This document shows, one piece after another, positions 1 through 64,000 of a stretch of DNA of 64,000 nt. A program made the position numbers and the translations under genes. The notes below the pieces were generated by a model. It was given only the letters and a program-made list of their open reading frames with translations, had not been told where the DNA came from and made no database searches. The DNA is taken from assembly GCF_001428895.1 (NCBI RefSeq), contig NZ_LMJA01000008.1, positions 107,350-171,349 of the forward strand, in the 5' to 3' direction. Position 1 is the first letter of the stretch; every line of letters starts with the position of its first letter. The stretch is from Mycobacterium sp. Root265. Its GTDB lineage: Bacteria > Actinomycetota > Actinomycetes > Mycobacteriales > Mycobacteriaceae.

Positions 1-1
1 G

Positions 2-1151
2 GTCGCCATCGCCCACCGCATCGACGAACTTGAACGCTGCGTCACAGGGTTACAGGAAGGACGGGTGTCGCTCGATCAGCTCGGGGTCATCGCCGAACAC
101 GGCGGCCAGGGCTGCGATGAGCACTACGCAAACCTGGTGCAGTACGCCACCGTGACCCAGTTGCGCACCGCGGTCAAACAGGAACCCCGCCCCGAACCAG
201 AGTCCAAGCCCGAACCGAAACGCAAGATCACCATGATCGAGGGCGACGATTCCACGACGTGGCGGATCACCCTGCCCAAGGTGGCCAGAGTCCAAGCCCG
301 AACCGAAACGCAAGATCACCATGATCGAGGGCGACGATTCCACGACGTGGCGGATCACCCTGCCCAAGGTGGAGGCCGCGAAATTCGAGGCCGGCCTGCA
401 GTCACACCGCGATGCGTTGGTCGCGGACTGGAAACGCGACCACGACACGCACGACAGCATCGACCCCGAGGACGGCTGGGCCCGCGACGGCGAGGCTGAA
501 ACCACGGTGTCCGAGCAGGCACCGCCGTTCCCGGACGGGGTGGATGCGTTCATGAGCCTCATCGAGGCCGGCTGGAACACCGAAGTGGCGGCCCGCCCGC
601 ACGGGCAGCACACCACCGTGGTGGTGCATGTCGATGTCGAGAAGCCTGTGGCGTCACTGCATCTGGGTCCTGCGCTGACAGCAGACGACCGGCGATATCT
701 GCTCTGCGATGCGACGTGTGAGGTGTGGTTCGAACGCCACGGCCGACCCATCGGGGTCGGGCGGGCCACCCGCACCATCAGCCGCCGGCTCCGACGCGCC
801 CTGGAGCACCGCGACCACACCTGCGTCGTCCCCGGCTGCGGCGCCACCCAAGGCCTGCACGCCCATCACCTGGTGCACTGGGAAAACGGCGGGCCCACCG
901 AGCTATCCAACCTGGTCTTACTGTGCCCGTTCCACCACCGCATGCACCACAAAGGCGGCATCACGATCACCGGGCCCGCCGAGACACTACGAGTCACCGA
1001 CAGCGAAGGTGAACCACTCACCAACGGATCACTGGCCCGACCACCCACCAAGCCGCCACCGGATGTGCCACCGTGCACAGGCCCGACCGGGGAACGCGCT
1101 CAATGGTGGTGGTACACCCCATACGAACCACCACCGCCAGAAGCCAACTAG
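2..1151 (+). pseudogene. DUF222/HNH endonuclease (13E12-type), 5' truncated by window and frameshifted
   Basis: The frame is open from base 2 and reads as the end of a DUF222 region (residues VAIAHRIDELERC and LVQYATVTQLRTAV are visible). The C-terminal part carries a clear HNH nuclease motif: CVVPGCG, then HAHHLVHW, then LCPFHHRMHH. This is the layout of the 13E12/REP family, which is multi-copy in mycobacteria and often treated as selfish or mobile. An 88-bp perfect tandem duplication (197-284 and 285-372) shifts the frame by one. The upstream frame therefore runs out of frame and stops at 499, while the HNH part continues in another frame from an ATG at 321. The gene is probably broken, although the HNH half could still be made by re-initiation at 321. 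The true start lies before the window. Confidence 0.8.
197..372. repeat. 88-bp perfect tandem duplication
   Basis: Bases 197-284 are repeated exactly at 285-372. The unit length is not a multiple of three, so the duplication disrupts the DUF222/HNH reading frame. The identity of the copies suggests a recent event, or an assembly artefact. Confidence 0.95.
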
Positions 1152-1158
1152 CGCTGCG

Positions 1159-2682
1159 CTATTCCTTCAGCGCCGGGGTATCGCGGCGCAGTGTCTGGCC
1201 GGTGAAGAAGTCGGGTCGCTGTGCGCGCATCACCAGCATCAGCACCGCGCCGAGCACCAGGATCCCGAACCCGATGAAGAACACCAACCCGATGCCGCCG
1301 ATCTCCGCGCCGCTGCCGTTCTCCGGATTCATGCTCTCGCCGATCGAGATGGCAAAGACGGCCGCCAGTATCAACCCGCCCAGGAGTGGGAACAGGAACT
1401 TGAACACGATGTTGTGCACATTGCTGAACAGCTCCCGGCGGAAGAACCAGACGCAGGCGAATGCGGTGATGCCGTAGTACCAACAGATCATGATGCCGAG
1501 GGCGGCAATGGTGTCCCACAATGCATTGTCGGACAGCAGGGTCACCACGGTGTAGAAGGCACCGGTGACCACCCCGGCCATCACCGTCGAATAGACCGGC
1601 GTCAGGAAGCGTGGACTCACCTCGGCGAAGCGGGTGGGAAATGCCTTGTAGGCGCCCATCGCGAGCATCGCCCGAGCCGCCGGCAGGAAGGTGGTCTGCA
1701 GGCTGGCGACCGACGAGGCGAACACCGCCACGTACAGCAGCGGCCCGAACCAGTGCCCCAGCACCGGGTCGGCCAGCGCCCCGAACACGTTCTCCGAGTT
1801 CTCCGGATTGCCCAGCCCCAGACCCTCTTCACCGACGCCGGCGTACATCATCACGGCGACGGCGATCAGCAGGTAGGTGATCAGAATCGATGTCACACAG
1901 AGCAACCCGGCCCGGCCAGGCACCTTGGTCGGGTCCTTGGACTCCTCGCCGAGCGTCAGGCAGGTATCCCAGCCCCAGAACGCGAAGATGGAACCGGTCA
2001 GCCCGATGGCGAACACCGCCATCGTCAATCCGGTGAACGGATTGAACCAGTCCAGGTCGAAACTCAGCCCGGCCGGTGCGTCCCCACGCCCCACGCGGAC
2101 GAACGCGGTGATGGCGAAGGCCACCAGCACCACCAGCTGAAAAGCCACCAGCACGTACTGCACCCGCTCGCTGGTGGTGATGCCCCGGCTGGCGATCAGG
2201 GTGGCCAACGCGATGAACACCAGCGTGGTGATGATGTTGACGGGTTTGTTGCCCGCCAGATCAGCGATCCCGGGCTGGTTGAGTATCCGGGCGATGAGCA
2301 GATAGAAGAACTCGACCGCGATCGCGGCCAGGTTGGACAGCACGATGATGGACGCGACCACCATCCCCCACCCGCACATCCAGCCCACGTTGGGGCCGAA
2401 TGCCTTGGTGGACCACGTGAATGACGCGCCACAGTCCGGGGTGCGGGAGTTCAGTTCGCGATAGGCGTACGCGGTGAGGAACATCGGGATGAAACCCGCG
2501 ATGAAGATCGCCGGCATCTTCAACCCGACCGCCGCCACGATCACGCCGATACTCGCGGTGAGCGTGTACCCGGGTGCCACGCAGGAGATCCCGAGCATGG
2601 CGCCCGACAGGGTGCCGACCTTGCCTTCGGCCAGACCCTTCGAGACAGTGCCCGTGGCCGTCTCCGCCTTGTTCGCAGTCAT
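1159..2682 (-). CDS. APC-superfamily amino acid permease
   Basis: 507 aa, strongly hydrophobic with roughly 12 membrane segments. The N-terminal region (GTLSGAMLGISCVAPGYTLT, then a GASFTW motif) is typical of APC amino acid/polyamine/organocation transporters. It should import an amino acid or amine at the inner membrane; the substrate cannot be told from sequence. The start ATG overlaps the stop of the upstream universal stress protein gene by 4 nt (ATGA), so the two are cotranscribed and probably translationally coupled. Confidence 0.85.
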   Translation of the reverse strand: MTANKAETATGTVSKGLAEGKVGTLSGAMLGISCVAPGYTLTASIGVIVAAVGLKMPAIFIAGFIPMFLTAYAYRELNSRTPDCGASFTWSTKAFGPNVGWMCGWGMVVASIIVLSNLAAIAVEFFYLLIARILNQPGIADLAGNKPVNIITTLVFIALATLIASRGITTSERVQYVLVAFQLVVLVAFAITAFVRVGRGDAPAGLSFDLDWFNPFTGLTMAVFAIGLTGSIFAFWGWDTCLTLGEESKDPTKVPGRAGLLCVTSILITYLLIAVAVMMYAGVGEEGLGLGNPENSENVFGALADPVLGHWFGPLLYVAVFASSVASLQTTFLPAARAMLAMGAYKAFPTRFAEVSPRFLTPVYSTVMAGVVTGAFYTVVTLLSDNALWDTIAALGIMICWYYGITAFACVWFFRRELFSNVHNIVFKFLFPLLGGLILAAVFAISIGESMNPENGSGAEIGGIGLVFFIGFGILVLGAVLMLVMRAQRPDFFTGQTLRRDTPALKE

Positions 2683-3560
2683 GCTGTCTCCTCGTCGGCG
2701 GTTCTGGGTACCACGACCATCGGGACGTCGAGCGCGCGCAGCATCTTGGCCGCGGTGGACCCGAGGAACAACTTGCGCGGCGCGGCGAGCCGGCTGGAGC
2801 CCACCATGATCAGATCACCGTCGTGCCAGGGCAACCTGCTCACCGCGTCCTCCACCGAGGTTCCATCCGCGACGGTGGCCGTGACCGAGAACCCTTCGGG
2901 CAGTGACTCTTGTGCCTCCTCCAGGGAGCGCCGCGCGTGTCCCAGCGCGCGCTCCCGTAGCGCATCGGCGTCGCCACGAAGCGCACCGAACATCGGATCG
3001 AGGGCCACCAGCGACACCAGGCGCAGCGGCACGTCGGCGGCCTTACAGGCCCGCACCGCCGCGTCCAGCAGGGTGCGCGCACCGGCGCGTTCGCCGATTG
3101 CGCACGTCACCTCACGCACCCGCGGCACCGCGGACAGCCGAGTTCCTTTCGGCGCCACCGCCACCGGAACATGCGCGGAGTGCAGCAGCTCGTTGACCAC
3201 CGATCCCAGTGAATAACTTCCGGCCAGACCGCCGCCCGATCCGCCGACGATGACGGCCTGGGCTCCAAGGCGCTGCACCTCGTTGATGAGTCCGTCCGCG
3301 GTGGAGTCGCTGACACTGACGTGCGGGTGCGCCACCACATCATCGGGCACCCCGGCCAGTGCCTCGTTCAGCCATTCGCCGGCCTGTTCGGCGAGCAGTT
3401 CGTCATAGCCGCCCGTGGGAACCATCGCGGGCACCCCGCGGTCCGGGGGCAGCACCATGCACACGTCGAGCTCGGCGCCCAGGCTCCGGGCGAGGCGGAC
3501 GCCGAGTGCGACAGCGTCCGCTCCACCCGGGGTGGCGAGATATCCGACAGCCAGTCTCAT
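2679..3560 (-). CDS. Universal stress protein, tandem UspA domains
   Basis: 293 aa, made of two UspA domains (about residues 1-145 and 150-290). Each has a nucleotide-binding glycine motif: GGSGGGLAGSYSLGSV in the first and VGSSRLAAPRKLFLGS in the second. Mycobacterial tandem Usp proteins of this size commonly bind ATP and respond to hypoxia or stress. It is the first gene of a two-gene operon with the permease, which suggests it may sense or modulate transport. Confidence 0.88.
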   Translation of the reverse strand: MRLAVGYLATPGGADAVALGVRLARSLGAELDVCMVLPPDRGVPAMVPTGGYDELLAEQAGEWLNEALAGVPDDVVAHPHVSVSDSTADGLINEVQRLGAQAVIVGGSGGGLAGSYSLGSVVNELLHSAHVPVAVAPKGTRLSAVPRVREVTCAIGERAGARTLLDAAVRACKAADVPLRLVSLVALDPMFGALRGDADALRERALGHARRSLEEAQESLPEGFSVTATVADGTSVEDAVSRLPWHDGDLIMVGSSRLAAPRKLFLGSTAAKMLRALDVPMVVVPRTADEETA

Positions 3561-3613
3561 CGGGCCATCCTGTCAACGCGCGACGGTACGCACTGGCGAT
3601 TGACCCTACGAAA

Positions 3614-4480
3614 TCAGTTGTATTCGGCGGTCCCGTCATCGAGCACGACCCGAGCATCGGACCCGTCCGGCCGGGCAGCCTCGGTACGGAACACCGCGCG
3701 ACCCGCTTCGGTACGCCAGATCGAGGTGGTCAGCGTCTCGCCGGGGAAGACCGGTGAGCTGAACCGGGATGCCACCGCGGTGACCTTCGTGGCGTCGCCG
3801 CCGCCGAGTTCGGCGACCAGGGCCCGGCCAGCCACACCATAGGTGCACAGGCCGTGCAGGATCGGCTTGGGAAAACCGGCCAGGGTCTGGGCGAACCACG
3901 GGTCGCTGTGCAACGGATTGCGGTCACCGGAAAGCCGGTACAGCAGCGCCTGATCGGCGCGGGTGGGCAGGGCGACCTGCGCATCGGGCGCGCGGTCGGG
4001 GAACTCGGGCGCCGCCGGACGCTGGCCGGGCTGCCCACCGAATCCGCCCTCACCCCGGATCACCACAGTGGTCAGGGTTTCCACCAGCACCTCACCGCTG
4101 TCCGGGTCGGCGCCCACGCCCTTGAGCATCACCACCGCGTTCTTGCCCTCACCCTTGTCCTGGATGTCGGCGACCTCGGAGTGCACGGTAAGCGCGCCCG
4201 CGGGCGGCAGCGGCTTGAACAACCGGATCGCCTGCGAGCCGTGCAGCAACAGACTGAAGTTGAACGAACCGATCTGCAGTGCGGCCGCGAACGGCGAACA
4301 GGCGATGACGGCGAAGGTGGGCAGCACCTGCTGCTCGATGTCGTGACTGTTCTCGGTGGTGAAGGCCAGGTCGTCGGTGCCGGCGCCGACACCGAGCGCG
4401 TAGAGCAGCGTCTCGCGGTCGGTCCAGCTGAAGGTCTGGGATTCGGTTGTGGCACCGACGGCGTTCGGATCGATCGGCAT
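3614..4480 (-). CDS. htdY: MaoC-like (3R)-hydroxyacyl-thioester dehydratase, HtdY type
   Basis: 288 aa, a double hot-dog MaoC/hydratase-2 protein. The C-terminal half has the catalytic signature YRLSGDRNPLHSDPWFA followed by FPKPILHGLCTYG, with the Asp and His expected for R-specific enoyl-CoA hydration. The sequence matches M. tuberculosis HtdY (Rv3389c) closely from memory, including length and N-terminus (MPIDPNAVGA). It would hydrate or dehydrate fatty or steroid-side-chain acyl-CoA. The start at 4480 was chosen by this match; the frame is open much further upstream, but only as a shadow of acrA1. It is divergent from acrA1. Confidence 0.9.
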   Translation of the reverse strand: MPIDPNAVGATTESQTFSWTDRETLLYALGVGAGTDDLAFTTENSHDIEQQVLPTFAVIACSPFAAALQIGSFNFSLLLHGSQAIRLFKPLPPAGALTVHSEVADIQDKGEGKNAVVMLKGVGADPDSGEVLVETLTTVVIRGEGGFGGQPGQRPAAPEFPDRAPDAQVALPTRADQALLYRLSGDRNPLHSDPWFAQTLAGFPKPILHGLCTYGVAGRALVAELGGGDATKVTAVASRFSSPVFPGETLTTSIWRTEAGRAVFRTEAARPDGSDARVVLDDGTAEYN

Positions 4481-4564
4481 GGGTGAGTATCCCTTCGTGG
4501 CGGACTGCGGAGTGTGACCGGGACCATAGTTGACCTTTCCAGGCTCGAGGACGACCATGGCCGC

Positions 4565-6562
4565 ATGCATTATGTCGTTACCGGCGGTACTGGGTTTATC
4601 GGCAGCCGCGTGGTGGCCCGACTGCTGGCTCGCGACCCGGACGCGCAGGTGTCCGTGCTGGTGCGGGGCGGGTCGCTGGAGCGCTTCGAGCGACTGGCCG
4701 CCGCCTGGGGTCCGCGCGCGAAACCCCTGGTAGGCGATCTGACCGCCGAGCATCTCGGGTTGAGCGACGATGTGATCGCCGAACTGGGCACCGTCGATCA
4801 CGTGGTGCACAGCGCCGCCATCTACGACATGACCGCCGCCGAGGACGTCCAGCGCGCCGCCAATGTCGAGGGCACCCGCACCGTCATCGGCCTGACCCGG
4901 CGCCTGGGCGCGACCCTGCACCACCTGTCCTCGATCGCGGTGGCCGGGGACTTCCACGGCGAGTACACCGAGGACGATTTCGACGTCGCGCAGAACCTGC
5001 CGACCCCCTATCACCGCACCAAGTTCGAGGCCGAACAACTGGTGCGCTCCGACGCAGGGCCGCGGTACCGGATTTACCGGCCCGCGGTCGTCGTCGGGGA
5101 TTCGCGCACCGGCGAGATGGACAAGGTCGACGGTCCCTATTACTTCTTCGGCATCCTGGCCAAGCTGGCGGTGCTGCCCAGTATCACGCCCATGGCGGTG
5201 CCCGATGCCGGCCGCACCAACATCGTGCCGGTCGACTTCGTGGTCGACGCGTTGGTGCACCTGATGCACATCGCCGACGCCGACGGACAGACCTTCCATC
5301 TGACCGCACCGAAAACCATTGGCCTGCGCAGTATTTACCGCGGTGTCGCGAAGGAGGCAGGGCTTCCGGCGCTGCGCTTCGCGTTGCCCGGCGGCGCCGT
5401 CGCACCGGTACTGAAGGCCACCGGACGGGCCAGGGTGCTGCGCAACATGGCCGCCACCCAGCTGGGCATGCCCGCCGAGATCCTCGACGTCGTCGACCTG
5501 GCGCCGACGTTCACCGCCGACCGGACCACCGCCGCGCTGGCCGGTACCGGGATCGAGGTACCCGAATTTGGTTCCTACGCAGGGAAACTGTGGCGGTACT
5601 GGGCCGAAAACCTGGACCCCGACCGGGCCCGCCGCGATGACCCGTCCGGCGCACTGGTGGGCAGGCACGTCATCATCACCGGCGCCTCCAGCGGTATCGG
5701 ACGCGCCTCGGCGATCGCCGCCGCCCACCGTGGGGCCACGGTGTTCGCGTTGGCCCGCAATGCCGACGCACTCGATGATCTGATCGCCGAGATCCGCGCC
5801 GACGGTGGCGACGCGTACGCATTCACCTGCGACGTCACCGATTCCAGCTCCGTCGACCACACGGTGAAGGACATCCTGGGCCGCTTCGGCCACGTCGACT
5901 ATCTGGTCAACAATGCCGGCCGGTCCATCCGCCGATCGGTGTCCGCCTCCACCGATCGGCTGCACGACTACGAACGGGTGATGGCCGTCAACTACTTCGG
6001 TGCGGTGCGCATGGTGCTGGCGTTGCTGCCGCACTGGCGCGAGCGCCGGTTCGGTCACGTGGTGAACGTGTCGAGTGCCGGCGTGCAGGCCAACAGCCCC
6101 AAGTACAGCGCGTACCTGCCCACCAAGGCGGCGCTGGACGCGTTCTCCGAGGTGGTGGGCACCGAGACCCTGTCGGACCACATCACCTTCACCAACATCC
6201 ATATGCCGCTGGTGAGCACCCCCATGATCGCGCCGTCACGGCGCCTGAATCCGGTGCCCCCGATCACCGCCGAGCATGCCGCCGCGATGGTGGTGCGCGG
6301 GCTGATCGAGAAGCCGGCGCGGATAGACACCCCACTGGGCACGCTGGCCGATCTGGGCACCTACTTCACGCCCCGACTGTCGCGGCGGGTACTGCACCAG
6401 CTCTACCTGGGCTATCCGGACTCCGCTGCCGCGCGTGGGCAGGCCGGCGAGCAGCCCACCCCGGAGCGCAGGCCCCGCAAGCCGTCCCGCGCCACCCGGA
6501 GCGTGCGGGTGCCCCGCCCGGTCAAGCGTGCGGTGCGGGCGATTCCGGGTGTGCACTGGTAG
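4565..6562 (+). CDS. acrA1: Bifunctional fatty acyl-CoA reductase (extended SDR + classical SDR)
   Basis: 665 aa from the chosen ATG. The N-terminal extended SDR domain begins at once with the Rossmann motif TGGTGFIG. The C-terminal classical SDR domain, from about residue 370, has TGASSGIG, NNAG and the S-Y-K triad (SSAGVQANSPKYSAYLPTK). The fusion and length match AcrA1 (Rv3391), thought to reduce acyl-CoA to aldehyde or alcohol for wax or lipid synthesis. An in-frame ATG lies 17 codons upstream (4514), but 4565 puts the Rossmann strand at residue 2 as in the family and follows a GAGGAC stretch. The tail is Arg/Pro-rich and basic. Confidence 0.9.
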   Translation: MHYVVTGGTGFIGSRVVARLLARDPDAQVSVLVRGGSLERFERLAAAWGPRAKPLVGDLTAEHLGLSDDVIAELGTVDHVVHSAAIYDMTAAEDVQRAANVEGTRTVIGLTRRLGATLHHLSSIAVAGDFHGEYTEDDFDVAQNLPTPYHRTKFEAEQLVRSDAGPRYRIYRPAVVVGDSRTGEMDKVDGPYYFFGILAKLAVLPSITPMAVPDAGRTNIVPVDFVVDALVHLMHIADADGQTFHLTAPKTIGLRSIYRGVAKEAGLPALRFALPGGAVAPVLKATGRARVLRNMAATQLGMPAEILDVVDLAPTFTADRTTAALAGTGIEVPEFGSYAGKLWRYWAENLDPDRARRDDPSGALVGRHVIITGASSGIGRASAIAAAHRGATVFALARNADALDDLIAEIRADGGDAYAFTCDVTDSSSVDHTVKDILGRFGHVDYLVNNAGRSIRRSVSASTDRLHDYERVMAVNYFGAVRMVLALLPHWRERRFGHVVNVSSAGVQANSPKYSAYLPTKAALDAFSEVVGTETLSDHITFTNIHMPLVSTPMIAPSRRLNPVPPITAEHAAAMVVRGLIEKPARIDTPLGTLADLGTYFTPRLSRRVLHQLYLGYPDSAAARGQAGEQPTPERRPRKPSRATRSVRVPRPVKRAVRAIPGVHW

Positions 6563-6585
6563 CGGCCCCCGCCTATCGTGGGAGC

Positions 6586-7650
6586 GTGACCGGGCCTGAA
6601 ACCGATGCGCCACTACCGGTGTTCGCCGACGTCGACACCGGGGTGGACGATGCGATGGCGTTGGCCTATCTGTTCGCCAGCCCGGACGCCCATGTGGTGG
6701 GCATCGCATCGACGGCGGGCAATGTGCCCGTCGCGCAGGTGTCGATCAACAATCTGGGGCTGCTCGAACTGTTCGGGATCGACGATGTTCCCGTCTCCGA
6801 GGGCGTCCCGGTCCCGCTGAGCATTCCGCTGCGCACCGCCGAGGACACCCACGGCCCCGAAGGGCTCGGCTACGCGCACCTGCCGGAGACGGACCGGTCG
6901 CTGACCCCGTACGACGCCGCCCAGGCCTGGGTGGCCGCGGCCCGCGAATATCCCGGGGAACTCATCGGATTGGTCACCGGGCCGCTGACCAACTTCGCGC
7001 TGGCGCTGCGCCTGGAACCCGCGCTGCCCCGGCTGCTGCGCCGGCTGGTGATCATGGGTGGCGCGTTCGACTACCGCGGCAACACCACGCCGGTCTCGGA
7101 GTGGAATGTCAGCGTCGACCCGGAGGCCGCCGCCGAGGTGTTCGCGGTGTGGGGCGCGGCGTGGGGCCTGAGCACGCCCACGCATCTGCCGATTGTGTTG
7201 GGACTCAACCTCACCGAGAACGCGGCGATGACGCCGTCGATTCTGGGCCGGCTGGCCGCCGCCGCCGGTTCCCCGTCGGCGCAGCTGAGTGTGCTCGACG
7301 ATCGGGGCACCCGGTCGACGGCGGCCAACCCGCTGATCCGGGTGCTCGAAGATGCCATGCGCTTCTACTTCGAGTTCCACTTCGATCAGGGCGAGGGCTA
7401 CCTGGCGCACCTGCACGATCCACTGGCCGCCGCGGTCGCACTGGACCCCGACCTGGTGCGCTACCAGCAGGCGACCGTCGACGTCGAACTGACCGGGACC
7501 CTGACCCGCGGGATGACCGTGGCCGACTGGCGCGGTCATTGGGGCCGGGAGCCCAACGCGCAGATCGGCGTCGAGGTGGACCCCGCCGCGTTCTTCGACC
7601 GTTTCATCGAGCGGGTCGGCCCGTTCGCCCGCCGGCTCGGTCATTCGTAG
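6586..7650 (+). CDS. iunH: Inosine-uridine preferring nucleoside hydrolase
   Basis: 354 aa with GTG start. The Ca2+-binding signature of nucleoside hydrolases is near the N-terminus (FADVDTGVDDAMAL, the DxDxGxDDA motif). Further motifs are GPLTNFALAL, the MGGAFDYRGN loop and HDPLAAAVALDP near the C-terminus. It hydrolyses the N-glycosidic bond of purine or pyrimidine nucleosides in salvage. It sits 23 bp after acrA1, as in M. tuberculosis (Rv3393). Its last 10 nt overlap the end of convergent imuB. Confidence 0.92.
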   Translation: MTGPETDAPLPVFADVDTGVDDAMALAYLFASPDAHVVGIASTAGNVPVAQVSINNLGLLELFGIDDVPVSEGVPVPLSIPLRTAEDTHGPEGLGYAHLPETDRSLTPYDAAQAWVAAAREYPGELIGLVTGPLTNFALALRLEPALPRLLRRLVIMGGAFDYRGNTTPVSEWNVSVDPEAAAEVFAVWGAAWGLSTPTHLPIVLGLNLTENAAMTPSILGRLAAAAGSPSAQLSVLDDRGTRSTAANPLIRVLEDAMRFYFEFHFDQGEGYLAHLHDPLAAAVALDPDLVRYQQATVDVELTGTLTRGMTVADWRGHWGREPNAQIGVEVDPAAFFDRFIERVGPFARRLGHS

Positions 7651-9290
7651 ATGCCCTCCACATGCCACTGCCGCTGGCGGTAGCACAGCAGCATCGCCAC
7701 ACCGACGCCGGCATCATTCTGTCCACCGCGACCGGACACCACCACCTGGGCACGCGCGGTCCGGCCCACCGGCTTGCGCTCGGGATCCCACCAGCGTTCG
7801 TCGACCGGCCACGGCCCGGTCCACCAGCTGATGTCTCTCCCGTCGCTTCGCTCGCCCCTGATGTCTCTCCCGTCGCTTCGCTCGCCCCTGATGCCTCCCC
7901 CGCGGCCCGGGGACTCCAGCCGCACCGGATCCGAAGAGAACAACCCCCGACTCGTCACCCGCACCGGTTTACCTTCTGCATCAAGCACTTCCACCGGGTC
8001 ATCGGCCAACACCGCCGGCGATGGCTCGGGTAACTGGCCCGGCCAGGGCTGGGTCGGGTCGGCCTGCGGAACCGGCTCGTCGCCCAGCGGGGTGAAGGTG
8101 ATGCGCTCGGACGGCCCACGCCCCCCGCTGAGCACCGGCACCTGAACCGCTTCGAGGCCCAGCAGACCCTGCACCCGCACCAGCGCCCGCCGGGCCCGTA
8201 ACCGGTCGTCGTCACCGGATGACCCCCACAGCGGGAGCTGCAGCGCCCCGGCCGACACCACCTCCACCGGGTGCAATCGCAGGGTGACGATCGCCGCAGT
8301 GGGGCCCGCTCCCCCGGTGGCCCGCCGGGTCAGCCAGCCGTCCAGTTGCCAACGCACCCGATCAGCGGTGGCATCCTCGGTCAGCGGTTCGGCACAACGC
8401 CAAACCCTGTTCAGCTCTTCGCCATTGGCGGTGACGGCCTGGATGGCCAGCCGGGTGCAGCCCACCCCGGCGCCTTCCAAGCTGCGGTGCAGTTCGCCGG
8501 CCAGTGACCGTCCGGCGAAGGCCGCGGCGTCCACCCGGTCGATGGGGGGATCGCAGTTCATCACCGCGTCGAGCTCCGCGGGAAGATCACGCCCGGACGG
8601 TCCGCGGTCGGACTCCCCGCAGGCGAATCGGTGAGCGCTGATCGCGTCGGCACCGAACCGGGAAGCCACATCGGTGCGCGACAACTCGGCGAACTGACCG
8701 ATGGTGCGGATTCCCATCCGCCACAGCAGGTCTGCCAGATCCTCCCGACCTGCCCCGGAAAGGCTGGGTTCGGTGGCCAACTGACGGATGGACAGCCCGG
8801 ACAGGAACGCCGCGTCCCGGCCCGGCTCGACGATGCGCCCCGCCCTGGCCGCGAACACCGCGGTGGACAACTGATCGGCGATACCCGTCTGACATTCCGC
8901 ACCCGCCGCGGCCACCGCGTCGACCAGACGTTCGGCGGCCTCCTGCTCCGATCCGAAATAACGGGACGCTCCCCGAACCGACATCACCAGCAGACCGGGC
9001 CGCAGCACCTCGGCCCGGGGCACCACCTCGTCGACCGCCGCCGTCACGCCCTCGAAGTGACGGGCATCGCGCGCCGGGTCGGCAGTGACGACATGCAGCT
9101 GCGGGCACCGGGACTGTGCTTCCCGGCGGCGCAGTCCGCGCCGCACCCCCACCGCCCTGGCCGCCGCCGAGCAGGCGATGACCCGGTTGGCCAGGGTGAC
9201 CGCCACCGGGTCGGTGGCGGGCAGTCCGGCCGCGGCGGCGGCGGCCACCGCAGGCCAATCCATGCACCAGAGCGCAAGAACCCGCGGCAC
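7641..9290 (-). CDS. imuB: ImuB, catalytically inactive Y-family polymerase-like mutasome hub
   Basis: 549 aa from a GTG one base after the imuA' stop. The fold is Y-family polymerase, but the acidic catalytic residues are not recognisable: the site that would be Ser-x-Asp-Glu reads SVRGASRYFG. This matches ImuB being a non-catalytic adaptor. The clamp-binding motif QLPLWG is at residues 351-356, as established for mycobacterial ImuB, which tethers DnaE2 and ImuA' to the beta clamp for SOS mutagenesis. Residues about 467-488 contain a duplicated decapeptide (RGERSDGRDI) from a 30-bp tandem repeat. It is transcribed with imuA' from the LexA-controlled promoter. Confidence 0.93.
   Translation of the reverse strand: MPRVLALWCMDWPAVAAAAAAGLPATDPVAVTLANRVIACSAAARAVGVRRGLRRREAQSRCPQLHVVTADPARDARHFEGVTAAVDEVVPRAEVLRPGLLVMSVRGASRYFGSEQEAAERLVDAVAAAGAECQTGIADQLSTAVFAARAGRIVEPGRDAAFLSGLSIRQLATEPSLSGAGREDLADLLWRMGIRTIGQFAELSRTDVASRFGADAISAHRFACGESDRGPSGRDLPAELDAVMNCDPPIDRVDAAAFAGRSLAGELHRSLEGAGVGCTRLAIQAVTANGEELNRVWRCAEPLTEDATADRVRWQLDGWLTRRATGGAGPTAAIVTLRLHPVEVVSAGALQLPLWGSSGDDDRLRARRALVRVQGLLGLEAVQVPVLSGGRGPSERITFTPLGDEPVPQADPTQPWPGQLPEPSPAVLADDPVEVLDAEGKPVRVTSRGLFSSDPVRLESPGRGGGIRGERSDGRDIRGERSDGRDISWWTGPWPVDERWWDPERKPVGRTARAQVVVSGRGGQNDAGVGVAMLLCYRQRQWHVEGIYE
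7831..7890. repeat. 30-bp perfect tandem repeat within imuB
   Basis: Two identical 30-bp units lie at 7831-7860 and 7861-7890. The unit is a multiple of three, so it inserts a repeated charged decapeptide into the linker after the clamp-binding motif of ImuB without breaking the frame. Confidence 0.95.
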
Positions 9291-9291
9291 G

Positions 9292-10026
9292 CTAGCTCCC
9301 GACTGCGATACGCGGCTGGCCGGGAATCCGGCTCCTGGTCCTGATGTCCACCCGCACCCGCCCGATCCGCCCCCGGCCGGGAACCGCGGCGCCGCCGGAA
9401 CCGACCATCTCGTAGCCGCAGACCCTGGCATCCAGCCGAGCCGAGGCACCGTGCCAATCGCCGCCGGTGACCAGCAGCGTGCACCCCTTCTGCCGGGCCC
9501 GCGCGGTCACGGCCCGCGCTCTGCTCATCGGTACCGATCGCCCACCCAGCGCCAGCACCACCAGATCCAGACCATCCAGCAGGACCGCGGCCACCTCCAC
9601 CGGATCGGTGCCGGGATAAGGAATCACCGCGACCCGGCTCAGGTCGGCACCCATCTCCACCGCCGCCAGCAGACCCACATCGGGCTGCCCGACGATGGCC
9701 GCGTGCCCGCCTTCTGCGGTGGCGGCGGCCACCATCCGCAGGGCCAGTGATCTGGCCCCCGACAGCACCGCCACTGTCCCCCTGGGCAGCAGCTGAGAAA
9801 GAGGCCCGGGCACCGACGGCTCCGGCAACGCATCGTCAGGCGGTGCGATCGGCGGATCCGGGGCTTTCAGCAAAGTTTTCGCGGCCGAACTCAGGTCATC
9901 GTCGGCAGCCTTCCGCGCACCCGGGATTTCCATCCTCCCGGAGACTTCGGCTATCCTGCGGCGTAACTGTTCTACCTGTTCAGCGCGCTCTTTTCGGTGC
10001 TGCTCCAGGTCCATTGCCACCGTCAC
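9292..10026 (-). CDS. imuA': ImuA', SOS mutasome accessory protein
   Basis: 244 aa. Identified by position (directly before imuB, as Rv3395c before Rv3394c) and by its RecA-like fold remnants ([17 protein letters not shown], then [14 protein letters not shown]). A canonical intact Walker A is not present. It starts at a GTG preceded by GGAGG with a 7-nt spacer; a later in-frame ATG at 10014 is possible. ImuA' with ImuB and DnaE2 carries out damage-induced mutagenesis. A perfect LexA site lies 37 bp upstream. Confidence 0.9.
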
Positions 10027-10062
10027 AGCAGCACCTCCAGCATCATCCGAAACGGGCGTTGT

Positions 10063-10078
10063 TCGAACACATGTTCGA
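10063..10078. promoter_or_regulatory. LexA SOS box before imuA'-imuB
   Basis: TCGAACACATGTTCGA is a perfect match to the mycobacterial SOS box TCGAAC-N4-GTTCGA. It lies 37 bp before the imuA' start, so LexA would repress the operon until DNA damage. Confidence 0.95.
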
Positions 10079-10314
10079 TATCTCGAGTAAACACTCGCCG
10101 GGTCCGACAGTCAAGCGGTGGATCGCAGGGCCGGATCGGCGGCACAGGGCATCTCTCAACAATGCTTGAGTAAGGGAATGCACTGATACAGGCGCTGCGT
10201 TACAGTTTCTGACACCAGATCCCGGCCTTCAAATGGGACTGCTGCACAAGGTTTTCGCGGGCCACCGCGGCGGCCGAAGTTTCACCACACAGAGACCCCA
10301 GTAAAGGATCGAAC

Positions 10315-10566
10315 ATGGCATCAAATCGTCTGGCTCGTCGTCGGATTTCGGCAGCGGTTGGCGGTGCCGCCATCATCGCGATGATCGGCTTCACCGCGGC
10401 GTGCAGCAGTGACAGCGACAAGCCCGAAGAGTCGCCCACCACGACCACGACCACGACCGAGGTCTCGGTGACCCCGACCGAGAAGTCGCTGAACCCCGGC
10501 GGCGGCGTGTTCACTCCTCCGGTGACGGCCCCGCAGCCGACCTTCGACCCCCAGCAGAACGACTGA
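10315..10566 (+). CDS. Small secreted lipoprotein (Rv3395A-like position)
   Basis: 83 aa. The N-terminus is a lipoprotein signal: Arg-rich n-region (RLARRR), hydrophobic stretch, and lipobox FTAAC with Cys at about residue 30. The mature part is a short Thr/Pro-rich, disordered chain (SPTTTTTTTEV). It should be anchored to the outer face of the cytoplasmic membrane. M. tuberculosis has a small membrane protein gene, Rv3395A, at this position. No enzymatic function can be inferred. A strong terminator follows. Confidence 0.8.
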   Translation: MASNRLARRRISAAVGGAAIIAMIGFTAACSSDSDKPEESPTTTTTTTEVSVTPTEKSLNPGGGVFTPPVTAPQPTFDPQQND

Positions 10567-10582
10567 GCGACAACTCTGAACG

Positions 10583-10611
10583 GGGCGGGTCCGAATTTTT
10601 CGGACCCGCCC
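10583..10611 (+). terminator. Rho-independent terminator after the small lipoprotein gene
   Basis: An 11-bp perfect GC-rich stem (GGGCGGGTCCG / CGGACCCGCCC) with a 7-nt A/T loop sits 16 bp after the stop codon and just before the protease gene. There is no long T-tract, as is usual in mycobacteria. Confidence 0.8.
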
Positions 10612-10628
10612 TCAGTTCTTCTGGAACC

Positions 10629-12233
10629 ATGAGAACGGTGCTCGCCCGCTCACTGACCGCCCTGCTCCTCATCGGAGCATTGGTGCTCGCCGTCGATCTG
10701 TACGTCGACAGGCAACGCCCCGATGACAGGCTCATCGAGGGCCCTTACGCGTCCCTGCTGGATGCGTCGATCGACCTCGGGCCGGCCCGCGAGGAGAGCA
10801 TCGAGCTCACCGCCACCCTCACCGACGAATCCCAGCCCACCGCGCTGATGGACTGGGCCCGCGACCAATCACTGTCGGTGCAGTGGCGCCCAGGCGATGA
10901 CTGGGTGATCGTCGAGGGACCCCCGGCCGCCGTCGAGCAGGCGTTCGACGTCTCGGTGCGCGACTACCGCGGCAGGAGAGGACAGCTCTTCTATGCCTCA
11001 CCGCATCAGCCTGCGGTCCCCGAGCCGCTGCGCGGCGAAGTGTCCGAGATCGGCCGAATCCTCAGCTACACACCACATCACATGTCGCGCCCCGATCACA
11101 TTCCCCTCGATGTGCCCGATCAGGGCCTGGCGCCCCAGGCACTGCTGAACACCTACAACGTCGACGATCTGAACAGGGACGGCTTCACCGGAAGAGGAGT
11201 CACCATCGTGATCTTCGCCTTCGACGGTTTCCATCAATCCGACCTGGACACGTTCAGCACCACATTCGGCCTGCCGCAGTTCACCCCCGAGGTCGTCGGC
11301 GGATCGCCCGGCGAACCGCGCGGCGAACTGTCGATGGATCTTCAAGTGGCACATGCGATTGCCCCCGATGCCCGCAAGGTCGTGGTGAACGCCCGCCCCA
11401 CCGTCGAGGGTGGTGGCGGCTACCGCAAGATCGGCGAGATGCTCGAGGACACCGATCGGCAGTTCCCCGGAGCGGTGTGGAGTTTCTCGATCGGCTGGGG
11501 TTGCGACAAGCTCATCACCGCGGCCGATCTGGCTCCGGTCCGGTCCGCGCTGCGCACAGCCCAGTCCCACGGCACCACGGCCTACAACGCCAGCGGCGAC
11601 CTCGCCGGCATGGAATGCCGTGGCGGACAAGACTGGTCATCCCCGCCGAGTGAACAGGACATCGGCCTCGACTCGATCGCCTCGCTGCCCGAGATGACCA
11701 GTGTCGGCGGCACCACCCTGTCCACCGACGCCGACGGCAGGTGGGTGTCCGAGCAGACCTGGTTCGACGTCCCACTGTCGCAGGGCACCGGCGGCGGCAT
11801 ATCGGCGCTCTTCGACATGCCGCCCTGGCAGCGCACCGCGGCGGCCGCGGTTGCCCCGGACCGTCACAACGGCAAGCGCATGACACCGGATATCGCCGCA
11901 GTCGCCGATCCGTTCACCGGCGTGAAGATCGTGCTCAACGATCAGATGGTCGTCGGCGGCGGCACCTCACAGTCCGCCCCCATCTGGGCCGGCCTCACCG
12001 CGGTGATGAACCAGTGGTTGCTGGAGAACAACGGCTCCCTCATCGGCGATATCAACCCGTTGCTGTACCGCATCGCCCAGGGCGCCCCGCGGCCTGCCTT
12101 CCGCGATGTGACATTGGGCGGCAACGCCGTCGACAACGCAGGGCCCGGCTATGACCTGGTCACCGGACTGGGCACGCCCGATATCGACAACCTGGTGCGC
12201 AACCTGCAGATCGCGCAGAGAGTGGGTGCCTGA
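10629..12233 (+). CDS. Sedolisin-family (S53) serine-carboxyl peptidase, membrane-anchored or secreted
   Basis: 534 aa. A signal peptide or anchor occupies residues about 4-24. A pro-domain (about 40-150, with LTDESQP and FDVSVRDYRG typical of pro-kumamolisin) precedes the catalytic domain. The predicted S53 residues are all present: Glu233 and Asp237 (GELSMDLQVAHA), Asp324 (NASGDLAG) and Ser447 (GGGTSQSAP). A C-terminal calcium-site region (FRDVTLGGN ... GPGYDLVTGLGTPDI) is also seen. It should act outside the cell as an acid-active protease. It overlaps the next gene by 1 nt (TGATG), linking it to a zinc-ribbon membrane protein. Confidence 0.88.
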   Translation: MRTVLARSLTALLLIGALVLAVDLYVDRQRPDDRLIEGPYASLLDASIDLGPAREESIELTATLTDESQPTALMDWARDQSLSVQWRPGDDWVIVEGPPAAVEQAFDVSVRDYRGRRGQLFYASPHQPAVPEPLRGEVSEIGRILSYTPHHMSRPDHIPLDVPDQGLAPQALLNTYNVDDLNRDGFTGRGVTIVIFAFDGFHQSDLDTFSTTFGLPQFTPEVVGGSPGEPRGELSMDLQVAHAIAPDARKVVVNARPTVEGGGGYRKIGEMLEDTDRQFPGAVWSFSIGWGCDKLITAADLAPVRSALRTAQSHGTTAYNASGDLAGMECRGGQDWSSPPSEQDIGLDSIASLPEMTSVGGTTLSTDADGRWVSEQTWFDVPLSQGTGGGISALFDMPPWQRTAAAAVAPDRHNGKRMTPDIAAVADPFTGVKIVLNDQMVVGGGTSQSAPIWAGLTAVMNQWLLENNGSLIGDINPLLYRIAQGAPRPAFRDVTLGGNAVDNAGPGYDLVTGLGTPDIDNLVRNLQIAQRVGA

Positions 12234-14152
12234 TGAGCGCTCCCGGCATGGTCGAATGCCAGGTCTGCCAGATCGACGTTCCCGCAGGCGAATACTGCGG
12301 GCTCTGCGGCGTCCCCCTGGCCGAGCACAAACGCGGTGACGGCCCGCACTGGCTGCGCGCCCGTGCGTTCAGCGCCGCTCCCGGTCAGCGTCTGCTCTCG
12401 CCGTCGCTGACCAGTTCGCTGTTCCCCCACCTGTCGCCGCGGTCACGCAAGGTGTTCCTGATGGGTCTGGTGCTGCTGGCGGTGGCGCTGACCGTCGGCA
12501 CCGTGCTGCGCATGCCCGCCGCGCTCATCGCCGTCGCCTCCCTGGGCATTCCCCTGCTGTTCGCCCTCTATCTCCGCGAATCAGGTGTGTCCCGGGATAT
12601 CCCGCGCAGCACGCTGATATTGACCGCGACCCTCGGAGTGGTGCTCGGCGTCGGTTGGGTGCTGTTGACCGGAGTGGCCCTGGCCCGCGCCTACGGCGTC
12701 CCGCTGGGGGCAGGCATCGCCGGCGAACGGATTCTGCGTGACGGTATTGCGATACCGGTCGGCAGCATGCTGCTCATGCAGGTGCCCGCGCTGGTGGCGC
12801 GGTTCGGGTGGCGCGGTAACCGGGAATCCTTGGACGGTTACGCCATCGGTGCACTGGGCGCCCTGACGTTCACCGCGGCGGCCACCCTCACCCGGCTGGC
12901 ACCGCAATTCACCACCGGGATGATCAACCGGGTCCGCCCGCTGGACGGGTTGCTCGTCGAGGCGGGCATCCGCGGAATCGCCGTCCCACTGACCGCCGCC
13001 GCCGTCGGCGGCCTGATCGGCACCGCACTGTGGTTCACCCGGCCCCCCACCAAGGTCACCAAGAATCGCGGCTTCGTCCGCGGCACGCTCCTCGCCATCG
13101 CATTGGTGGTGATGGTCGTCTATGCCGGACTGGGCCTGCTCGATGTGGCCCGCTTCCCGCAGTGGCTGCAATTGGCCGGGCATCTGACCCTGACCGCACT
13201 GGCATTGTTCGCGCTGCGTGTCGGCCTGCACCTGGCCCTGCTGCACGAGGCGCAGGACGAGATCCGCACCGACGAGCCGATCCTGTGCGTGGAATGCGAT
13301 CACGTCGTGCCCGATGCGCCGTTCTGCGCGAATTGCGGTGCGGCCATGCACGCATCCTCGCGCCGGTCGCGCCGGACCCGGCGCGACGATCGCCCGATCC
13401 GGCTCGCCGAGGAACCCGCGGCCGGGGAACTGGTCGTCGGCCTGAAGCCCGGGTACTCGCTGCACTCCGGTACCTTCGAGGCCCTTCAGCCGCCGAAGAC
13501 GTCCTTCCGCACCGTGGCGCTGGTGCTGGGCATCGCGGTCGTCGTGGTGGCCGGCGGACTGGTCGGGCTGTCCGGGCTGATCTCCAAACCCGCTCCCAAG
13601 TACATCTGCCCGCCGGATTGCGGGAGCCCGCCGATGAATCGCGCGGTGGAGATCAATCCCCGGTTCACCGCCCCGGACGGCTCGTTCTCGGTGTCCTACC
13701 CGGTCGAGAATGCGGCGTACCAGATCTCCAAGCGCGACAACGGGATCACCGCGGTGCTGCAGGCCGGTGACGGCGGCACGATGCAGCTGTTCAGCCGGCC
13801 TGCGGCCGGGCGCACCCCGGAGGAGATCGCCGTCGGGCTGGTCAACGAGACGTTCCCGGACACCAAGACGGCCTACGAGATCCCGAACACCATGGTCGGT
13901 TACCAACACGGATACGGGATGGCCGCAGATATGTGGCCGCAGGGCGCGATGAGCAGTTCGTCCCGGATGCGCGTCATCGTGATGGTCGCCGTCAAGAACG
14001 ATCTGGCCCTGATCGCCGGCGCCGTCGGGCCGTACCGTGCGTTCGGGCCCGACTTCGGTTCCGGTAAACCGTCAGCGGCCAACCTGCAGCTGGCGCTGGA
14101 CATGGGTAAGTACGTCAACAGTTTCAGTTGGCGCGGCGACCCACCCCGCTAG
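12233..14152 (+). CDS. Double zinc-ribbon polytopic membrane protein
   Basis: 639 aa. An N-terminal zinc ribbon (CQVC ... CGLC, residues about 6-28) is followed by a block of about eight hydrophobic segments (residues 75-345). A second zinc ribbon (CVECDHVVPDAPFCANCG) begins near residue 350, then a basic Arg-rich stretch, one more membrane segment (about 425-450) and an extracytoplasmic domain of about 190 residues. The start overlaps the protease stop, so the two are coupled. The protein may control or anchor the protease, but the function is unknown to me. Confidence 0.75.
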   Translation: MSAPGMVECQVCQIDVPAGEYCGLCGVPLAEHKRGDGPHWLRARAFSAAPGQRLLSPSLTSSLFPHLSPRSRKVFLMGLVLLAVALTVGTVLRMPAALIAVASLGIPLLFALYLRESGVSRDIPRSTLILTATLGVVLGVGWVLLTGVALARAYGVPLGAGIAGERILRDGIAIPVGSMLLMQVPALVARFGWRGNRESLDGYAIGALGALTFTAAATLTRLAPQFTTGMINRVRPLDGLLVEAGIRGIAVPLTAAAVGGLIGTALWFTRPPTKVTKNRGFVRGTLLAIALVVMVVYAGLGLLDVARFPQWLQLAGHLTLTALALFALRVGLHLALLHEAQDEIRTDEPILCVECDHVVPDAPFCANCGAAMHASSRRSRRTRRDDRPIRLAEEPAAGELVVGLKPGYSLHSGTFEALQPPKTSFRTVALVLGIAVVVVAGGLVGLSGLISKPAPKYICPPDCGSPPMNRAVEINPRFTAPDGSFSVSYPVENAAYQISKRDNGITAVLQAGDGGTMQLFSRPAAGRTPEEIAVGLVNETFPDTKTAYEIPNTMVGYQHGYGMAADMWPQGAMSSSSRMRVIVMVAVKNDLALIAGAVGPYRAFGPDFGSGKPSAANLQLALDMGKYVNSFSWRGDPPR

Positions 14153-14158
14153 CCCGGC

Positions 14159-14218
14159 GCGAGCAGACGCAAAAGGCCGCTGAAACTCCGGTTTCAGCGG
14201 CCTTTTGCGTCTGCTCGC
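14159..14218. terminator. 28-bp perfect hairpin, probable transcription terminator
   Basis: Two perfect 28-nt arms (14159-14186 and 14191-14218) flank a TCCG loop. Each arm contains GCGAGCAGACGC next to an A- or T-run, so the transcript forms a stem followed by U-rich sequence on either strand. It lies 6 bp after the membrane protein gene. Confidence 0.85.
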
Positions 14219-14248
14219 CAGGGACCTGGGTCACACAACAACGAATGT

Positions 14249-14266
14249 TGACATTGACAAATGTCA
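14249..14266. promoter_or_regulatory. Candidate operator (7-bp arm palindrome) upstream of the esterase operon
   Basis: TGACATT-GACA-AATGTCA is a perfect inverted repeat with 7-bp arms. It overlaps two -35-like TTGACA hexamers. The MerR regulator at the end of the operon is the obvious candidate to bind it; that link is inferred. Confidence 0.55.
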
Positions 14267-14283
14267 CCAATTGAAGGTGTACT
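14254..14283 (+). promoter_or_regulatory. Candidate promoter of the esterase/monooxygenase operon
   Basis: A consensus -35 TTGACA (14254-14259) is separated by 18 bp from TGTACT (14278-14283), which matches the -10 consensus at four of six bases. A second TTGACA lies at 14248. The start codon is 30 bp further on. Confidence 0.45.
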
Positions 14284-14312
14284 CGTCGGACGCTCGATTG
14301 ACGGAGGTCCGA

Positions 14313-15293
14313 ATGCCCGAGCAGTCCCTTCCCACCCGCGGATCGTTGCGGTCCCGCGGCGCCGCCACGGTCAGCAGCGTGACGTTGCGGCAGATCAGCG
14401 CGGTCCTGCCGCCCGAACGGGCCTGGGGTCTGTGGGCGTCCCGGCAGATCATCGCGCGGGTCATGGATACCTTCGGGCCGTCCCTGGCGGGCACCGACGT
14501 CGAGCAGGTGGACATCCGTCTGGCCGACGGGCGCCGGGTGGTCGGCGAATGGGTTCGCAGCCGCCGGGTGACCGATCAGACCCAGGCCATCTACTACGTC
14601 CACGGCAGCGGATATGCACTCTGTTCGCCACGCACCCACCGCAGGCTGACCGCCTGGCTGTCCCGGCTGACCGGTCTGCCGGTGTTCTGCGTCGACTACC
14701 GGCTGGCACCGAAGTACCGCTTCCCCACCGCTGCCGACGATGTGCGCGCGGGCTGGGATTATCTGCGCACCGAACGCGGCTACCACCCAGAGAGCATGGT
14801 CATCGCCGGGGATTCCGCGGGAGGCCACCTCACGGTCGACATGCTGCTGCAGCCCGGCGTCCCGCATCCCGCCGCGATGGCCCTGTTCTCCCCGCTGGTC
14901 GATCTCACCTTCGGGCTGGCCCGCGCCCGCGAAGCGCTGCGCGACGATCCGGCGATCCGCGCCTCGGACGCCGCCCGCCTGATCGGGTTGTATTGCGCCG
15001 GAACCGATCCGCGTCACCAACGACTCACCCTCGACGTCGCAGGCGGCCGGCGCATGCCGCCCACCCTGATCCAGGCCGGCGGCGCGGAGATGCTGCAGGC
15101 CGACGCCCGCACCCTGGACGCGGACATCCGTGCCGCCGGCGGCACCAGCGAGTTGCAGGTCTGGCCGGATCAGGTGCACGTCTTCCAGGCACTGCCCCGG
15201 CTCACCCCCGAGGCCGTGCCGGCCATGCGCAAGGTCACTGCCTTCGTCAATGAGTCCCTGCACATCAACGAGATCGGCCGGGTTGCCGGATGA
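14313..15293 (+). CDS. Alpha/beta-hydrolase-3 esterase/lipase (Lip/HSL family)
   Basis: 326 aa from the ATG at 14313, which follows GGAGG. The oxyanion-loop motif of hormone-sensitive lipases appears as HGSGYALC instead of the usual HGGG. The nucleophile elbow is GDSAGG and the terminal His lies in WPDQVHVFQ. It is related to the mycobacterial Lip esterases. Heading an operon with a Baeyer-Villiger-type monooxygenase, it may hydrolyse the ester or lactone made by that enzyme. The stop overlaps the next start by 4 nt. Confidence 0.88.
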   Translation: MPEQSLPTRGSLRSRGAATVSSVTLRQISAVLPPERAWGLWASRQIIARVMDTFGPSLAGTDVEQVDIRLADGRRVVGEWVRSRRVTDQTQAIYYVHGSGYALCSPRTHRRLTAWLSRLTGLPVFCVDYRLAPKYRFPTAADDVRAGWDYLRTERGYHPESMVIAGDSAGGHLTVDMLLQPGVPHPAAMALFSPLVDLTFGLARAREALRDDPAIRASDAARLIGLYCAGTDPRHQRLTLDVAGGRRMPPTLIQAGGAEMLQADARTLDADIRAAGGTSELQVWPDQVHVFQALPRLTPEAVPAMRKVTAFVNESLHINEIGRVAG

Positions 15294-16138
15294 ACCTCTT
15301 CGGAATCCTCGGTGGTGCCAAACGCAGCCGCAATGCCGACGCCGTCGTGACCGGCGCCGGCAGCGGTATCGGCGCCGCCTTCGCCCAGGAACTCGCCGCG
15401 CGCGGCGGCCGGGTGGTCTGCAGCGATATCAACGAGAACGCCGCGCAGGCCACCGCCGCGGAGATCACCGCCGCGGGCGGCGAGGCGACGGCCCTGCGTT
15501 GCGATGTCTCCAAGATCGAGGATGTGCAGGCCCTGGCCGACGCCGCGCAGGCCTGGTTCGCCGGTGCTCCCACCCTGGTGATCAACAACGCCGGGGTCGG
15601 CGCCGGCGGCACCCCGATCGGCGAGGTCAGCCTGGACGACTGGAATTGGGTGCTCGGCGTGAACCTGTGGGGACCGATCCACGGTTGCCACGTGTTCACC
15701 CCCATCCTGCGGGCCGCCGAGACCGATCAGCCGCGCGGCATCATCAACGTCGCTTCGGCCGCGGCATTCGGCGCCGCACCCGGTATGGCCGCCTACAACG
15801 TGAGCAAGGCCGGCACGCTGTCGCTTTCGGAGACGTTGGCCGCAGAGCTGGCCGGCACCGGCATCAACGTCACCGCGCTGTGCCCCACCTTCGTCAAGAC
15901 CAACATCCTCGATACCGACCGCATCACCGCCGGATCCAGCCAGCTGGCCGACACCCTGATGCGCTGGACCGGGTTCTCCCCGCAGAAGGTCGCGCGGATG
16001 TGCCTGGACACCAACGATCGCGGCGGCCTGTACTGCATGCCACAGCCTGACGCCCGGATCGGCTGGGGCATCAAACGTTTCACACCGACGGTCTACACCC
16101 GTGCCGTCGGTCTCACCACTCGCATCACCGCACCGTAG
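15290..16138 (+). CDS. Short-chain dehydrogenase/reductase, SadH-like
   Basis: 282 aa. The NAD(P)-binding motif TGAGSGIG is at residues about 19-26, NNAG follows, and the catalytic Ser/Tyr/Lys are in NVASAAAFGAAPGMAAYNVSK. An unusual C-terminal extension (WGIKRFTPTVYTRAVG) resembles mycobacterial SadH-type proteins of the mymA neighbourhood. It probably oxidises an alcohol to the ketone used by the monooxygenase. It overlaps the esterase gene by 4 nt (ATGA). Confidence 0.87.
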   Translation: MNLFGILGGAKRSRNADAVVTGAGSGIGAAFAQELAARGGRVVCSDINENAAQATAAEITAAGGEATALRCDVSKIEDVQALADAAQAWFAGAPTLVINNAGVGAGGTPIGEVSLDDWNWVLGVNLWGPIHGCHVFTPILRAAETDQPRGIINVASAAAFGAAPGMAAYNVSKAGTLSLSETLAAELAGTGINVTALCPTFVKTNILDTDRITAGSSQLADTLMRWTGFSPQKVARMCLDTNDRGGLYCMPQPDARIGWGIKRFTPTVYTRAVGLTTRITAP

Positions 16139-16150
16139 GAGGTCTGGACA

Positions 16151-17071
16151 ATGGCTGTCGACATGGACGTCATGCTCGCGAAGATCAAGGATCGGCAATG
16201 GGCACTGGCCGATATCGACTGGGACGCTCCGGGAGCTGAAACCATCAGCGACGAGTTCCGGCCCAAGCTCAAGGCTTTCATGGCCGATCTGTGCTGGATC
16301 GAAAACGTCGGCGCGCGCGGGTTCGCCGCCCTGGCCAAGAAGGCCCCCACCCCGACACTGGCCGAGATCTACCGCTACTTCCACGCCGAGGAGCAGCGGC
16401 ACGCCAATGCCGAACTGGCGCTGATGAAGCGGTGGGGCATGCTCGAAGACGGTGAGATGCCCGAGCCCAACGTCAACATCCGGCTTGCCATCGACTGGTT
16501 GGACACCTACGCCGACGACATGTCGCTGTCGGTGCTGGGCACCGTCATCCCGATGCTGGAGGTAGCGCTGGACGGCGCGCTGCTGAAGTTCTTGCTCGAC
16601 GAGGTCGACGACCCGGTCTGCCATCAGGTCTTCGAGAAGATCAACAGCGACGAATCGCGGCATATTGCCGTCGATTTCGAGGTGCTCAACATGATCGGGC
16701 ACTCGAAGGCACGCAAGCTCGCGATCGACTTCGTGGGCAGCGTCGCCTCGCCCGGCCTGATCATCGGGATGATCATCTACGTCCCGTTGCTCAACCGGAT
16801 GCGCAACAACATCGTCGATATGGGCCTGGAGCCCGAGCGCCTCTACAAGGCGATGATGCGGTTCAAGGACATCGGTGGACGTGCCGAGAACACCTGGCGG
16901 GTACCGACCTACCAGATCCTCAAGCTGCATGCCCGCATGGTGGTCAATGACCGCAACCCCTATCACTGGATCGCGAATCCGATGGTGACCGCGTCGGACT
17001 ATCTGCCGAAGGCGATTCTCAAGCCGATCCCGTCCTGGTTCAAGGAACTCACCTACAAGCCGGCGGCCTGA
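16151..17071 (+). CDS. Ferritin-like diiron-type protein, function unknown
   Basis: 306 aa. The residues needed for a ferritin-like diiron centre are all visible: Glu51 (WIENVG), Glu81 and His84 (EEQRH, an ExxH motif), Glu137 (PMLEVALDG) and Glu168 with His171 (DESRH, a second ExxH). This suggests an O2-activating oxygenase or desaturase-like enzyme, or a metal-dependent hydrolase. AGGAGG overlapping the upstream stop sets the start. It lies between the SDR and the flavin monooxygenase (1 nt before the latter), so it should act on the same substrate. I do not recognise a named homologue. Confidence 0.75.
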   Translation: MAVDMDVMLAKIKDRQWALADIDWDAPGAETISDEFRPKLKAFMADLCWIENVGARGFAALAKKAPTPTLAEIYRYFHAEEQRHANAELALMKRWGMLEDGEMPEPNVNIRLAIDWLDTYADDMSLSVLGTVIPMLEVALDGALLKFLLDEVDDPVCHQVFEKINSDESRHIAVDFEVLNMIGHSKARKLAIDFVGSVASPGLIIGMIIYVPLLNRMRNNIVDMGLEPERLYKAMMRFKDIGGRAENTWRVPTYQILKLHARMVVNDRNPYHWIANPMVTASDYLPKAILKPIPSWFKELTYKPAA

Positions 17072-17072
17072 C

Positions 17073-18566
17073 ATGGCAGCGCGCATTCACGACACCATCA
17101 TCGTCGGCGCCGGTTTCAGCGGAATCGGCACCGCGATCAAGCTCGCCGAATCCGGCGTCGAGGACTTCGTCATCGTCGAACGCGGCGACCGGGTCGGCGG
17201 CACCTGGCGCGACAACACCTATCCCGGTGCGGCGTGCGATATCCCGTCGCTGCTCTACTCCTACTCGTTCGCCAAGAACCCGGACTGGTCGCGGGCCTAC
17301 TCGCCGGCGAGCGAGATCTGCGCACACATCGAGGAGATGGTCGACGACTTCGACCTGCGCCGCCGGATCCGGTTCGGCGTCGAGGTCAACGGTCTGTCCT
17401 TCGACGAGGCGGCCGGCATCTGGAACGTCAAGACCACCGGCCGCACACCGCTGCGGGCCCGCACCGTGGTGCTGGCCTCCGGTCCGCTGACCGACCACAA
17501 GTTCCCCGACATCCGCGGGTTGGACACCTACCAGGGGCACAAGATCCACAGTGCCCGTTGGGATCACGACTACGACTTCACCGGCAAGCGGGTGGCCGTC
17601 ATCGGCACCGGCGCCAGCGCCGTGCAGATCGTGCCCGAACTGGTCAAGCAGGCCGAGTTCGTCAAGGTCTTCCAGCGCACCCCGGGCTGGGTGGTGCCGC
17701 GGGTGGACATCGCCACCCCGGAGGCGGCCAAGACCCTGTTCGCCAAGGTCCCCGCCGCTCAGGAACTGGTTCGGCAGGTGCTGTACTGGGGCCACGAGGT
17801 CACCGCCACCGCGCTGGTCTGGGACACCCCACTGACCGGACTGGTGTCGCGGCTCGGAAAGGCCCATCTGCGCCGGCAGGTCAAGGATCCGTGGATGCGC
17901 CGCCAGCTCACCCCCGATTTCACGCCGGGCTGCAAGCGCATGCTGATCTCCAGCGACTACTACCCCGCCCTGCAGAAGGACAACTGCAAGCTCATCGACT
18001 GGCCCATCGCCACCATCAGCCCGGTCGGTATCCGCACCAGCGACGGTATCGAGCACCACCTGGACGCCATCGTGTTCGCCACCGGCTATGACGTGCACCT
18101 GTCCGGTCCGCCATTCCCGGTCACCGGCCTGGACGGCCGGGTGCTGGCCGATGAATGGTCCGGGGGCGCCCAGGCCTACAAGAGCATCCAGGCTCACGGC
18201 TACCCGAACCTGTTCCTGATGACCGGCCCCAACTCCGGGCCCGGCCACAACTCGCTGCTGGTCTACTCCGAGGGGCAGATCGACTACGCGGTGAACGCGA
18301 TCGGCACGATCCTGCGCGATGACCTGCGATATCTCGATGTACGTGCCGACGTCCAGCAACGCCACAATGCCGCGTTGCAGCGCCGGCTGCGCAGGACCAC
18401 CTGGATGAGCGGGTGCAGCAGCTGGTACCTGACCGCGGACGGATTCAACGCGTCGATGTACCCCGGGTTCGCCACCCAGTATCTTCGACAGATGCGGGAG
18501 TTCCGGTTCGGTGACTACACGGCGGTGGCGCACGACGCACGTGTGACGGCGCTGTCGTCGGCCTGA
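17073..18566 (+). CDS. Flavin-dependent monooxygenase, Baeyer-Villiger type (MymA/EthA class)
   Basis: 497 aa. The FAD-binding GAGFSGIG motif is at residues 12-19 and the NADPH motif GTGASAVQ at about 178-185. Between them is a Baeyer-Villiger fingerprint, with Tyr153, Gly155, His159 and Trp163 in the pattern Y-x-G-x3-H-x3-W. The family inserts oxygen next to a ketone to make an ester or lactone. The gene order esterase-SDR-diiron-monooxygenase resembles, but does not copy, the mymA operon (Rv3083-Rv3085). It is separated from the diiron gene by one base. Confidence 0.88.
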   Translation: MAARIHDTIIVGAGFSGIGTAIKLAESGVEDFVIVERGDRVGGTWRDNTYPGAACDIPSLLYSYSFAKNPDWSRAYSPASEICAHIEEMVDDFDLRRRIRFGVEVNGLSFDEAAGIWNVKTTGRTPLRARTVVLASGPLTDHKFPDIRGLDTYQGHKIHSARWDHDYDFTGKRVAVIGTGASAVQIVPELVKQAEFVKVFQRTPGWVVPRVDIATPEAAKTLFAKVPAAQELVRQVLYWGHEVTATALVWDTPLTGLVSRLGKAHLRRQVKDPWMRRQLTPDFTPGCKRMLISSDYYPALQKDNCKLIDWPIATISPVGIRTSDGIEHHLDAIVFATGYDVHLSGPPFPVTGLDGRVLADEWSGGAQAYKSIQAHGYPNLFLMTGPNSGPGHNSLLVYSEGQIDYAVNAIGTILRDDLRYLDVRADVQQRHNAALQRRLRRTTWMSGCSSWYLTADGFNASMYPGFATQYLRQMREFRFGDYTAVAHDARVTALSSA

Positions 18567-18594
18567 TGGCGACGAACTGATGGCTGAGATCTAG

Positions 18595-19503
18595 ATGGGA
18601 ACGCCCAAGCAGCCCCGGCAGTCGGCCGGCGCGATCTCGACGATCCTGACCGGACTGCGCCGGGCGCCCCGCCAGATCCGGCGCAGTTCCCGGGACGTCG
18701 TCGAGAACGCGGTCACCCAGCTCTTCGATGCGGCGGTGCAACCGCACGGCGCCGCCGCCTCCGGCGAGTACCGGATCGACGAGCTGGCGCAGCTGGCCGG
18801 CACCACCACCCGCAACATCCGGGTCTACCGCGATCGCGGTCTGCTGCATCCCCCGCTGCGGGTGGGCCGCATCGCCCTGTTCAACGACACCCACCTGACC
18901 CGGTTGCGGCTGATCACCTCACTGCTGGATCGCGGCTACAACATCGCCCACGTGCACGAGATGCTCTCGGCGTGGGAGCAGGGCAAGGGGGTGGGCGACC
19001 TACTCGGACTGGAATCCGCGATCGCGGGCAGCTGGGCCACCGAGAAGCCCGAACGGATGAGCGTCGCCGACGCCAAGCGGCTCATCGACGATGATCCGGG
19101 GTTCGAGCGCATGCTCGGCCTCGGTGTCATCAAGCTCGAAGATGACGAAGCGATCGTGGTGCGCCCCAAGCTGATCGAGGCGTTCAACGAGATCCGCCAG
19201 TACGGGGTGGCCACCGACAAGCTCATCGGTCTGCACGAGCAGATCGCGCCGTTGGTCGACCAGATCAGCGGACTGCTGGTGCAGGCGGGGATCGAGGAGG
19301 CGCTGCACCGCATCAACCCCGGTGCGGCGCTGCCACCCGATACCGAGATCGCCGAACTGCTCACGATGCTGGTGCGCTTCCGCACCCAGGCCGTCTCGGC
19401 GGTCTCGTCGACGCTGGCGTTCTCCATCGAGACGACCATCGAGTCGGCGGTCGGTCAGATCCTCGGCGAACTCATCGACAAGGAAACCGAACCCGACGCC
19501 TGA
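18595..19503 (+). CDS. MerR-family transcriptional regulator
   Basis: 302 aa. A MerR winged-helix domain begins at about residue 58 (YRIDELAQLAGTTTRNIRVYRDRGLL) and runs through FNDTHLTRLRLITSLLDRGY. The long C-terminal region probably senses a ligand. A basic N-terminal extension of about 55 residues precedes the DNA-binding domain, which is unusual. It is the last gene of the oxidative operon and the likely regulator of its promoter at 14.25 kb. It converges on guaA with only a 10-bp gap. Confidence 0.85.
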   Translation: MGTPKQPRQSAGAISTILTGLRRAPRQIRRSSRDVVENAVTQLFDAAVQPHGAAASGEYRIDELAQLAGTTTRNIRVYRDRGLLHPPLRVGRIALFNDTHLTRLRLITSLLDRGYNIAHVHEMLSAWEQGKGVGDLLGLESAIAGSWATEKPERMSVADAKRLIDDDPGFERMLGLGVIKLEDDEAIVVRPKLIEAFNEIRQYGVATDKLIGLHEQIAPLVDQISGLLVQAGIEEALHRINPGAALPPDTEIAELLTMLVRFRTQAVSAVSSTLAFSIETTIESAVGQILGELIDKETEPDA

Positions 19504-19513
19504 CTGACCGGCG

Positions 19514-21073
19514 TCACTCCCACTCGATGGTGCCGGGCGGCTTACTGGTCACGTCCAGCACGACCCGGTTGACCTCGGGCACCTCATTGGTGATGCGTGT
19601 CGAGATCCGTTCCAGAACCTCATAGGGCACCCGGGTCCAGTCGGCGGTCATGGCGTCCTCACTGGACACCGGACGCAGCACGATCGGGTGACCATAGGTA
19701 CGTCCGTCGCCCTGCACGCCCACCGAGCGCACATCGGCCAGCAACACCACCGGGCACTGCCAGATCTGCTGATCCAGCCCCGCCGACGTGAGTTCCTCAC
19801 GCGCGATCGAATCGGCGCGGCGCAGCGTGTCCAGCCGCGACGCAGTAACCTCGCCGACGATGCGGATGCCCAGTCCGGGCCCCGGGAAGGGTTGGCGGCC
19901 AACGATTTCCTCGGGCAGGCCGAGCTCGCGGCCGACGGCGCGCACCTCGTCCTTGAACAGCAGGCGCAGCGGTTCGACGAGCTTGAACTTGAGGTCGTCG
20001 GGCAGGCCGCCGACATTGTGGTGGCTCTTGATGTTCGCGGTGCCCGCACCGCCACCGGACTCCACGACGTCCGGGTACAGGGTGCCCTGCACCAGGAAGT
20101 CGACCTCGGGGCCGCCACCCTCCACGACATCGCGGACCGCACCCTCGAAGGCACGGATGAATTCCCGTCCGATGATCTTGCGTTTGCCCTCGGGGTTGGT
20201 GACGCCGGACAGCGCCTCCAGGAAGCGGTCGGCCACATCGACGGTGATCAGCTTGGCGCCGGTGGCCGCGACGAAGTCGCGCTGCACCTGGGCACGTTCG
20301 CCGGCGCGTAGCAGGCCGTGATCGACGAACACACAGGTCAGCCGGTCGCCGATGGCGCGTTGCACCAGCGCCGCGGCGACCGCGGAGTCCACTCCTCCGG
20401 ACAGCCCGCAGATCGCCTGGCCGTCGCCGATCTGCTCGCGCACCTGCGCGATCAACTGCTCGGCGATGTTGGCGGGCGTCCAGGCCGGCCCGATGCCGGC
20501 GAACTCGTGCAGGAAGCGGCTCAGCACCTGCTGGCCGTGCGGGGAGTGCAGGACCTCGGGGTGGTACTGCACCCCGGCGAGGCGACGGGCCCGGTTCTCG
20601 AAGGCCGCCACCGGCGCACCGGAGCTGACGGCGACCACGTCGAAGCCCTCAGGGGCTTCGGTGACCGCGTCGCCGTGGCTCATCCACACCGGCTGGTTGT
20701 CGGGAAGATCCGAATGCAGCTGTCCGCCAGTGACATTCATTTCGGTGCGGCCGTACTCGCTGGTGCCGGTACGGGCGACGGTGCCGCCCAGCGCCTGCGC
20801 CATGGCCTGGAACCCGTAGCAGATACCGAACACCGGGACGTCCAGGTCGAACAGCGCCGGATCCAGCCGCGGTGCCCCGTCGGCGTACACGCTGGCCGGG
20901 CCGCCGGAGAGCACGATGGCCTGGGGATCGCGGGCCTTGATCTCCTCGACCGTCGCGGTGTGCGGGATCACCTCGGAGAACACCCGCGCCTCGCGGACGC
21001 GGCGCGCGATCAGCTGGGCGTACTGCGCGCCGAAATCGATGACGAGAACGGGGCGGGTAGGGGCTGCTTCCAC
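19514..21073 (-). CDS. guaA: GMP synthase (glutamine-hydrolysing)
   Basis: 519 aa, normal length. The N-terminal class I glutamine amidotransferase has its nucleophile at Cys85 (FGICYGFQ) and His/Glu in GVQYHPEV. The ATP-pyrophosphatase domain has the P-loop SGGVDSA, and the C-terminal dimerisation domain ends PPGTIEWE. It converts XMP to GMP, downstream of the IMP dehydrogenase encoded at 28.9 kb. Confidence 0.97.
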
Positions 21074-21089
21074 CCGGACAGTCTAGTCG

Positions 21090-21725
<636 letters not shown>

Positions 21726-21739
21726 CGAAAGTCCTTTCC

Positions 21740-22950
21740 TCAGAAGACGGTGCCGTCGCTGATGACGGTGAGCGGTGGCAGTCCGCCGCGCAACCGCTGG
21801 GCGAACGCCCGGCCGGCCGCCCAGCTGCCGCCTTCGAGGACGCAGGCCAGTGGCAGCTGCTCATCGGTGACCCCGAGTCGCTCCCGCACCAGGACGGCGA
21901 GCTCGTCGAGCAGGGCGACAGTGAGCGCGCGCCACTCCACCACCAGCTCGTCGGCGGGTGTCCAGCCGCGTCGGGTCCAGCCGGGATCGCGCAGGCGCAG
22001 CACACCGGTGTCCAGGAACAGCCCGCCGTTGCGGTATTCGGGCAGGCCGGTCAGCGCGTCGAGCCCGGTCACCTGCACGCCGGACCAGCCGAAGGGCTCC
22101 AGCAGCGAATAGGTCAGCCACTGCGAGAGCTTGTGGAAGGGCACCCAGCCCGCGGTGGCACCGGCGCCGGGCACCGCGTCGTGACGCCAGCAGTCACCGA
22201 GCGGCTCACCGTCGATGGCGTTGTCGGCCAGCCAGATTCGCGACATGCTCGACAGCAGTGCGGACAGGATGTCGTGGGCGGCCACCGCCGGTGCGGACGG
22301 ATCGGTGACCAGCAGATCGAACAATCCGCCCGGGCGGCCCGGGGTGCCGAAGACCGTCGGCTGATCGGCCAGGGCGGCGCCGAGCCGGCGCAGCAGGTCG
22401 ACCCGGCCCTCGAAGCCGACCAGTGGATTGTCCGGCCCCAGCTGGAATGCCGCCCCCAATGCGCCGGCATCCAGCCCGGTCAGGCCGGCGGCGTCGGCCT
22501 GCAGCGGATGCCCCGGATCCGAGGAGAAGGTGCCCGCCGTGAAGGCATGCCAGCTGGCCACCCCCAGCCCCTCGGAGCGGGTGAATGCCAGGCCGGTATC
22601 GGCTTCGCGGTAGCTCCAGTCGGGGCCGGCGCCGGCGTCGAGCAGCACGCTGACCACCGTCAGGTCGATCATCGCGCGGGCACGGCCCGCACCGTCGAGG
22701 TCTCCGAGCAGGCCGTCGAGTGCGGATTTGCGGTCCACGCCGCCGGCCTCGAAATGCCGCCACCGGCTGTGGAACGGGATGACCAGATCGGGAAACCGGG
22801 CCGCGGTCAGGGCCGCGACCTCGGCGGCCGCGGCCGCCATGGCGCCATCGTGGACGGTGAACCAGTCCGAGTCGCCGGCACGCGCCCGGGTCAGCAGGTG
22901 TTGCGAACGGGCCCGGATCTCGGCTGTGCTCCGCAGCGTCGCCGCGGGGG

Positions 22951-22954
<4 letters not shown>
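21740..22954 (-). CDS. DUF1688 family protein (URC4/Urg3-like), uracil catabolism
   Basis: 404 aa. It belongs to the DUF1688 family, recognised from conserved stretches such as [31 protein letters not shown] and [14 protein letters not shown]. In Lachancea the homologue URC4 is required for the non-reductive uracil-degradation pathway; its biochemistry is not settled to my knowledge. It overlaps the upstream cyclohydrolase-like gene by 4 nt and is followed by upp. No signal peptide or membrane segment is seen. Confidence 0.85.
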
Positions 22955-24207
<1,253 letters not shown>

Positions 24208-24402
24208 GTCGACTCCTCTCGGGACGAACGCGCAACAACTCAGGCGACAGCTTTGTCACCTGCATCGTATCAGCGCCGCCGGTGCCCCACCGGGCATACG
24301 AATGTCGCAGTCTCAGAACATTATTCGTCCACAGGTGTCGAAACTGGCGACCCGGGGTATACGCGCGCTGCAGCCTGCCCGCAGGCTCGAAAGGAGCACA
24401 GC

Positions 24403-25848
24403 GTGACGAACACACAGCCCAAACCGACCACCACCGATGCCGGTATCCCGGTCTACAGCGACGAGCATTCCCTGACCATCGGCCCCGACGGCCCCATCCT
24501 GCTGCAGGATCACTACCTGATCGAGCAGATGGCCAACTTCAACCGGGAGCGGATCCCGGAGCGGCAACCGCACGCCAAGGGCGGCGGCGCGTTCGGTCAT
24601 TTCGAGGTGACCCACGATGTCAGCGCCTACACCAAGGCCGCCTTCCTGCAGCCCGGAGCCAAAACCGAGACGCTCACCCGGTTCTCGACCGTGGCCGGTG
24701 AGCGCGGCAGTCCAGACACCTGGCGCGATCCGCGGGGGTTCGCCACCAAGTTCTATACCGCCGACGGCAACTTCGACATGGTCGGCAACAACACCCCGGT
24801 GTTCTTCATCCGCGACCCGATGAAGTTCCAGCATTTCATCCGGTCCCAGAAACGCCGGTCCGCGAACAACCTGCGCGATCACGATATGCAGTGGGATTTC
24901 TGGACGTTGTCCCCGGAGTCCGCTCACCAGGTGACCTGGCTGATGGGTGATCGGGGAATACCGCGCACCTGGCGCCACATGAACGGCTACTCCAGCCATA
25001 CCTACAGCTGGATCAACGCCGCCGGCGACATCTTCTGGGTGAAGTACCACTTCAAGTCCGACCAGGGCATCGAATTCCTCACCCAGGACGAGGGCGATGA
25101 GATGGCGGGCACCGACGGTGACGCGCACCAGCGCGACCTGTTCGACAGCATCGAGCGCGGCGAGTTCCCGAGCTGGACGTTGAAGATGCAGATCATGCCG
25201 TTCGAGGACGCCAAGAATTACCGGTTCAACCCGTTCGACCTGACGAAGGTGTGGCCGCACGGCGACTACCCGCTCATCGATGTCGGCAGGCTGACCCTCG
25301 ACCGCAACGTCACCGACTATCACACCGAGATGGAGCAGGCCGCGTTCGAACCGAACAATGCGGTCCCGGGTACCGGGTTGAGCCCGGACAAAATGCTGCT
25401 GGCACGGGACTTCTCCTACTCCGACGCGCACCGCGCCCGGCTCGGGGTGAACTACCGCCAGATCCCGGTGAACACCCCGAAGACCGAGGTGAACAGCTAC
25501 TCGAAGGACGGGGCGATGCGGGTCAACAACGTCTCGGATCCGGTGTACGCACCGAACTCCTACGGCGGGCCGAAGGCCGACCCGGCGCGCACCGGTGAGC
25601 CGCTGTGGCACGCCGACGGGGACATGGTGCGGTCGGCGTATTCGCTGCACGCCGAGGACGACGACTGGGGTCAGGCGGGCACGTTGGTACGCGAGGTGCT
25701 CGATGACGCGGCGCGCGACCGGCTGGTCACCAACATCGCCGGCCACCTCTCCAAGGGGGTGTCCGATGCCGTGCTGCAGCGGGCCTTCGAATACTGGCGC
25801 AATGTGGACAAGGAGCTCGGCGACAGGATTGAAGCCGAGGTCACCTAG
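24403..25848 (+). CDS. katA: Monofunctional haem catalase
   Basis: 481 aa, the size of clade 3 small-subunit catalases. The distal His lies in [16 protein letters not shown], Asn in [12 protein letters not shown], and the proximal haem Tyr region is [21 protein letters not shown]. It starts at a GTG 6 nt after AAGGAG. It decomposes hydrogen peroxide in the cytosol. It faces choD tail to tail with a shared hairpin between them; a GMC oxidase neighbour that makes peroxide gives a plausible functional link. Confidence 0.95.
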
Positions 25849-25854
25849 CGACGC

Positions 25855-25908
25855 GACGGTGCGCCCGGATCGCGGTTTCTGCCGTTTTCGCGATCCGGGC
25901 GCGCCGTC
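25855..25908. terminator. Bidirectional terminator between katA and choD
   Basis: Two 20-nt arms (25855-25874 and 25889-25908) pair with a single mismatch around a 14-nt T-rich loop, in the gap between two convergent genes. There is no T-run after the stem. Confidence 0.75.
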
Positions 25909-25923
25909 GGCGCGCTACCGAGT

Positions 25924-27681
25924 TCAGCCCGCCTGCGGCGAGCGGGACAGCCCCGAATTGACCGGTTCGATGGGCAGCCTGCGCAGTGCGGCGGGCGCTT
26001 CGGCGGGCACCACCGGGCGTACCGGCGCGATCGGGTCCAGCCGGCGGTAGGGCTCGCCCTGGGCCGGACGCAGGTCCGCCTCTCCCTTGTTCGGCCACAG
26101 CGCCGCGGCCCGCTCCGCCTGCGCCGTGATCGACAGCGACGGGTTCACCCCGAGGTTGGCCGAAATCGCCGCTCCGTCAGCCACATACAGCGTCGGGTAG
26201 CGGTACACCCGCTGGTAGGCGTCGATGACGCCGGTCTGCACGCTGTCCCCGATGGCCGCGCCACCCAGGAAGTGCGCGGTGAGCGGGATGTTGAACAGTT
26301 CGCCCCAGGTGCCGCCGGCCACGCCGTCGATCTTCTCGGCGATGCGGCGGGTGACCTCGTTGCCGGCCGGGATCCAGGACGGGTTGGGCAGGCCGTGGCC
26401 CTGCTTGCTGTCCAGCATCCGGTAGCCGAACCAGGTCTTGCGGGTGAAGGTGGTGATCGAGTTGTCCAGGTGCTGCATGACGAGCGCGATCATCGTCCGC
26501 TCACTCCACCGGCGCGGGTTGAGCAGTCGTAGCGTTCCGCGCCGGTCGGCCTTGGCGGTCTGGATGAGTTGCTTCCAGCGCGGCACGTCGGTGCCTTCCG
26601 GCCCGGTGCCGTCGGTCATCAGGGTCTGCAGCAGACCCATCGCGTTGGATCCCTTGCCGTAGCGGCACGGTTCGACGTGGGTGTCGCTGGTCGGGTGGAT
26701 CGACGAGGTGATCGCGACGCCCTGGGTGAGGTTGAGGTCATCCCCGACGGTGAGCCGTCCCGCGCCGACGATGGACTCGGAGTTGGTGCGGGTCAACACG
26801 CCGAGGCGGTCGGACAGACCGGGCAGCTTGCCCTTGTCCCGCATCCGGAACAGCAGCTTCTGGGTCCCGTAGGTGCCGGCGGCCAGGATCAGGTGGTTGG
26901 CCGTGAAGGTCTTCTTGCGGCGGCGCAGTTTCCCGCCGGTGCGCACCGTGTGCACTTCCCACACACCGTCGGGACGCTGCGCGAACTCCCGGACCGAGGT
27001 GAGCGGATGCACGTGTGCACCAGCTGATTCCGCGAGACCGAGGTAGTTCTTCAACAGGGTGTTCTTGGCGCCGTGCCGGCAGCCCGTCATGCACTCGCCG
27101 CATTCGATGCAGCCGGTGCGCGCCGGGCCCGCCCCGCCGAAGTACGGATCGGGGACGGTCTTGCCGGGCGTCTTCTGGCCGTCTTCGCCGAAGAACACGC
27201 CGACCGGTGTGGGCACGAAGGTGTGCCCCACGCCCATGTCGTCGGCGACCTCTTTCATGATCCGGTCGGCATCGGTGAACGTGGGGTTGGTGACGACACC
27301 GAGCATGCGCTTGGCCTGGTCGTAGTGCGGCATGAGCTCTTCGCGCCAGTCGGTGATGTCCTTCCACTGCGCGTCGGCGAAGAACGGCTCCGGCGGCACG
27401 TAGAGGGTGTTGGCGTAGTTCAGCGAGCCGCCGCCGACCCCGGCGCCGGCCAGGATCATGCAGTTGCGCAGCAGATGGATGCGCTGGATGCCGTACATCC
27501 CGAACTGCGGGGCCCAGAGGAACTTGCGCAGGTTCCAGGAGGTCTTCGCGAAGTCCTCGTCGGCAAACCTTCGGCCGGCCTCCAGCACCCCTACGCGGTA
27601 GCCCTTTTCGGTGAGCCGCAGGGCGCTGACGCTGCCGCCGAATCCCGAGCCGATGATCAAGACGTCATAGTCAGGCTGCAT
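25924..27681 (-). CDS. choD: GMC-family oxidoreductase, ChoD (cholesterol oxidase-like)
   Basis: 585 aa, close to the 578 of M. tuberculosis ChoD (Rv3409c). The FAD-binding motif VLIIGSGFGGSVSALRL is at the N-terminus, and AGAGVGGGSLNYAN follows. A cysteine cluster CIECGECMTGCRHGAK near residue 190 resembles an iron-sulphur ligand set, unusual for GMC oxidases. The C-terminus has HFLGGAAIGDS and NPSLSITAQAERAA. Annotated in mycobacteria as cholesterol oxidase, but its physiological substrate is debated. It precedes no co-directional gene closely; guaB3 ends 69 bp upstream. Confidence 0.9.
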   Translation of the reverse strand: MQPDYDVLIIGSGFGGSVSALRLTEKGYRVGVLEAGRRFADEDFAKTSWNLRKFLWAPQFGMYGIQRIHLLRNCMILAGAGVGGGSLNYANTLYVPPEPFFADAQWKDITDWREELMPHYDQAKRMLGVVTNPTFTDADRIMKEVADDMGVGHTFVPTPVGVFFGEDGQKTPGKTVPDPYFGGAGPARTGCIECGECMTGCRHGAKNTLLKNYLGLAESAGAHVHPLTSVREFAQRPDGVWEVHTVRTGGKLRRRKKTFTANHLILAAGTYGTQKLLFRMRDKGKLPGLSDRLGVLTRTNSESIVGAGRLTVGDDLNLTQGVAITSSIHPTSDTHVEPCRYGKGSNAMGLLQTLMTDGTGPEGTDVPRWKQLIQTAKADRRGTLRLLNPRRWSERTMIALVMQHLDNSITTFTRKTWFGYRMLDSKQGHGLPNPSWIPAGNEVTRRIAEKIDGVAGGTWGELFNIPLTAHFLGGAAIGDSVQTGVIDAYQRVYRYPTLYVADGAAISANLGVNPSLSITAQAERAAALWPNKGEADLRPAQGEPYRRLDPIAPVRPVVPAEAPAALRRLPIEPVNSGLSRSPQAG

Positions 27682-27750
27682 CAGAACAGTATGGCCCTAC
27701 CGGCAGGTAACTTTCTAGACAGGAGGGCCTAACTTGTAAAGATCAGCTGA

Positions 27751-28887
27751 TCACGACCCGACGGTCAGGCCGACCTTCTGGAATTCCTTGAGGTCGCAGT
27801 AGCCGGCCTTGGCCATCGAACGGCGCAGGCCACCCACCAGGTTCAGCGAGCCGAACGGGTCGTCCGACGGGCCGTTGAGCACCTGCTCCAGCGCCGGGCG
27901 TTCCCCGAGCGCCACCTGCAGCAGGGCGCCGCGCGGCAACGACGGGTGCGCCGCAGCCGAGGGCCAGAACCAGCCATCGCCCTGGGCCTCGGCGGCCACC
28001 GACAGCGGGGGGCCGAGCACCACGGCGTCGGCGCCGCAGGCGATCGCCTTGGCCAGGTCGCCGGAGGTCTGGATGTCGCCGTCGGCGAGCACGTGCACGT
28101 ACCGGCCGCCGGTTTCGTCGAGGTATTCGCGCCGGGCCGCGGCCGCGTCGGCGATGGCGGTGGCCATCGGGACGCTGATGCCCAGCACCTCATCGGAGGT
28201 CGTCACCCCGGAGGTGGAGCCGTAGCCGACGATGACGCCGGCCGCCCCGGTGCGCATCAGGTGCAGGGCGGTGCGGTGATCGAGCACACCGCCGGCCACC
28301 ACGGGCACGTCCAACTCGGAGATGAAGGTCTTCAGGTTCAGCGGTTCACCGTCGTTGGCGACCCGCTCAGCGGAGATCAGCGTGCCCTGGATGACCAGCA
28401 GGTCGATCCCGGCTGCCACCAGTGCCGGGGTGAGCGCGGCGGCGTTCTGCGGGCTGACCCGCACCGCGGTGGTGACGCCGGCTTCCCGGATGCGCGCGAC
28501 GGCGGCACCCAGCAGTTCGGGGTCCAGCGGCGCGGCGTGCAGCTGCTGCAGCAGCCGGATCGGCGCCGACTCGTCCTCCGAGGTGGCCGCGGTATCGATG
28601 ACCTGGGCGATCCTGGCTTCGACGTCGGCGTGCCTGCCGATCAGTCCCTCACCGTTGAGCACACCGAGTCCGCCCAGCCTGCCCATCTCGATGGCGAACT
28701 CCACCGACACCAGCGCGTCGGTCGGATGCGCGAGCACCGGGATCTCGAAGCGGTAGGCGTCCAGCTGCCAGGCCGTCGAGACGTCCTTCGACGACCGGGT
28801 CCGGCGGGCCGGGACGATGTTGATGTCATCGAGCTCATAGGTCCGGCGAGCTGTTCTGCCCATGCCGATTTCAACCATGTCACGCAT
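27751..28887 (-). CDS. guaB3: GuaB3-family IMP dehydrogenase-related protein
   Basis: 378 aa. IMPDH-like TIM barrel without CBS domains; conserved blocks include RSSKDVSTAWQLDAYRFEIPV, VIVGYGSTSGVTT and CGADAVVLG. The usual IMPDH catalytic Cys motif (GSxCxT) is replaced here by GYGSTSG. The ATG at 28887 is 11 nt after an AAGGGG; the ATG three codons later is the start used for Rv3410c. It lies 24 bp after guaB2 and is cotranscribed with it. Confidence 0.93.
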   Translation of the reverse strand: MRDMVEIGMGRTARRTYELDDINIVPARRTRSSKDVSTAWQLDAYRFEIPVLAHPTDALVSVEFAIEMGRLGGLGVLNGEGLIGRHADVEARIAQVIDTAATSEDESAPIRLLQQLHAAPLDPELLGAAVARIREAGVTTAVRVSPQNAAALTPALVAAGIDLLVIQGTLISAERVANDGEPLNLKTFISELDVPVVAGGVLDHRTALHLMRTGAAGVIVGYGSTSGVTTSDEVLGISVPMATAIADAAAARREYLDETGGRYVHVLADGDIQTSGDLAKAIACGADAVVLGPPLSVAAEAQGDGWFWPSAAAHPSLPRGALLQVALGERPALEQVLNGPSDDPFGSLNLVGGLRRSMAKAGYCDLKEFQKVGLTVGS

Positions 28888-28911
28888 GTGTGATGCAGCC
28901 CCTTTCGGGCT

Positions 28912-30498
<1,587 letters not shown>

Positions 30499-30620
30499 CT
30501 ATCGGCACTGACCTCGACGCTCGCCGCCACGCCGCCGGGCGGGGTCCCGTTATCCAGATGCGGGCGGCACGCGGGGTGAACCGGTGGCGCGAAACCAGCG
30601 GGGCTGCGTAGGCTAGATCC

Positions 30621-31025
30621 GTGCGAGATGACCTCCCGCCTGGCCTGCCACCCGACCCCTTCGCCGATGACCCGTCCGATCCCTCGGCGGCTCTCGACGC
30701 GATCGAGCCTGGCCTGCCACTCGATGCGCAGGAACGCAGTGCCGTGGAAGCGGACCTGGCTGACCTGGCGGTATACGAGGCGTTGCTGGCGCACCGGGGA
30801 ATTCGCGGGCTGGTGGTGTGCTGCGATGAATGCCAGCAGGACCACTATCACGACTGGGACATGCTGCGCGCGAACCTGCTGCAGCTGTTGGTCGACGGTA
30901 CGGTCCGCCCGCATGAGCCGGCCTACGATCCCGAGCCCGATGCCTACGTGACCTGGGATTACTGCCGCGGCTACGCCGACGCCTCGCTCAATGAGGCCGC
31001 CACGGAGCCCGACGGCTACCGCTGA
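30621..31025 (+). CDS. DUF5319 family protein (Rv3412 homologue)
   Basis: 134 aa, acidic, GTG start. The central sequence RGLVVCCDECQQDHYHDWDML and the end YVTWDYCRGYADASLNEA are nearly invariant in mycobacteria and match Rv3412 from memory. The CCDEC...HYH group could bind a metal. The function is unknown. It is divergent from guaB2 and ends 7 bp from the convergent rsdA. Confidence 0.9.
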   Translation: MRDDLPPGLPPDPFADDPSDPSAALDAIEPGLPLDAQERSAVEADLADLAVYEALLAHRGIRGLVVCCDECQQDHYHDWDMLRANLLQLLVDGTVRPHEPAYDPEPDAYVTWDYCRGYADASLNEAATEPDGYR

Positions 31026-31032
31026 ACTGCGT

Positions 31033-32262
31033 TTATTCTCCGCTTGACGGCAGTGTCGTCGTGGTGACGACGGTCGGTGCCGGCTCGTCTTCGGTCAGCA
31101 CCGGTTCTTCGACGGCCGGCTGTTCCACCACCGGAGCCTCCTGCACGACCGGCGCCTGAACGCTCGGCGACGCGGCCGGTGCCGAGGACGGCGGCACACC
31201 GGCACGCGGCGGCGGAGCCACTGATGTCGACTGTGTCACCGTCGTGGTGGTGGTCGTGGTCGTTGTGGTCGGCGCGGTGGTGGTGGTCACCGTTGTGGTG
31301 GTGGTCGTCGGTGCCGTGGTCGTGGTGCTGCTCGACGGGGCCGTCGTGGTGGTCGCCGGCGCAGTGGTCGTCGTCGTCTCGGTGGTCGAGGTCGGCGATG
31401 TCGACGTCGGCGATGTCGACGTCGGCGATGTCGAGGTCTCGGTGGCCGGACTGGTCGACGTGGTGGTCTCCGAGCCGGAGGTCTCGGATGTCGTGGTGGT
31501 CTCGGACGTGGTGGTCTCCGAGGATCCCGTCGTCGAGAGCACCTCGGGCCCCGGGGTGGTGGTGACCGTGACGGGGTCCTCGATCACCGGCACCGGCAGC
31601 AGGGTCAGCGGCGAGGCAGGCAGCTCCGGCAGCGGCTCACCCGCAGGGGGTAGCGTCGCGGCGGGATTCTGCTCAACGACCTTGTAGGTCAACGCATTCC
31701 ACTGCTGAATCAGGTCCTGCTTCTGCTCGACCTGATCAACGCTCTGCACGGTCGCCGACAGGGCGGCCAGTTTGTCCTGCGCCTGACCCCACTGACCCTG
31801 ATCCACGAGTTGCTGCACCTGGGCGAGTTCGGTCTGAGCGGCCAGCACCACCGCGTCATCGCGGGTGGCCTTCTCGTCGCCGAAGAGCATGCTGCGTACG
31901 CCGTAGAGCCCGTCACCGGGTGCGGCCGCGAAGACCGCCGTGCCGAAGCCGCCGAGGCAGAGCACGGCCGCGGCGGCCGATCCGACGACCGCCAGCGACA
32001 GCCGGTTGGGCCGCCGCGACGGCCCGGCGGTGGCGTCGACCAGTGCGGCGGTGGCCTCCGCGGGGGTGACGACATGTTCCATCGGGACCTGGCGGACCTC
32101 GTCGCGCCAGCCCGAGAGCAGGAACGCGAGGTCGGCGTCGCCGCGGTCGGTGGAGAACACCGGCTGTTCGGAGGCCAGCGCGTCCAGGAACTTGTCCGCG
32201 CGGTTGATGTCGTTGAGGGAGGGGTCACCGCCGTTGGCGGTCCAGCGACCGAAATCAGGCAT
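31033..32262 (-). CDS. rsdA: Anti-sigma-D factor RsdA with Thr-rich extracytoplasmic tail
   Basis: 409 aa. The N-terminal segment (DPSLNDINRADKFLDALASEQPV) is the SigD-binding region of RsdA (Rv3413c). One membrane segment spans about residues 88-112. The outside part begins with a folded stretch (to about 215), followed by about 150 residues of Thr/Ser/Pro/Glu low complexity, including a 15-bp repeat. The frame starts 8 nt inside the end of sigD. In M. tuberculosis RsdA is degraded by ClpXP after regulated cleavage to free SigD. The tail is likely to be cell-wall spanning and glycosylated; that is inference. Confidence 0.9.
   Translation of the reverse strand: MPDFGRWTANGGDPSLNDINRADKFLDALASEQPVFSTDRGDADLAFLLSGWRDEVRQVPMEHVVTPAEATAALVDATAGPSRRPNRLSLAVVGSAAAAVLCLGGFGTAVFAAAPGDGLYGVRSMLFGDEKATRDDAVVLAAQTELAQVQQLVDQGQWGQAQDKLAALSATVQSVDQVEQKQDLIQQWNALTYKVVEQNPAATLPPAGEPLPELPASPLTLLPVPVIEDPVTVTTTPGPEVLSTTGSSETTTSETTTTSETSGSETTTSTSPATETSTSPTSTSPTSTSPTSTTETTTTTAPATTTTAPSSSTTTTAPTTTTTTVTTTTAPTTTTTTTTTTVTQSTSVAPPPRAGVPPSSAPAASPSVQAPVVQEAPVVEQPAVEEPVLTEDEPAPTVVTTTTLPSSGE
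31391..31435. repeat. 15-bp tandem repeat, three units, in rsdA
   Basis: Units at 31391-31405, 31406-31420 and 31421-31435 are identical except for the last base. On the coding strand they give repeated Ser-Pro-Thr-Ser-Thr pentapeptides within the Thr-rich tail. Length variation between strains would be expected. Confidence 0.9.
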
Positions 32263-32830
32263 GTTCACCTCCCGTTGTGATCTCCGACTTGAGTCGAGCC
32301 AGTGCTCGGTGCTGGGCGACCCGCACCGCGCCTGGGGTACTTCCGACCGCTTCCGCGGTTTCCTCTGCACTCATCCCGACGACGACGCGCAGGATGAGAA
32401 TTTCGCGCTGTTTGTCCGGAAGGATCGACAGCAGTCGTTCCATCCGGGCCGACGCGTCGGCGTCGATGGCCAGCTGTTCAGGGCCGGCCTCGCCGGAGAA
32501 CCGCTCCGGCACGTTGTCGGTGGGCTCGGCACGGTTGCGCGCCGACGCCCGGTGGGCATCGGCAAGCTTGTGCGCAGCAATGCCGTACACGAAGGCCAGG
32601 AACGGACGTCCCTGATCCTTGTAGCGCGGCAACGCCGTGATGGCGGCCAAGCACACCTCCTGCGCAATGTCGTCTGCGGACAGACCACTTCGTTCAGCTG
32701 ACCCGATCCGTGCCCGGCAGTACCGGACGATGATCGGGCGGATGGTCTCCAAGACCACCCGGAGAGCTTCGCGATCCCCCGCCACAGCATCGGCGACGAC
32801 AGCATCGAGACGTTCTCCCGAAATTGTCAT
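32255..32830 (-). CDS. sigD: ECF RNA polymerase sigma factor SigD
   Basis: 191 aa from an ATG preceded by GGAGAG. Region 2 is visible as LSADDIAQEVCLAAITALPRYKDQGRPFLAFVYGIAAHKLADAHR, and region 4 as LSILPDKQREILILRVVVGMSAEETAEAVGSTPGAVRVAQHRAL. The length, and the overlap with rsdA downstream, match Rv3414c. SigD controls lipid and stationary-phase genes and is held by RsdA. Confidence 0.95.
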   Translation of the reverse strand: MTISGERLDAVVADAVAGDREALRVVLETIRPIIVRYCRARIGSAERSGLSADDIAQEVCLAAITALPRYKDQGRPFLAFVYGIAAHKLADAHRASARNRAEPTDNVPERFSGEAGPEQLAIDADASARMERLLSILPDKQREILILRVVVGMSAEETAEAVGSTPGAVRVAQHRALARLKSEITTGGEHA

Positions 32831-32918
32831 CGTGGTTGATCTCTCCAGCGTTACGGATGGGGCTTGCGCGGACGTTTGCGTCAGATAAACACTAACGATC
32901 GAGATGGGGTGAATCGGC

Positions 32919-33719
32919 TCAGCGACGCGACCACACGCCGCCTCCGCGTCGCACTGTATCGGCGGCGGCGTCGCGGATCGCCGCGACCTGCGGGGCAGAA
33001 TGCGTGGTACTGCCAATATCCGCGAGCAGGCAGCCCAGCGCCCAGCGCAGCGGAATCAGGCCGAACCGTTCCGTCTCAGCGAACGCCGCGTCGGCGACCT
33101 CGCGGGCAGCAGCCAGCCGACCCGCACAACACAGGGCGGCCGACAGCACCACCTGAGATTTGACGGTGTGGCGTGCCGAGCCGAGCGTGTCGGCCGATTC
33201 GACGGCACGTTCGGCGTGCGCGACGGCTGCGGCGCCGTCACCGTCGGCCATCGCGAGTTCCGCGGCCACCCAGCCCAGCCGGACCGGCAGCCGCGGCGGG
33301 GCCGCGGAGTCGAGCAGTTCGCCCGCCCGCTGCAGCAGCCGGCCCGACGCCGCCAGTCGCCCCACCCCGAGGGCGTCGGCGGCGAGACCCACGAGCGCGT
33401 CGACGCCGGCTTCGGAATCTCCGGCGAGCACCCAGGCCCGCCCGTCCCAGCCGCGCGCCAGATCGTGGCCGCCGAGCTGTCGCAGGAACGAGGCCCGGGT
33501 GCTGTGGGCCAGCGAGAGGGTCGGGCCGCGCTGCGATGCGCGGATGATCTGGTCGAGTTCGTGCAGCGCGCTGCCGTAGTGCCCCTGACCACCGGCGGCG
33601 ACGGCCCGGAGCCAGCGCTCACGCGGGGTGTCGGCGGTCGGCAGGGGCCAGAGCTGCGGTTGGGTGCCGAATGCGGCTTCGGCCAGGAGGGCGGTCACGG
33701 TGGATTTCGGGCTGGCCAT
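32919..33719 (-). CDS. Alpha-helical TPR-like protein (Rv3415c homologue)
   Basis: 266 aa. It begins MASPKSTVTALLAEAAFG, matching Rv3415c from memory, which set the start at 33719 even though the frame is open further upstream. The rest is Ala/Leu-rich helical repeats resembling tetratricopeptides (for example GGQGHYGSALHELDQIIRAS). The function is unknown. The next gene downstream on this strand is sigD, 88 bp away, and whiB3 is divergent. Confidence 0.85.
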   Translation of the reverse strand: MASPKSTVTALLAEAAFGTQPQLWPLPTADTPRERWLRAVAAGGQGHYGSALHELDQIIRASQRGPTLSLAHSTRASFLRQLGGHDLARGWDGRAWVLAGDSEAGVDALVGLAADALGVGRLAASGRLLQRAGELLDSAAPPRLPVRLGWVAAELAMADGDGAAAVAHAERAVESADTLGSARHTVKSQVVLSAALCCAGRLAAAREVADAAFAETERFGLIPLRWALGCLLADIGSTTHSAPQVAAIRDAAADTVRRGGGVWSRR

Positions 33720-34117
33720 CGCACCGGACGCTATCAATCGCGGGGTGTCGGCCTGAAAAAAGTGACCAATTCGACCTTGGTTAACAATTGATGGTCGGGA
33801 CGTTACCAACAGGTCAACGGGCTGCCGATCGGCAAAGTTGCCGAATTGACGCGAGCAGGGGAAATGCACTTCTACGAGCACCCGCGACCGGACATAAACC
33901 ACCTGTCGCGTTGCCCGCACATGAACACGATGAACGTGACGTAAATTCACACCCTGCGGATATGCCTTTTCCCGGTGAGCCTGGGTATTGACGGTATTTC
34001 GGTAGCCCTTCTACGTTGTGTGCACGAGATGTCATCGGCGACATGTGCTCGGTTCAGTTCCGCGACTCACGCACTTCACGCGTTTCGCGAAATGGGTGCG
34101 ACGAGAGGGGTTTTCAC
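33720..34117. other. 398-bp divergent intergenic region between the Rv3415c homologue and whiB3
   Basis: No convincing gene is seen; it is the most A/T-rich stretch nearby. A weak whiB3-direction promoter is possible (TTGACG at 33988, 18-bp spacer, TACGTT). The GAGAGGGG before the whiB3 ATG is a clear ribosome-binding site. The long whiB3 leader may hold regulatory sites I cannot resolve. Confidence 0.5.
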
Positions 34118-34408
34118 ATGCCACAGCCGCAGCAACTGCCCGGACCCAACGCCGACATCTGGGATTGGCAAATGGCGGGTCATTGCCGGGGAGTCGATTC
34201 GTCGATGTTCTTCCATCCCGATGGCGAGCGCGGCCGCGCTCGGGCCCAGCGCGAGATGCGCGCCAAGGAGCTGTGCCGGGCCTGCCCGGTGATCACCCAG
34301 TGCCGCTCACACGCCCTGTCGGTCGGCGAGCCCTACGGCATCTGGGGCGGTCTGTCCGAGTCCGAACGCGAACTGCTGCTCAAGCGCGGGATGCGCCGCA
34401 GCGCCTGA
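34118..34408 (+). CDS. whiB3: WhiB3 redox-sensing transcription factor
   Basis: 96 aa. The four cluster ligands are Cys23, Cys53, Cys56 and Cys62, at the same positions as in M. tuberculosis WhiB3 (Rv3416). The G[I/V]WGG turn (GIWGGLSESER) and a basic C-terminus (KRGMRRSA) follow. It binds a [4Fe-4S] cluster, senses redox and NO, and controls lipid metabolism, partly through SigA. An upstream in-frame ATG at 34016 exists, but 34118 follows GAGAGGGG and matches the family. Confidence 0.95.
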   Translation: MPQPQQLPGPNADIWDWQMAGHCRGVDSSMFFHPDGERGRARAQREMRAKELCRACPVITQCRSHALSVGEPYGIWGGLSESERELLLKRGMRRSA

Positions 34409-34422
34409 CCTCCAACTCTGCG

Positions 34423-34480
34423 CGAGCAGTCGCGAATGGCCTCTCAGACACCCGCCGGAGGGGCCATCCGTGACCGCTCG
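34423..34480 (+). terminator. Hairpin after whiB3
   Basis: Arms 34423-34441 and 34462-34480 pair at 16 of 19 positions plus G-U pairs, with a 20-nt loop. It begins with CGAGCAGTCGCG, similar to the arms of the 14.16-kb hairpin. It lies 14 bp after the whiB3 stop. Confidence 0.6.
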
Positions 34481-34515
34481 TGTAACTCCGGCACCCCCGG
34501 CGCCGATCAACTCTT

Positions 34516-35037
34516 GTGAACTCTTTCAGGCTCGTGGGCGCCACCGCGCTGGCAGCCGGCGCCCTTGTGAGCGCCGCACCGGCCCACGCCGCGCCGCTGC
34601 CCAGCTTCTGCGGGCCGGATGTTGTCGTCGACGGTGTCTGCAGCACGAGGTTGACCTCGGTGACAACCGATGTCGTCGACGGGACGATCACCGGGACACC
34701 GGTCGGCGGTGACGAGCCGATCACCCTCGCCGGACAGGGTGTCGCGTACCTGAAGTCCGACGGATTCGGCGATAGCCCGCCGGAGGCCGTCCAGAACTGG
34801 GACACCACGATCGAGCAGGTGAGCGGCCTGGACGTCTCCCCCGCCGATCCCAACTGGTACGGCAACGCCAAGGCCAGGGTGTTCCTGCCGAGAACCCTCA
34901 ACGACCTGGCCACCCATTTCCCGCCGGACAGCCTGCGCGTCCGGTTCACCGCCGACGAGGCACAACCGGGCGTGTTCCAGCTGGTGTCCATTCAGCCGAC
35001 GCTGCCCTGGGGGCCCGACGGCCGGCCCAGTCCGTAG
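34516..35037 (+). CDS. Small secreted protein of unknown function
   Basis: 173 aa, GTG start without an obvious ribosome-binding site. The N-terminus is a Sec signal peptide (residues 1-25, cleavage after AHA). The mature chain has a pair of Cys (FCGPDVVVDGVCS) that could form a disulphide. I do not recognise the family. A decayed copy of its central part lies at 40961-41089. Its last 46 bp overlap the 3' end of the adenylate cyclase gene on the other strand. Confidence 0.7.
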   Translation: MNSFRLVGATALAAGALVSAAPAHAAPLPSFCGPDVVVDGVCSTRLTSVTTDVVDGTITGTPVGGDEPITLAGQGVAYLKSDGFGDSPPEAVQNWDTTIEQVSGLDVSPADPNWYGNAKARVFLPRTLNDLATHFPPDSLRVRFTADEAQPGVFQLVSIQPTLPWGPDGRPSP

Positions 35038-36515
35038 ACACGGACAGCGGTCGACTTACCTTTCAGCCCATGCGATCCCCGGTCGAGTAGGTCGGTGACA
35101 GGTGTATCCATGGCGCGAATTACCTTTTGTGTCAGCAGGATCGAATCGCCGGTGACTTTTGTCAGCTGTTCGACGCGCGCAGCGACGTTGACGGTGTCGC
35201 CGATCAACGCGAATTCCAGATGCCCGGAACAGCCGACGGTTCCGGCGATCACCTCACCGGTGTTGATACCGATCCCGATCCGCAGCGCGCCATCGAACCG
35301 TGCGGCGACCAGATCCTGAATCCTCAGCGCGCAACTCACCGCGGCATCCGCATGGCCGTCGAGGTCGTTCGGGGCGCCGAACACGATCATCGCTCCGTCG
35401 CCCAGAAACTTGTTGACATGGCCACCCGCGCCCACAACGGTCGGCACCACGATCTCGAACAGGGCATTGAGCCGGGCCACCGTGTCTTCGGCGGTGTTGG
35501 CCTCGGCGAACGGGGTGAAGTCACGGATATCGAGGAACAGCACGGTCACTTCACGACGCTCACCGCTGAACACGTCATCGCCCTGTGACAGCAGCCGCGC
35601 GGCCAGGACCGGATCGACGTAGGTACCGAATGCGACCTGAAGCCGTTGCCGCTCTTTCAGTCCCGCCTGCATGCGATTGAATGACGCTGCCAGCGCGCCG
35701 AGGTCGTCGTCTTGAACCACCGGCAGGCGCTGACCGTAGTCTCCGGACGCGACGCGTTGGGTTCCCTTCCCCAGATCGCGGATGGGTTCCAGCAGTGGCG
35801 AATAGGACGCCCACAACGCCGGCCCGACGACGAGCACCATTGCAGCGCCGAGCATGACCGCAAGCGCCGGGCCGTGTGTGCCGACGTCGAGGAGGTCACC
35901 CAACAGCGCACCGAGAACCGCGAACGCAAAACCCACCGCCAACATGGTCGCGTTGGTCCACGTCGCGAAGGTCACCCGGGAACGCGGGAACCGGTCGCCG
36001 ATATCGGTACCCGCGATGATGGCCACCCGGGCCGGTCGCAACGCTCCCTCCACGTAGCTGTGCACCGTGATCAGCTGGCCTGCGGTGCCGGCGATGGCTC
36101 CCAGCGCCGCGTACTGGATGAGCCGCGACTCGCTCGCTCCGGCGATCGCCGCGACGCCGACGAACAGCGCCCCGGCCCACACGGCGGTGCCGATCACCGC
36201 CCGCGCGATCAGGCCGCGCCCGTACCGGTAGCTGGCGTGCAGTGCGGTCACCCGATCGACGTCGGCGCCCGCGGCCCACCGCTCGACGAGGCGTGCCGGT
36301 TCGTTGCCGGGACGGATCACGGCCAACAGGTACACCGGTACCGCGACCACGGTCAGGGCCGCCGCCGCCAGGTAGCGATCCGACTGTTCGAACGCGACGA
36401 TGCACAACGACCAGGCCAGATAGACCGGCAGCGCGAGCGGCAACGTGACCACCCAACACGCCCACGAATACCTGGCGCCGTACCGGTCCCAGGTCCATCG
36501 CCAGATGCGATCCAT
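34992..36515 (-). CDS. Membrane class III adenylate cyclase with HAMP domain
   Basis: 507 aa. About six membrane segments (residues 15-260) precede a HAMP linker (YSPLLEPIRDLGKGTQRVASGDYGQRLPVVQDDDLGALAASFN), then a class III cyclase domain from about residue 325. Metal-binding Asp residues are in FLDIRDFT and FLGDGAMIVF, and INTGEVIAGTVG and IGDTVNVAARVE are intact. It is like the Rv1318c/Rv1319c/Rv1320c/Rv3645 group and should make cAMP at the membrane. A terminator-like hairpin lies directly before its start codon. The frame extends upstream, but the start at 36515 fits the first membrane segment. Confidence 0.88.
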   Translation of the reverse strand: MDRIWRWTWDRYGARYSWACWVVTLPLALPVYLAWSLCIVAFEQSDRYLAAAALTVVAVPVYLLAVIRPGNEPARLVERWAAGADVDRVTALHASYRYGRGLIARAVIGTAVWAGALFVGVAAIAGASESRLIQYAALGAIAGTAGQLITVHSYVEGALRPARVAIIAGTDIGDRFPRSRVTFATWTNATMLAVGFAFAVLGALLGDLLDVGTHGPALAVMLGAAMVLVVGPALWASYSPLLEPIRDLGKGTQRVASGDYGQRLPVVQDDDLGALAASFNRMQAGLKERQRLQVAFGTYVDPVLAARLLSQGDDVFSGERREVTVLFLDIRDFTPFAEANTAEDTVARLNALFEIVVPTVVGAGGHVNKFLGDGAMIVFGAPNDLDGHADAAVSCALRIQDLVAARFDGALRIGIGINTGEVIAGTVGCSGHLEFALIGDTVNVAARVEQLTKVTGDSILLTQKVIRAMDTPVTDLLDRGSHGLKGKSTAVRVYGLGRPSGPQGSVG

Positions 36516-36526
36516 GCCGAACAACG

Positions 36527-36558
36527 AAACACCCCCGGCGACCGGGCCGAGGGTGTTT
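36527..36558 (-). terminator. Terminator-like hairpin directly before the adenylate cyclase start
   Basis: 13-nt arms (36527-36539 and 36546-36558) pair with one mismatch around a 6-nt loop. The sequence (ACACCCCCGGC stem after AACGAAA) is very like the terminator at 42.49 kb. It lies only 11 nt before the cyclase ATG, so it would sit in the cyclase leader. Confidence 0.55.
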
Positions 36559-36679
36559 TGACGCAGCGCACTCCCCCGGCGCTTCCCACAGGTCTCAGTG
36601 AGTGAGATCACACCTTGTTGGCCGTCCACCCCGAGAGCCACCGTGTGCTGTCTACTCCATCGGCAGGAAGAAGTACTCC

Positions 36680-38035
36680 ATGAAGGATGCGTCCGGACCA
36701 GTCAGGTATTGGTCACGCCTGGGCACGCTGCTCGGCATCGCCCTGCTCTCGTCGGCCATGCTCATCGGCGCCGCGATCCCGGCCGCGGCGGCCGAGCTGA
36801 TGCGGGTGACGTTCGTGCGCCACGGCCAGTCCGCGGGTAACGCCTCCGGGCTGATCGACACCTCCACCCCCGGCCCCGTACTGACTCCGACGGGACAGAC
36901 CCAGTCCGAGGCCGTGGTGGGCAAGCTCGGCGTGAACAACTACGACGGCGTCTACGCCTCGACCATGCAGCGCACCCAGCTCACCGCCACGCCGCTCTCG
37001 AAGTACCTGCACCTGCCGATCCGGGTGCTGCCCGGCGTCCACGAGATCGAGGCCGGCATCTTCGAGGGCACCCCGGAGAGCGAGGCCGCCAACGGCTACG
37101 GCCGGTATCCGCTGGCATGGGCGCTGCAGGGCAACCGCGACCTGCGCATCCCCGGTTCCATCGACGGCAACGAGTTCGACGCACGCATGGACGGTTCGCT
37201 GCAGGAGATCTTCGACAACGGCGACCGCAATGCCGTGGTGTTCTCCCACGGCGGGGCGATCATGTTCTGGACCATGATGAACGCGACCAACCTCACGATG
37301 GAACAGAAGCTCGACCTGCTGCGCTACGCGCCGCTGAGCAACACGAATTACGTTGTCATCGAAGGTAATCCGGTAGACGGATGGAAGCTGGTGGACTGGA
37401 ACGGCCAGAAATTCGCCCCCGACGCCACGCTGGCCGCCGAGGTGCGTCTGCAGCTGCGCACCCTGCAGCGCCAGCTGTCCGGTGCCGTCACCCAGGTGAT
37501 GGCGTCGTTCGCGACGTTGAACCCGGCAAAGGTGCTCGCCGCGATCGCCGACAGCTTCTCGGACACCGTGGTCTCGATCGCCAAGTTCGCCGGCGCGGTG
37601 AACAACAAGCTGGCCACCGAGTGGGCCAAGAAGACCGAGCCGAGCGTCACGGTGCAGAGCGTCGCGACGGCGTCCATCGAGGAAAGCGCCCCTACGGTGG
37701 AGGACGAGACAACCACCGCAGCACGTCAGGCACCGAAAACGACTGCTGTGGTGAGCAACTCCGTCACCGAAGGTTCCGCCCCCAAGGCAGCGGTCGCCAT
37801 CGCGGAGACGGTGACCGAGGAGGCCGCGCCCGTCGTCGAGTCGGAGACCCCCACCGAGACCGCCGCTTCGGAGACCCCGGAGGCCTCGGAGGCCGAAGCG
37901 GTCGAGGTGCCCACGACGGCCAAGCCGGCCAAGGCCCCGCGGACGGCCAAGTCGGCATTGAGCGGTGCGACCACCGCCAAGAAGGCTTCCGCGGGTAGCC
38001 CGCGGGCCAAGGCAGGCGCGAGCAGCGCCGGCTGA
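36680..38035 (+). CDS. Secreted histidine phosphatase with histone H1-like tail
   Basis: 451 aa from the ATG at 36680. Signal peptide or anchor at residues about 15-38 (ALLSSAMLIGAAIPAAAA). The histidine-phosphatase motif VRHGQSAGN follows at once, and the second His is in VFSHGGAIM. The fold ends near residue 245. A helical linker and a tail of about 110 residues rich in Thr, Glu, Ala and finally Lys/Pro/Ala (AKPAKAPRTAKSALSGATTAKK) follow. The phosphatase should act outside the membrane; the basic tail may bind cell-wall polymers or nucleic acid. The substrate is unknown. Confidence 0.8.
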   Translation: MKDASGPVRYWSRLGTLLGIALLSSAMLIGAAIPAAAAELMRVTFVRHGQSAGNASGLIDTSTPGPVLTPTGQTQSEAVVGKLGVNNYDGVYASTMQRTQLTATPLSKYLHLPIRVLPGVHEIEAGIFEGTPESEAANGYGRYPLAWALQGNRDLRIPGSIDGNEFDARMDGSLQEIFDNGDRNAVVFSHGGAIMFWTMMNATNLTMEQKLDLLRYAPLSNTNYVVIEGNPVDGWKLVDWNGQKFAPDATLAAEVRLQLRTLQRQLSGAVTQVMASFATLNPAKVLAAIADSFSDTVVSIAKFAGAVNNKLATEWAKKTEPSVTVQSVATASIEESAPTVEDETTTAARQAPKTTAVVSNSVTEGSAPKAAVAIAETVTEEAAPVVESETPTETAASETPEASEAEAVEVPTTAKPAKAPRTAKSALSGATTAKKASAGSPRAKAGASSAG

Positions 38036-38046
38036 CCAACCCGAGA

Positions 38047-38086
38047 AGAGATTCCCTGTCATCGACTTCGATGGCAGGGAATCTCT
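38047..38086 (+). terminator. Hairpin after the histidine phosphatase gene
   Basis: 19-nt arms (38047-38065 and 38068-38086) pair with one mismatch, starting 11 bp after the stop. No T-run follows. Confidence 0.75.
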
Positions 38087-38120
38087 GTGAGGCAAGGACA
38101 CGCCTCGATACAGTGAGACC

Positions 38121-38963
38121 GTGCCGCGGGGTGACAGTACGACCAGCCCTCCGGCATCGATGGTCGCGCGGGTGGCGCTGATCGTGAACGCGTTCGACCG
38201 GGCCGGCACGGTGCTCCGTCTGGACCAGGTCGTCGACCGCACCGGACTTCCGCGCTCCTCGACGCACCGCATCCTCAACCAGCTGCACGATGCCGGCCTG
38301 TTGCAGCACACCCCGGACGGATACTCCTTGGCCGCATCCGCGCTGCCGGCTGCGGGCGCCATCGACCATTCGCAGCTCCGCAGCATCGCCTCTCCGGTGC
38401 TGGAACGGCTGCACGCCGACACCGCGCTCGTCGTGCACCTCGGAGTGCTGGCCGCCGCCGACGTGGTCTATCTCGACAAGGTGGCCGGTGGCGGTGGTGC
38501 CGCGGTGCCCACCCGGGTGGGTGGCCGGACCCCCGCGCACGCCAGCGCACTGGGCAAGACGATGCTCGCGCGCCTGCGCGCCGAAGACGTCGACAAGACC
38601 CTGGACAAGCAGCTGCGCAAGTGCACCCCGTCGACGATCGCCGACCTGCCCACCCTGCACCAGGAACTGGCCAGGATCCGGTCCAGGCGTGGAATCGCCT
38701 ACGACGACCAGGAACTCGCGGTCGGCCTGTCCAGCGTCGCCGCCCCGATCACCATGTCGGGCACCGAGGTCGCCGGACTGTCGCTCACCGGGGCGGTGCC
38801 CGCGCAGCATCTGGCCCGGGTCGCGCCGTTTCTGTCCCGTTCCGCCAACGGCATCTCCGAGCGGCTGGGCAGCGCCGCCACCGAGCACAGCGATATGGAG
38901 GCCGTCACCGACGACATGTTGTCGCGGGTGCTGCGCACGCTGGCCTCCGACGCGTGGGTCTGA
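38121..38963 (+). CDS. IclR-family transcriptional regulator
   Basis: 280 aa, GTG start. N-terminal winged helix (LRLDQVVDRTGLPRSSTHRILNQLHDAGLL) and C-terminal effector domain with YLDKVAGGGG, RTPAHASALGKTML and RRRGIAYDDQE-like sequence (SRRGIAYDDQELAVG). IclR proteins usually control adjacent catabolic genes. It ends 7 bp from the convergent acyl-CoA dehydrogenase-like gene, making that pair the likely targets. Confidence 0.9.
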   Translation: MPRGDSTTSPPASMVARVALIVNAFDRAGTVLRLDQVVDRTGLPRSSTHRILNQLHDAGLLQHTPDGYSLAASALPAAGAIDHSQLRSIASPVLERLHADTALVVHLGVLAAADVVYLDKVAGGGGAAVPTRVGGRTPAHASALGKTMLARLRAEDVDKTLDKQLRKCTPSTIADLPTLHQELARIRSRRGIAYDDQELAVGLSSVAAPITMSGTEVAGLSLTGAVPAQHLARVAPFLSRSANGISERLGSAATEHSDMEAVTDDMLSRVLRTLASDAWV

Positions 38964-38970
38964 GCGGCGC

Positions 38971-39951
38971 TCACCACATCAGATCGTCGACGGCGATGCC
39001 CACCGAGTGCCGGCCCACCACCGTCAGCACCTGCTCGACATTGCTGGCCACGTGCATGCGCGCGGTCTGGACGTCCCGCCAGATCCTCTCCAGCAGTGAC
39101 TCATCCGCGCCGGGGCCGGGGTCGTCGATGACCGCACCGACGGCGCGCAGCGCACGATCGGATGCCATCACCTGATCGCGCCTGGTCCGCAGCATCAACT
39201 CGGCATCCGGATATCGTTCGGCGCGAACGCAATCGAGCTGCTCGGCCACATTGCGCCGGATCTGCATCATCGACAGTTCGATGTCCGCACGACCCGGCGT
39301 GGCGGGTGTCCCCTCACTGTCGAGTATGCGTTGGGCCGCACCGAGCAACGGCATCGTCCCGGCCAGGGTATAGAGCGTCGGCTGGGGCAGCCGCTGTAAT
39401 GCGGGCACTGCAGGATCGGCCACCATGTCGAGCCAGCTGAACGCCCGGTACTCCGGGACGAAGACATCGGTGACGATGACGTCGTCGGCGCCGATTCCGC
39501 GCAGCCCCAATCCATTCCACGTCGGTTGTACCGTGTAGTCGCTGCGCGGGACCAGTACCGCCATGAAGTCCTGCGCCGCGCCGTCGGCGCCCACCTTCAG
39601 CGCGGCCACACTCAGCCAGGACGCGTAGGGCGCTCCCGTGCACCGGGCCCAGCGGCCGCTGAGCCGGTAGCCGCCGGGTACCCGTTCCAGCCGTCCGGTG
39701 GGTGCATAGGACGAGCACAGCAGGGTCCGCGGATCGTCATCCCAGAGCTCTTGCAGCACCCGCGCGTCGCGGACCGACAATCCCCAGTTGTTCACCGCCA
39801 ACCAGCCCGCCAGCCAGCCCGTCGACATGCACGCCGAGGACAGCTCGCGGGTGGCCGTCAGGTAGATGTCGGGGTCGGCATCCAGGCCACCGAAGTCCGG
39901 GGGTTGCAGCAGTGCAAAGTATCCGGCGTCGTGCAGCCTGGCGATCACCAC
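38971..39951 (-). CDS. Acyl-CoA dehydrogenase-like flavoprotein (HsaA/monooxygenase type), start uncertain
   Basis: 326 aa from a GTG at 39951. Blocks typical of the acyl-CoA dehydrogenase superfamily are present: HDAGYFALLQPPDFGGL, SSACMSTGWLAGWLAVNNW, and WNGLGLRGIGADDVIVTDVFVP. It resembles the two-component flavin monooxygenase branch (HsaA-like) more than true dehydrogenases. The frame is open upstream to about 40090 and encodes a plausible N-terminal helix (SVLSSVRDLLPEVAAAAADV), but no ATG, GTG or TTG is in frame there. The true start may be a rare codon, or the gene may be N-terminally truncated. Confidence 0.75.
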   Translation of the reverse strand: MVIARLHDAGYFALLQPPDFGGLDADPDIYLTATRELSSACMSTGWLAGWLAVNNWGLSVRDARVLQELWDDDPRTLLCSSYAPTGRLERVPGGYRLSGRWARCTGAPYASWLSVAALKVGADGAAQDFMAVLVPRSDYTVQPTWNGLGLRGIGADDVIVTDVFVPEYRAFSWLDMVADPAVPALQRLPQPTLYTLAGTMPLLGAAQRILDSEGTPATPGRADIELSMMQIRRNVAEQLDCVRAERYPDAELMLRTRRDQVMASDRALRAVGAVIDDPGPGADESLLERIWRDVQTARMHVASNVEQVLTVVGRHSVGIAVDDLMW

Positions 39952-40117
39952 ACGGTCGACCGCACCCGTGCGGTCGACATCGGCGGCGGCCGCGGCGACC
40001 TCGGGCAGCAGGTCACGGACCGAACTGAGGACAGACTGCGACGTACTCTCCCTCGCCCTCGGGTTCGGCGTGCAACGATCGTGTGTATATCAGTCCCCGA
40101 CAGCGCTGGAGGTGGAT

Positions 40118-40960
40118 ATGCCGCAATCGGCCGTCCACGACGGCGTCGACGGTTCGCACGCATACCGCTTGATGCAGCCGCCGGCGCACGACGGCCTCGG
40201 GCTTTCCCGAGACGAATTCATCGGGGCGGTAGGTGACATCGCGGCCACCGATGGATCGCTCGGCTGGCTGGCAGGCAGTTACGGCGTCGCCGCGGTGGCG
40301 CTGGCGCCCGAGGCGGTTGACAGGGTGTGGGGTACCCGTCCGGACGCGCTGGTGGCCATCGCCCACCACGGGTCGGCCATGGTGGAGAGGGGCCGGCTGA
40401 CCGGGCGCTGGGGGTCCGTCGTCGGCGCGGAACGCGCCGATTGGTTTCTCCTCAGCTGCGACGGCCGGCTGCTGTTGGTTCCGAGGATCCACGTCGACGT
40501 CGACGCCCACCTCCGACCCGCCGACCTTTCCGGTGCGGGGATCGGCGACGTGACGGTCAGCGACTTCGCGATCGACGACCGCGACACCGCCGTGGCCGAC
40601 CCTGTGATGGCCGCGGCAACGGCCGCCTCGGTCGTGGTCGGTTCCGCTCTGGGCGGATGGCGCCGGCACGTCGAGCAGGTGCGCGCCCGGCTGGCGATCT
40701 CCTACGGCGGTGACGAGATCACCGATGAGGCCGCCGCCCAGATCGCCCGTACCGCATCAGACCTCGATGCGTCGCGACTGCAGATTTCGACCGCGGGTTT
40801 GTCCGGGGTGGCGCCGTACGCACAGGCCATCGCCAGAGCGCGTGCCGCGGCGGACCGCCTGATGGCGAGCAGCCGACACGCTCTCGATGCGTCAGACCCG
40901 GTGACGGCCGCCTGGCGTGATGTGCACGCGGGCTGCCGGCTGGCCACCGCGTTGATGTGA
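40118..40960 (+). CDS. Acyl-CoA dehydrogenase-like flavoprotein, short form
   Basis: 280 aa from an ATG preceded by GGAGGTGG. It is related to the divergent neighbour: LSRDEFIGAVGDIAATDGSLGWLAGSYG matches the superfamily helix region, and RLTGRWGSVVGAERADWFLL matches the middle beta domain. It is shorter than the usual 380 aa, lacking most of the N-terminal helix region. The pair could form a hetero-oligomer. A fragment of an unrelated secreted-protein gene starts directly after its stop codon. Confidence 0.75.
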   Translation: MPQSAVHDGVDGSHAYRLMQPPAHDGLGLSRDEFIGAVGDIAATDGSLGWLAGSYGVAAVALAPEAVDRVWGTRPDALVAIAHHGSAMVERGRLTGRWGSVVGAERADWFLLSCDGRLLLVPRIHVDVDAHLRPADLSGAGIGDVTVSDFAIDDRDTAVADPVMAAATAASVVVGSALGGWRRHVEQVRARLAISYGGDEITDEAAAQIARTASDLDASRLQISTAGLSGVAPYAQAIARARAAADRLMASSRHALDASDPVTAAWRDVHAGCRLATALM

Positions 40961-41089
40961 TTCGGCACCTCCGCCCCGGCGACGGTCCGGAACTGGGACA
41001 CCATCAACGGGCAGGTCAGTGACCTCGACGCCGCCAGCGCAGCCCCCAATCGGTACTGCAACGCCGTGGACACACGATCGATCCCTTAG
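40961..41089 (+). pseudogene. Decayed internal fragment of the secreted protein encoded at 34.5 kb
   Basis: Translation from 40961 (FGTSAPATVRNWDTINGQVS) lines up with residues of the 34516-35037 product (FGDSPPEAVQNWDTTIEQVS) and continues through LDAASAAPNRYCNA against LDVSPADPNWYGNA, then diverges and stops. Signal peptide and both ends are missing. It begins at the base after the stop of the flavoprotein gene, in the same frame. It is best read as a remnant of a duplicated gene. Confidence 0.65.
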
Positions 41090-41201
41090 ATCCATTGACG
41101 GATCCGTAAACCGGCCGCAAGATTGAGCCCTGCTGTGAGGTAGGCGCCGTTGATCTTCGTCGATGGCAGCGGGCAGACGGCGTTACCGCGAGGAGACTGG
41201 G

Positions 41202-42467
41202 ATGGTTACGCGTATCCACCTGGCTGCGGGTGCCTGCCTTCTGTCCGCCGGACTCGTGCTGGGCAGCATCAACGGTGCGGTCGCACTGGCGGAGTCCGGC
41301 GACCCGTCTCCGTCGGATGCGGGCCAGAGCACCAGCCGCGACGGCGAGGCCGACCAGACCCCATCGACCGATGCACAGACCGAGTCGCAGTCTGCCGACG
41401 GCGCCGGCACCGACGACCCGAACGATGACGCTTCCACCCCATCGGCTGACGATCACGAGGATGGTCGGACTCGCTCACTCATCTCCGCTTTCGCCGATCT
41501 ATCGGATGGCGCGACAGCCGCTGACACAGAACCCGCCGAGACAACAGAGAACGCGAGCGCCGATCCGGTCGTCGATATCCCAGCTGCCGCCGACTTCGGG
41601 AGCGGCCAGGAGACGACCGTGGCCGAGACCCACAGCTCGGAGTCCGCCGAACCCGCATCATCAGCGACTTCGCAGAACGCGAGCGAATCGACGTCGCACG
41701 TCTCGATCGGCAGCGAGCCGGACCCCGCGATACAGGCCGATCCGACGCCGCCTCCCGACGCCGTGGCCGCCCCAGCGCCGCCGGCAGCCGCGGCCGCGGC
41801 GCCGCCGGCCCCGGTTCCATCGATCGCGGCCATGAACATCGGCGAAGCCGTCGCCTATCTCGTGCAGACGCTGGCGACCGCGGCACTCGACGTCGTCAAC
41901 GCCATCTTCCAACTGGTCGCGGACCTGCGTGCCACGCTGGGCATCCCATCGACGGGCCAAGGGCAGCAGGGCCACGCCTACCCGTCGAACGCAGTCCTGC
42001 TGCACGATTCGATAGCGGTACTCCTGAAGAAGATCCTGTCGCATTCGTGGTCGCCGACGATGGCATCTTCGGCTCTGGACCGTGCCCTCGCGGCCGGTGT
42101 CGGGCTGATGTCATGGATGACGCTGTTGCAACCCGCCACCGCGGCATTCACCGACCCGCGGTCCGACTGCGCGCAGCCCGGCCCGATTCGGGGAGTGATC
42201 ACTGCCATGGCAGCGATATCGCTGTGGGCGCTGCTCGCTGCCGCGATGCCCGGGCTCGGCGGCCTTTTGGCATTCGCAGCGACCGGCATGCGGATCGGCT
42301 ACCGCCAGGCACATGCGCGGATGGCCTTGCGCACAACGGCATTGGCGCAATTCGTCCGCGCCGGACCGATCGGGATCGTACGTGAGGGCGCTTCGGTTTC
42401 CCTCCACTCGCGTTCCGCTCCCGGCGACCATCCGCGCTGGGGTCAGCACCTCAAACTCGTCTCCTGA
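41202..42467 (+). CDS. Secreted/membrane protein with disordered Ser/Thr/Glu/Ala region
   Basis: 421 aa from the ATG at 41202, 5 nt after AGGAGA. Signal peptide at residues 1-30 (HLAAGACLLSAGLVLGS). Residues about 30-205 are acidic and disordered, rich in Ser, Thr, Asp, Glu and then Pro/Ala. The second half is hydrophobic and helical (MNIGEAVAYLVQTLATAALDVV; ITAMAAISLWALLAAAMPGLGGLLAF) and probably membrane-associated. This resembles a family of mycobacterial exported proteins with no known function. It converges on groEL across a terminator. Confidence 0.7.
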   Translation: MVTRIHLAAGACLLSAGLVLGSINGAVALAESGDPSPSDAGQSTSRDGEADQTPSTDAQTESQSADGAGTDDPNDDASTPSADDHEDGRTRSLISAFADLSDGATAADTEPAETTENASADPVVDIPAAADFGSGQETTVAETHSSESAEPASSATSQNASESTSHVSIGSEPDPAIQADPTPPPDAVAAPAPPAAAAAAPPAPVPSIAAMNIGEAVAYLVQTLATAALDVVNAIFQLVADLRATLGIPSTGQGQQGHAYPSNAVLLHDSIAVLLKKILSHSWSPTMASSALDRALAAGVGLMSWMTLLQPATAAFTDPRSDCAQPGPIRGVITAMAAISLWALLAAAMPGLGGLLAFAATGMRIGYRQAHARMALRTTALAQFVRAGPIGIVREGASVSLHSRSAPGDHPRWGQHLKLVS

Positions 42468-42486
42468 CCCAGTCCGGTGAACGAAA

Positions 42487-42516
42487 ACACCCCCGGCCCA
42501 ACAGGACCGGGGGTGT
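42487..42516. terminator. Bidirectional terminator between the secreted protein gene and groEL
   Basis: ACACCCCCGG and CCGGGGGTGT form a perfect 10-bp stem (extendable inwards) with a 10-nt interval, in the 63-bp gap between convergent genes. Confidence 0.85.
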
Positions 42517-42530
42517 CTCGTAGCTACTAC

Positions 42531-44245
<1,715 letters not shown>

Positions 44246-44255
44246 ACACGGGTGC

Positions 44256-44555
44256 TTACTTGTTGACGACAGCCAGCACGTCACGCGCGGAGAGGATCAG
44301 GTACTCCTCGCCGCCGTACTTGATCTCGGTGCCGCCGTACTTGCTGTAGATGACGGTGTCACCTTCGGCAACGTCCAGGGGGATCCGCTTCTCGCCATCC
44401 TCGTCCCAGCGGCCGGGGCCAACTGCGACGACGGTGCCTTCCTGCGGCTTTTCCTTGGCGGTGTCGGGGATGACCAGACCGGATGCGGTCGTGGTCTCGG
44501 CCTCGTTGGCCTGTACGAGGATCTTGTCCTCGAGTGGCTTGATGTTGACTGCCAC
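44256..44555 (-). CDS. groES: 10-kDa co-chaperonin GroES
   Basis: 99 aa, GTG start preceded by [42 protein letters not shown] contains the mobile loop, and the family end [20 protein letters not shown] is complete. It caps the GroEL ring. Its leader is about 140 nt and its promoter carries a CIRCE element. Confidence 0.97.
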
Positions 44556-44692
44556 GATGGGAGCCCTCCACTTTGTTGGGTATAGGAATCCGGATCGGAT
44601 CCGGGTCCTCAATGGTTTTCAGGTGTTCGGCATGCGTCCGTACCTACGCTCCGTCGTCGCGGGTGCCGGTGCTGCGGTTGGTCGCTTGCCAC

Positions 44693-44719
44693 CTAGCACT
44701 CTATACATGAGAGTGCTAG
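44693..44719 (-). promoter_or_regulatory. CIRCE (HrcA) operator of groES-groEL1
   Basis: CTAGCACTC-N9-GAGTGCTAG is a perfect 9-bp inverted repeat with the 9-nt spacer of CIRCE. An extra overlapping half-site (GCTAGCACTC, 44715-44724) is present. Possible promoter on the minus strand: TTGAGT (44721-44726), TATAGA or TAGAGT near 44698-44705. HrcA should repress it at normal temperature. The upstream reactivase gene ends inside this element (stop at 44716-44718). Confidence 0.95.
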
Positions 44720-46299
44720 CACTCAAGGTTGGGTTGTGCAGGAGGATCGTCCGCGGCTGCCAGCACGACGAGCCCGTATGCCACGGCGAAGCGGTGACCC
44801 AACCCACCGCCGACGTTCCCGCGTCCCACCGTGACGTCGCGACCGAACCGCTCGGCCAGTGCCCGGACGAGTTCGTCATCGCCCGCTCCCCCGCCGACGA
44901 GCAGCACCGCGGTCGCACCGGGGGCCACCTGCTGCACACCGCGGGTCACATTGCCGCCGATCACCAGGCGCTTGGCCGCCAGCCGCCAGCTACGCCACTC
45001 CGCACCGGTGAGCGCGGACGTGAACGGCAGCAGCCCGCTGGGCGCGGTCGTCAGCAGCCAGCCCGTGCAGCGGCCGTCGATCGGGGTGTCCAGGAACCGG
45101 CGCCGGCCGTGTTCGTCCTCGACCAGTTGCACCGTGACCGCGGTGACCGCTTCCGTGCGTTTGGCGTACTCAGCGGCGCTCGTCGAGATGTCCAGCGCCG
45201 CCGCCGTCGCCGTCGTGAGAAGTTGCCCGGCGCCCGGCAGCACCACCCGGTCACGGTCGACCACGACGTCGACGGTGCCGCCTCCGACGTCCACGACCAC
45301 GACATCCGCCGGCAGACCCGGGGTGGTGAGTGCACCTGCCCGCGCCGCCTCGGCCTCGGAGTCGATGCGCGTGACGGGCACGCCCAGTGCCTCGGCGAGC
45401 ACGTCGGCATCCGCGGGCGGTCCGCCGTCGCCGCCCATCACCGCCATCACCAGACTGTCGACGGAAACCGCTCCGCGGCGCGAATTCGCTTGTGCGGCAA
45501 TTTCAGCCAAGTTGACTACATGTGCTGTCCCGGAAGGCAGTTCGGGTGCCGGCGCCGGCTCGGCCGCGGTGGGCGAGCTGCGCAGTATCACCACGGCACA
45601 CACACTGTCGAACAACTGATCGGCGACGACACGGGCGTCGGTGCGCTCGTCGTCGCCCAGACCGAACACATCAGCCAGCCAGAACGCATCGGTGAGCTGA
45701 TGCAGCGGCGACACACCCTCCCGCACTTCGACGGCCACCAGCTCGGCCGACAGCACCACCTCCACATCGACGTCATCGACGACCGGCACGGCGGTCGCCA
45801 GCCGGTTGGACACCAGCACGGCCTCGTCATTGGCGGTGAGGACAGCAGCGACGGTGCGGCCTGCCGCGACAGCGGCGTTCACCATCTCGGCCACCGCGGC
45901 GTAGCCGTGTTCGGTTCCCGCGCAGGCGATGACGGGGCGGTCCGGGTCCGCTCCGCCGAGACGTTCGACCGGCACCGGAACGCCGAATCCCGCGGCGTCA
46001 CCGGCCGTGGTCGCCGCCGACCGGGTGACGATGGCGAGTCGGCCGGTGCGCTGCGCCTGCACCTGGACACGCTCGACGCTGGAGTGCACGGGACGGGTCG
46101 GCGCGAAAGCCGCCCGCTCGATGGTCAGTCCGTGCTTGTCCGCCAGCCGCCGGACCAGTTGCGCGGCCCCATGGACCGCCCGCACGGAGCCCTTGCCGCC
46201 CCGCGTCGGGGTGCGCGCATTCGCCAGGACTTCCAGATCACGGCACAACACCACCTCGGTGGTCGCATTGCCGATGTCCACACCGGCCCACACGGTCAT
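44716..46299 (-). CDS. Diol/glycerol dehydratase reactivase, large (ATPase) subunit
   Basis: 527 aa, somewhat shorter than the usual 600-610. The actin-like ATPase fold shows WAGVDIGNATTEVVL at the N-terminus, VVVVDVGGGTVDVVV in the middle and AVLLVGGGAGDDELV near the end. This is the DdrA/GdrA/PduG family, which swaps damaged cobalamin out of the dehydratase using ATP. It overlaps the small-subunit gene by 4 nt. No gene for the small reactivase subunit (DdrB/PduH) is visible in the window. Its last three codons and stop lie in the groES CIRCE region. Confidence 0.88.
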   Translation of the reverse strand: MTVWAGVDIGNATTEVVLCRDLEVLANARTPTRGGKGSVRAVHGAAQLVRRLADKHGLTIERAAFAPTRPVHSSVERVQVQAQRTGRLAIVTRSAATTAGDAAGFGVPVPVERLGGADPDRPVIACAGTEHGYAAVAEMVNAAVAAGRTVAAVLTANDEAVLVSNRLATAVPVVDDVDVEVVLSAELVAVEVREGVSPLHQLTDAFWLADVFGLGDDERTDARVVADQLFDSVCAVVILRSSPTAAEPAPAPELPSGTAHVVNLAEIAAQANSRRGAVSVDSLVMAVMGGDGGPPADADVLAEALGVPVTRIDSEAEAARAGALTTPGLPADVVVVDVGGGTVDVVVDRDRVVLPGAGQLLTTATAAALDISTSAAEYAKRTEAVTAVTVQLVEDEHGRRRFLDTPIDGRCTGWLLTTAPSGLLPFTSALTGAEWRSWRLAAKRLVIGGNVTRGVQQVAPGATAVLLVGGGAGDDELVRALAERFGRDVTVGRGNVGGGLGHRFAVAYGLVVLAAADDPPAQPNLEC

Positions 46300-46655
46300 C
46301 GCAGCAGGCCGCGCCGCCGATACACGACCGCAGCCTCGCGTACCAGCGCGGCGCAGGTGGGTGCCTCGTGCGCGTCGAGACGCCCGGCCAACTCCTCCAG
46401 GTCGTCGAACGTCGAACGACCGGGACGCAGCGCTTCGTAGGCCGCCAGCATGTCCTCGGCGCTCAGCGCCGTCATCTCGGCGGCGCGACGCAGGTTCAGG
46501 CCCAGCTGGAGCGACCCGCTGCGCTCGGCGTTCTCCGCCTGCTTCAGCAGGGTCTCGCGACTGATGCGGATGTCGTCCAGGACGAGGTCGCCGTTACAGG
46601 CGGCCTCGACGGTGACCTCGGTGACGCTGCGTCCCGAGTGCGAAAGCGTGCTCAT
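46296..46655 (-). CDS. Diol dehydratase small subunit (PduE-like)
   Basis: 119 aa. The middle LVLDDIRISRETLLKQAENAERSGSLQLGLNLRRAAEMTALSAEDMLAAYEALRPGRST is characteristic of the gamma subunit of B12-dependent diol/glycerol dehydratases. The start ATG overlaps the stop of the fused large/medium subunit gene (ATGA), and its stop overlaps the reactivase start. Shorter than enterobacterial PduE (about 173 aa), lacking its N-terminal extension. Confidence 0.88.
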   Translation of the reverse strand: MSTLSHSGRSVTEVTVEAACNGDLVLDDIRISRETLLKQAENAERSGSLQLGLNLRRAAEMTALSAEDMLAAYEALRPGRSTFDDLEELAGRLDAHEAPTCAALVREAAVVYRRRGLLR

Positions 46656-48928
46656 CGCGTGAACTCCATGTCCATGTGCTGGGGGCGTTCGTTGCCATGC
46701 AGGGACTGGCATTCGGCCCGCTCGATGGCAACCATCGACACGACCCGTGTGTGATAGCGCGCCGTGATCGCCTCGTCGCTGTAGGCGTTGCGCATGGGCG
46801 ATGGTGTGGTGCCCTTGGCGTGCCGGCCGGCGTTGATCCCGATGATGCGGTACATCTCCGGGGTGATGAGCGGTGCCACACTGAGCAGTTCCAGGTTGGC
46901 CAACGGCGGCAGGTCACGTCGGTGGATCAACGTGGTGCCCTTGGCCTGTAGGCCCACCCCGATGCCGGACCCGGACAGCCCGGCGGCCGATTTGCCGATC
47001 GCGCCGAGATCGATGCTGTCGGCGATCCGGACCAGCCGTGGCACACACTTCTCCTCCTCCAGGCCGGCCAGGATCTGCTCGAGGGCGTCATAGACCGTCA
47101 TCCCCGACAGCGTGCGAAACAGGCTGGCGCCGAACGCGGGTGACAGCCCGACGACGACCTCGCGCGGGTCCGTGCCCACGTGGGACGGACCGAGTACCCG
47201 CAGCCGTTCCGGCTCGGCGAACCTCGCCTGCTCGCGGACGAGGTCGGTCACCGAACGGGCCTGTCGCACCGCGTCGATCTGGGCCTGCCGCTCGGGGGTG
47301 GGCCGGTACCCGGTTCCGGGACCGCGATAGTCATTCGGATCCTCCAGCGCGGACAGCACGTTCATCTCCTCGTCGAAGATGGCGGCCGTCTGCAGGTAGT
47401 CGCCGATCACGCGGGCCCGCGACATGCCCAGCACCCGGTCGGCCAGGTCGGTGAATCCGGTCTCGGCGAGCGCGGTGACGACGTCGAGTACCGTCAGCCC
47501 CGACTGGTCGATCATTCGGGCGGCGCTGAGGATCTTCACGCCGTCGTTCTCGGGCAGATCCTTCGAACCCGCCGCCCCGACAACGGCTTCCACGTGGTCG
47601 TCGTCGAAGTCGGCCAACCCCAGGTACTCGAACACCGCACGGGTGGCCTCGGCGGCCTGTCGGCGCATCGCCTCCAGCGTCGTCGGATCACAGGACCGCA
47701 GCCCGCCGTCGACCCCCCAGTCCCGCTGCATCACCAGGTAGTCGTCCAGGTCGTCGGCATTGAAGTTGGACGGCCCGAACATGTTGTCGTAGGAGACCAC
47801 CGAACCGAAGCCGGAGAAGATGAAGTCCGATCCCGACAGCAACGTCGGCAGCGTGCGACTGGTGCGGCGCATGGTCGACTCGCTCATCAACGAGTCGTTC
47901 CCGCTGCAGGATTCGAGCCCACGCAACATGACCATCAGGTTCTCGGCATGGAGTTCCTTGACGCCGCCGGGCACCGAGGCGGTGATCGCCGCCCCGTCGA
48001 CCCCGCCATTCTGCACCCCCTGGGCGCCGATGCCCTTGGCCAGCGCGACACAGCGGGCCTCCAGGTAGTTCATCGACTTGCCCTCGGCGGCGCCCATCAG
48101 CACCTCCGACCCGGCGCCGCTGGACAGCCGCATCTTGATGCCGCGCGACGCATAGGACGATGTCAGGAACGCCTTGGACCACGGGGTGTCGTCGCCGTCG
48201 GTGAAGACCTGCTCGGTGCCGTAGACCGATACCGTCTCGGCGTACGAGACCAGCCCGCGCACACCGAGTTCCAGCTCGCGCGCTTCCTCGACCGAGCACT
48301 GCGTCAACGCCCCCGGCGCCGGCACCTGCGAACCGATCAGCAACCCGATCGCCACCGCGGGCGCGTCGTCGAGCACCGGCACGGTCGCCTCGAGCTCCCG
48401 GAAGCCGTACACGACGGCGGTGGCGGCGTCGGCCGCGATGAGCAGCGGGTCGTCGAGGCGGTTGGTGACGTGCGCCTGGTTGGCCGGGGTGCGCCGCGCC
48501 CGCATCTTCATCATCGCCATCTGGATCTCGACGGGGTGCAGGCCCGCCACCACCCGGGCCATCTTGGCCGGGGTCAGCCCCGAGCACACCTTCAGCACGT
48601 CCGCGCGCGGCACGTTCGAGTCGACGATGAGCCGAGCCACGTCGACCTCCGACATCGCCATCGACTCACGCGCCTGGGTGTGATCGACGGCGTAACGCAC
48701 CACGAACTCGTCGATGGTGTCGAAATCCGCGGCCGGGGTGGAGTCCATCTCCAGCACCGTGCCGTCGTCGTCCACCACCCAGGACGGTTCCGGGTCGTGC
48801 GGGGAGAGATGAGAGATCATGCCCAGCGCGGGGTTCGGTTCGGCGAAGCCGTCGAGGTTGACGCGTTGCTCGTCGAGCAGACGAATGCGGCCGAGCCGGC
48901 GATCCGGTTCGGGTTCGGGGCTGTTCAC
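46652..48928 (-). CDS. B12-dependent diol/glycerol dehydratase, fused large and medium subunits
   Basis: 758 aa. Residues about 20-555 align with PduC: RARRTPANQAHVTN, SYAETVSVYGTEQVFTDGDD and DNMFGPSNFNADDLDDY. Residues about 575-750 align with PduD: EVVVGLSPAFGASLF, LSGSGIGVGLQAKGTTLIH and LPPLANLELLSVAPLITPE. These are separate genes in enterobacteria. It should dehydrate 1,2-propanediol or glycerol, or a similar vicinal diol, to the aldehyde with adenosylcobalamin. A GTG at 48928 follows AGAGAGG at 6 nt; an ATG at 48958 is the alternative start. No shell-protein genes are nearby. Confidence 0.9.
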   Translation of the reverse strand: MNSPEPEPDRRLGRIRLLDEQRVNLDGFAEPNPALGMISHLSPHDPEPSWVVDDDGTVLEMDSTPAADFDTIDEFVVRYAVDHTQARESMAMSEVDVARLIVDSNVPRADVLKVCSGLTPAKMARVVAGLHPVEIQMAMMKMRARRTPANQAHVTNRLDDPLLIAADAATAVVYGFRELEATVPVLDDAPAVAIGLLIGSQVPAPGALTQCSVEEARELELGVRGLVSYAETVSVYGTEQVFTDGDDTPWSKAFLTSSYASRGIKMRLSSGAGSEVLMGAAEGKSMNYLEARCVALAKGIGAQGVQNGGVDGAAITASVPGGVKELHAENLMVMLRGLESCSGNDSLMSESTMRRTSRTLPTLLSGSDFIFSGFGSVVSYDNMFGPSNFNADDLDDYLVMQRDWGVDGGLRSCDPTTLEAMRRQAAEATRAVFEYLGLADFDDDHVEAVVGAAGSKDLPENDGVKILSAARMIDQSGLTVLDVVTALAETGFTDLADRVLGMSRARVIGDYLQTAAIFDEEMNVLSALEDPNDYRGPGTGYRPTPERQAQIDAVRQARSVTDLVREQARFAEPERLRVLGPSHVGTDPREVVVGLSPAFGASLFRTLSGMTVYDALEQILAGLEEEKCVPRLVRIADSIDLGAIGKSAAGLSGSGIGVGLQAKGTTLIHRRDLPPLANLELLSVAPLITPEMYRIIGINAGRHAKGTTPSPMRNAYSDEAITARYHTRVVSMVAIERAECQSLHGNERPQHMDMEFTR

Positions 48929-49028
48929 GGGTGGCCTCTCTACATCGCTGGTGGACATCTCGTCGCGTGGACACAGCATCAGCCCGGGCGGTGCAACGGA
49001 CAACGGTATGCCGCGACCTTCCAACAAC

Positions 49029-49047
49029 ATGTGTGAGAACGACACAT
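49029..49047. promoter_or_regulatory. Candidate operator between dehydratase and permease genes
   Basis: ATGTGT-N7-ACACAT is a perfect inverted repeat 101 bp before the dehydratase start. Just before it, CAACAACATGT at 49022 resembles the second candidate site at 49077. Confidence 0.4.
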
Positions 49048-49076
49048 CTTCACCCGCCGATGGTGTGAGCCGATTA

Positions 49077-49089
49077 CAACAAGATGTTG
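49077..49089. promoter_or_regulatory. Second candidate operator between dehydratase and permease genes
   Basis: CAACA-AGA-TGTTG is a perfect 5-bp inverted repeat. It shares CAACAA(C/G)ATGT with 49022-49032, 55 bp away. TTCCAACA (49019-49026) and TGTTGGAA (49085-49092) are also mutually inverted. The PucR-type regulator two genes away is the likely binder. Confidence 0.4.
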
Positions 49090-49190
49090 GAAAGTGACGC
49101 AGACCTCTGGCAGACGTCCCGACCGTCTCGCAGACTTTCCCCGAACTCGGAGCCGACGAACCGTGGCTCCGCGCCCAGAGGAGGTTCACC

Positions 49191-50624
49191 ATGTCCGAAA
49201 CTGTCAACACGGGCGACACGCGCAGCGGCGCAAAGCCACCGGGTACCCGCGGCCACCTGCGCGGCAACCTGGGCGTGCCGGCGATCGTGCTGATGGTGGT
49301 GGCCGCGGCGGCACCGCTGTCGACCGTCGGCGGCAACGTCCCGATCGCCATGGCGCTCGGCGACTCCACCGGCATCCCGGTGGCGTTCCTGGTGGCCGGC
49401 GTGATCTTCCTGCTGTTCGCCGCGAGCTTCGTGGCCATGTCGAAGTACGTGAGCGACACCGGCGCCTTCTACGCCTACATCCAGAAGGGCCTCGGCAAAG
49501 CCGTCGGTACCGGTGCGGCGGTGCTGGCGCTGCCCGCCTACATGGCGACGCTGCTGGCGGTCGCCGCCTACGACGGCGTCATCCTGTCCAGTCTGCTGGA
49601 GATCGTCGGCGGTCCGGCCGTGCCGTGGTGGGTGCTGACCGGTCTGGTGCTGCTGATCATCGCGTTCCTCGGCTACCGCGACATCGATCTCAGCGCGAAG
49701 GTGCTGGGCGTCTTCCTGGTTTCGGAGGTCGCCATCCTCGTGGTGCTCGACTTCGTCATCGTGGTGCAGGGCGGCGACAAGGGCATCACCGGCGACTCAT
49801 TCACCCCGTCCGGCATCTCGGGCGCCTTCGGCATCGCGCTGCTCTACGCCCTGTGGGGTTTCGTCGGCGTGGAGGCCACGGCCGTGTTCCGGGACGAGGC
49901 AAGGGATCCCGACCGGACCGTCCCGCGCGCCACGTACTGGGCAGTGGGCATCGTGGCCAGCTTCTACGCCTTCTCCAGCTGGGCTCTCGTCGAGGGCAAC
50001 GGCGGCAACGACGCCATCCAGGTCGCCAAGGACGACCCGGACAACTTCATGGTCAACACCGCCGAGAAGTACCTCGGCATCCTCGGCAAGGACCTCACCA
50101 CCCTGTTCTGGTTCGTCAGCGTGTTCGCGTGCGCGCTCGCCTTCCACAACATCTGCGCGCGGTACACCTTCGTGCTGGGCCGGGACAACGTGCTGCCGAA
50201 GAAGTTGGGCGAGGTGCACCCCAAACTGGGTTCGCCGGCCAACGCCTCGGTCCTGATCACCGTGCTGTCGATCGTGCTCATGGGGACGTTCGCCGCGATC
50301 GGCCTCGACCCGGTGCTGCAGATCTTCGGTCCGCTGGGCGGGCTGGGTATCTGGGGGCTGTCGATCCTGTGGCTGCTGACCACGATCTCGGTCGGGCTCT
50401 TCTTCAAGCGGCGCGGCGGGCCGGCCAACATCATCGTGCTGGCCGTCGTGGCGACGATCGTCCTGGCGCTGGCGGTGGCGTTGATCATCGCGAACCTGAC
50501 GCTGGTCGTCGGCGGCTCCACCACGCTGGCCATCATCTTCGGCATCGCGCCGGTGGTGTTCCTGGCGATCGGCGCCGCCTTGAGCGGCCGGGCACCGGAC
50601 GACCTGTCGGCCCCCGCACCCTGA
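49191..50624 (+). CDS. APC-superfamily permease (amine/amino acid), dehydratase-linked
   Basis: 477 aa with about 12 membrane segments. APC features include LRGNLGVPAIVLMVVAAAAPLSTVGG in TM1 and GFVGVEATAVFRDEARDPDRTVPRA in the TM6-TM7 region. Divergent from the diol dehydratase operon and 94 bp before a PucR-type regulator. Context suggests uptake of an amino alcohol or amine that feeds the dehydratase pathway, but this is inference. It is only distantly like the permease at 1.2-2.7 kb. Confidence 0.85.
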   Translation: MSETVNTGDTRSGAKPPGTRGHLRGNLGVPAIVLMVVAAAAPLSTVGGNVPIAMALGDSTGIPVAFLVAGVIFLLFAASFVAMSKYVSDTGAFYAYIQKGLGKAVGTGAAVLALPAYMATLLAVAAYDGVILSSLLEIVGGPAVPWWVLTGLVLLIIAFLGYRDIDLSAKVLGVFLVSEVAILVVLDFVIVVQGGDKGITGDSFTPSGISGAFGIALLYALWGFVGVEATAVFRDEARDPDRTVPRATYWAVGIVASFYAFSSWALVEGNGGNDAIQVAKDDPDNFMVNTAEKYLGILGKDLTTLFWFVSVFACALAFHNICARYTFVLGRDNVLPKKLGEVHPKLGSPANASVLITVLSIVLMGTFAAIGLDPVLQIFGPLGGLGIWGLSILWLLTTISVGLFFKRRGGPANIIVLAVVATIVLALAVALIIANLTLVVGGSTTLAIIFGIAPVVFLAIGAALSGRAPDDLSAPAP

Positions 50625-50718
50625 TCGCGAAGAGCGCCCTCGGCACCTCGCGGGTCGCTGATACCGTCGCATTGCGGCGGTGTCGGCGACCCGCCGGGTT
50701 CGAGAGGAAACGGGCGAC

Positions 50719-51765
50719 ATGTCTCAGCGCGCGCCACTGACGGTGGCGACGGCCCTGACGGTCCCGCCGCTGGATCAGGGGTCGGTGCTCGGCGGGCACC
50801 GCGGGCTGAACCGCGAGGTGCTGTGGGTGGACATCATGCACGCGCCCGCCGAAGACTTCGTCCGGCCCGGTGACTTCGTCCTGACCACCGGTACCGACAT
50901 CCGCCAGCCCGGCGTCCGCGAGTTCCTCACCTTCCTGATGTCGTCGCCCGCGGCCGGGGTGGCGCTGGGTGGGCCACCCGATATCGACACCCGCGAACTG
51001 CTGTCGACGCTGGTCCCGCTGGCCGATCGGCATGAATTCCCGCTGGTGATGCTGCCGTGGGAGGTGCCCTTTGCCGATATCCAGCGCCAGCTGCTCCCAC
51101 TGGTCAGCGCCGCCCCCGACGACCCGCCGATCCAGATGGTCATCGGCAGGCGAGAGGACGACGACCCGCACTGGGCCGAGCACGCGCACGCGTTTGCCGC
51201 GAGGTTGGCACGGTTGGCACTCGGCGCTGGTATCACCCCGAAGATATCGATCACCGAAGACCTGGTGATGAGTCACTTCTCGGCGCCGCTGTCCGCGTCG
51301 GCCGGCTCCGAACTGGTCGAATCGGCCTGGCAGTCCAGCGGTCTCCCGGAAAGCCTCATCAGCTGGGTGCTGCTGCCGCCGGGGCACGGCCACTCCGTCA
51401 CCGTGGCCGCAGCCGCGGTACCCGACGGCCCCGTCGGTCCCCGGCAGTTCGCCGAGGTGCTGCGCCAGCACCCCCGGAGCATGGCGACCATCCTGAAAAC
51501 GCTGCAGCCACTGGTGGATTACGACAAGACTCGCCGCGGCCAGCTGGTGCACACCCTGGAGATCCTGCTCAACGAGGCCACCAACACCAGCGCGGCCGCG
51601 CGAGCGCTGTACCTCAATCGGCATTCGTTGCTGTACCGGATCAAGCTGATCGAGGAGTTCACCGGGCTGTCGCTGAAGAACCCCGCCGACCGCTTCCAGC
51701 TGGAGGTCAGTGTGCGCGTGCACCAGATCAACGAGGCGCGCAACGACTGCGCGCTACCGCAGTGA
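50719..51765 (+). CDS. PucR-family transcriptional regulator
   Basis: 348 aa from the ATG at 50719, downstream of GAGAGGA. N-terminal purine-catabolism-regulator-like domain (residues about 10-130: GHRGLNREVLWVDIMHAPAEDFVRPGDFVLTTG). C-terminal helix-turn-helix of the PucR/CdaR type (LLNEATNTSAAARALYLNRHSLLYRIKLIEEFTGLSL). Such proteins activate adjacent catabolic and transport genes. It is likely to control the permease and the divergent dehydratase operon. Confidence 0.88.
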   Translation: MSQRAPLTVATALTVPPLDQGSVLGGHRGLNREVLWVDIMHAPAEDFVRPGDFVLTTGTDIRQPGVREFLTFLMSSPAAGVALGGPPDIDTRELLSTLVPLADRHEFPLVMLPWEVPFADIQRQLLPLVSAAPDDPPIQMVIGRREDDDPHWAEHAHAFAARLARLALGAGITPKISITEDLVMSHFSAPLSASAGSELVESAWQSSGLPESLISWVLLPPGHGHSVTVAAAAVPDGPVGPRQFAEVLRQHPRSMATILKTLQPLVDYDKTRRGQLVHTLEILLNEATNTSAAARALYLNRHSLLYRIKLIEEFTGLSLKNPADRFQLEVSVRVHQINEARNDCALPQ

Positions 51766-51888
51766 GCCCTGCTCCTCGCGGGCGAACGTGTCGGCCTGGC
51801 GACCCAGCACGGCGCCGACACCGTCGAGGTCACCGGCGTCGATGAGTTCGGCGTCCCGGCAAAGCAATCCGAGAACGTCGTACGTCAC
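51754..51888 (-). pseudogene. 44-codon ORF after tsaD, possible SnoaL/NTF2-like remnant
   Basis: The GTG at 51888 overlaps the tsaD stop (GTGA), the spacing used throughout this operon. The product (YDVLGLLCRDAELIDAGDLD...) looks like the first helix of SnoaL-like proteins, then stops at 51754, inside the 3' end of the convergent PucR gene. It may be a truncated gene marking the edge of the dehydratase insertion, or simply a short peptide. Confidence 0.35.
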
Positions 51889-52907
51889 GCCACCTGTCCC
51901 TTGACCACCGGCAGCCCCGGATCACTGGCCGCATCCAGCCCCGATGCCGGCGCCCCCGCGGCGATGAGGTGCGCCGCGAACGACGCGATCATCGCGCCGT
52001 TGTCGGTACACAGCCGGGGCCGAGGCACCCGCAGCGTCAACCCGGCCGCCGCGCAACGCTGCTCGGCGAGTTCCCGCACCCGCGAGTTGGCGGCCACCCC
52101 GCCGGCGATCAGCAGGGTCGACACCCCGAGATCGGTCGCGGCGCGCACCGCCTTGGCGGTCAGCACGTCGGCGACGGCCTCCTGGAACCCGGCGGCCACA
52201 TCGGCGCGCGGTGCGTCCGGGTGTTTCTCCAGATGACGGGCGACGGCGGTCTTGAGGCCGGAGAAGCTGAAGACATACGGCGCATCGCGGGGCCCGGTCA
52301 TCCCACGCGGGAACACGATCGCGTCGCGGTTCCCGGTGCGGGCCAGGTCGTCCAGCGGCTTACCGCCGGGGTAGCCGAGGCCGAGGAGCCGGGCGACCTT
52401 GTCATAGGCCTCCCCCGCCGCGTCATCGACGGTGCTGCCCAGTTCGATGATCGGTTCGCCGAGTGAGCGCACGTGCAGCAGGTTGGTGTGCCCGCCCGAG
52501 ACGAGCAGCCCGACACATTCGGGCAGCGGGCCGTGGTCGTACACATCGGCGGCCAGGTGCCCGCCGAGATGGTTGACCGCGTAGAACGGCACCTCCCAGG
52601 CGGCCGAATACGCCTTGGCGGCAGCGACTCCCACCAGCAGGGCACCGGCCAGCCCCGGGCCGATGGTGGCGGCGACGACATCGGGCCGCGCGATGCCGGC
52701 GATGTCCAGGGCGCGGCGCATGGTAGGGCCGAGTGCCTCCAGGTGGGCGCGGGACGCGATCTCGGGCACCACGCCACCGAAGCGCGCATGCTCATCGACG
52801 CTGGAGGCCACCTCGTCGGCCAGCAGGGTGACGGTCCCGTCGTCGTCGAGCCGTGCGATACCGACTCCGGTTTCGTCACAGGAACTTTCGATGGCCAGGA
52901 TGATCAT
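51885..52907 (-). CDS. tsaD: tRNA N6-adenosine threonylcarbamoyltransferase TsaD
   Basis: 340 aa. [17 protein letters not shown] start, metal-binding [11 protein letters not shown], and [20 protein letters not shown] are intact. It transfers threonylcarbamoyl to A37 of ANN-decoding tRNAs with TsaB and TsaE. It overlaps rimI by 4 nt, as in Rv3419c-Rv3420c. Confidence 0.96.
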
Positions 52908-53368
52908 GCCGGGTCTCGCTTCATGGTGTAGGCGTCGGCGCCGCTGACCTTGTAATACCGCTTGCGCACGCCCACCGTGGCGAAGCCGACGCTCTTGTAC
53001 AGGTTGATGGCCGCCTCGTTGTCGGTGCGGACCTCCAGGAACACCTCACCGCGGGCGGCGAAACTCAGCAGGTCATCGAGTAGCCGGCGCCCGATACCGC
53101 GGCCCTGGTAGGCCGGGTCGACGCCGATGGTGTGCACCTCGTACTCGTACGGTGGGATCCGGCCCAGCCGCGAGATGCCGGCGTAGCCGATCAGCCGGCC
53201 CTCATCGCGGGCCGCCACATAGTGGTTGTGCTTGCCGTCCAGGGCGTGCAGGAACGCCGCCGGCGGCCAGGGGTCGTCGCCGGCGAACAACTGGGATTCC
53301 AACTCGGCGCAACGGGCCGCGTCAGCCCGGGTCAGCGCGTCGATGGGCGTTTGGTCAGGACCGGTCAC
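52904..53368 (-). CDS. rimI: Ribosomal-protein-alanine N-acetyltransferase RimI
   Basis: 154 aa from a GTG that overlaps the tsaB stop (GTGA). GNAT fold with acetyl-CoA motif [19 protein letters not shown] and C-terminal [18 protein letters not shown]. RimI acetylates the N-terminus of ribosomal protein S18 in the classic case; in mycobacteria a broader N-alpha specificity is reported. Longer starts upstream would run through tsaB and are rejected. Confidence 0.93.
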
Positions 53369-53994
53369 GCCAGACCTCGTTCGGCCAGTGTCTTGGCATC
53401 CGGGCGGCGCAGATACAGCGGCACCAGAGGATCCGGCTCTGCAGTCCAATCCGGCACGGCAGCAACGAGTTCTGCCGCCGTCGGATACTCCGGTCCGATC
53501 ACGGGAAGACCGAACGTGGCGGCAAGCGCGGGAGATCCGGCCACCCATTGCACGCCCTCTGCGTTCACCTCTGCCGGGGCGTTGACCTCCGGGCCGGCGA
53601 CCCGCACCCCGTCGCGGTAGCGCGCCCAGTACACCTCGCGACGGCGCGCATCGGTGACCACGAGGACCTCACCACGCGTGGCGCCGCCGATCGCGTCGAG
53701 CGTGCACACCCCGTGCACCGGGATGCCCAGCGCCTGCCCGTAGGCGGCGGCGGTCGCCATCCCGACCCGCAGCCCGGTGAACGGGCCGGGCCCGCAGCCC
53801 ACCACGACGGCATTCAGGTCTGTCATTGTCTTCCCACAGTCAGCAAGTGCGGCAACCACATTCGGCGTCAGGCGCTCGGCGTGGGCGCGGGCGTCGACGA
53901 TGGTCCGCTCGGCGAGGGTGGAGATCGCATCATCGATCTCGACGATCCCGGCGGTGACCGCCGGGGTGGCGGTGTCGAGGGCCAACACAATCAT
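53365..53994 (-). CDS. tsaB: t6A biosynthesis scaffold protein TsaB
   Basis: 209 aa. VLALDTATPAVTAGIV at the N-terminus and GCGPGPFTGLRVGMATA are typical of TsaB, the inactive TsaD paralogue that forms the TsaBDE complex. The ATG at 53994 overlaps the tsaE stop by 4 nt; an ATG six codons upstream is less likely. Confidence 0.94.
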   Translation of the reverse strand: MIVLALDTATPAVTAGIVEIDDAISTLAERTIVDARAHAERLTPNVVAALADCGKTMTDLNAVVVGCGPGPFTGLRVGMATAAAYGQALGIPVHGVCTLDAIGGATRGEVLVVTDARRREVYWARYRDGVRVAGPEVNAPAEVNAEGVQWVAGSPALAATFGLPVIGPEYPTAAELVAAVPDWTAEPDPLVPLYLRRPDAKTLAERGLA

Positions 53995-54455
53995 GAACTG
54001 CTCCATTGCCATGTCGCGGTGCGCATCTCGGAGTCGGCGTCGCGGTCGAGGTGAATGTCCAGATGGTGCTCCGAGAGCCGCTCGGCAAGGCCCTCACCCC
54101 ACTCCACGACGACGACGGCGTCATCGAGGTCGGTGTCGAGGTCCAGCGAGTCGAGTTCGCCGAGCAGGTCGCCGCCGTGATCGAGCAGCCGGTAGATGTC
54201 CACGTGCACCAGGGCCGGTGCGCCGGCGCGGCGGGCAGGATGCACCCGCGCCAACACGTAGGTGGGCGAGGTGATCGGCCCATCGACGTCCATGGCCACC
54301 GCGATCCCCTTGGTGAACATGGTCTTACCTGCGCCGAGCGGGCCGGACAGCACCACCACGTCACCGGCGCGCAGCTCGCCACCGAGGCGGGCACCGAGCG
54401 CGACGGTGTCCTGCGGGGTGGGCAGCTGTGCGGAGCCACCGGTGCGCTCAGCCAT
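53991..54455 (-). CDS. tsaE: t6A biosynthesis ATPase TsaE
   Basis: 154 aa. The Walker A motif GPLGAGKT is at residues 38-45, SPTYVL and HVDIYRL follow, and VVVVEWGEGL contains the Walker B-like acid. It powers cycling of the TsaB-TsaD complex. The start lies 8 nt inside the upstream hydrolase gene. Confidence 0.95.
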   Translation of the reverse strand: MAERTGGSAQLPTPQDTVALGARLGGELRAGDVVVLSGPLGAGKTMFTKGIAVAMDVDGPITSPTYVLARVHPARRAGAPALVHVDIYRLLDHGGDLLGELDSLDLDTDLDDAVVVVEWGEGLAERLSEHHLDIHLDRDADSEMRTATWQWSSS

Positions 54456-55548
54456 GGATGCGCGCGCGTTCCTTGAGCCTCCGGGTGAGCGCGACCAGCT
54501 TGGATGGCGTGGCCCGTTCGACCAGTCGCACCAGCGCGTCGTCGATCAGGTCCGGCTGCTCCAACTGGACGAGATGGCCTGCCCCCTCGGCGATCACCAA
54601 CTCGGACTTCGGCAACGCCACCGCCATGTCCTGCGAGTACTCGAGCGGCGTGAGCAGGTCACGGTCACCGCAGGCGATCAGCGTCGGCACCTTGGCAAGG
54701 GCGGTGAGCCCCTCGGTTTCGTCGTGCACCTCCAGCGCATGCAGGAAACCGACCAGGGTGTGCACCTTGGTGTCGTGCATCATGCTCTCGCTGAAGGCGA
54801 CCACGCTGGGGCTGATGCTCTCGTCGCCGTAGGACGCTGCGCGCAGCACCGGCCCGATGATCGAGCGGGCCACCCCACGGCCGCGGTGCACCAGCCCGGG
54901 CGCATACCGGACCACGAACCGGGCCGCCTCCAGCGCCGGGTTTCGCAGGATCTCGCCCAGCGGGGAGCGTGAAATACCCTCAGCGGCAGAGGAGACCAGC
55001 GCGGCACCGACGATCCGGGTGGGATAGCGCTGCGGGTACTGCCGGGCGTGCGACAAGACCGTCATCCCGCCCATGGAGTGTCCGACCAGCACCACCGGGC
55101 CGCGCGGCGCCATCACCGCGAGCACCGACTCCAGGTCCTGGCCGAGTTGGGGCACGGTGAAGGTGTCCGGTGACGCGTCCCCGGACAGGCCGTGCCCGCG
55201 CTGGTCGTAGAACACCATCCGGACCTGATCGCCCCACTGCTGGGCCAGCCGGTCACGCTGAAAGTAGAAGGCGCCCATCCGCAGACAGAACCCGTGCGCG
55301 AAGACCACCGTCAGCGGGGCGTTCTCCGGCCCGCACTCGCGGACCGCCAGAGGCACCCCGTCGTTGGCGGTGACGACCACGCTGCGGTCATCGTGCAGCA
55401 GCTCGAAATCCTCACCCGCGTACGGATCGTCCGTGCTGACCCGGCGGGCGAGTGACCGCGCGACCGAGACCCCGGCCACCGACCCGACGGCGGTCAGCCC
55501 GGCCACCCCGGCCAGCCAGCGGGCCACGGCCCAATCGTCTATTGCCAC
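54448..55548 (-). CDS. Alpha/beta hydrolase, probably membrane-anchored
   Basis: 366 aa from a GTG 5 nt after the alr stop. Residues about 8-30 form a hydrophobic anchor (VARWLAGVAGLTAVGSVAGVSVA). The hydrolase core has FAHGFCLRMGAFYFQRD, the nucleophile in GHSMGGM and the final His in EGAGHLVQLEQP. The family includes esterases and peroxidases, and the substrate is unknown. Placed between alr and tsaE in a tightly packed operon. Confidence 0.82.
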   Translation of the reverse strand: MAIDDWAVARWLAGVAGLTAVGSVAGVSVARSLARRVSTDDPYAGEDFELLHDDRSVVVTANDGVPLAVRECGPENAPLTVVFAHGFCLRMGAFYFQRDRLAQQWGDQVRMVFYDQRGHGLSGDASPDTFTVPQLGQDLESVLAVMAPRGPVVLVGHSMGGMTVLSHARQYPQRYPTRIVGAALVSSAAEGISRSPLGEILRNPALEAARFVVRYAPGLVHRGRGVARSIIGPVLRAASYGDESISPSVVAFSESMMHDTKVHTLVGFLHALEVHDETEGLTALAKVPTLIACGDRDLLTPLEYSQDMAVALPKSELVIAEGAGHLVQLEQPDLIDDALVRLVERATPSKLVALTRRLKERARIHG

Positions 55549-55553
55549 CGTTC

Positions 55554-56708
55554 TCAGCCCGTCTCGCCGCGGTAGACGCGGGTGATCCGGCCCCGCGGGG
55601 CGGTGACCACCTCGTAGTTGATCGTGCCGATCAGGTCGGCCCAGTCCTGGGTGGTCGGTTCGCCGGAATCGCCGGGGCCGAACAGGATTGCCTCGTCGCC
55701 GACGCTGACGTCGGCCGGCCCGGGCCCGAGGTCGACCACGAACTGGTCCATGCAGACGCGGCCGACTCCGGGGCGGCGGCGGCCGTTGACGGACACCTCG
55801 AGGCGGTTGCTCAGCGTGCGGAAGATCCCGTCCGCGTAGCCGACCGGTATGAGCGCCAGTGTGGTGTCGCGGTCGGCGATCCAGGTGTGCCCGTAGGACA
55901 CTCCGTCGCCGGCCTTGATCGAGCGCACCATCGACACCGGCGCCTTGAGCGTCATCGCCGGGCGCAGGCCCATGTTTCCGAGCGCGGGAATCGGGGTCTG
56001 GCCGTAGATCGCGATACCGGGACGGATCAGGTCGTAGACGAGGTCGGGCCGGGTCATGGCACCGGGTGAGCTGCACAGGTGCGCGATCTCGAACTGCACG
56101 CCGGCGGCGTCGGCCTGGGCGCGCATGGCATCGAAGCGCTGCGCCTGCAGATCGGTGGCGGCCGGGTTGGCCGGGTCATCGCTGTTGGCGAGGTGGCTCA
56201 TGATCCCGCGGGTGCGGACCGTGCCCTCGGTGACCGCGTGCGCCAGGGCGGTGAGCACCTCGGCCAGATCGGCGGCGGCCACCCCGTTGCGGCTCATCCC
56301 GGTGTCGACCTTCAGGGTCGTGACGGCCGTGGTCCCGGTGCGCCGGGCCGCATCGATCAGGTCGTTGAGCTGCGCCAGCGAGGACACCGCGATCTGCACG
56401 TCGGCGGTCAGCGCCGGCCCGAAGTCGGTGCCCGGCGTGTGCAGCCACGCCAGCACCGGGGCGGTGATGCCGTCCCTGCGCAGGGCCAGTGCCTCATCCA
56501 GGGTGGCCACACCCAGTTCGGCGGCGCCGGCGGCCAGCGCGGTGCGCGCGACCGGGGTGGCGCCGTGGCCGTACCCGTCGGCCTTGACCACCACCATGAC
56601 CGCCGCGGAGCCCGCGTGTTCGCGCAGGACGCGCACGTTGTGCGCGATGGCGTCGAGATCCACCTCGGCCGTGGGGCCGGGCGGCGCGGTCAGGTCGGTG
56701 GGGTGCAT
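55554..56708 (-). CDS. alr: Alanine racemase
   Basis: 384 aa. PLP lysine is Lys42 in [11 protein letters not shown], the catalytic Tyr lies in GVSYGHTW, and [13 protein letters not shown] is conserved. It makes D-alanine for peptidoglycan and is the target of D-cycloserine. First of the packed alr-hydrolase-tsaE-tsaB-rimI-tsaD run. Confidence 0.96.
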
Positions 56709-56761
56709 TGACTCGATTTTGTCATGCCGGTGCCACGGACCCGTCCCCGACGAGTCGTCGA

Positions 56762-58147
56762 TCAGTGCGCGAAGGGCTGCACCGAGTCGAAGTGGCCGCC
56801 CGGTTTGAGCTGGTCGAGATGCTCGAGCGCGGTGACGGTGTCATCCCGTAAGGCCCGGGCCAGATCGGCCGAGAATCCTTCCCGGACCACCACCCGCAGC
56901 ACCGTCACGTCCTCGGCGCCCTCGGGCATCGTGTAGGCGGGTACCTGCCAGCCGGAGGCGCGCAGGGCCTGGGAAACGTCGAATTCGGTGTAGCCGGGAT
57001 CACCCTTGAGCCGGAAGCTGACCACCGGGATGGCGGAGCCATCGGAGATCAGCTCGAAGTGTTCGCTGTCGCGCAGCTGGTCGCCGAACCACCGCGCGGT
57101 ATCGGACAGACAGTGCATGACCTGGGAGTACCCGGCCCGGCCTAGTCGCAGGAAGTTGTAGTACTGCCCGATGACCTGGTTGCCCGGCCGGGAGAAGTTG
57201 AGCGTGAAGGTCGGCATGTCGCCGCCGAGGTAGTTGACCCGGAACACCAGGTCCTCGGGCAGGTGCTCGGCGCTGCGCCACACCACGAACCCGATGCCCG
57301 GGTAGGTCAACCCGTATTTGTGGCCGCTGACGTTGATGGACACCACCCGCGGCAGCCGGAAATCCCACTGCAGGTCCGGATGCAGGAACGGGACGACGAA
57401 TCCGCCGCTGGCCGCGTCCACATGCACCGGGACATCGACGCCGCCGTCGGCCGCGAGCTTGTCCAGGGCGGCGCAGATCTCCGCGATCGGTTCCAGTTCC
57501 CCGGTGAAGGTGGTGCCCAGGATGCCGACGACGCCGATGGTGTCCTCGTCGACGGCGTCGAGCACCTGATCGGGGGTGATGACGTAGCGGCCCTCGGCCA
57601 TCGGCAGGTACTTCGGTTCGACGTCGAAGTAGCGGCAGAACTTCTCCCACACCACCTGGACGTTGGAACCCATCACGAGGTTGGGGGTGCGCTGGCGCCA
57701 GTCTTTGCCCACCTTGGCACGCCACCGCCATTTCAGCGCCAGCCCGGCCAGCATGACCGCCTCGCTGGATCCGATGGTGGACACCCCGATGGCGGTGGCG
57801 GCGTCATCATCGAGCAGGTTCTCGGCGTGGAACAGGTCGGCCACCATGGCCACGCAGCGCGCCTCGATGGCCGCGGTGGCTGGGTATTCGTCCTTGTCGA
57901 TCATGTTCTTGTCGAAGGTCTCGGCCATCAGCTTCTCGGCCTCGGGGTCCATCCACGTCGTGACGAAGGTGGCGAGGTTCAGCCGTGAGCTGCCGTCGAG
58001 CATCAGCTCGTCGTGGATGTAGCGGTAGGCCGCCTGCGGGTCCATCGATTCGCCCGGCAACCGCAGCGCCGGCACCGGGTCCGTCGACAGGCGTCCGGTG
58101 TAGGCGGGGGCGATGTGCGGCGGACGGGGATGGTGCCTGCGGCTCAT
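56762..58147 (-). CDS. gadB: Glutamate decarboxylase
   Basis: 461 aa, usual length. PLP-binding Lys277 is in [11 protein letters not shown], and [13 protein letters not shown] holds the PLP-pairing Asp. The N-terminal region [21 protein letters not shown] is mycobacterial. It decarboxylates glutamate to GABA, with a role in acid resistance or the GABA shunt. The gap to the upstream nnr gene is 4 bp, so the two form an operon (as Rv3433c-Rv3432c). Confidence 0.95.
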
Positions 58148-58151
58148 GTGG

Positions 58152-59561
58152 TTATCCCTTTTCGTTCGTCGATGCGATGGCGGCGCGCAGGTGGGCGAGG
58201 ATGCCTCCTGCTGAAGTCGGGGCGGCATGCGGACCGGGGTCGGCGGCGGCCAGTGCGGCCGCCCGGGCATGCACGAAGGCAGCCATCGCGGCGGCCTCGG
58301 CGGCGGGGATGCCGGCCGCCAGCAGAGACCCGATGACACCGGACAAAATGTCACCGGATCCGGCAGTGGCGGCCCAGGATTGCCCGGCGGGGTTGAGATA
58401 GGTGGCTTCGGGTCCGGCAACGACGGTGACGTTGCCCTTGAGCAGCACGGTGGCACCGAGGGTTCGGGCCAGGGTGCGGGCGGCACCGACCCGGTCGGGG
58501 CCCACGTCGGCGCCGGCCAGCCGTTTGTACTCCCCCGCGTGCGGGGTCAGCACCGTCGGCGCGGACCGGCCGGCGACCAGGTCGGGCGCGGCGGCCAGCA
58601 GTGTCAGGGCGTCGGCGTCGACGATCACCGGGAGATCCGAGGACAGCGCGAACCGCAGTGTGGCAGCGGCATTCTCGTCGGTCCCGAGGCCTGGTCCGAC
58701 CACCCAGGCCTGCACCCGGCCCACCGATTCGGTGTCCGGGGTGGCGATGACTTCGGGCCAGTGGTTCACCACGTCATGTGCGGCGCTGCCGGCGTAGCGG
58801 ACCATGCCCGAGGTGGCGGCCACCGCCGCTCCGGTGCTGAGGATGGCGGCCCCGGGATAGGTCGCCGATCCGGCCAGCACCCCGGTGACCCCCTGGGTGT
58901 ACTTGTCGTCGTGCGGTCCGGGGATGGGCCAGTGGGCCGCGACATCGGCGGCCTCGAACCCCAGGAGGCCGGCCGGCGGCAGGTCCAGCCCGATGTCGAT
59001 GAGTTCGACCCGCCCGCAATCGGCCAGTGCGTGTACGGGTTTCAGCCCGCCGAAGGTGACGGTGACGGCCGCCCGCACATGCGGGCCGTTCTGGGCACCG
59101 GTGTGGACGTCGATGCCGCTGGGAATGTCGACGGCGACGACGGGTGCGGTGTTTCCTTCGAAGACCGCCGCGGCATCGGGACGCAGCCCGCCCCGGCCGG
59201 AGATGCCGACGACACCGTCGATGACCAGATCCGTTGCCGCCGGCACGTTCTGCACGACCCGGCCACCGGCTTTTCCGAACGCGGCCAGCGCCGCGGCATG
59301 GGTGCGCTCCGGTGCGAGCAGCACCGCGGTGGCGTGCACGCCGCGCCGGCGCAGAAAGGTCGCCGCCCACAGGGCGTCACCGCCGTTGTCTCCGGAGCCG
59401 ACCACCGCGCAGATACGCCGTCCGGCGACGGCGCCGAGTTCGCGGGCGATGACGGTGGCGAGGCCGTAGGCGGCCCGGCGCATCAGCGCCCCTTCTGGTT
59501 GTGACGCCAGCAGGGGGGCTTCGGCGGCACGGATCGCGTCGGCGGTGTGGTAGTGCCGCAT
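58152..59561 (-). CDS. nnr: Bifunctional NAD(P)H-hydrate epimerase / ADP-dependent dehydratase
   Basis: 469 aa, matching Rv3433c (473 aa). The N-terminal epimerase (YjeF-N; GSGDNGGDALWAATFLRRRG) occupies about residues 1-210. The C-terminal ribokinase-like dehydratase (LTPHAGEYKRLAG, AATAGSGDILSGVIGSLLA) follows. It repairs NAD(P)HX. The start at 59561 puts MRHYHTADAIRAAE at the N-terminus as in homologues; the frame is open 30 codons further. Confidence 0.93.
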   Translation of the reverse strand: MRHYHTADAIRAAEAPLLASQPEGALMRRAAYGLATVIARELGAVAGRRICAVVGSGDNGGDALWAATFLRRRGVHATAVLLAPERTHAAALAAFGKAGGRVVQNVPAATDLVIDGVVGISGRGGLRPDAAAVFEGNTAPVVAVDIPSGIDVHTGAQNGPHVRAAVTVTFGGLKPVHALADCGRVELIDIGLDLPPAGLLGFEAADVAAHWPIPGPHDDKYTQGVTGVLAGSATYPGAAILSTGAAVAATSGMVRYAGSAAHDVVNHWPEVIATPDTESVGRVQAWVVGPGLGTDENAAATLRFALSSDLPVIVDADALTLLAAAPDLVAGRSAPTVLTPHAGEYKRLAGADVGPDRVGAARTLARTLGATVLLKGNVTVVAGPEATYLNPAGQSWAATAGSGDILSGVIGSLLAAGIPAAEAAAMAAFVHARAAALAAADPGPHAAPTSAGGILAHLRAAIASTNEKG

Positions 59562-59651
59562 GAGCTCCCGTTCCGATTCGATGTGCGCGCGCGCCAACAG
59601 GTTACGCGTTCCCGCAGATCCATGGGGTCGATCGCTGGTGACAGTATCCAA

Positions 59652-59732
59652 CTAACCGCTCTAGACGGCTTGACAGGTTAGCCTTTCGGGAGTTTACTCC
59701 CCCTAACTGCCGAACAGGTCAAGAGAGGTTAG
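59652..59732. promoter_or_regulatory. Twin 30-bp operators CTAAC-N20-GTTAG
   Basis: Two inverted repeats of the same geometry are present: 59652-59681 and 59703-59732, both CTAAC-N20-GTTAG. The first covers the -35 hexamer; the second covers the ribosome-binding site of the hydrolase and ends 2 bp before its ATG. A repressor bound at both would block transcription. No regulator gene is adjacent. Confidence 0.6.
59670..59698 (+). promoter_or_regulatory. Promoter of the hydrolase gene at 59.7 kb
   Basis: Consensus -35 TTGACA (59670-59675), 17-bp spacer and -10 TTTACT (59693-59698), four of six matching. The -10 lies between the two putative operators. Confidence 0.6.
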
Positions 59733-59734
59733 AC

Positions 59735-60628
59735 ATGGTCACGCACCACCGCTACGCCGAGATCGCCGGACGACAGCTGTTCTACCGCGAAGCCGGACAA
59801 TCCGACGCTCCGGCCGTGGTGCTGTTGCACGGCACCCCGGCCAGTTCGCACATGTACCGCAATCTCATCCCGGCGCTCGCCGACCGCTACCGCGTCATCG
59901 CCCCCGACTATCCCGGCTTCGGCCACTCCGAGGTGCCCGCGGTCAGCGCGTTCGATTACACCTTCGACACGCTCGCCGACCACGTCGACGCCCTGCTCGA
60001 CCATCTCGGCGTGGACCGCTACGCCATCTACGTCCAGGACTACGGCGCCCCGGTGGGCTGGCGGCTCGCCTTACGCCATCCGGAGCGGGTCGCTGCGGTC
60101 ATCACCCAGAACGGCAACGCCTACGTCGAGGGTTTCGTGGGCGACGCGATGGAACCGCTGTTCGCCTACGGCCGGGACCGTTCGGAGGCCAACGCGGCCG
60201 TGCTCCGTGAACTACTCACCCTCGACGGACTCAAATGGCAGTACACCCACGGGGTTTCGGACCCGAGCGTGGTCGATCCCGATGCCTGGGTGAACGCGCA
60301 CACCGCGGTGGCCTCATCCGAAGACCGCATCGCCGCCCAGTTGGAGTTGTTCGCCGACTACCTGAGCAATGTCGAGCTGTATCCCACCGTGCACGAGTAT
60401 TTCCGGGCCAGCGGGGTGCCGCTGCTGGCCGTCTGGGGCCGCAACGACCAGATCTTCGGTCCCGCCGGCGCGCTCGCGTTCGGTCGCGACCTGCCCAGGG
60501 CCGATATCAACCTGCTCGACGGCGGCCACTTCCTCCTGGAGAGCCGCCTGGACGACGTCGTGGCACTGATCCGGCCGTTCCTAGAGCGGCACCTGTCAGC
60601 GGTCCACGTCGCCGAAGAACCGGTGTGA
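59735..60628 (+). CDS. Haloalkane dehalogenase-like / epoxide hydrolase-like alpha/beta hydrolase
   Basis: 297 aa. The oxyanion motif is LLHGTPASSHMYRNLIP, and the nucleophile elbow YVQDYGAPVGWRLA has Asp102 rather than Ser, as in dehalogenases and epoxide hydrolases. The terminal His is in LDGGHFLLES. The start ATG follows AGAGAGG. The substrate is not predictable from sequence. The strong promoter with two operators suggests it is inducible. The last 33 bp overlap the end of the convergent hydrolase gene. Confidence 0.85.
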   Translation: MVTHHRYAEIAGRQLFYREAGQSDAPAVVLLHGTPASSHMYRNLIPALADRYRVIAPDYPGFGHSEVPAVSAFDYTFDTLADHVDALLDHLGVDRYAIYVQDYGAPVGWRLALRHPERVAAVITQNGNAYVEGFVGDAMEPLFAYGRDRSEANAAVLRELLTLDGLKWQYTHGVSDPSVVDPDAWVNAHTAVASSEDRIAAQLELFADYLSNVELYPTVHEYFRASGVPLLAVWGRNDQIFGPAGALAFGRDLPRADINLLDGGHFLLESRLDDVVALIRPFLERHLSAVHVAEEPV

Positions 60629-61486
60629 GCGCTCGGCGATCCGTTCCGGGAATTCGCCACTGACCGCATGCGATGCGTCCGGCCAGAGTTCGACCTCACC
60701 CGTGGTCAGCAGCCGGCGGGCCCGGGCGGCCGCCCGTGCGGGGTGGTGAATCACGCTGCGGCCGGCGATGATCGCCAGCACCGGCACCGGCAGCGAGCGC
60801 AGTTCGTCATCGCCGAATATCCGCGGCGCCGGCTGGCGTACGACGAATCCCGTTGACGCGGCGTCCAACAGTTCGGCCTCGGGCAGCGTCTCGTCGACCG
60901 GGGCGCCGCCCGCCAGCCAGCTCATCACGCGGCGGCGCAAACCGGCCGGAAACCTCGGCACCACGAGTGCGATCGACGCGGCCATCGCTTTCGCGGGGAT
61001 GCGCCCGAAGGTCATCGCGGGGTCCAACAGCATGATCGAGGCAATTCGGTCCGGCCTGCGTATCGCGGCATTGGTGGCCAGCCACCCGCCCATCGACACC
61101 CCGAGCAGATGGACCCGCGCCAGATCCAGTCCCGTGATCGCCTCATCCAGCCAGCGGGCCTGGTCTCCGGCATCGGCGATGGTCGCGGACTGCACCGAGA
61201 GCCCGGCATCGCCGAGCAGGTCGAGGCTGAACACGGTTCGCTGCGCGACCAGTGCGGCGAGATTGGTGCGCCACATCGGGCTGCCCGAGCTGCGGCCGGG
61301 CAGCAACAGCGCCGGGGTCGCGCCACCCGGGCCGTCGTAGCGGTAGACGCGGACGGTGCCGAGGCTGGTGGGCACATCGAGCTGGGCGTCGAACGCGGGT
61401 GCGGCGGCGCGATACGCGTTCAGGTAGCGCGTGAAAGCGTCCCGGCTGACGAAATGTCCGATGCGTTGCCGGGACGCGATGTTCAC
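60596..61486 (-). CDS. Alpha/beta hydrolase
   Basis: 296 aa from a GTG at 61486, with no clear ribosome-binding site, so the start is uncertain. LLPGRSSGSPMWRTNLAALV, the nucleophile in LGVSMGGWLATN, and WPDASHAVSGEFPERIAE with the catalytic His define the fold. Substrate unknown. It lies 49 bp downstream of the zinc alcohol dehydrogenase and may be cotranscribed. Confidence 0.78.
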   Translation of the reverse strand: MNIASRQRIGHFVSRDAFTRYLNAYRAAAPAFDAQLDVPTSLGTVRVYRYDGPGGATPALLLPGRSSGSPMWRTNLAALVAQRTVFSLDLLGDAGLSVQSATIADAGDQARWLDEAITGLDLARVHLLGVSMGGWLATNAAIRRPDRIASIMLLDPAMTFGRIPAKAMAASIALVVPRFPAGLRRRVMSWLAGGAPVDETLPEAELLDAASTGFVVRQPAPRIFGDDELRSLPVPVLAIIAGRSVIHHPARAAARARRLLTTGEVELWPDASHAVSGEFPERIAERSHRFFGDVDR

Positions 61487-61535
61487 TGCGGGTGCGACGA
61501 GTTCGATACCGGCCAGGCTAGTGCGCCGGCAGGCG

Positions 61536-62594
61536 TCAGGGCTCGACGGTGACCTTGATGGCCTCGCCCTTCTTGACGATGTCGAAGGCGTCGAGCACGT
61601 TCTCCAGCGGGATACGGCGGGTGATGAGGTCATTGACCGGAACCTGCCCGGTGGAGATGTACTGCAGGGCACGCTTGTTGTGCTCGGGCGCAGATCCGTT
61701 GGCACCGTGGATGTGCAGCTGGCGGTAGTGCACCACGTTGGAGTCGCAGGTGATCGTCGGGTCGGTCTTGGGCAGCCCGCCGAAGAAGGAGATCCGCCCG
61801 TTGCGGGCGGCCATCGCGATGGCCTGCTCCTGGGCGATGTTGGCCGCGGTGGCGGTGATGACGATATCCGCGCCCCGGCCGCCGGTGAGTTCCATGACCT
61901 TCTCCACCACGTCCACATCGGCGGCGTTGATGACGCCGTCGGGGTTGACGGCGTCGGCGGACATCTTGAGCCGGGCGTCATTGACGTCGACGAGGTAGAT
62001 CGGGCCACACTTGTGCACACCACGCGCGATGCGGATGTGCATGCAGCCGATGGGGCCGGCACCGAAGACCACGACGGTGTCGCCCTCCTCGATGCCCAGC
62101 AGTTCCTGGGCGTTGATCGCGCAGGCGAACGGTTCCGCGGCCGAGGCCTCGTCGAAACCGACGTTGTCCGGAATCTTGTTCAGGCCGTCGACCTTGAGCA
62201 CCTGCTTGGGCACGATCATGAACTCCGCGAAGCCACCGTCGTACTGGTAGCCCATCGAGGTCTGGTTCTGGCAGACCGCCATCCAACCCTTCCGGCACTC
62301 ATGACACTCGCCGCACGGCACCGCCGCGATCACCTGGACGCGGTCGCCCACCGACCAGTCACTGCCGTAGGTGGCGTTGACGTCCGCACCCACCTCGACG
62401 ACCTCACCCGCGATCTCGTGGCCGATGGTGCGCGGAGGGGTCAGGTTCTGATGCCCGTTGTGGAAGATCTTGACGTCGGTGCCGCAGGTGGAGCAGTTGC
62501 GCACCCGCAGTTTCACCTCGTCGGGGCCGCATTGTGGCTCCGGGACATCCTCCAGCCGGACATCCTCGGGGGCGTAGAAACGCAGGGCTTTCAT
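61536..62594 (-). CDS. Zinc-dependent alcohol (polyol) dehydrogenase, MDR family
   Basis: 352 aa. Catalytic zinc ligands are Cys37 and His59-Glu60 (CSTCGTD; TIGHE). The structural zinc ligands Cys94, 97, 100 and 108 are present (CGECHECRKGWMAVC). The cofactor motif is VVFGAGPIGCMHIRIA with Asp at the end of the second strand, favouring NAD. The sorbitol/threonine dehydrogenase-like branch and the divergent mannitol-type PTS gene suggest a polyol or polyol-phosphate substrate. GAAAGGA precedes the ATG. Confidence 0.88.
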   Translation of the reverse strand: MKALRFYAPEDVRLEDVPEPQCGPDEVKLRVRNCSTCGTDVKIFHNGHQNLTPPRTIGHEIAGEVVEVGADVNATYGSDWSVGDRVQVIAAVPCGECHECRKGWMAVCQNQTSMGYQYDGGFAEFMIVPKQVLKVDGLNKIPDNVGFDEASAAEPFACAINAQELLGIEEGDTVVVFGAGPIGCMHIRIARGVHKCGPIYLVDVNDARLKMSADAVNPDGVINAADVDVVEKVMELTGGRGADIVITATAANIAQEQAIAMAARNGRISFFGGLPKTDPTITCDSNVVHYRQLHIHGANGSAPEHNKRALQYISTGQVPVNDLITRRIPLENVLDAFDIVKKGEAIKVTVEP

Positions 62595-62799
62595 GGGCGG
62601 TCCTTTCGGTCGTCGGCCGGTTCCCGGGAGCTGTCGCCCGACCTCGCTGTCCGAACTGTAACGCCAATACGGTCACAAAACCACAGAATTGGCTGCCCGT
62701 TTTTGCCCGAATTGCTTGCAATGTTGCCCATCTATGCGTTTTACTGGGCTTACTTGTGACCGGCATCACCCACGTGCCGGCAGAACCGGAGGTCATCGG
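62595..62799. other. Divergent intergenic region, polyol dehydrogenase / PTS permease
   Basis: 205 bp, A/T-richer than its surroundings. A possible promoter toward the PTS gene is TTGCAA (62716-62721), 18-bp spacer, TTTACT (62740-62745). GGAGG precedes the permease ATG. No clear operator is resolved. Confidence 0.35.
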
Positions 62800-64000
62800 A
62801 TGTCCACTGTCGAAGCGTCCCCGCAGACCGGCATACGGGTGCGCGTGCAGAAGTTCGGCACCGCGCTGTCGAACATGGTCATGCCCAATATCGGCGCGTT
62901 CATCGCGTGGGGCCTGATCACCGCACTGTTCATCGAGCAGGGCTGGCTGCAGGCCATCTTCTCGGGCCTCAAGGACCCCGACGGATGGGTGGCCAAGATC
63001 GGCGGCTGGGGCGCCTACGACGGTGCCGGGATCGTCGGGCCGATGATCACCTACCTGCTGCCGGTGCTGATCGGCTATACCGGCGGCCGGATGATCCACG
63101 GCAACCGCGGCGCGGTGGTCGGGGCGATCGCCACCATGGGCGTGGTCGCCGGCGCCGACGTGCCGATGTTCATGGGCGCCATGATCATGGGCCCGCTCGG
63201 CGGCTGGGCCATGAAGAAGTTGGACGCCCTGTGGGAGGGCAAGATCCGGCCGGGCTTCGAGATGCTGGTCGACAACTTCTCTGCGGGCATCCTCGGCATG
63301 ATCCTGGCGATCTTCGGGTTCTTCGGGATCGGCCCCATCGTGTCCTCGTTCACCCGGGCCGCAGGCAATGCCGTCGACTTCCTGGTCAACAACGACCTGC
63401 TGCCGCTCACCTCGATCCTCATCGAGCCCGCGAAGGTGCTGTTCCTCAACAACGCCATCAACCACGGCGTGCTGACGCCGCTGGGCACCACCCAGGCGCT
63501 GGAGACCGGCAAGTCCATCCTGTTCCTGCTGGAGACCAACCCCGGTCCGGGACTGGGAATCCTGTTGGCGTTCACGCTGTTCGGCAAGGGCGCCGCCCGC
63601 GCGTCGGCCCCCGGCGCGGCGATCATCCAGTTCTTCGGCGGCATCCACGAGATCTACTTCCCCTACGTGCTGATGAAGCCCAAGCTGATCATCGCCACCA
63701 TCCTCGGCGGCATGACGGGCGTGTTCATCAACGTGCTGTTCGGCTCGGGCCTGCGGGCGCCGGCCGCGCCGGGCTCGATCATCGCGATCTACGCCCAGAC
63801 CGCCAGTGGCAGCTTCCTCGGCGTGACGCTGTCGGTGCTCGGCGCCACCGCGGTGTCGTTCGCCGTCGCCGCCTTCCTGCTCAAGACCGACAAGGCTGTC
63901 GAAGAACCCGACCTGGCCGCCGCCACCGCGTCCATGGAGTCGATGAAGGGGAAGAAGTCCAGCGTCGCCTCGGCATTGGTGGGCGCGGGCAGCGGACCGA
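62800..64000 (+). CDS. mtlA: PTS mannitol-type EIIC(B) permease, 3' end outside the window
   Basis: 400 residues are visible with no stop, so the gene continues past the window. ATG at 62800 is 7 nt after GGAGG. MtlA-type EIIC is shown by GTALSNMVMPNIGAFIAWGLITALF near the start, the YTGGRMIHGNRGAVVGAIATMGVV block, and the conserved GIHE motif near residue 282 in FFGGIHEIYFPYV. From about residue 345 a charged linker begins, where EIIB would follow. It should import and phosphorylate mannitol or a related hexitol using PEP. PTS permeases are few in mycobacteria. Confidence 0.9.
   Translation, partial: MSTVEASPQTGIRVRVQKFGTALSNMVMPNIGAFIAWGLITALFIEQGWLQAIFSGLKDPDGWVAKIGGWGAYDGAGIVGPMITYLLPVLIGYTGGRMIHGNRGAVVGAIATMGVVAGADVPMFMGAMIMGPLGGWAMKKLDALWEGKIRPGFEMLVDNFSAGILGMILAIFGFFGIGPIVSSFTRAAGNAVDFLVNNDLLPLTSILIEPAKVLFLNNAINHGVLTPLGTTQALETGKSILFLLETNPGPGLGILLAFTLFGKGAARASAPGAAIIQFFGGIHEIYFPYVLMKPKLIIATILGGMTGVFINVLFGSGLRAPAAPGSIIAIYAQTASGSFLGVTLSVLGATAVSFAVAAFLLKTDKAVEEPDLAAATASMESMKGKKSSVASALVGAGSGP

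What the first reader, a model, noticed from the sequence alone, without database searches (positions are those of the whole stretch)
44716..51765. B12 diol dehydratase locus with fused subunits and no visible microcompartment
A PduC-PduD fusion, a short PduE and a reactivase ATPase sit with an APC permease and a PucR regulator between groES and tsaD. No shell, aldehyde dehydrogenase or small reactivase genes are within the window. The toxic aldehyde product would be free in the cell, or the substrate may be different, for instance an amino alcohol taken up by the permease.
Basis: partly seen in the sequence, partly recalled or inferred. Interest (0 to 1): 0.75.

Follow-up and report, generated by a model that had tools for sequence, protein, structure and literature searches.

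The report
Fused B12 dehydratase with altered pocket
A soil-type mycobacterium carries a vitamin-B12 dehydratase whose two main subunits are welded together and whose substrate pocket has gained a negative charge, which suggests that it works on an amine-bearing diol rather than on glycerol, without a protein shell around it and perhaps without the usual second half of its repair machine.

Summary
In detail: a PduC-PduD fusion, a short PduE and a divergent reactivase overlap as in an operon, divergent from an APC permease and a PucR regulator, between groES and tsaD. No shell, aldehyde dehydrogenase or PduH gene was found in the window. The natural fusion is already in print.

Beyond that: 58 of 59 fused proteins examined (window included) have Asp where known enzymes have Ser301, with a small residue at Gln336. 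Ser301 meets C3 of glycerol. The ten catalytic residues checked are kept in the 57 aligned. The Asp proteins form one supported clade. Outside the mycobacterial cassette most of their loci carry amine genes; some are microcompartment loci, one like the described RMM2.

PduH was found in 0 of 58 such loci, against 22 of 23 unfused ones; 12 of 12 genomes with only the fused enzyme have no PF02288 protein besides the fusion. The beta-swap model of reactivation therefore seems not to apply there.

Best reading: a cytosolic dehydratase for a cationic 1,2-diol such as 3-amino-1,2-propanediol. The substrate is inferred, not shown.

The parts
46652..48958 (-). PduC-PduD (alpha-beta) fused B12 dehydratase subunit, 768 aa from ATG
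   Evidence: Pfam PF02286 at 19-569 and PF02288 at 605-717 of the 766-aa frame read; NF011979 885.8 bits, over its cut-off of 788, NF011616 (medium subunit) 158.9 under its cut-off of 248; start and length
47996..47998 (-). Asp codon (GAC) at the position of Ser301 of Klebsiella diol dehydratase; residue 321 of the fused protein
   Evidence: alignment to 1iwp numbering, codon; Asp in 57 of 57 aligned unique loci of this group, window included, plus L138
47891..47893 (-). Ser codon at the position of Gln336
46296..46655 (-). PduE (gamma subunit), 119 aa from the ATG that overlaps the PduCD stop
   Evidence: PF02287 106.6 bits; NF011977 191.3 bits, under its cut-off of 230; start chosen from the 4-base overlap
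44716..46299 (-). divergent, shortened reactivase large subunit (527 aa; the unfused system's is 622 aa)
   Evidence: PF08841 and PF18427; TIGR04491 177.6 bits, under its cut-off of 400; alignment
48959..49190 (.). divergent intergenic region between PduCD and the permease
   Evidence: read; no Rfam match up to E 1 in 44000-53000
49191..50624 (+). APC-family permease, 35% identical to the permease of an RMM2-like locus (L083)
   Evidence: PF13520/PF00324
50680..51765 (+). PucR-family regulator
   Evidence: PF07905 and PF13556
44256..44612 (-). flank: groES (named by eye)
51885..52907 (-). flank: tsaD
   Evidence: PF00814

Best explanation
It is an intact-looking coenzyme-B12 diol dehydratase of a distinct clade (alpha and beta fused, Asp301, small 336). 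Shown by sequence: the ten catalytic residues checked are kept, the pocket residue that meets C3 of the substrate has changed from Ser to Asp throughout the clade sampled, PduH was not found in the clade's loci, and this assembly has no shell gene. Inferred: the permease takes up an amine; the two vicinal hydroxyls of a 1,2-diol bind as in known enzymes; Asp301 (with the kept Asp335) holds an ammonium group on C3; dehydration gives an amino-aldehyde (for 3-amino-1,2-propanediol, 3-aminopropanal), which soluble dehydrogenases oxidise in the cytosol. Damaged coenzyme is released by the lone reactivase large subunit acting on the tethered beta domain, not by exchange of beta subunits. PucR probably switches the divergent promoters.
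For: Pocket: Asp at 301 in 57 of 57 unique loci of the group and Ser in 38 of 38 others; 336 is S/T/A/N (25/10/13/9) versus Q in 37 of 38; Q141, H143, E170, E205, E208, E221, Q296, D335, S362, F374 invariant in the 57. PMC7674605 (passages): the C3-OH of glycerol points to Ser301 in the pro-S and to Asp335 in the pro-R conformation. The Asp proteins are one clade among 42 dereplicated rows: bootstrap 100, 98.3/99 (SH-aLRT/bootstrap) after removing 13 columns. Context (stretches of 5-24 kb): APC permease like the window's in 29 of 30 close mycobacterial loci; among 28 other Asp301 loci class III aminotransferase in 18, APH kinase in 13, RMM2-like SDR in 14; 0 of 23 unfused loci for each. Glycerol channel (MIP) 0 of 58 versus 8 of 23. 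Agrobacterium and Shinella plasmids with a 48% identical fused enzyme also have Asp301, a phosphotransferase and a class III aminotransferase. Own genome: an unlinked APC (60%), APH kinase (40%) and SDR (62%) set like that of RMM2-type loci, no shell. PduH: 0 of 58 Asp301 loci versus 22 of 23 unfused; 12 of 12 genomes with only the fused enzyme have just one PF02288 match, the fusion itself.
Against: No substrate, product or expression data. The mycobacterial cassette itself has no aminotransferase or kinase beside it (0 of 30). APC permease and PucR families are broad; 5 of 23 unfused loci also have a matching APC permease, and the same 5 have eutB, so amine neighbours are not exclusive to the fused form. 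Ten of the 28 other Asp301 loci show no aminotransferase in the stretch held, some of them cut by contig ends. The loci share ancestry, so counts are not independent. I had no coordinates to place Asp301 in 3D; the AlphaFold model was poor (mean pLDDT 56.1). This genome does have a PduH, which could serve both enzymes. I recall no well-known natural source of 3-amino-1,2-propanediol.
Confidence: 0.45

Rival explanations
1. It is a glycerol or 1,2-propanediol dehydratase tuned to resist suicide inactivation in an aerobe: the fusion and the change at 301/336 keep glycerol out of the inactivating (pro-S) pose, so the beta-exchange partner PduH became dispensable.
For: PMC7674605 (passages): S301A and Q336A lower kinact with glycerol (1.15 to 0.22 and 0.081 per min), and an engineered alpha-beta fusion inactivated more slowly in a lysate assay. 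PduH was not found across the clade, and the genome of the sister fused protein (G566) has no PF08841 reactivase. In print the mycobacterial fusions are called glycerol dehydratases.
Against: Asp is invariant rather than just non-Ser, many loci carry amine genes, and a glycerol channel is seen in 0 of 58. In M. smegmatis the two tags that may be the fused forms (my guess, not checked) read higher on cholesterol than on glycerol (PMC4881515 passages).
Confidence: 0.25
2. It acts on 1-amino-2-propanol (or another vicinal amino alcohol), releasing ammonia and propanal like ethanolamine ammonia-lyase but on a PduC scaffold, as a B12 branch of the RMM pathway.
For: RMM2-like loci pair this enzyme with a permease, kinase, SDR and aminotransferase, and the SDR of RMM loci is linked to amino-2-propanol in PMC4207490 (passages).
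Against: The metal and diol ligands checked are kept, so both hydroxyl sites look intact, and Asp301 faces C3, which in 1-amino-2-propanol is a plain methyl group. A kinase route for that substrate exists in RMM (recalled).
Confidence: 0.12
3. It dehydrates a larger polyol or amino sugar alcohol; the small residue at 336 makes room.
For: The two Rhizobiaceae versions sit inside a sugar-type ABC transporter operon; a redesigned enzyme taking longer 1,2-diols is reported in the title of Yamanishi 2012, seen only in the reference list of PMC7674605.
Against: 46 of 56 Asp301 loci outside Rhizobiaceae show an APC permease like the window's or RMM2's; a sugar transporter was not searched for there.
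Confidence: 0.13

Closest known systems
Klebsiella glycerol dehydratase DhaBCE / diol dehydratase PduCDE (1iwp, 1dio)
   Same: alpha, beta and gamma domains and the ten catalytic residues checked
   Different: alpha and beta fused, S301D, Q336 to small, 365 S to G, 380 D to N; 49% identical to the unfused enzyme of the same genome
Natural fused dhaB1-dhaB2 of Mycobacterium, Mesorhizobium and Hyphomicrobium (PMC4777399 passages, which cite Liu 2010; PMC7674605 section 12)
   Same: the same fusion; a 'slightly different' active site was already noted there (which residues: not seen)
   Different: in print they are treated as glycerol dehydratases, and PMC4777399 speaks of absent reactivation genes in these genera; here a divergent large reactivase subunit is found in 30 of 30 mycobacterial cassette loci, and this genome has a second, unfused set with PduH
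RMM2 microcompartment locus (PMC4207490, passages)
   Same: a diol dehydratase next to permease, aminotransferase, phosphotransferase and short-chain dehydrogenase; seen here with the fused Asp301 form and shell genes in L083
   Different: the window genome has no shell, only weak partial matches to the acylating AldDH (best 44.5 bits), and its amine module is on another contig
PduG/PduH (DhaF/DhaG) reactivase
   Same: ATPase-like and swiveling domains of the large subunit
   Different: 95 aa shorter than that of the unfused cluster, middle region mostly missing; PduH in 0 of 58 Asp301 loci

Membership tests
B12-dependent diol/glycerol dehydratase (PF02286/PF02288/PF02287) | all three subunit domains | tested here: met
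B12-dependent diol/glycerol dehydratase (PF02286/PF02288/PF02287) | catalytic and metal-binding residues Q141 H143 E170 E205 E208 E221 Q296 D335 S362 F374 (list partly recalled) | tested here: met
glycerol / 1,2-propanediol dehydratase in the strict sense | Ser301 and Gln336 in the substrate pocket | tested here: not met
   Asp and Ser in the window protein
glycerol / 1,2-propanediol dehydratase in the strict sense | turnover of glycerol or 1,2-propanediol | not testable with these tools
   needs an enzyme assay
Pdu-type metabolosome | shell proteins (PF00936) in locus or genome | tested here: not met
   0 matches in the assembly; 2 of 14 controls ring
RMM2 metabolosome | dehydratase homologous to that of an RMM2-like locus | tested here: met
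   60% identity to the protein of L083
RMM2 metabolosome | shell and acylating AldDH | tested here: not met
   no PF00936; AldDH matches only partial and weak
RMM2 metabolosome | APC permease, APH kinase, SDR | tested here: met
   present, but unlinked, on contig C28 (L131)
RMM2 metabolosome | class III aminotransferase orthologous to that of RMM2 | tested here: inconclusive
   one lies beside the C28 set but is only 24% identical; the best-scoring one in the genome is 32%
PduGH reactivase | large subunit over the PduG model cut-off | tested here: not met
   177.6 bits against 400
PduGH reactivase | small subunit PduH | tested here: not met
   not in the locus or window; the one in the genome belongs to the unfused cluster

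The most novel reading that the evidence does not exclude
A clade of B12 dehydratases specific for cationic amino-diols, making free amino-aldehydes in the cytosol, and reactivated by a single-subunit chaperone that works on a tethered beta domain, so that exchange of beta subunits is not part of its repair cycle.
Probability: 0.3. Interest if true: 0.72.

Novelty: new variant of a known kind. Interest (0 to 1): 0.55.

Why it matters
Some of the three B12 'glycerol dehydratases' listed for M. smegmatis (PMC8088520, table passage) may be mislabelled if they are the fused form. The clade is a natural test of the beta-subunit swap hypothesis for reactivation: the review PMC7674605 (section 12, read) says that how fusion affects reactivation is unknown, and here nature has fused beta to alpha while the swap partner is missing. 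It also offers a candidate substrate class for the diol dehydratase of RMM2, which PMC4207490 (passages) left open.

Tried and rejected
Cobalamin riboswitch or other known RNA near the operon: no match up to E 1. Structure prediction of the fused protein from 15 sequences (of the 37 of the window): mean pLDDT 56.1, pTM 0.38, discarded, no fold search run. Idea that the locus belongs to a microcompartment elsewhere in the genome: rejected, no PF00936. Idea that the fusion is a sequencing artefact: rejected, one frame in all 58 Asp301 proteins. Idea that fusion and Asp301 are one event: weakened, L124 (genome G566) is fused but has Ser301/Ala336 and branches next to the Asp301 clade, so fusion seems older, given a root on the Klebsiella enzyme. 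Idea that the whole clade is shell-free: rejected, 10 of 21 Asp301-bearing genomes searched have PF00936, including 4 of 5 with the mycobacterial cassette, where the shell gene is on another contig or about 1 Mb away. Idea that the fused lineage lacks all reactivation genes: rejected for most loci, 53 of 58 have the large subunit. Literature: in the listings, and in the passages read, I saw nothing that links an Asp at 301, or amino-diols, with these enzymes; the term 'amino-1 2-propanediol' had 0 occurrences in the 20 papers listed of 184. Liu 2010 and Yamanishi 2012 were not seen, so priority of the pocket change is open.

Rows dropped or corrected: the unfused loci lying on the minus strand were read on the wrong strand and are void; one search replaced them. 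Of the 60 places, the seven unfused ones without a locus were not read for residues, nor the two pieces of a broken copy in G099. Gene calls come from my own scoring and contain some shadow frames; the counts in the report rest on tblastn except groEL. Controls for PF02286 and PF02288 ring in 0 of 14 genomes, so they show specificity only.
Full report
What is there. Between groES and tsaD lie five genes. Reading leftwards from 48958 are a fused PduC-PduD, a short PduE and a reactivase large subunit, each overlapping the next by four bases; reading rightwards from 49191 are an APC permease and a PucR regulator. All pass their main Pfam cut-offs. Against NCBI's stricter models the large-subunit part passes (885.8 against 788 bits), while the medium-subunit part (158.9 against 248), PduE (191.3 against 230) and the reactivase (177.6 against 400) fall short. 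No shell gene, aldehyde dehydrogenase or PduH was found in the window by tblastn.

The rest of the genome. The window's assembly (6.67 Mb, 30 contigs, 100% complete by the tool's figure) has two PF02286 genes. The second belongs to an ordinary unfused cluster, pduE-C-D-G-H, with an aldehyde dehydrogenase and a MIP channel on one side and an APC permease with eutBC on the other. PF02288 occurs three times: PduD and PduH of that cluster and the beta part of the fusion. PF00936 shell domains are absent, while 2 of 14 controls (E. coli, Synechococcus) ring. On contig C28 a permease (60%), a kinase (40%) and an SDR (62% identical to those of RMM2-type loci) sit with a class III aminotransferase that is only 24% identical. 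So this organism seems to run its B12 and aminoalcohol chemistry without microcompartments; that is inference from gene content.

Relatives. A scan of one genome for each of 84,980 species with the fused protein gave 36 loci: 28 at 85-96% identity, all titled as mycobacteria but for L054 (an 'Acidobacteria' MAG), and eight at 60-64% in other, mostly actinobacterial, MAGs. Of 397 genomes of the order, 50 had PF02286; of 396 of the phylum, 10 had a relative of the query at 1e-60. The close mycobacterial cassette (30 loci) keeps the permease in 29, PucR in 27, PduE and reactivase in 30, but lies beside groEL in only 13 of 30 in the stretches held, so it has probably moved about.

The pocket. Residues were numbered from 1iwp. 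The Asp group of 57 unique loci, window included, has Asp at 301 in 57 of 57 and Ser 25, Thr 10, Ala 13, Asn 9 at 336; the other group has Ser in 38 of 38 and Gln in 37 of 38. The ten catalytic residues checked never vary in the Asp group. Eight of 545 columns are a near-fixed class switch (95% or more in both groups), and three of these are absolute in both: S301D, S365G and D380N. L138 was read apart and also has Asp. All 58 Asp proteins are fused; one fused protein (L124) has Ser301 and Ala336, and Asn at 208. Among 42 rows dereplicated at 92% the Asp proteins form one clade, bootstrap 100, and 98.3/99 when 13 columns are left out. Rooted on the Klebsiella enzyme, L124 is their sister (96.8/100), so the likely order is fusion, loss of Gln336, then Asp301. 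That order depends on the root.

What that position does. From the review PMC7674605 I read passages and section 12. The C3-OH of glycerol points to Ser301 in one pose and to Asp335 in the other. A conserved carboxylate there, next to Asp335, suits a cationic group on C3. With both diol-binding sites kept, the simplest substrate is a 1,2-diol with an amine on C3. This is inference; I had no structure of such a protein and my model was too poor to use.

Neighbours. Of 28 Asp301 loci outside the close mycobacterial group, 18 have a class III aminotransferase, 13 an APH kinase, 14 an RMM2-like SDR, 17 the APC permease, 13 an HbpS-like gene, 11 an amidase of the FmdA/AmdA family and 7 shell genes. 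In 23 unfused loci the aminotransferase, kinase, SDR and amidase are seen in 0; 21 have HbpS, 8 a MIP channel, 5 eutB with an APC permease, and 1 a shell gene. The 30 close mycobacterial loci have 0 aminotransferases, 0 kinases and 4 SDRs. L083 resembles the described RMM2 locus, that is RMM genes plus a diol dehydratase (PMC4207490, passages), whose authors leaned to the view that this compartment does not use the dehydratase. Seven further clusters have aminotransferase, kinase and SDR beside the fused enzyme and no PF00936 anywhere in their genomes (G183, G321, G337, G203, G036, G045, G012). Agrobacterium and Shinella plasmids carry a 48% identical fused enzyme with Asp301 beside a sugar-type ABC transporter, SDRs, a phosphotransferase and a class III aminotransferase, and no reactivase on the plasmid (their chromosomes were not searched). 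One locus (L087) has a glutamine-synthetase-like protein that also matches the gamma-glutamylputrescine synthetase model, far under its cut-off (159.2 against 650). Loci share ancestry, so these counts are not independent trials.

Reactivation. In the published swap hypothesis (PMC7674605 passage) the reactivase's beta subunit replaces that of the dehydratase. In the Asp301 clade the dehydratase's beta is covalently bound to alpha, and PduH was not found: 0 of 58 loci against 22 of 23 unfused ones (the exception, L089, is a 12.5-kb contig). Of the 50 genomes, 12 have only the fused enzyme (a broken copy in G099 left aside), and 12 of these 12 have a single PF02288 match, the fusion itself (the least complete is 91%). 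The large subunit is found in 53 of 58 loci. In an alignment of six of them the window's and that of L071 lack most of the middle part, while RMM2-type ones keep more of it. The sister fused protein's genome G566 (97% complete) has no PF08841 reactivase. So either the fused enzyme seldom needs rescue, or a one-subunit mechanism exists. The window's genome is not a clean case, since its other cluster could lend a PduH.

Prior work. The natural fusion in Mycobacterium and Mesorhizobium, with a 'slightly different' active site, is credited to Liu 2010 in PMC4777399 (passages), which also speaks of absent reactivation genes; the mycobacterial loci seen here do have the large subunit. Tables list three M. 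smegmatis 'glycerol dehydratases' (PMC8088520, PMC4881515; passages). MSMEG_1547 lies near eutBC (MSMEG_1553-1554), like this genome's unfused gene, so the other two may be the fused forms; I did not check their sequences. PMC8217296, PMC11303327 and PMC9604228 were read in passages only. That the kinase of the RMM compartment is an aminopropanol kinase is recalled, not read.

Verdict. It is a new variant of a known enzyme family rather than a new system. Its value lies in two sharp tests: substrate preference tied to one residue, and reactivation without a swap partner.

Noticed in passing
L003 (own genome contig C9), 34-16749: A complete unfused pduE-C-D-G-H cluster with HbpS-like, MIP channel, AldDH, APC permease and eutBC in one stretch, no shell genes: B12 diol and ethanolamine chemistry side by side without a microcompartment.
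   Followed up: partly
L131 (own genome contig C28), about 6105-10972: Permease, APH kinase and SDR like those of RMM-type loci, plus a different class III aminotransferase, in a genome without PF00936.
   Followed up: partly
L062-L066: Fused Asp301 dehydratase loci of uncultured bacteria titled as actinobacteria; four of the five (not L065) show shell genes in the stretch held, five of five an FmdA/AmdA amidase and an Amidohydro_3-type enzyme, and four of five (not L066) a match to the urease gamma-beta protein read by Pfam in L064.
   Followed up: no
L137 (G566), 8063-10706: Fused PduC-PduD with Ser301/Ala336 and Asn at 208, in a genome without a PF08841 match: a possible early stage of the fused lineage.
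   Followed up: partly
window 1159-3560: A second APC permease next to a universal stress protein gene.
   Followed up: no
window 34992-36641: HAMP plus adenylate/guanylate cyclase catalytic domain protein.
   Followed up: no
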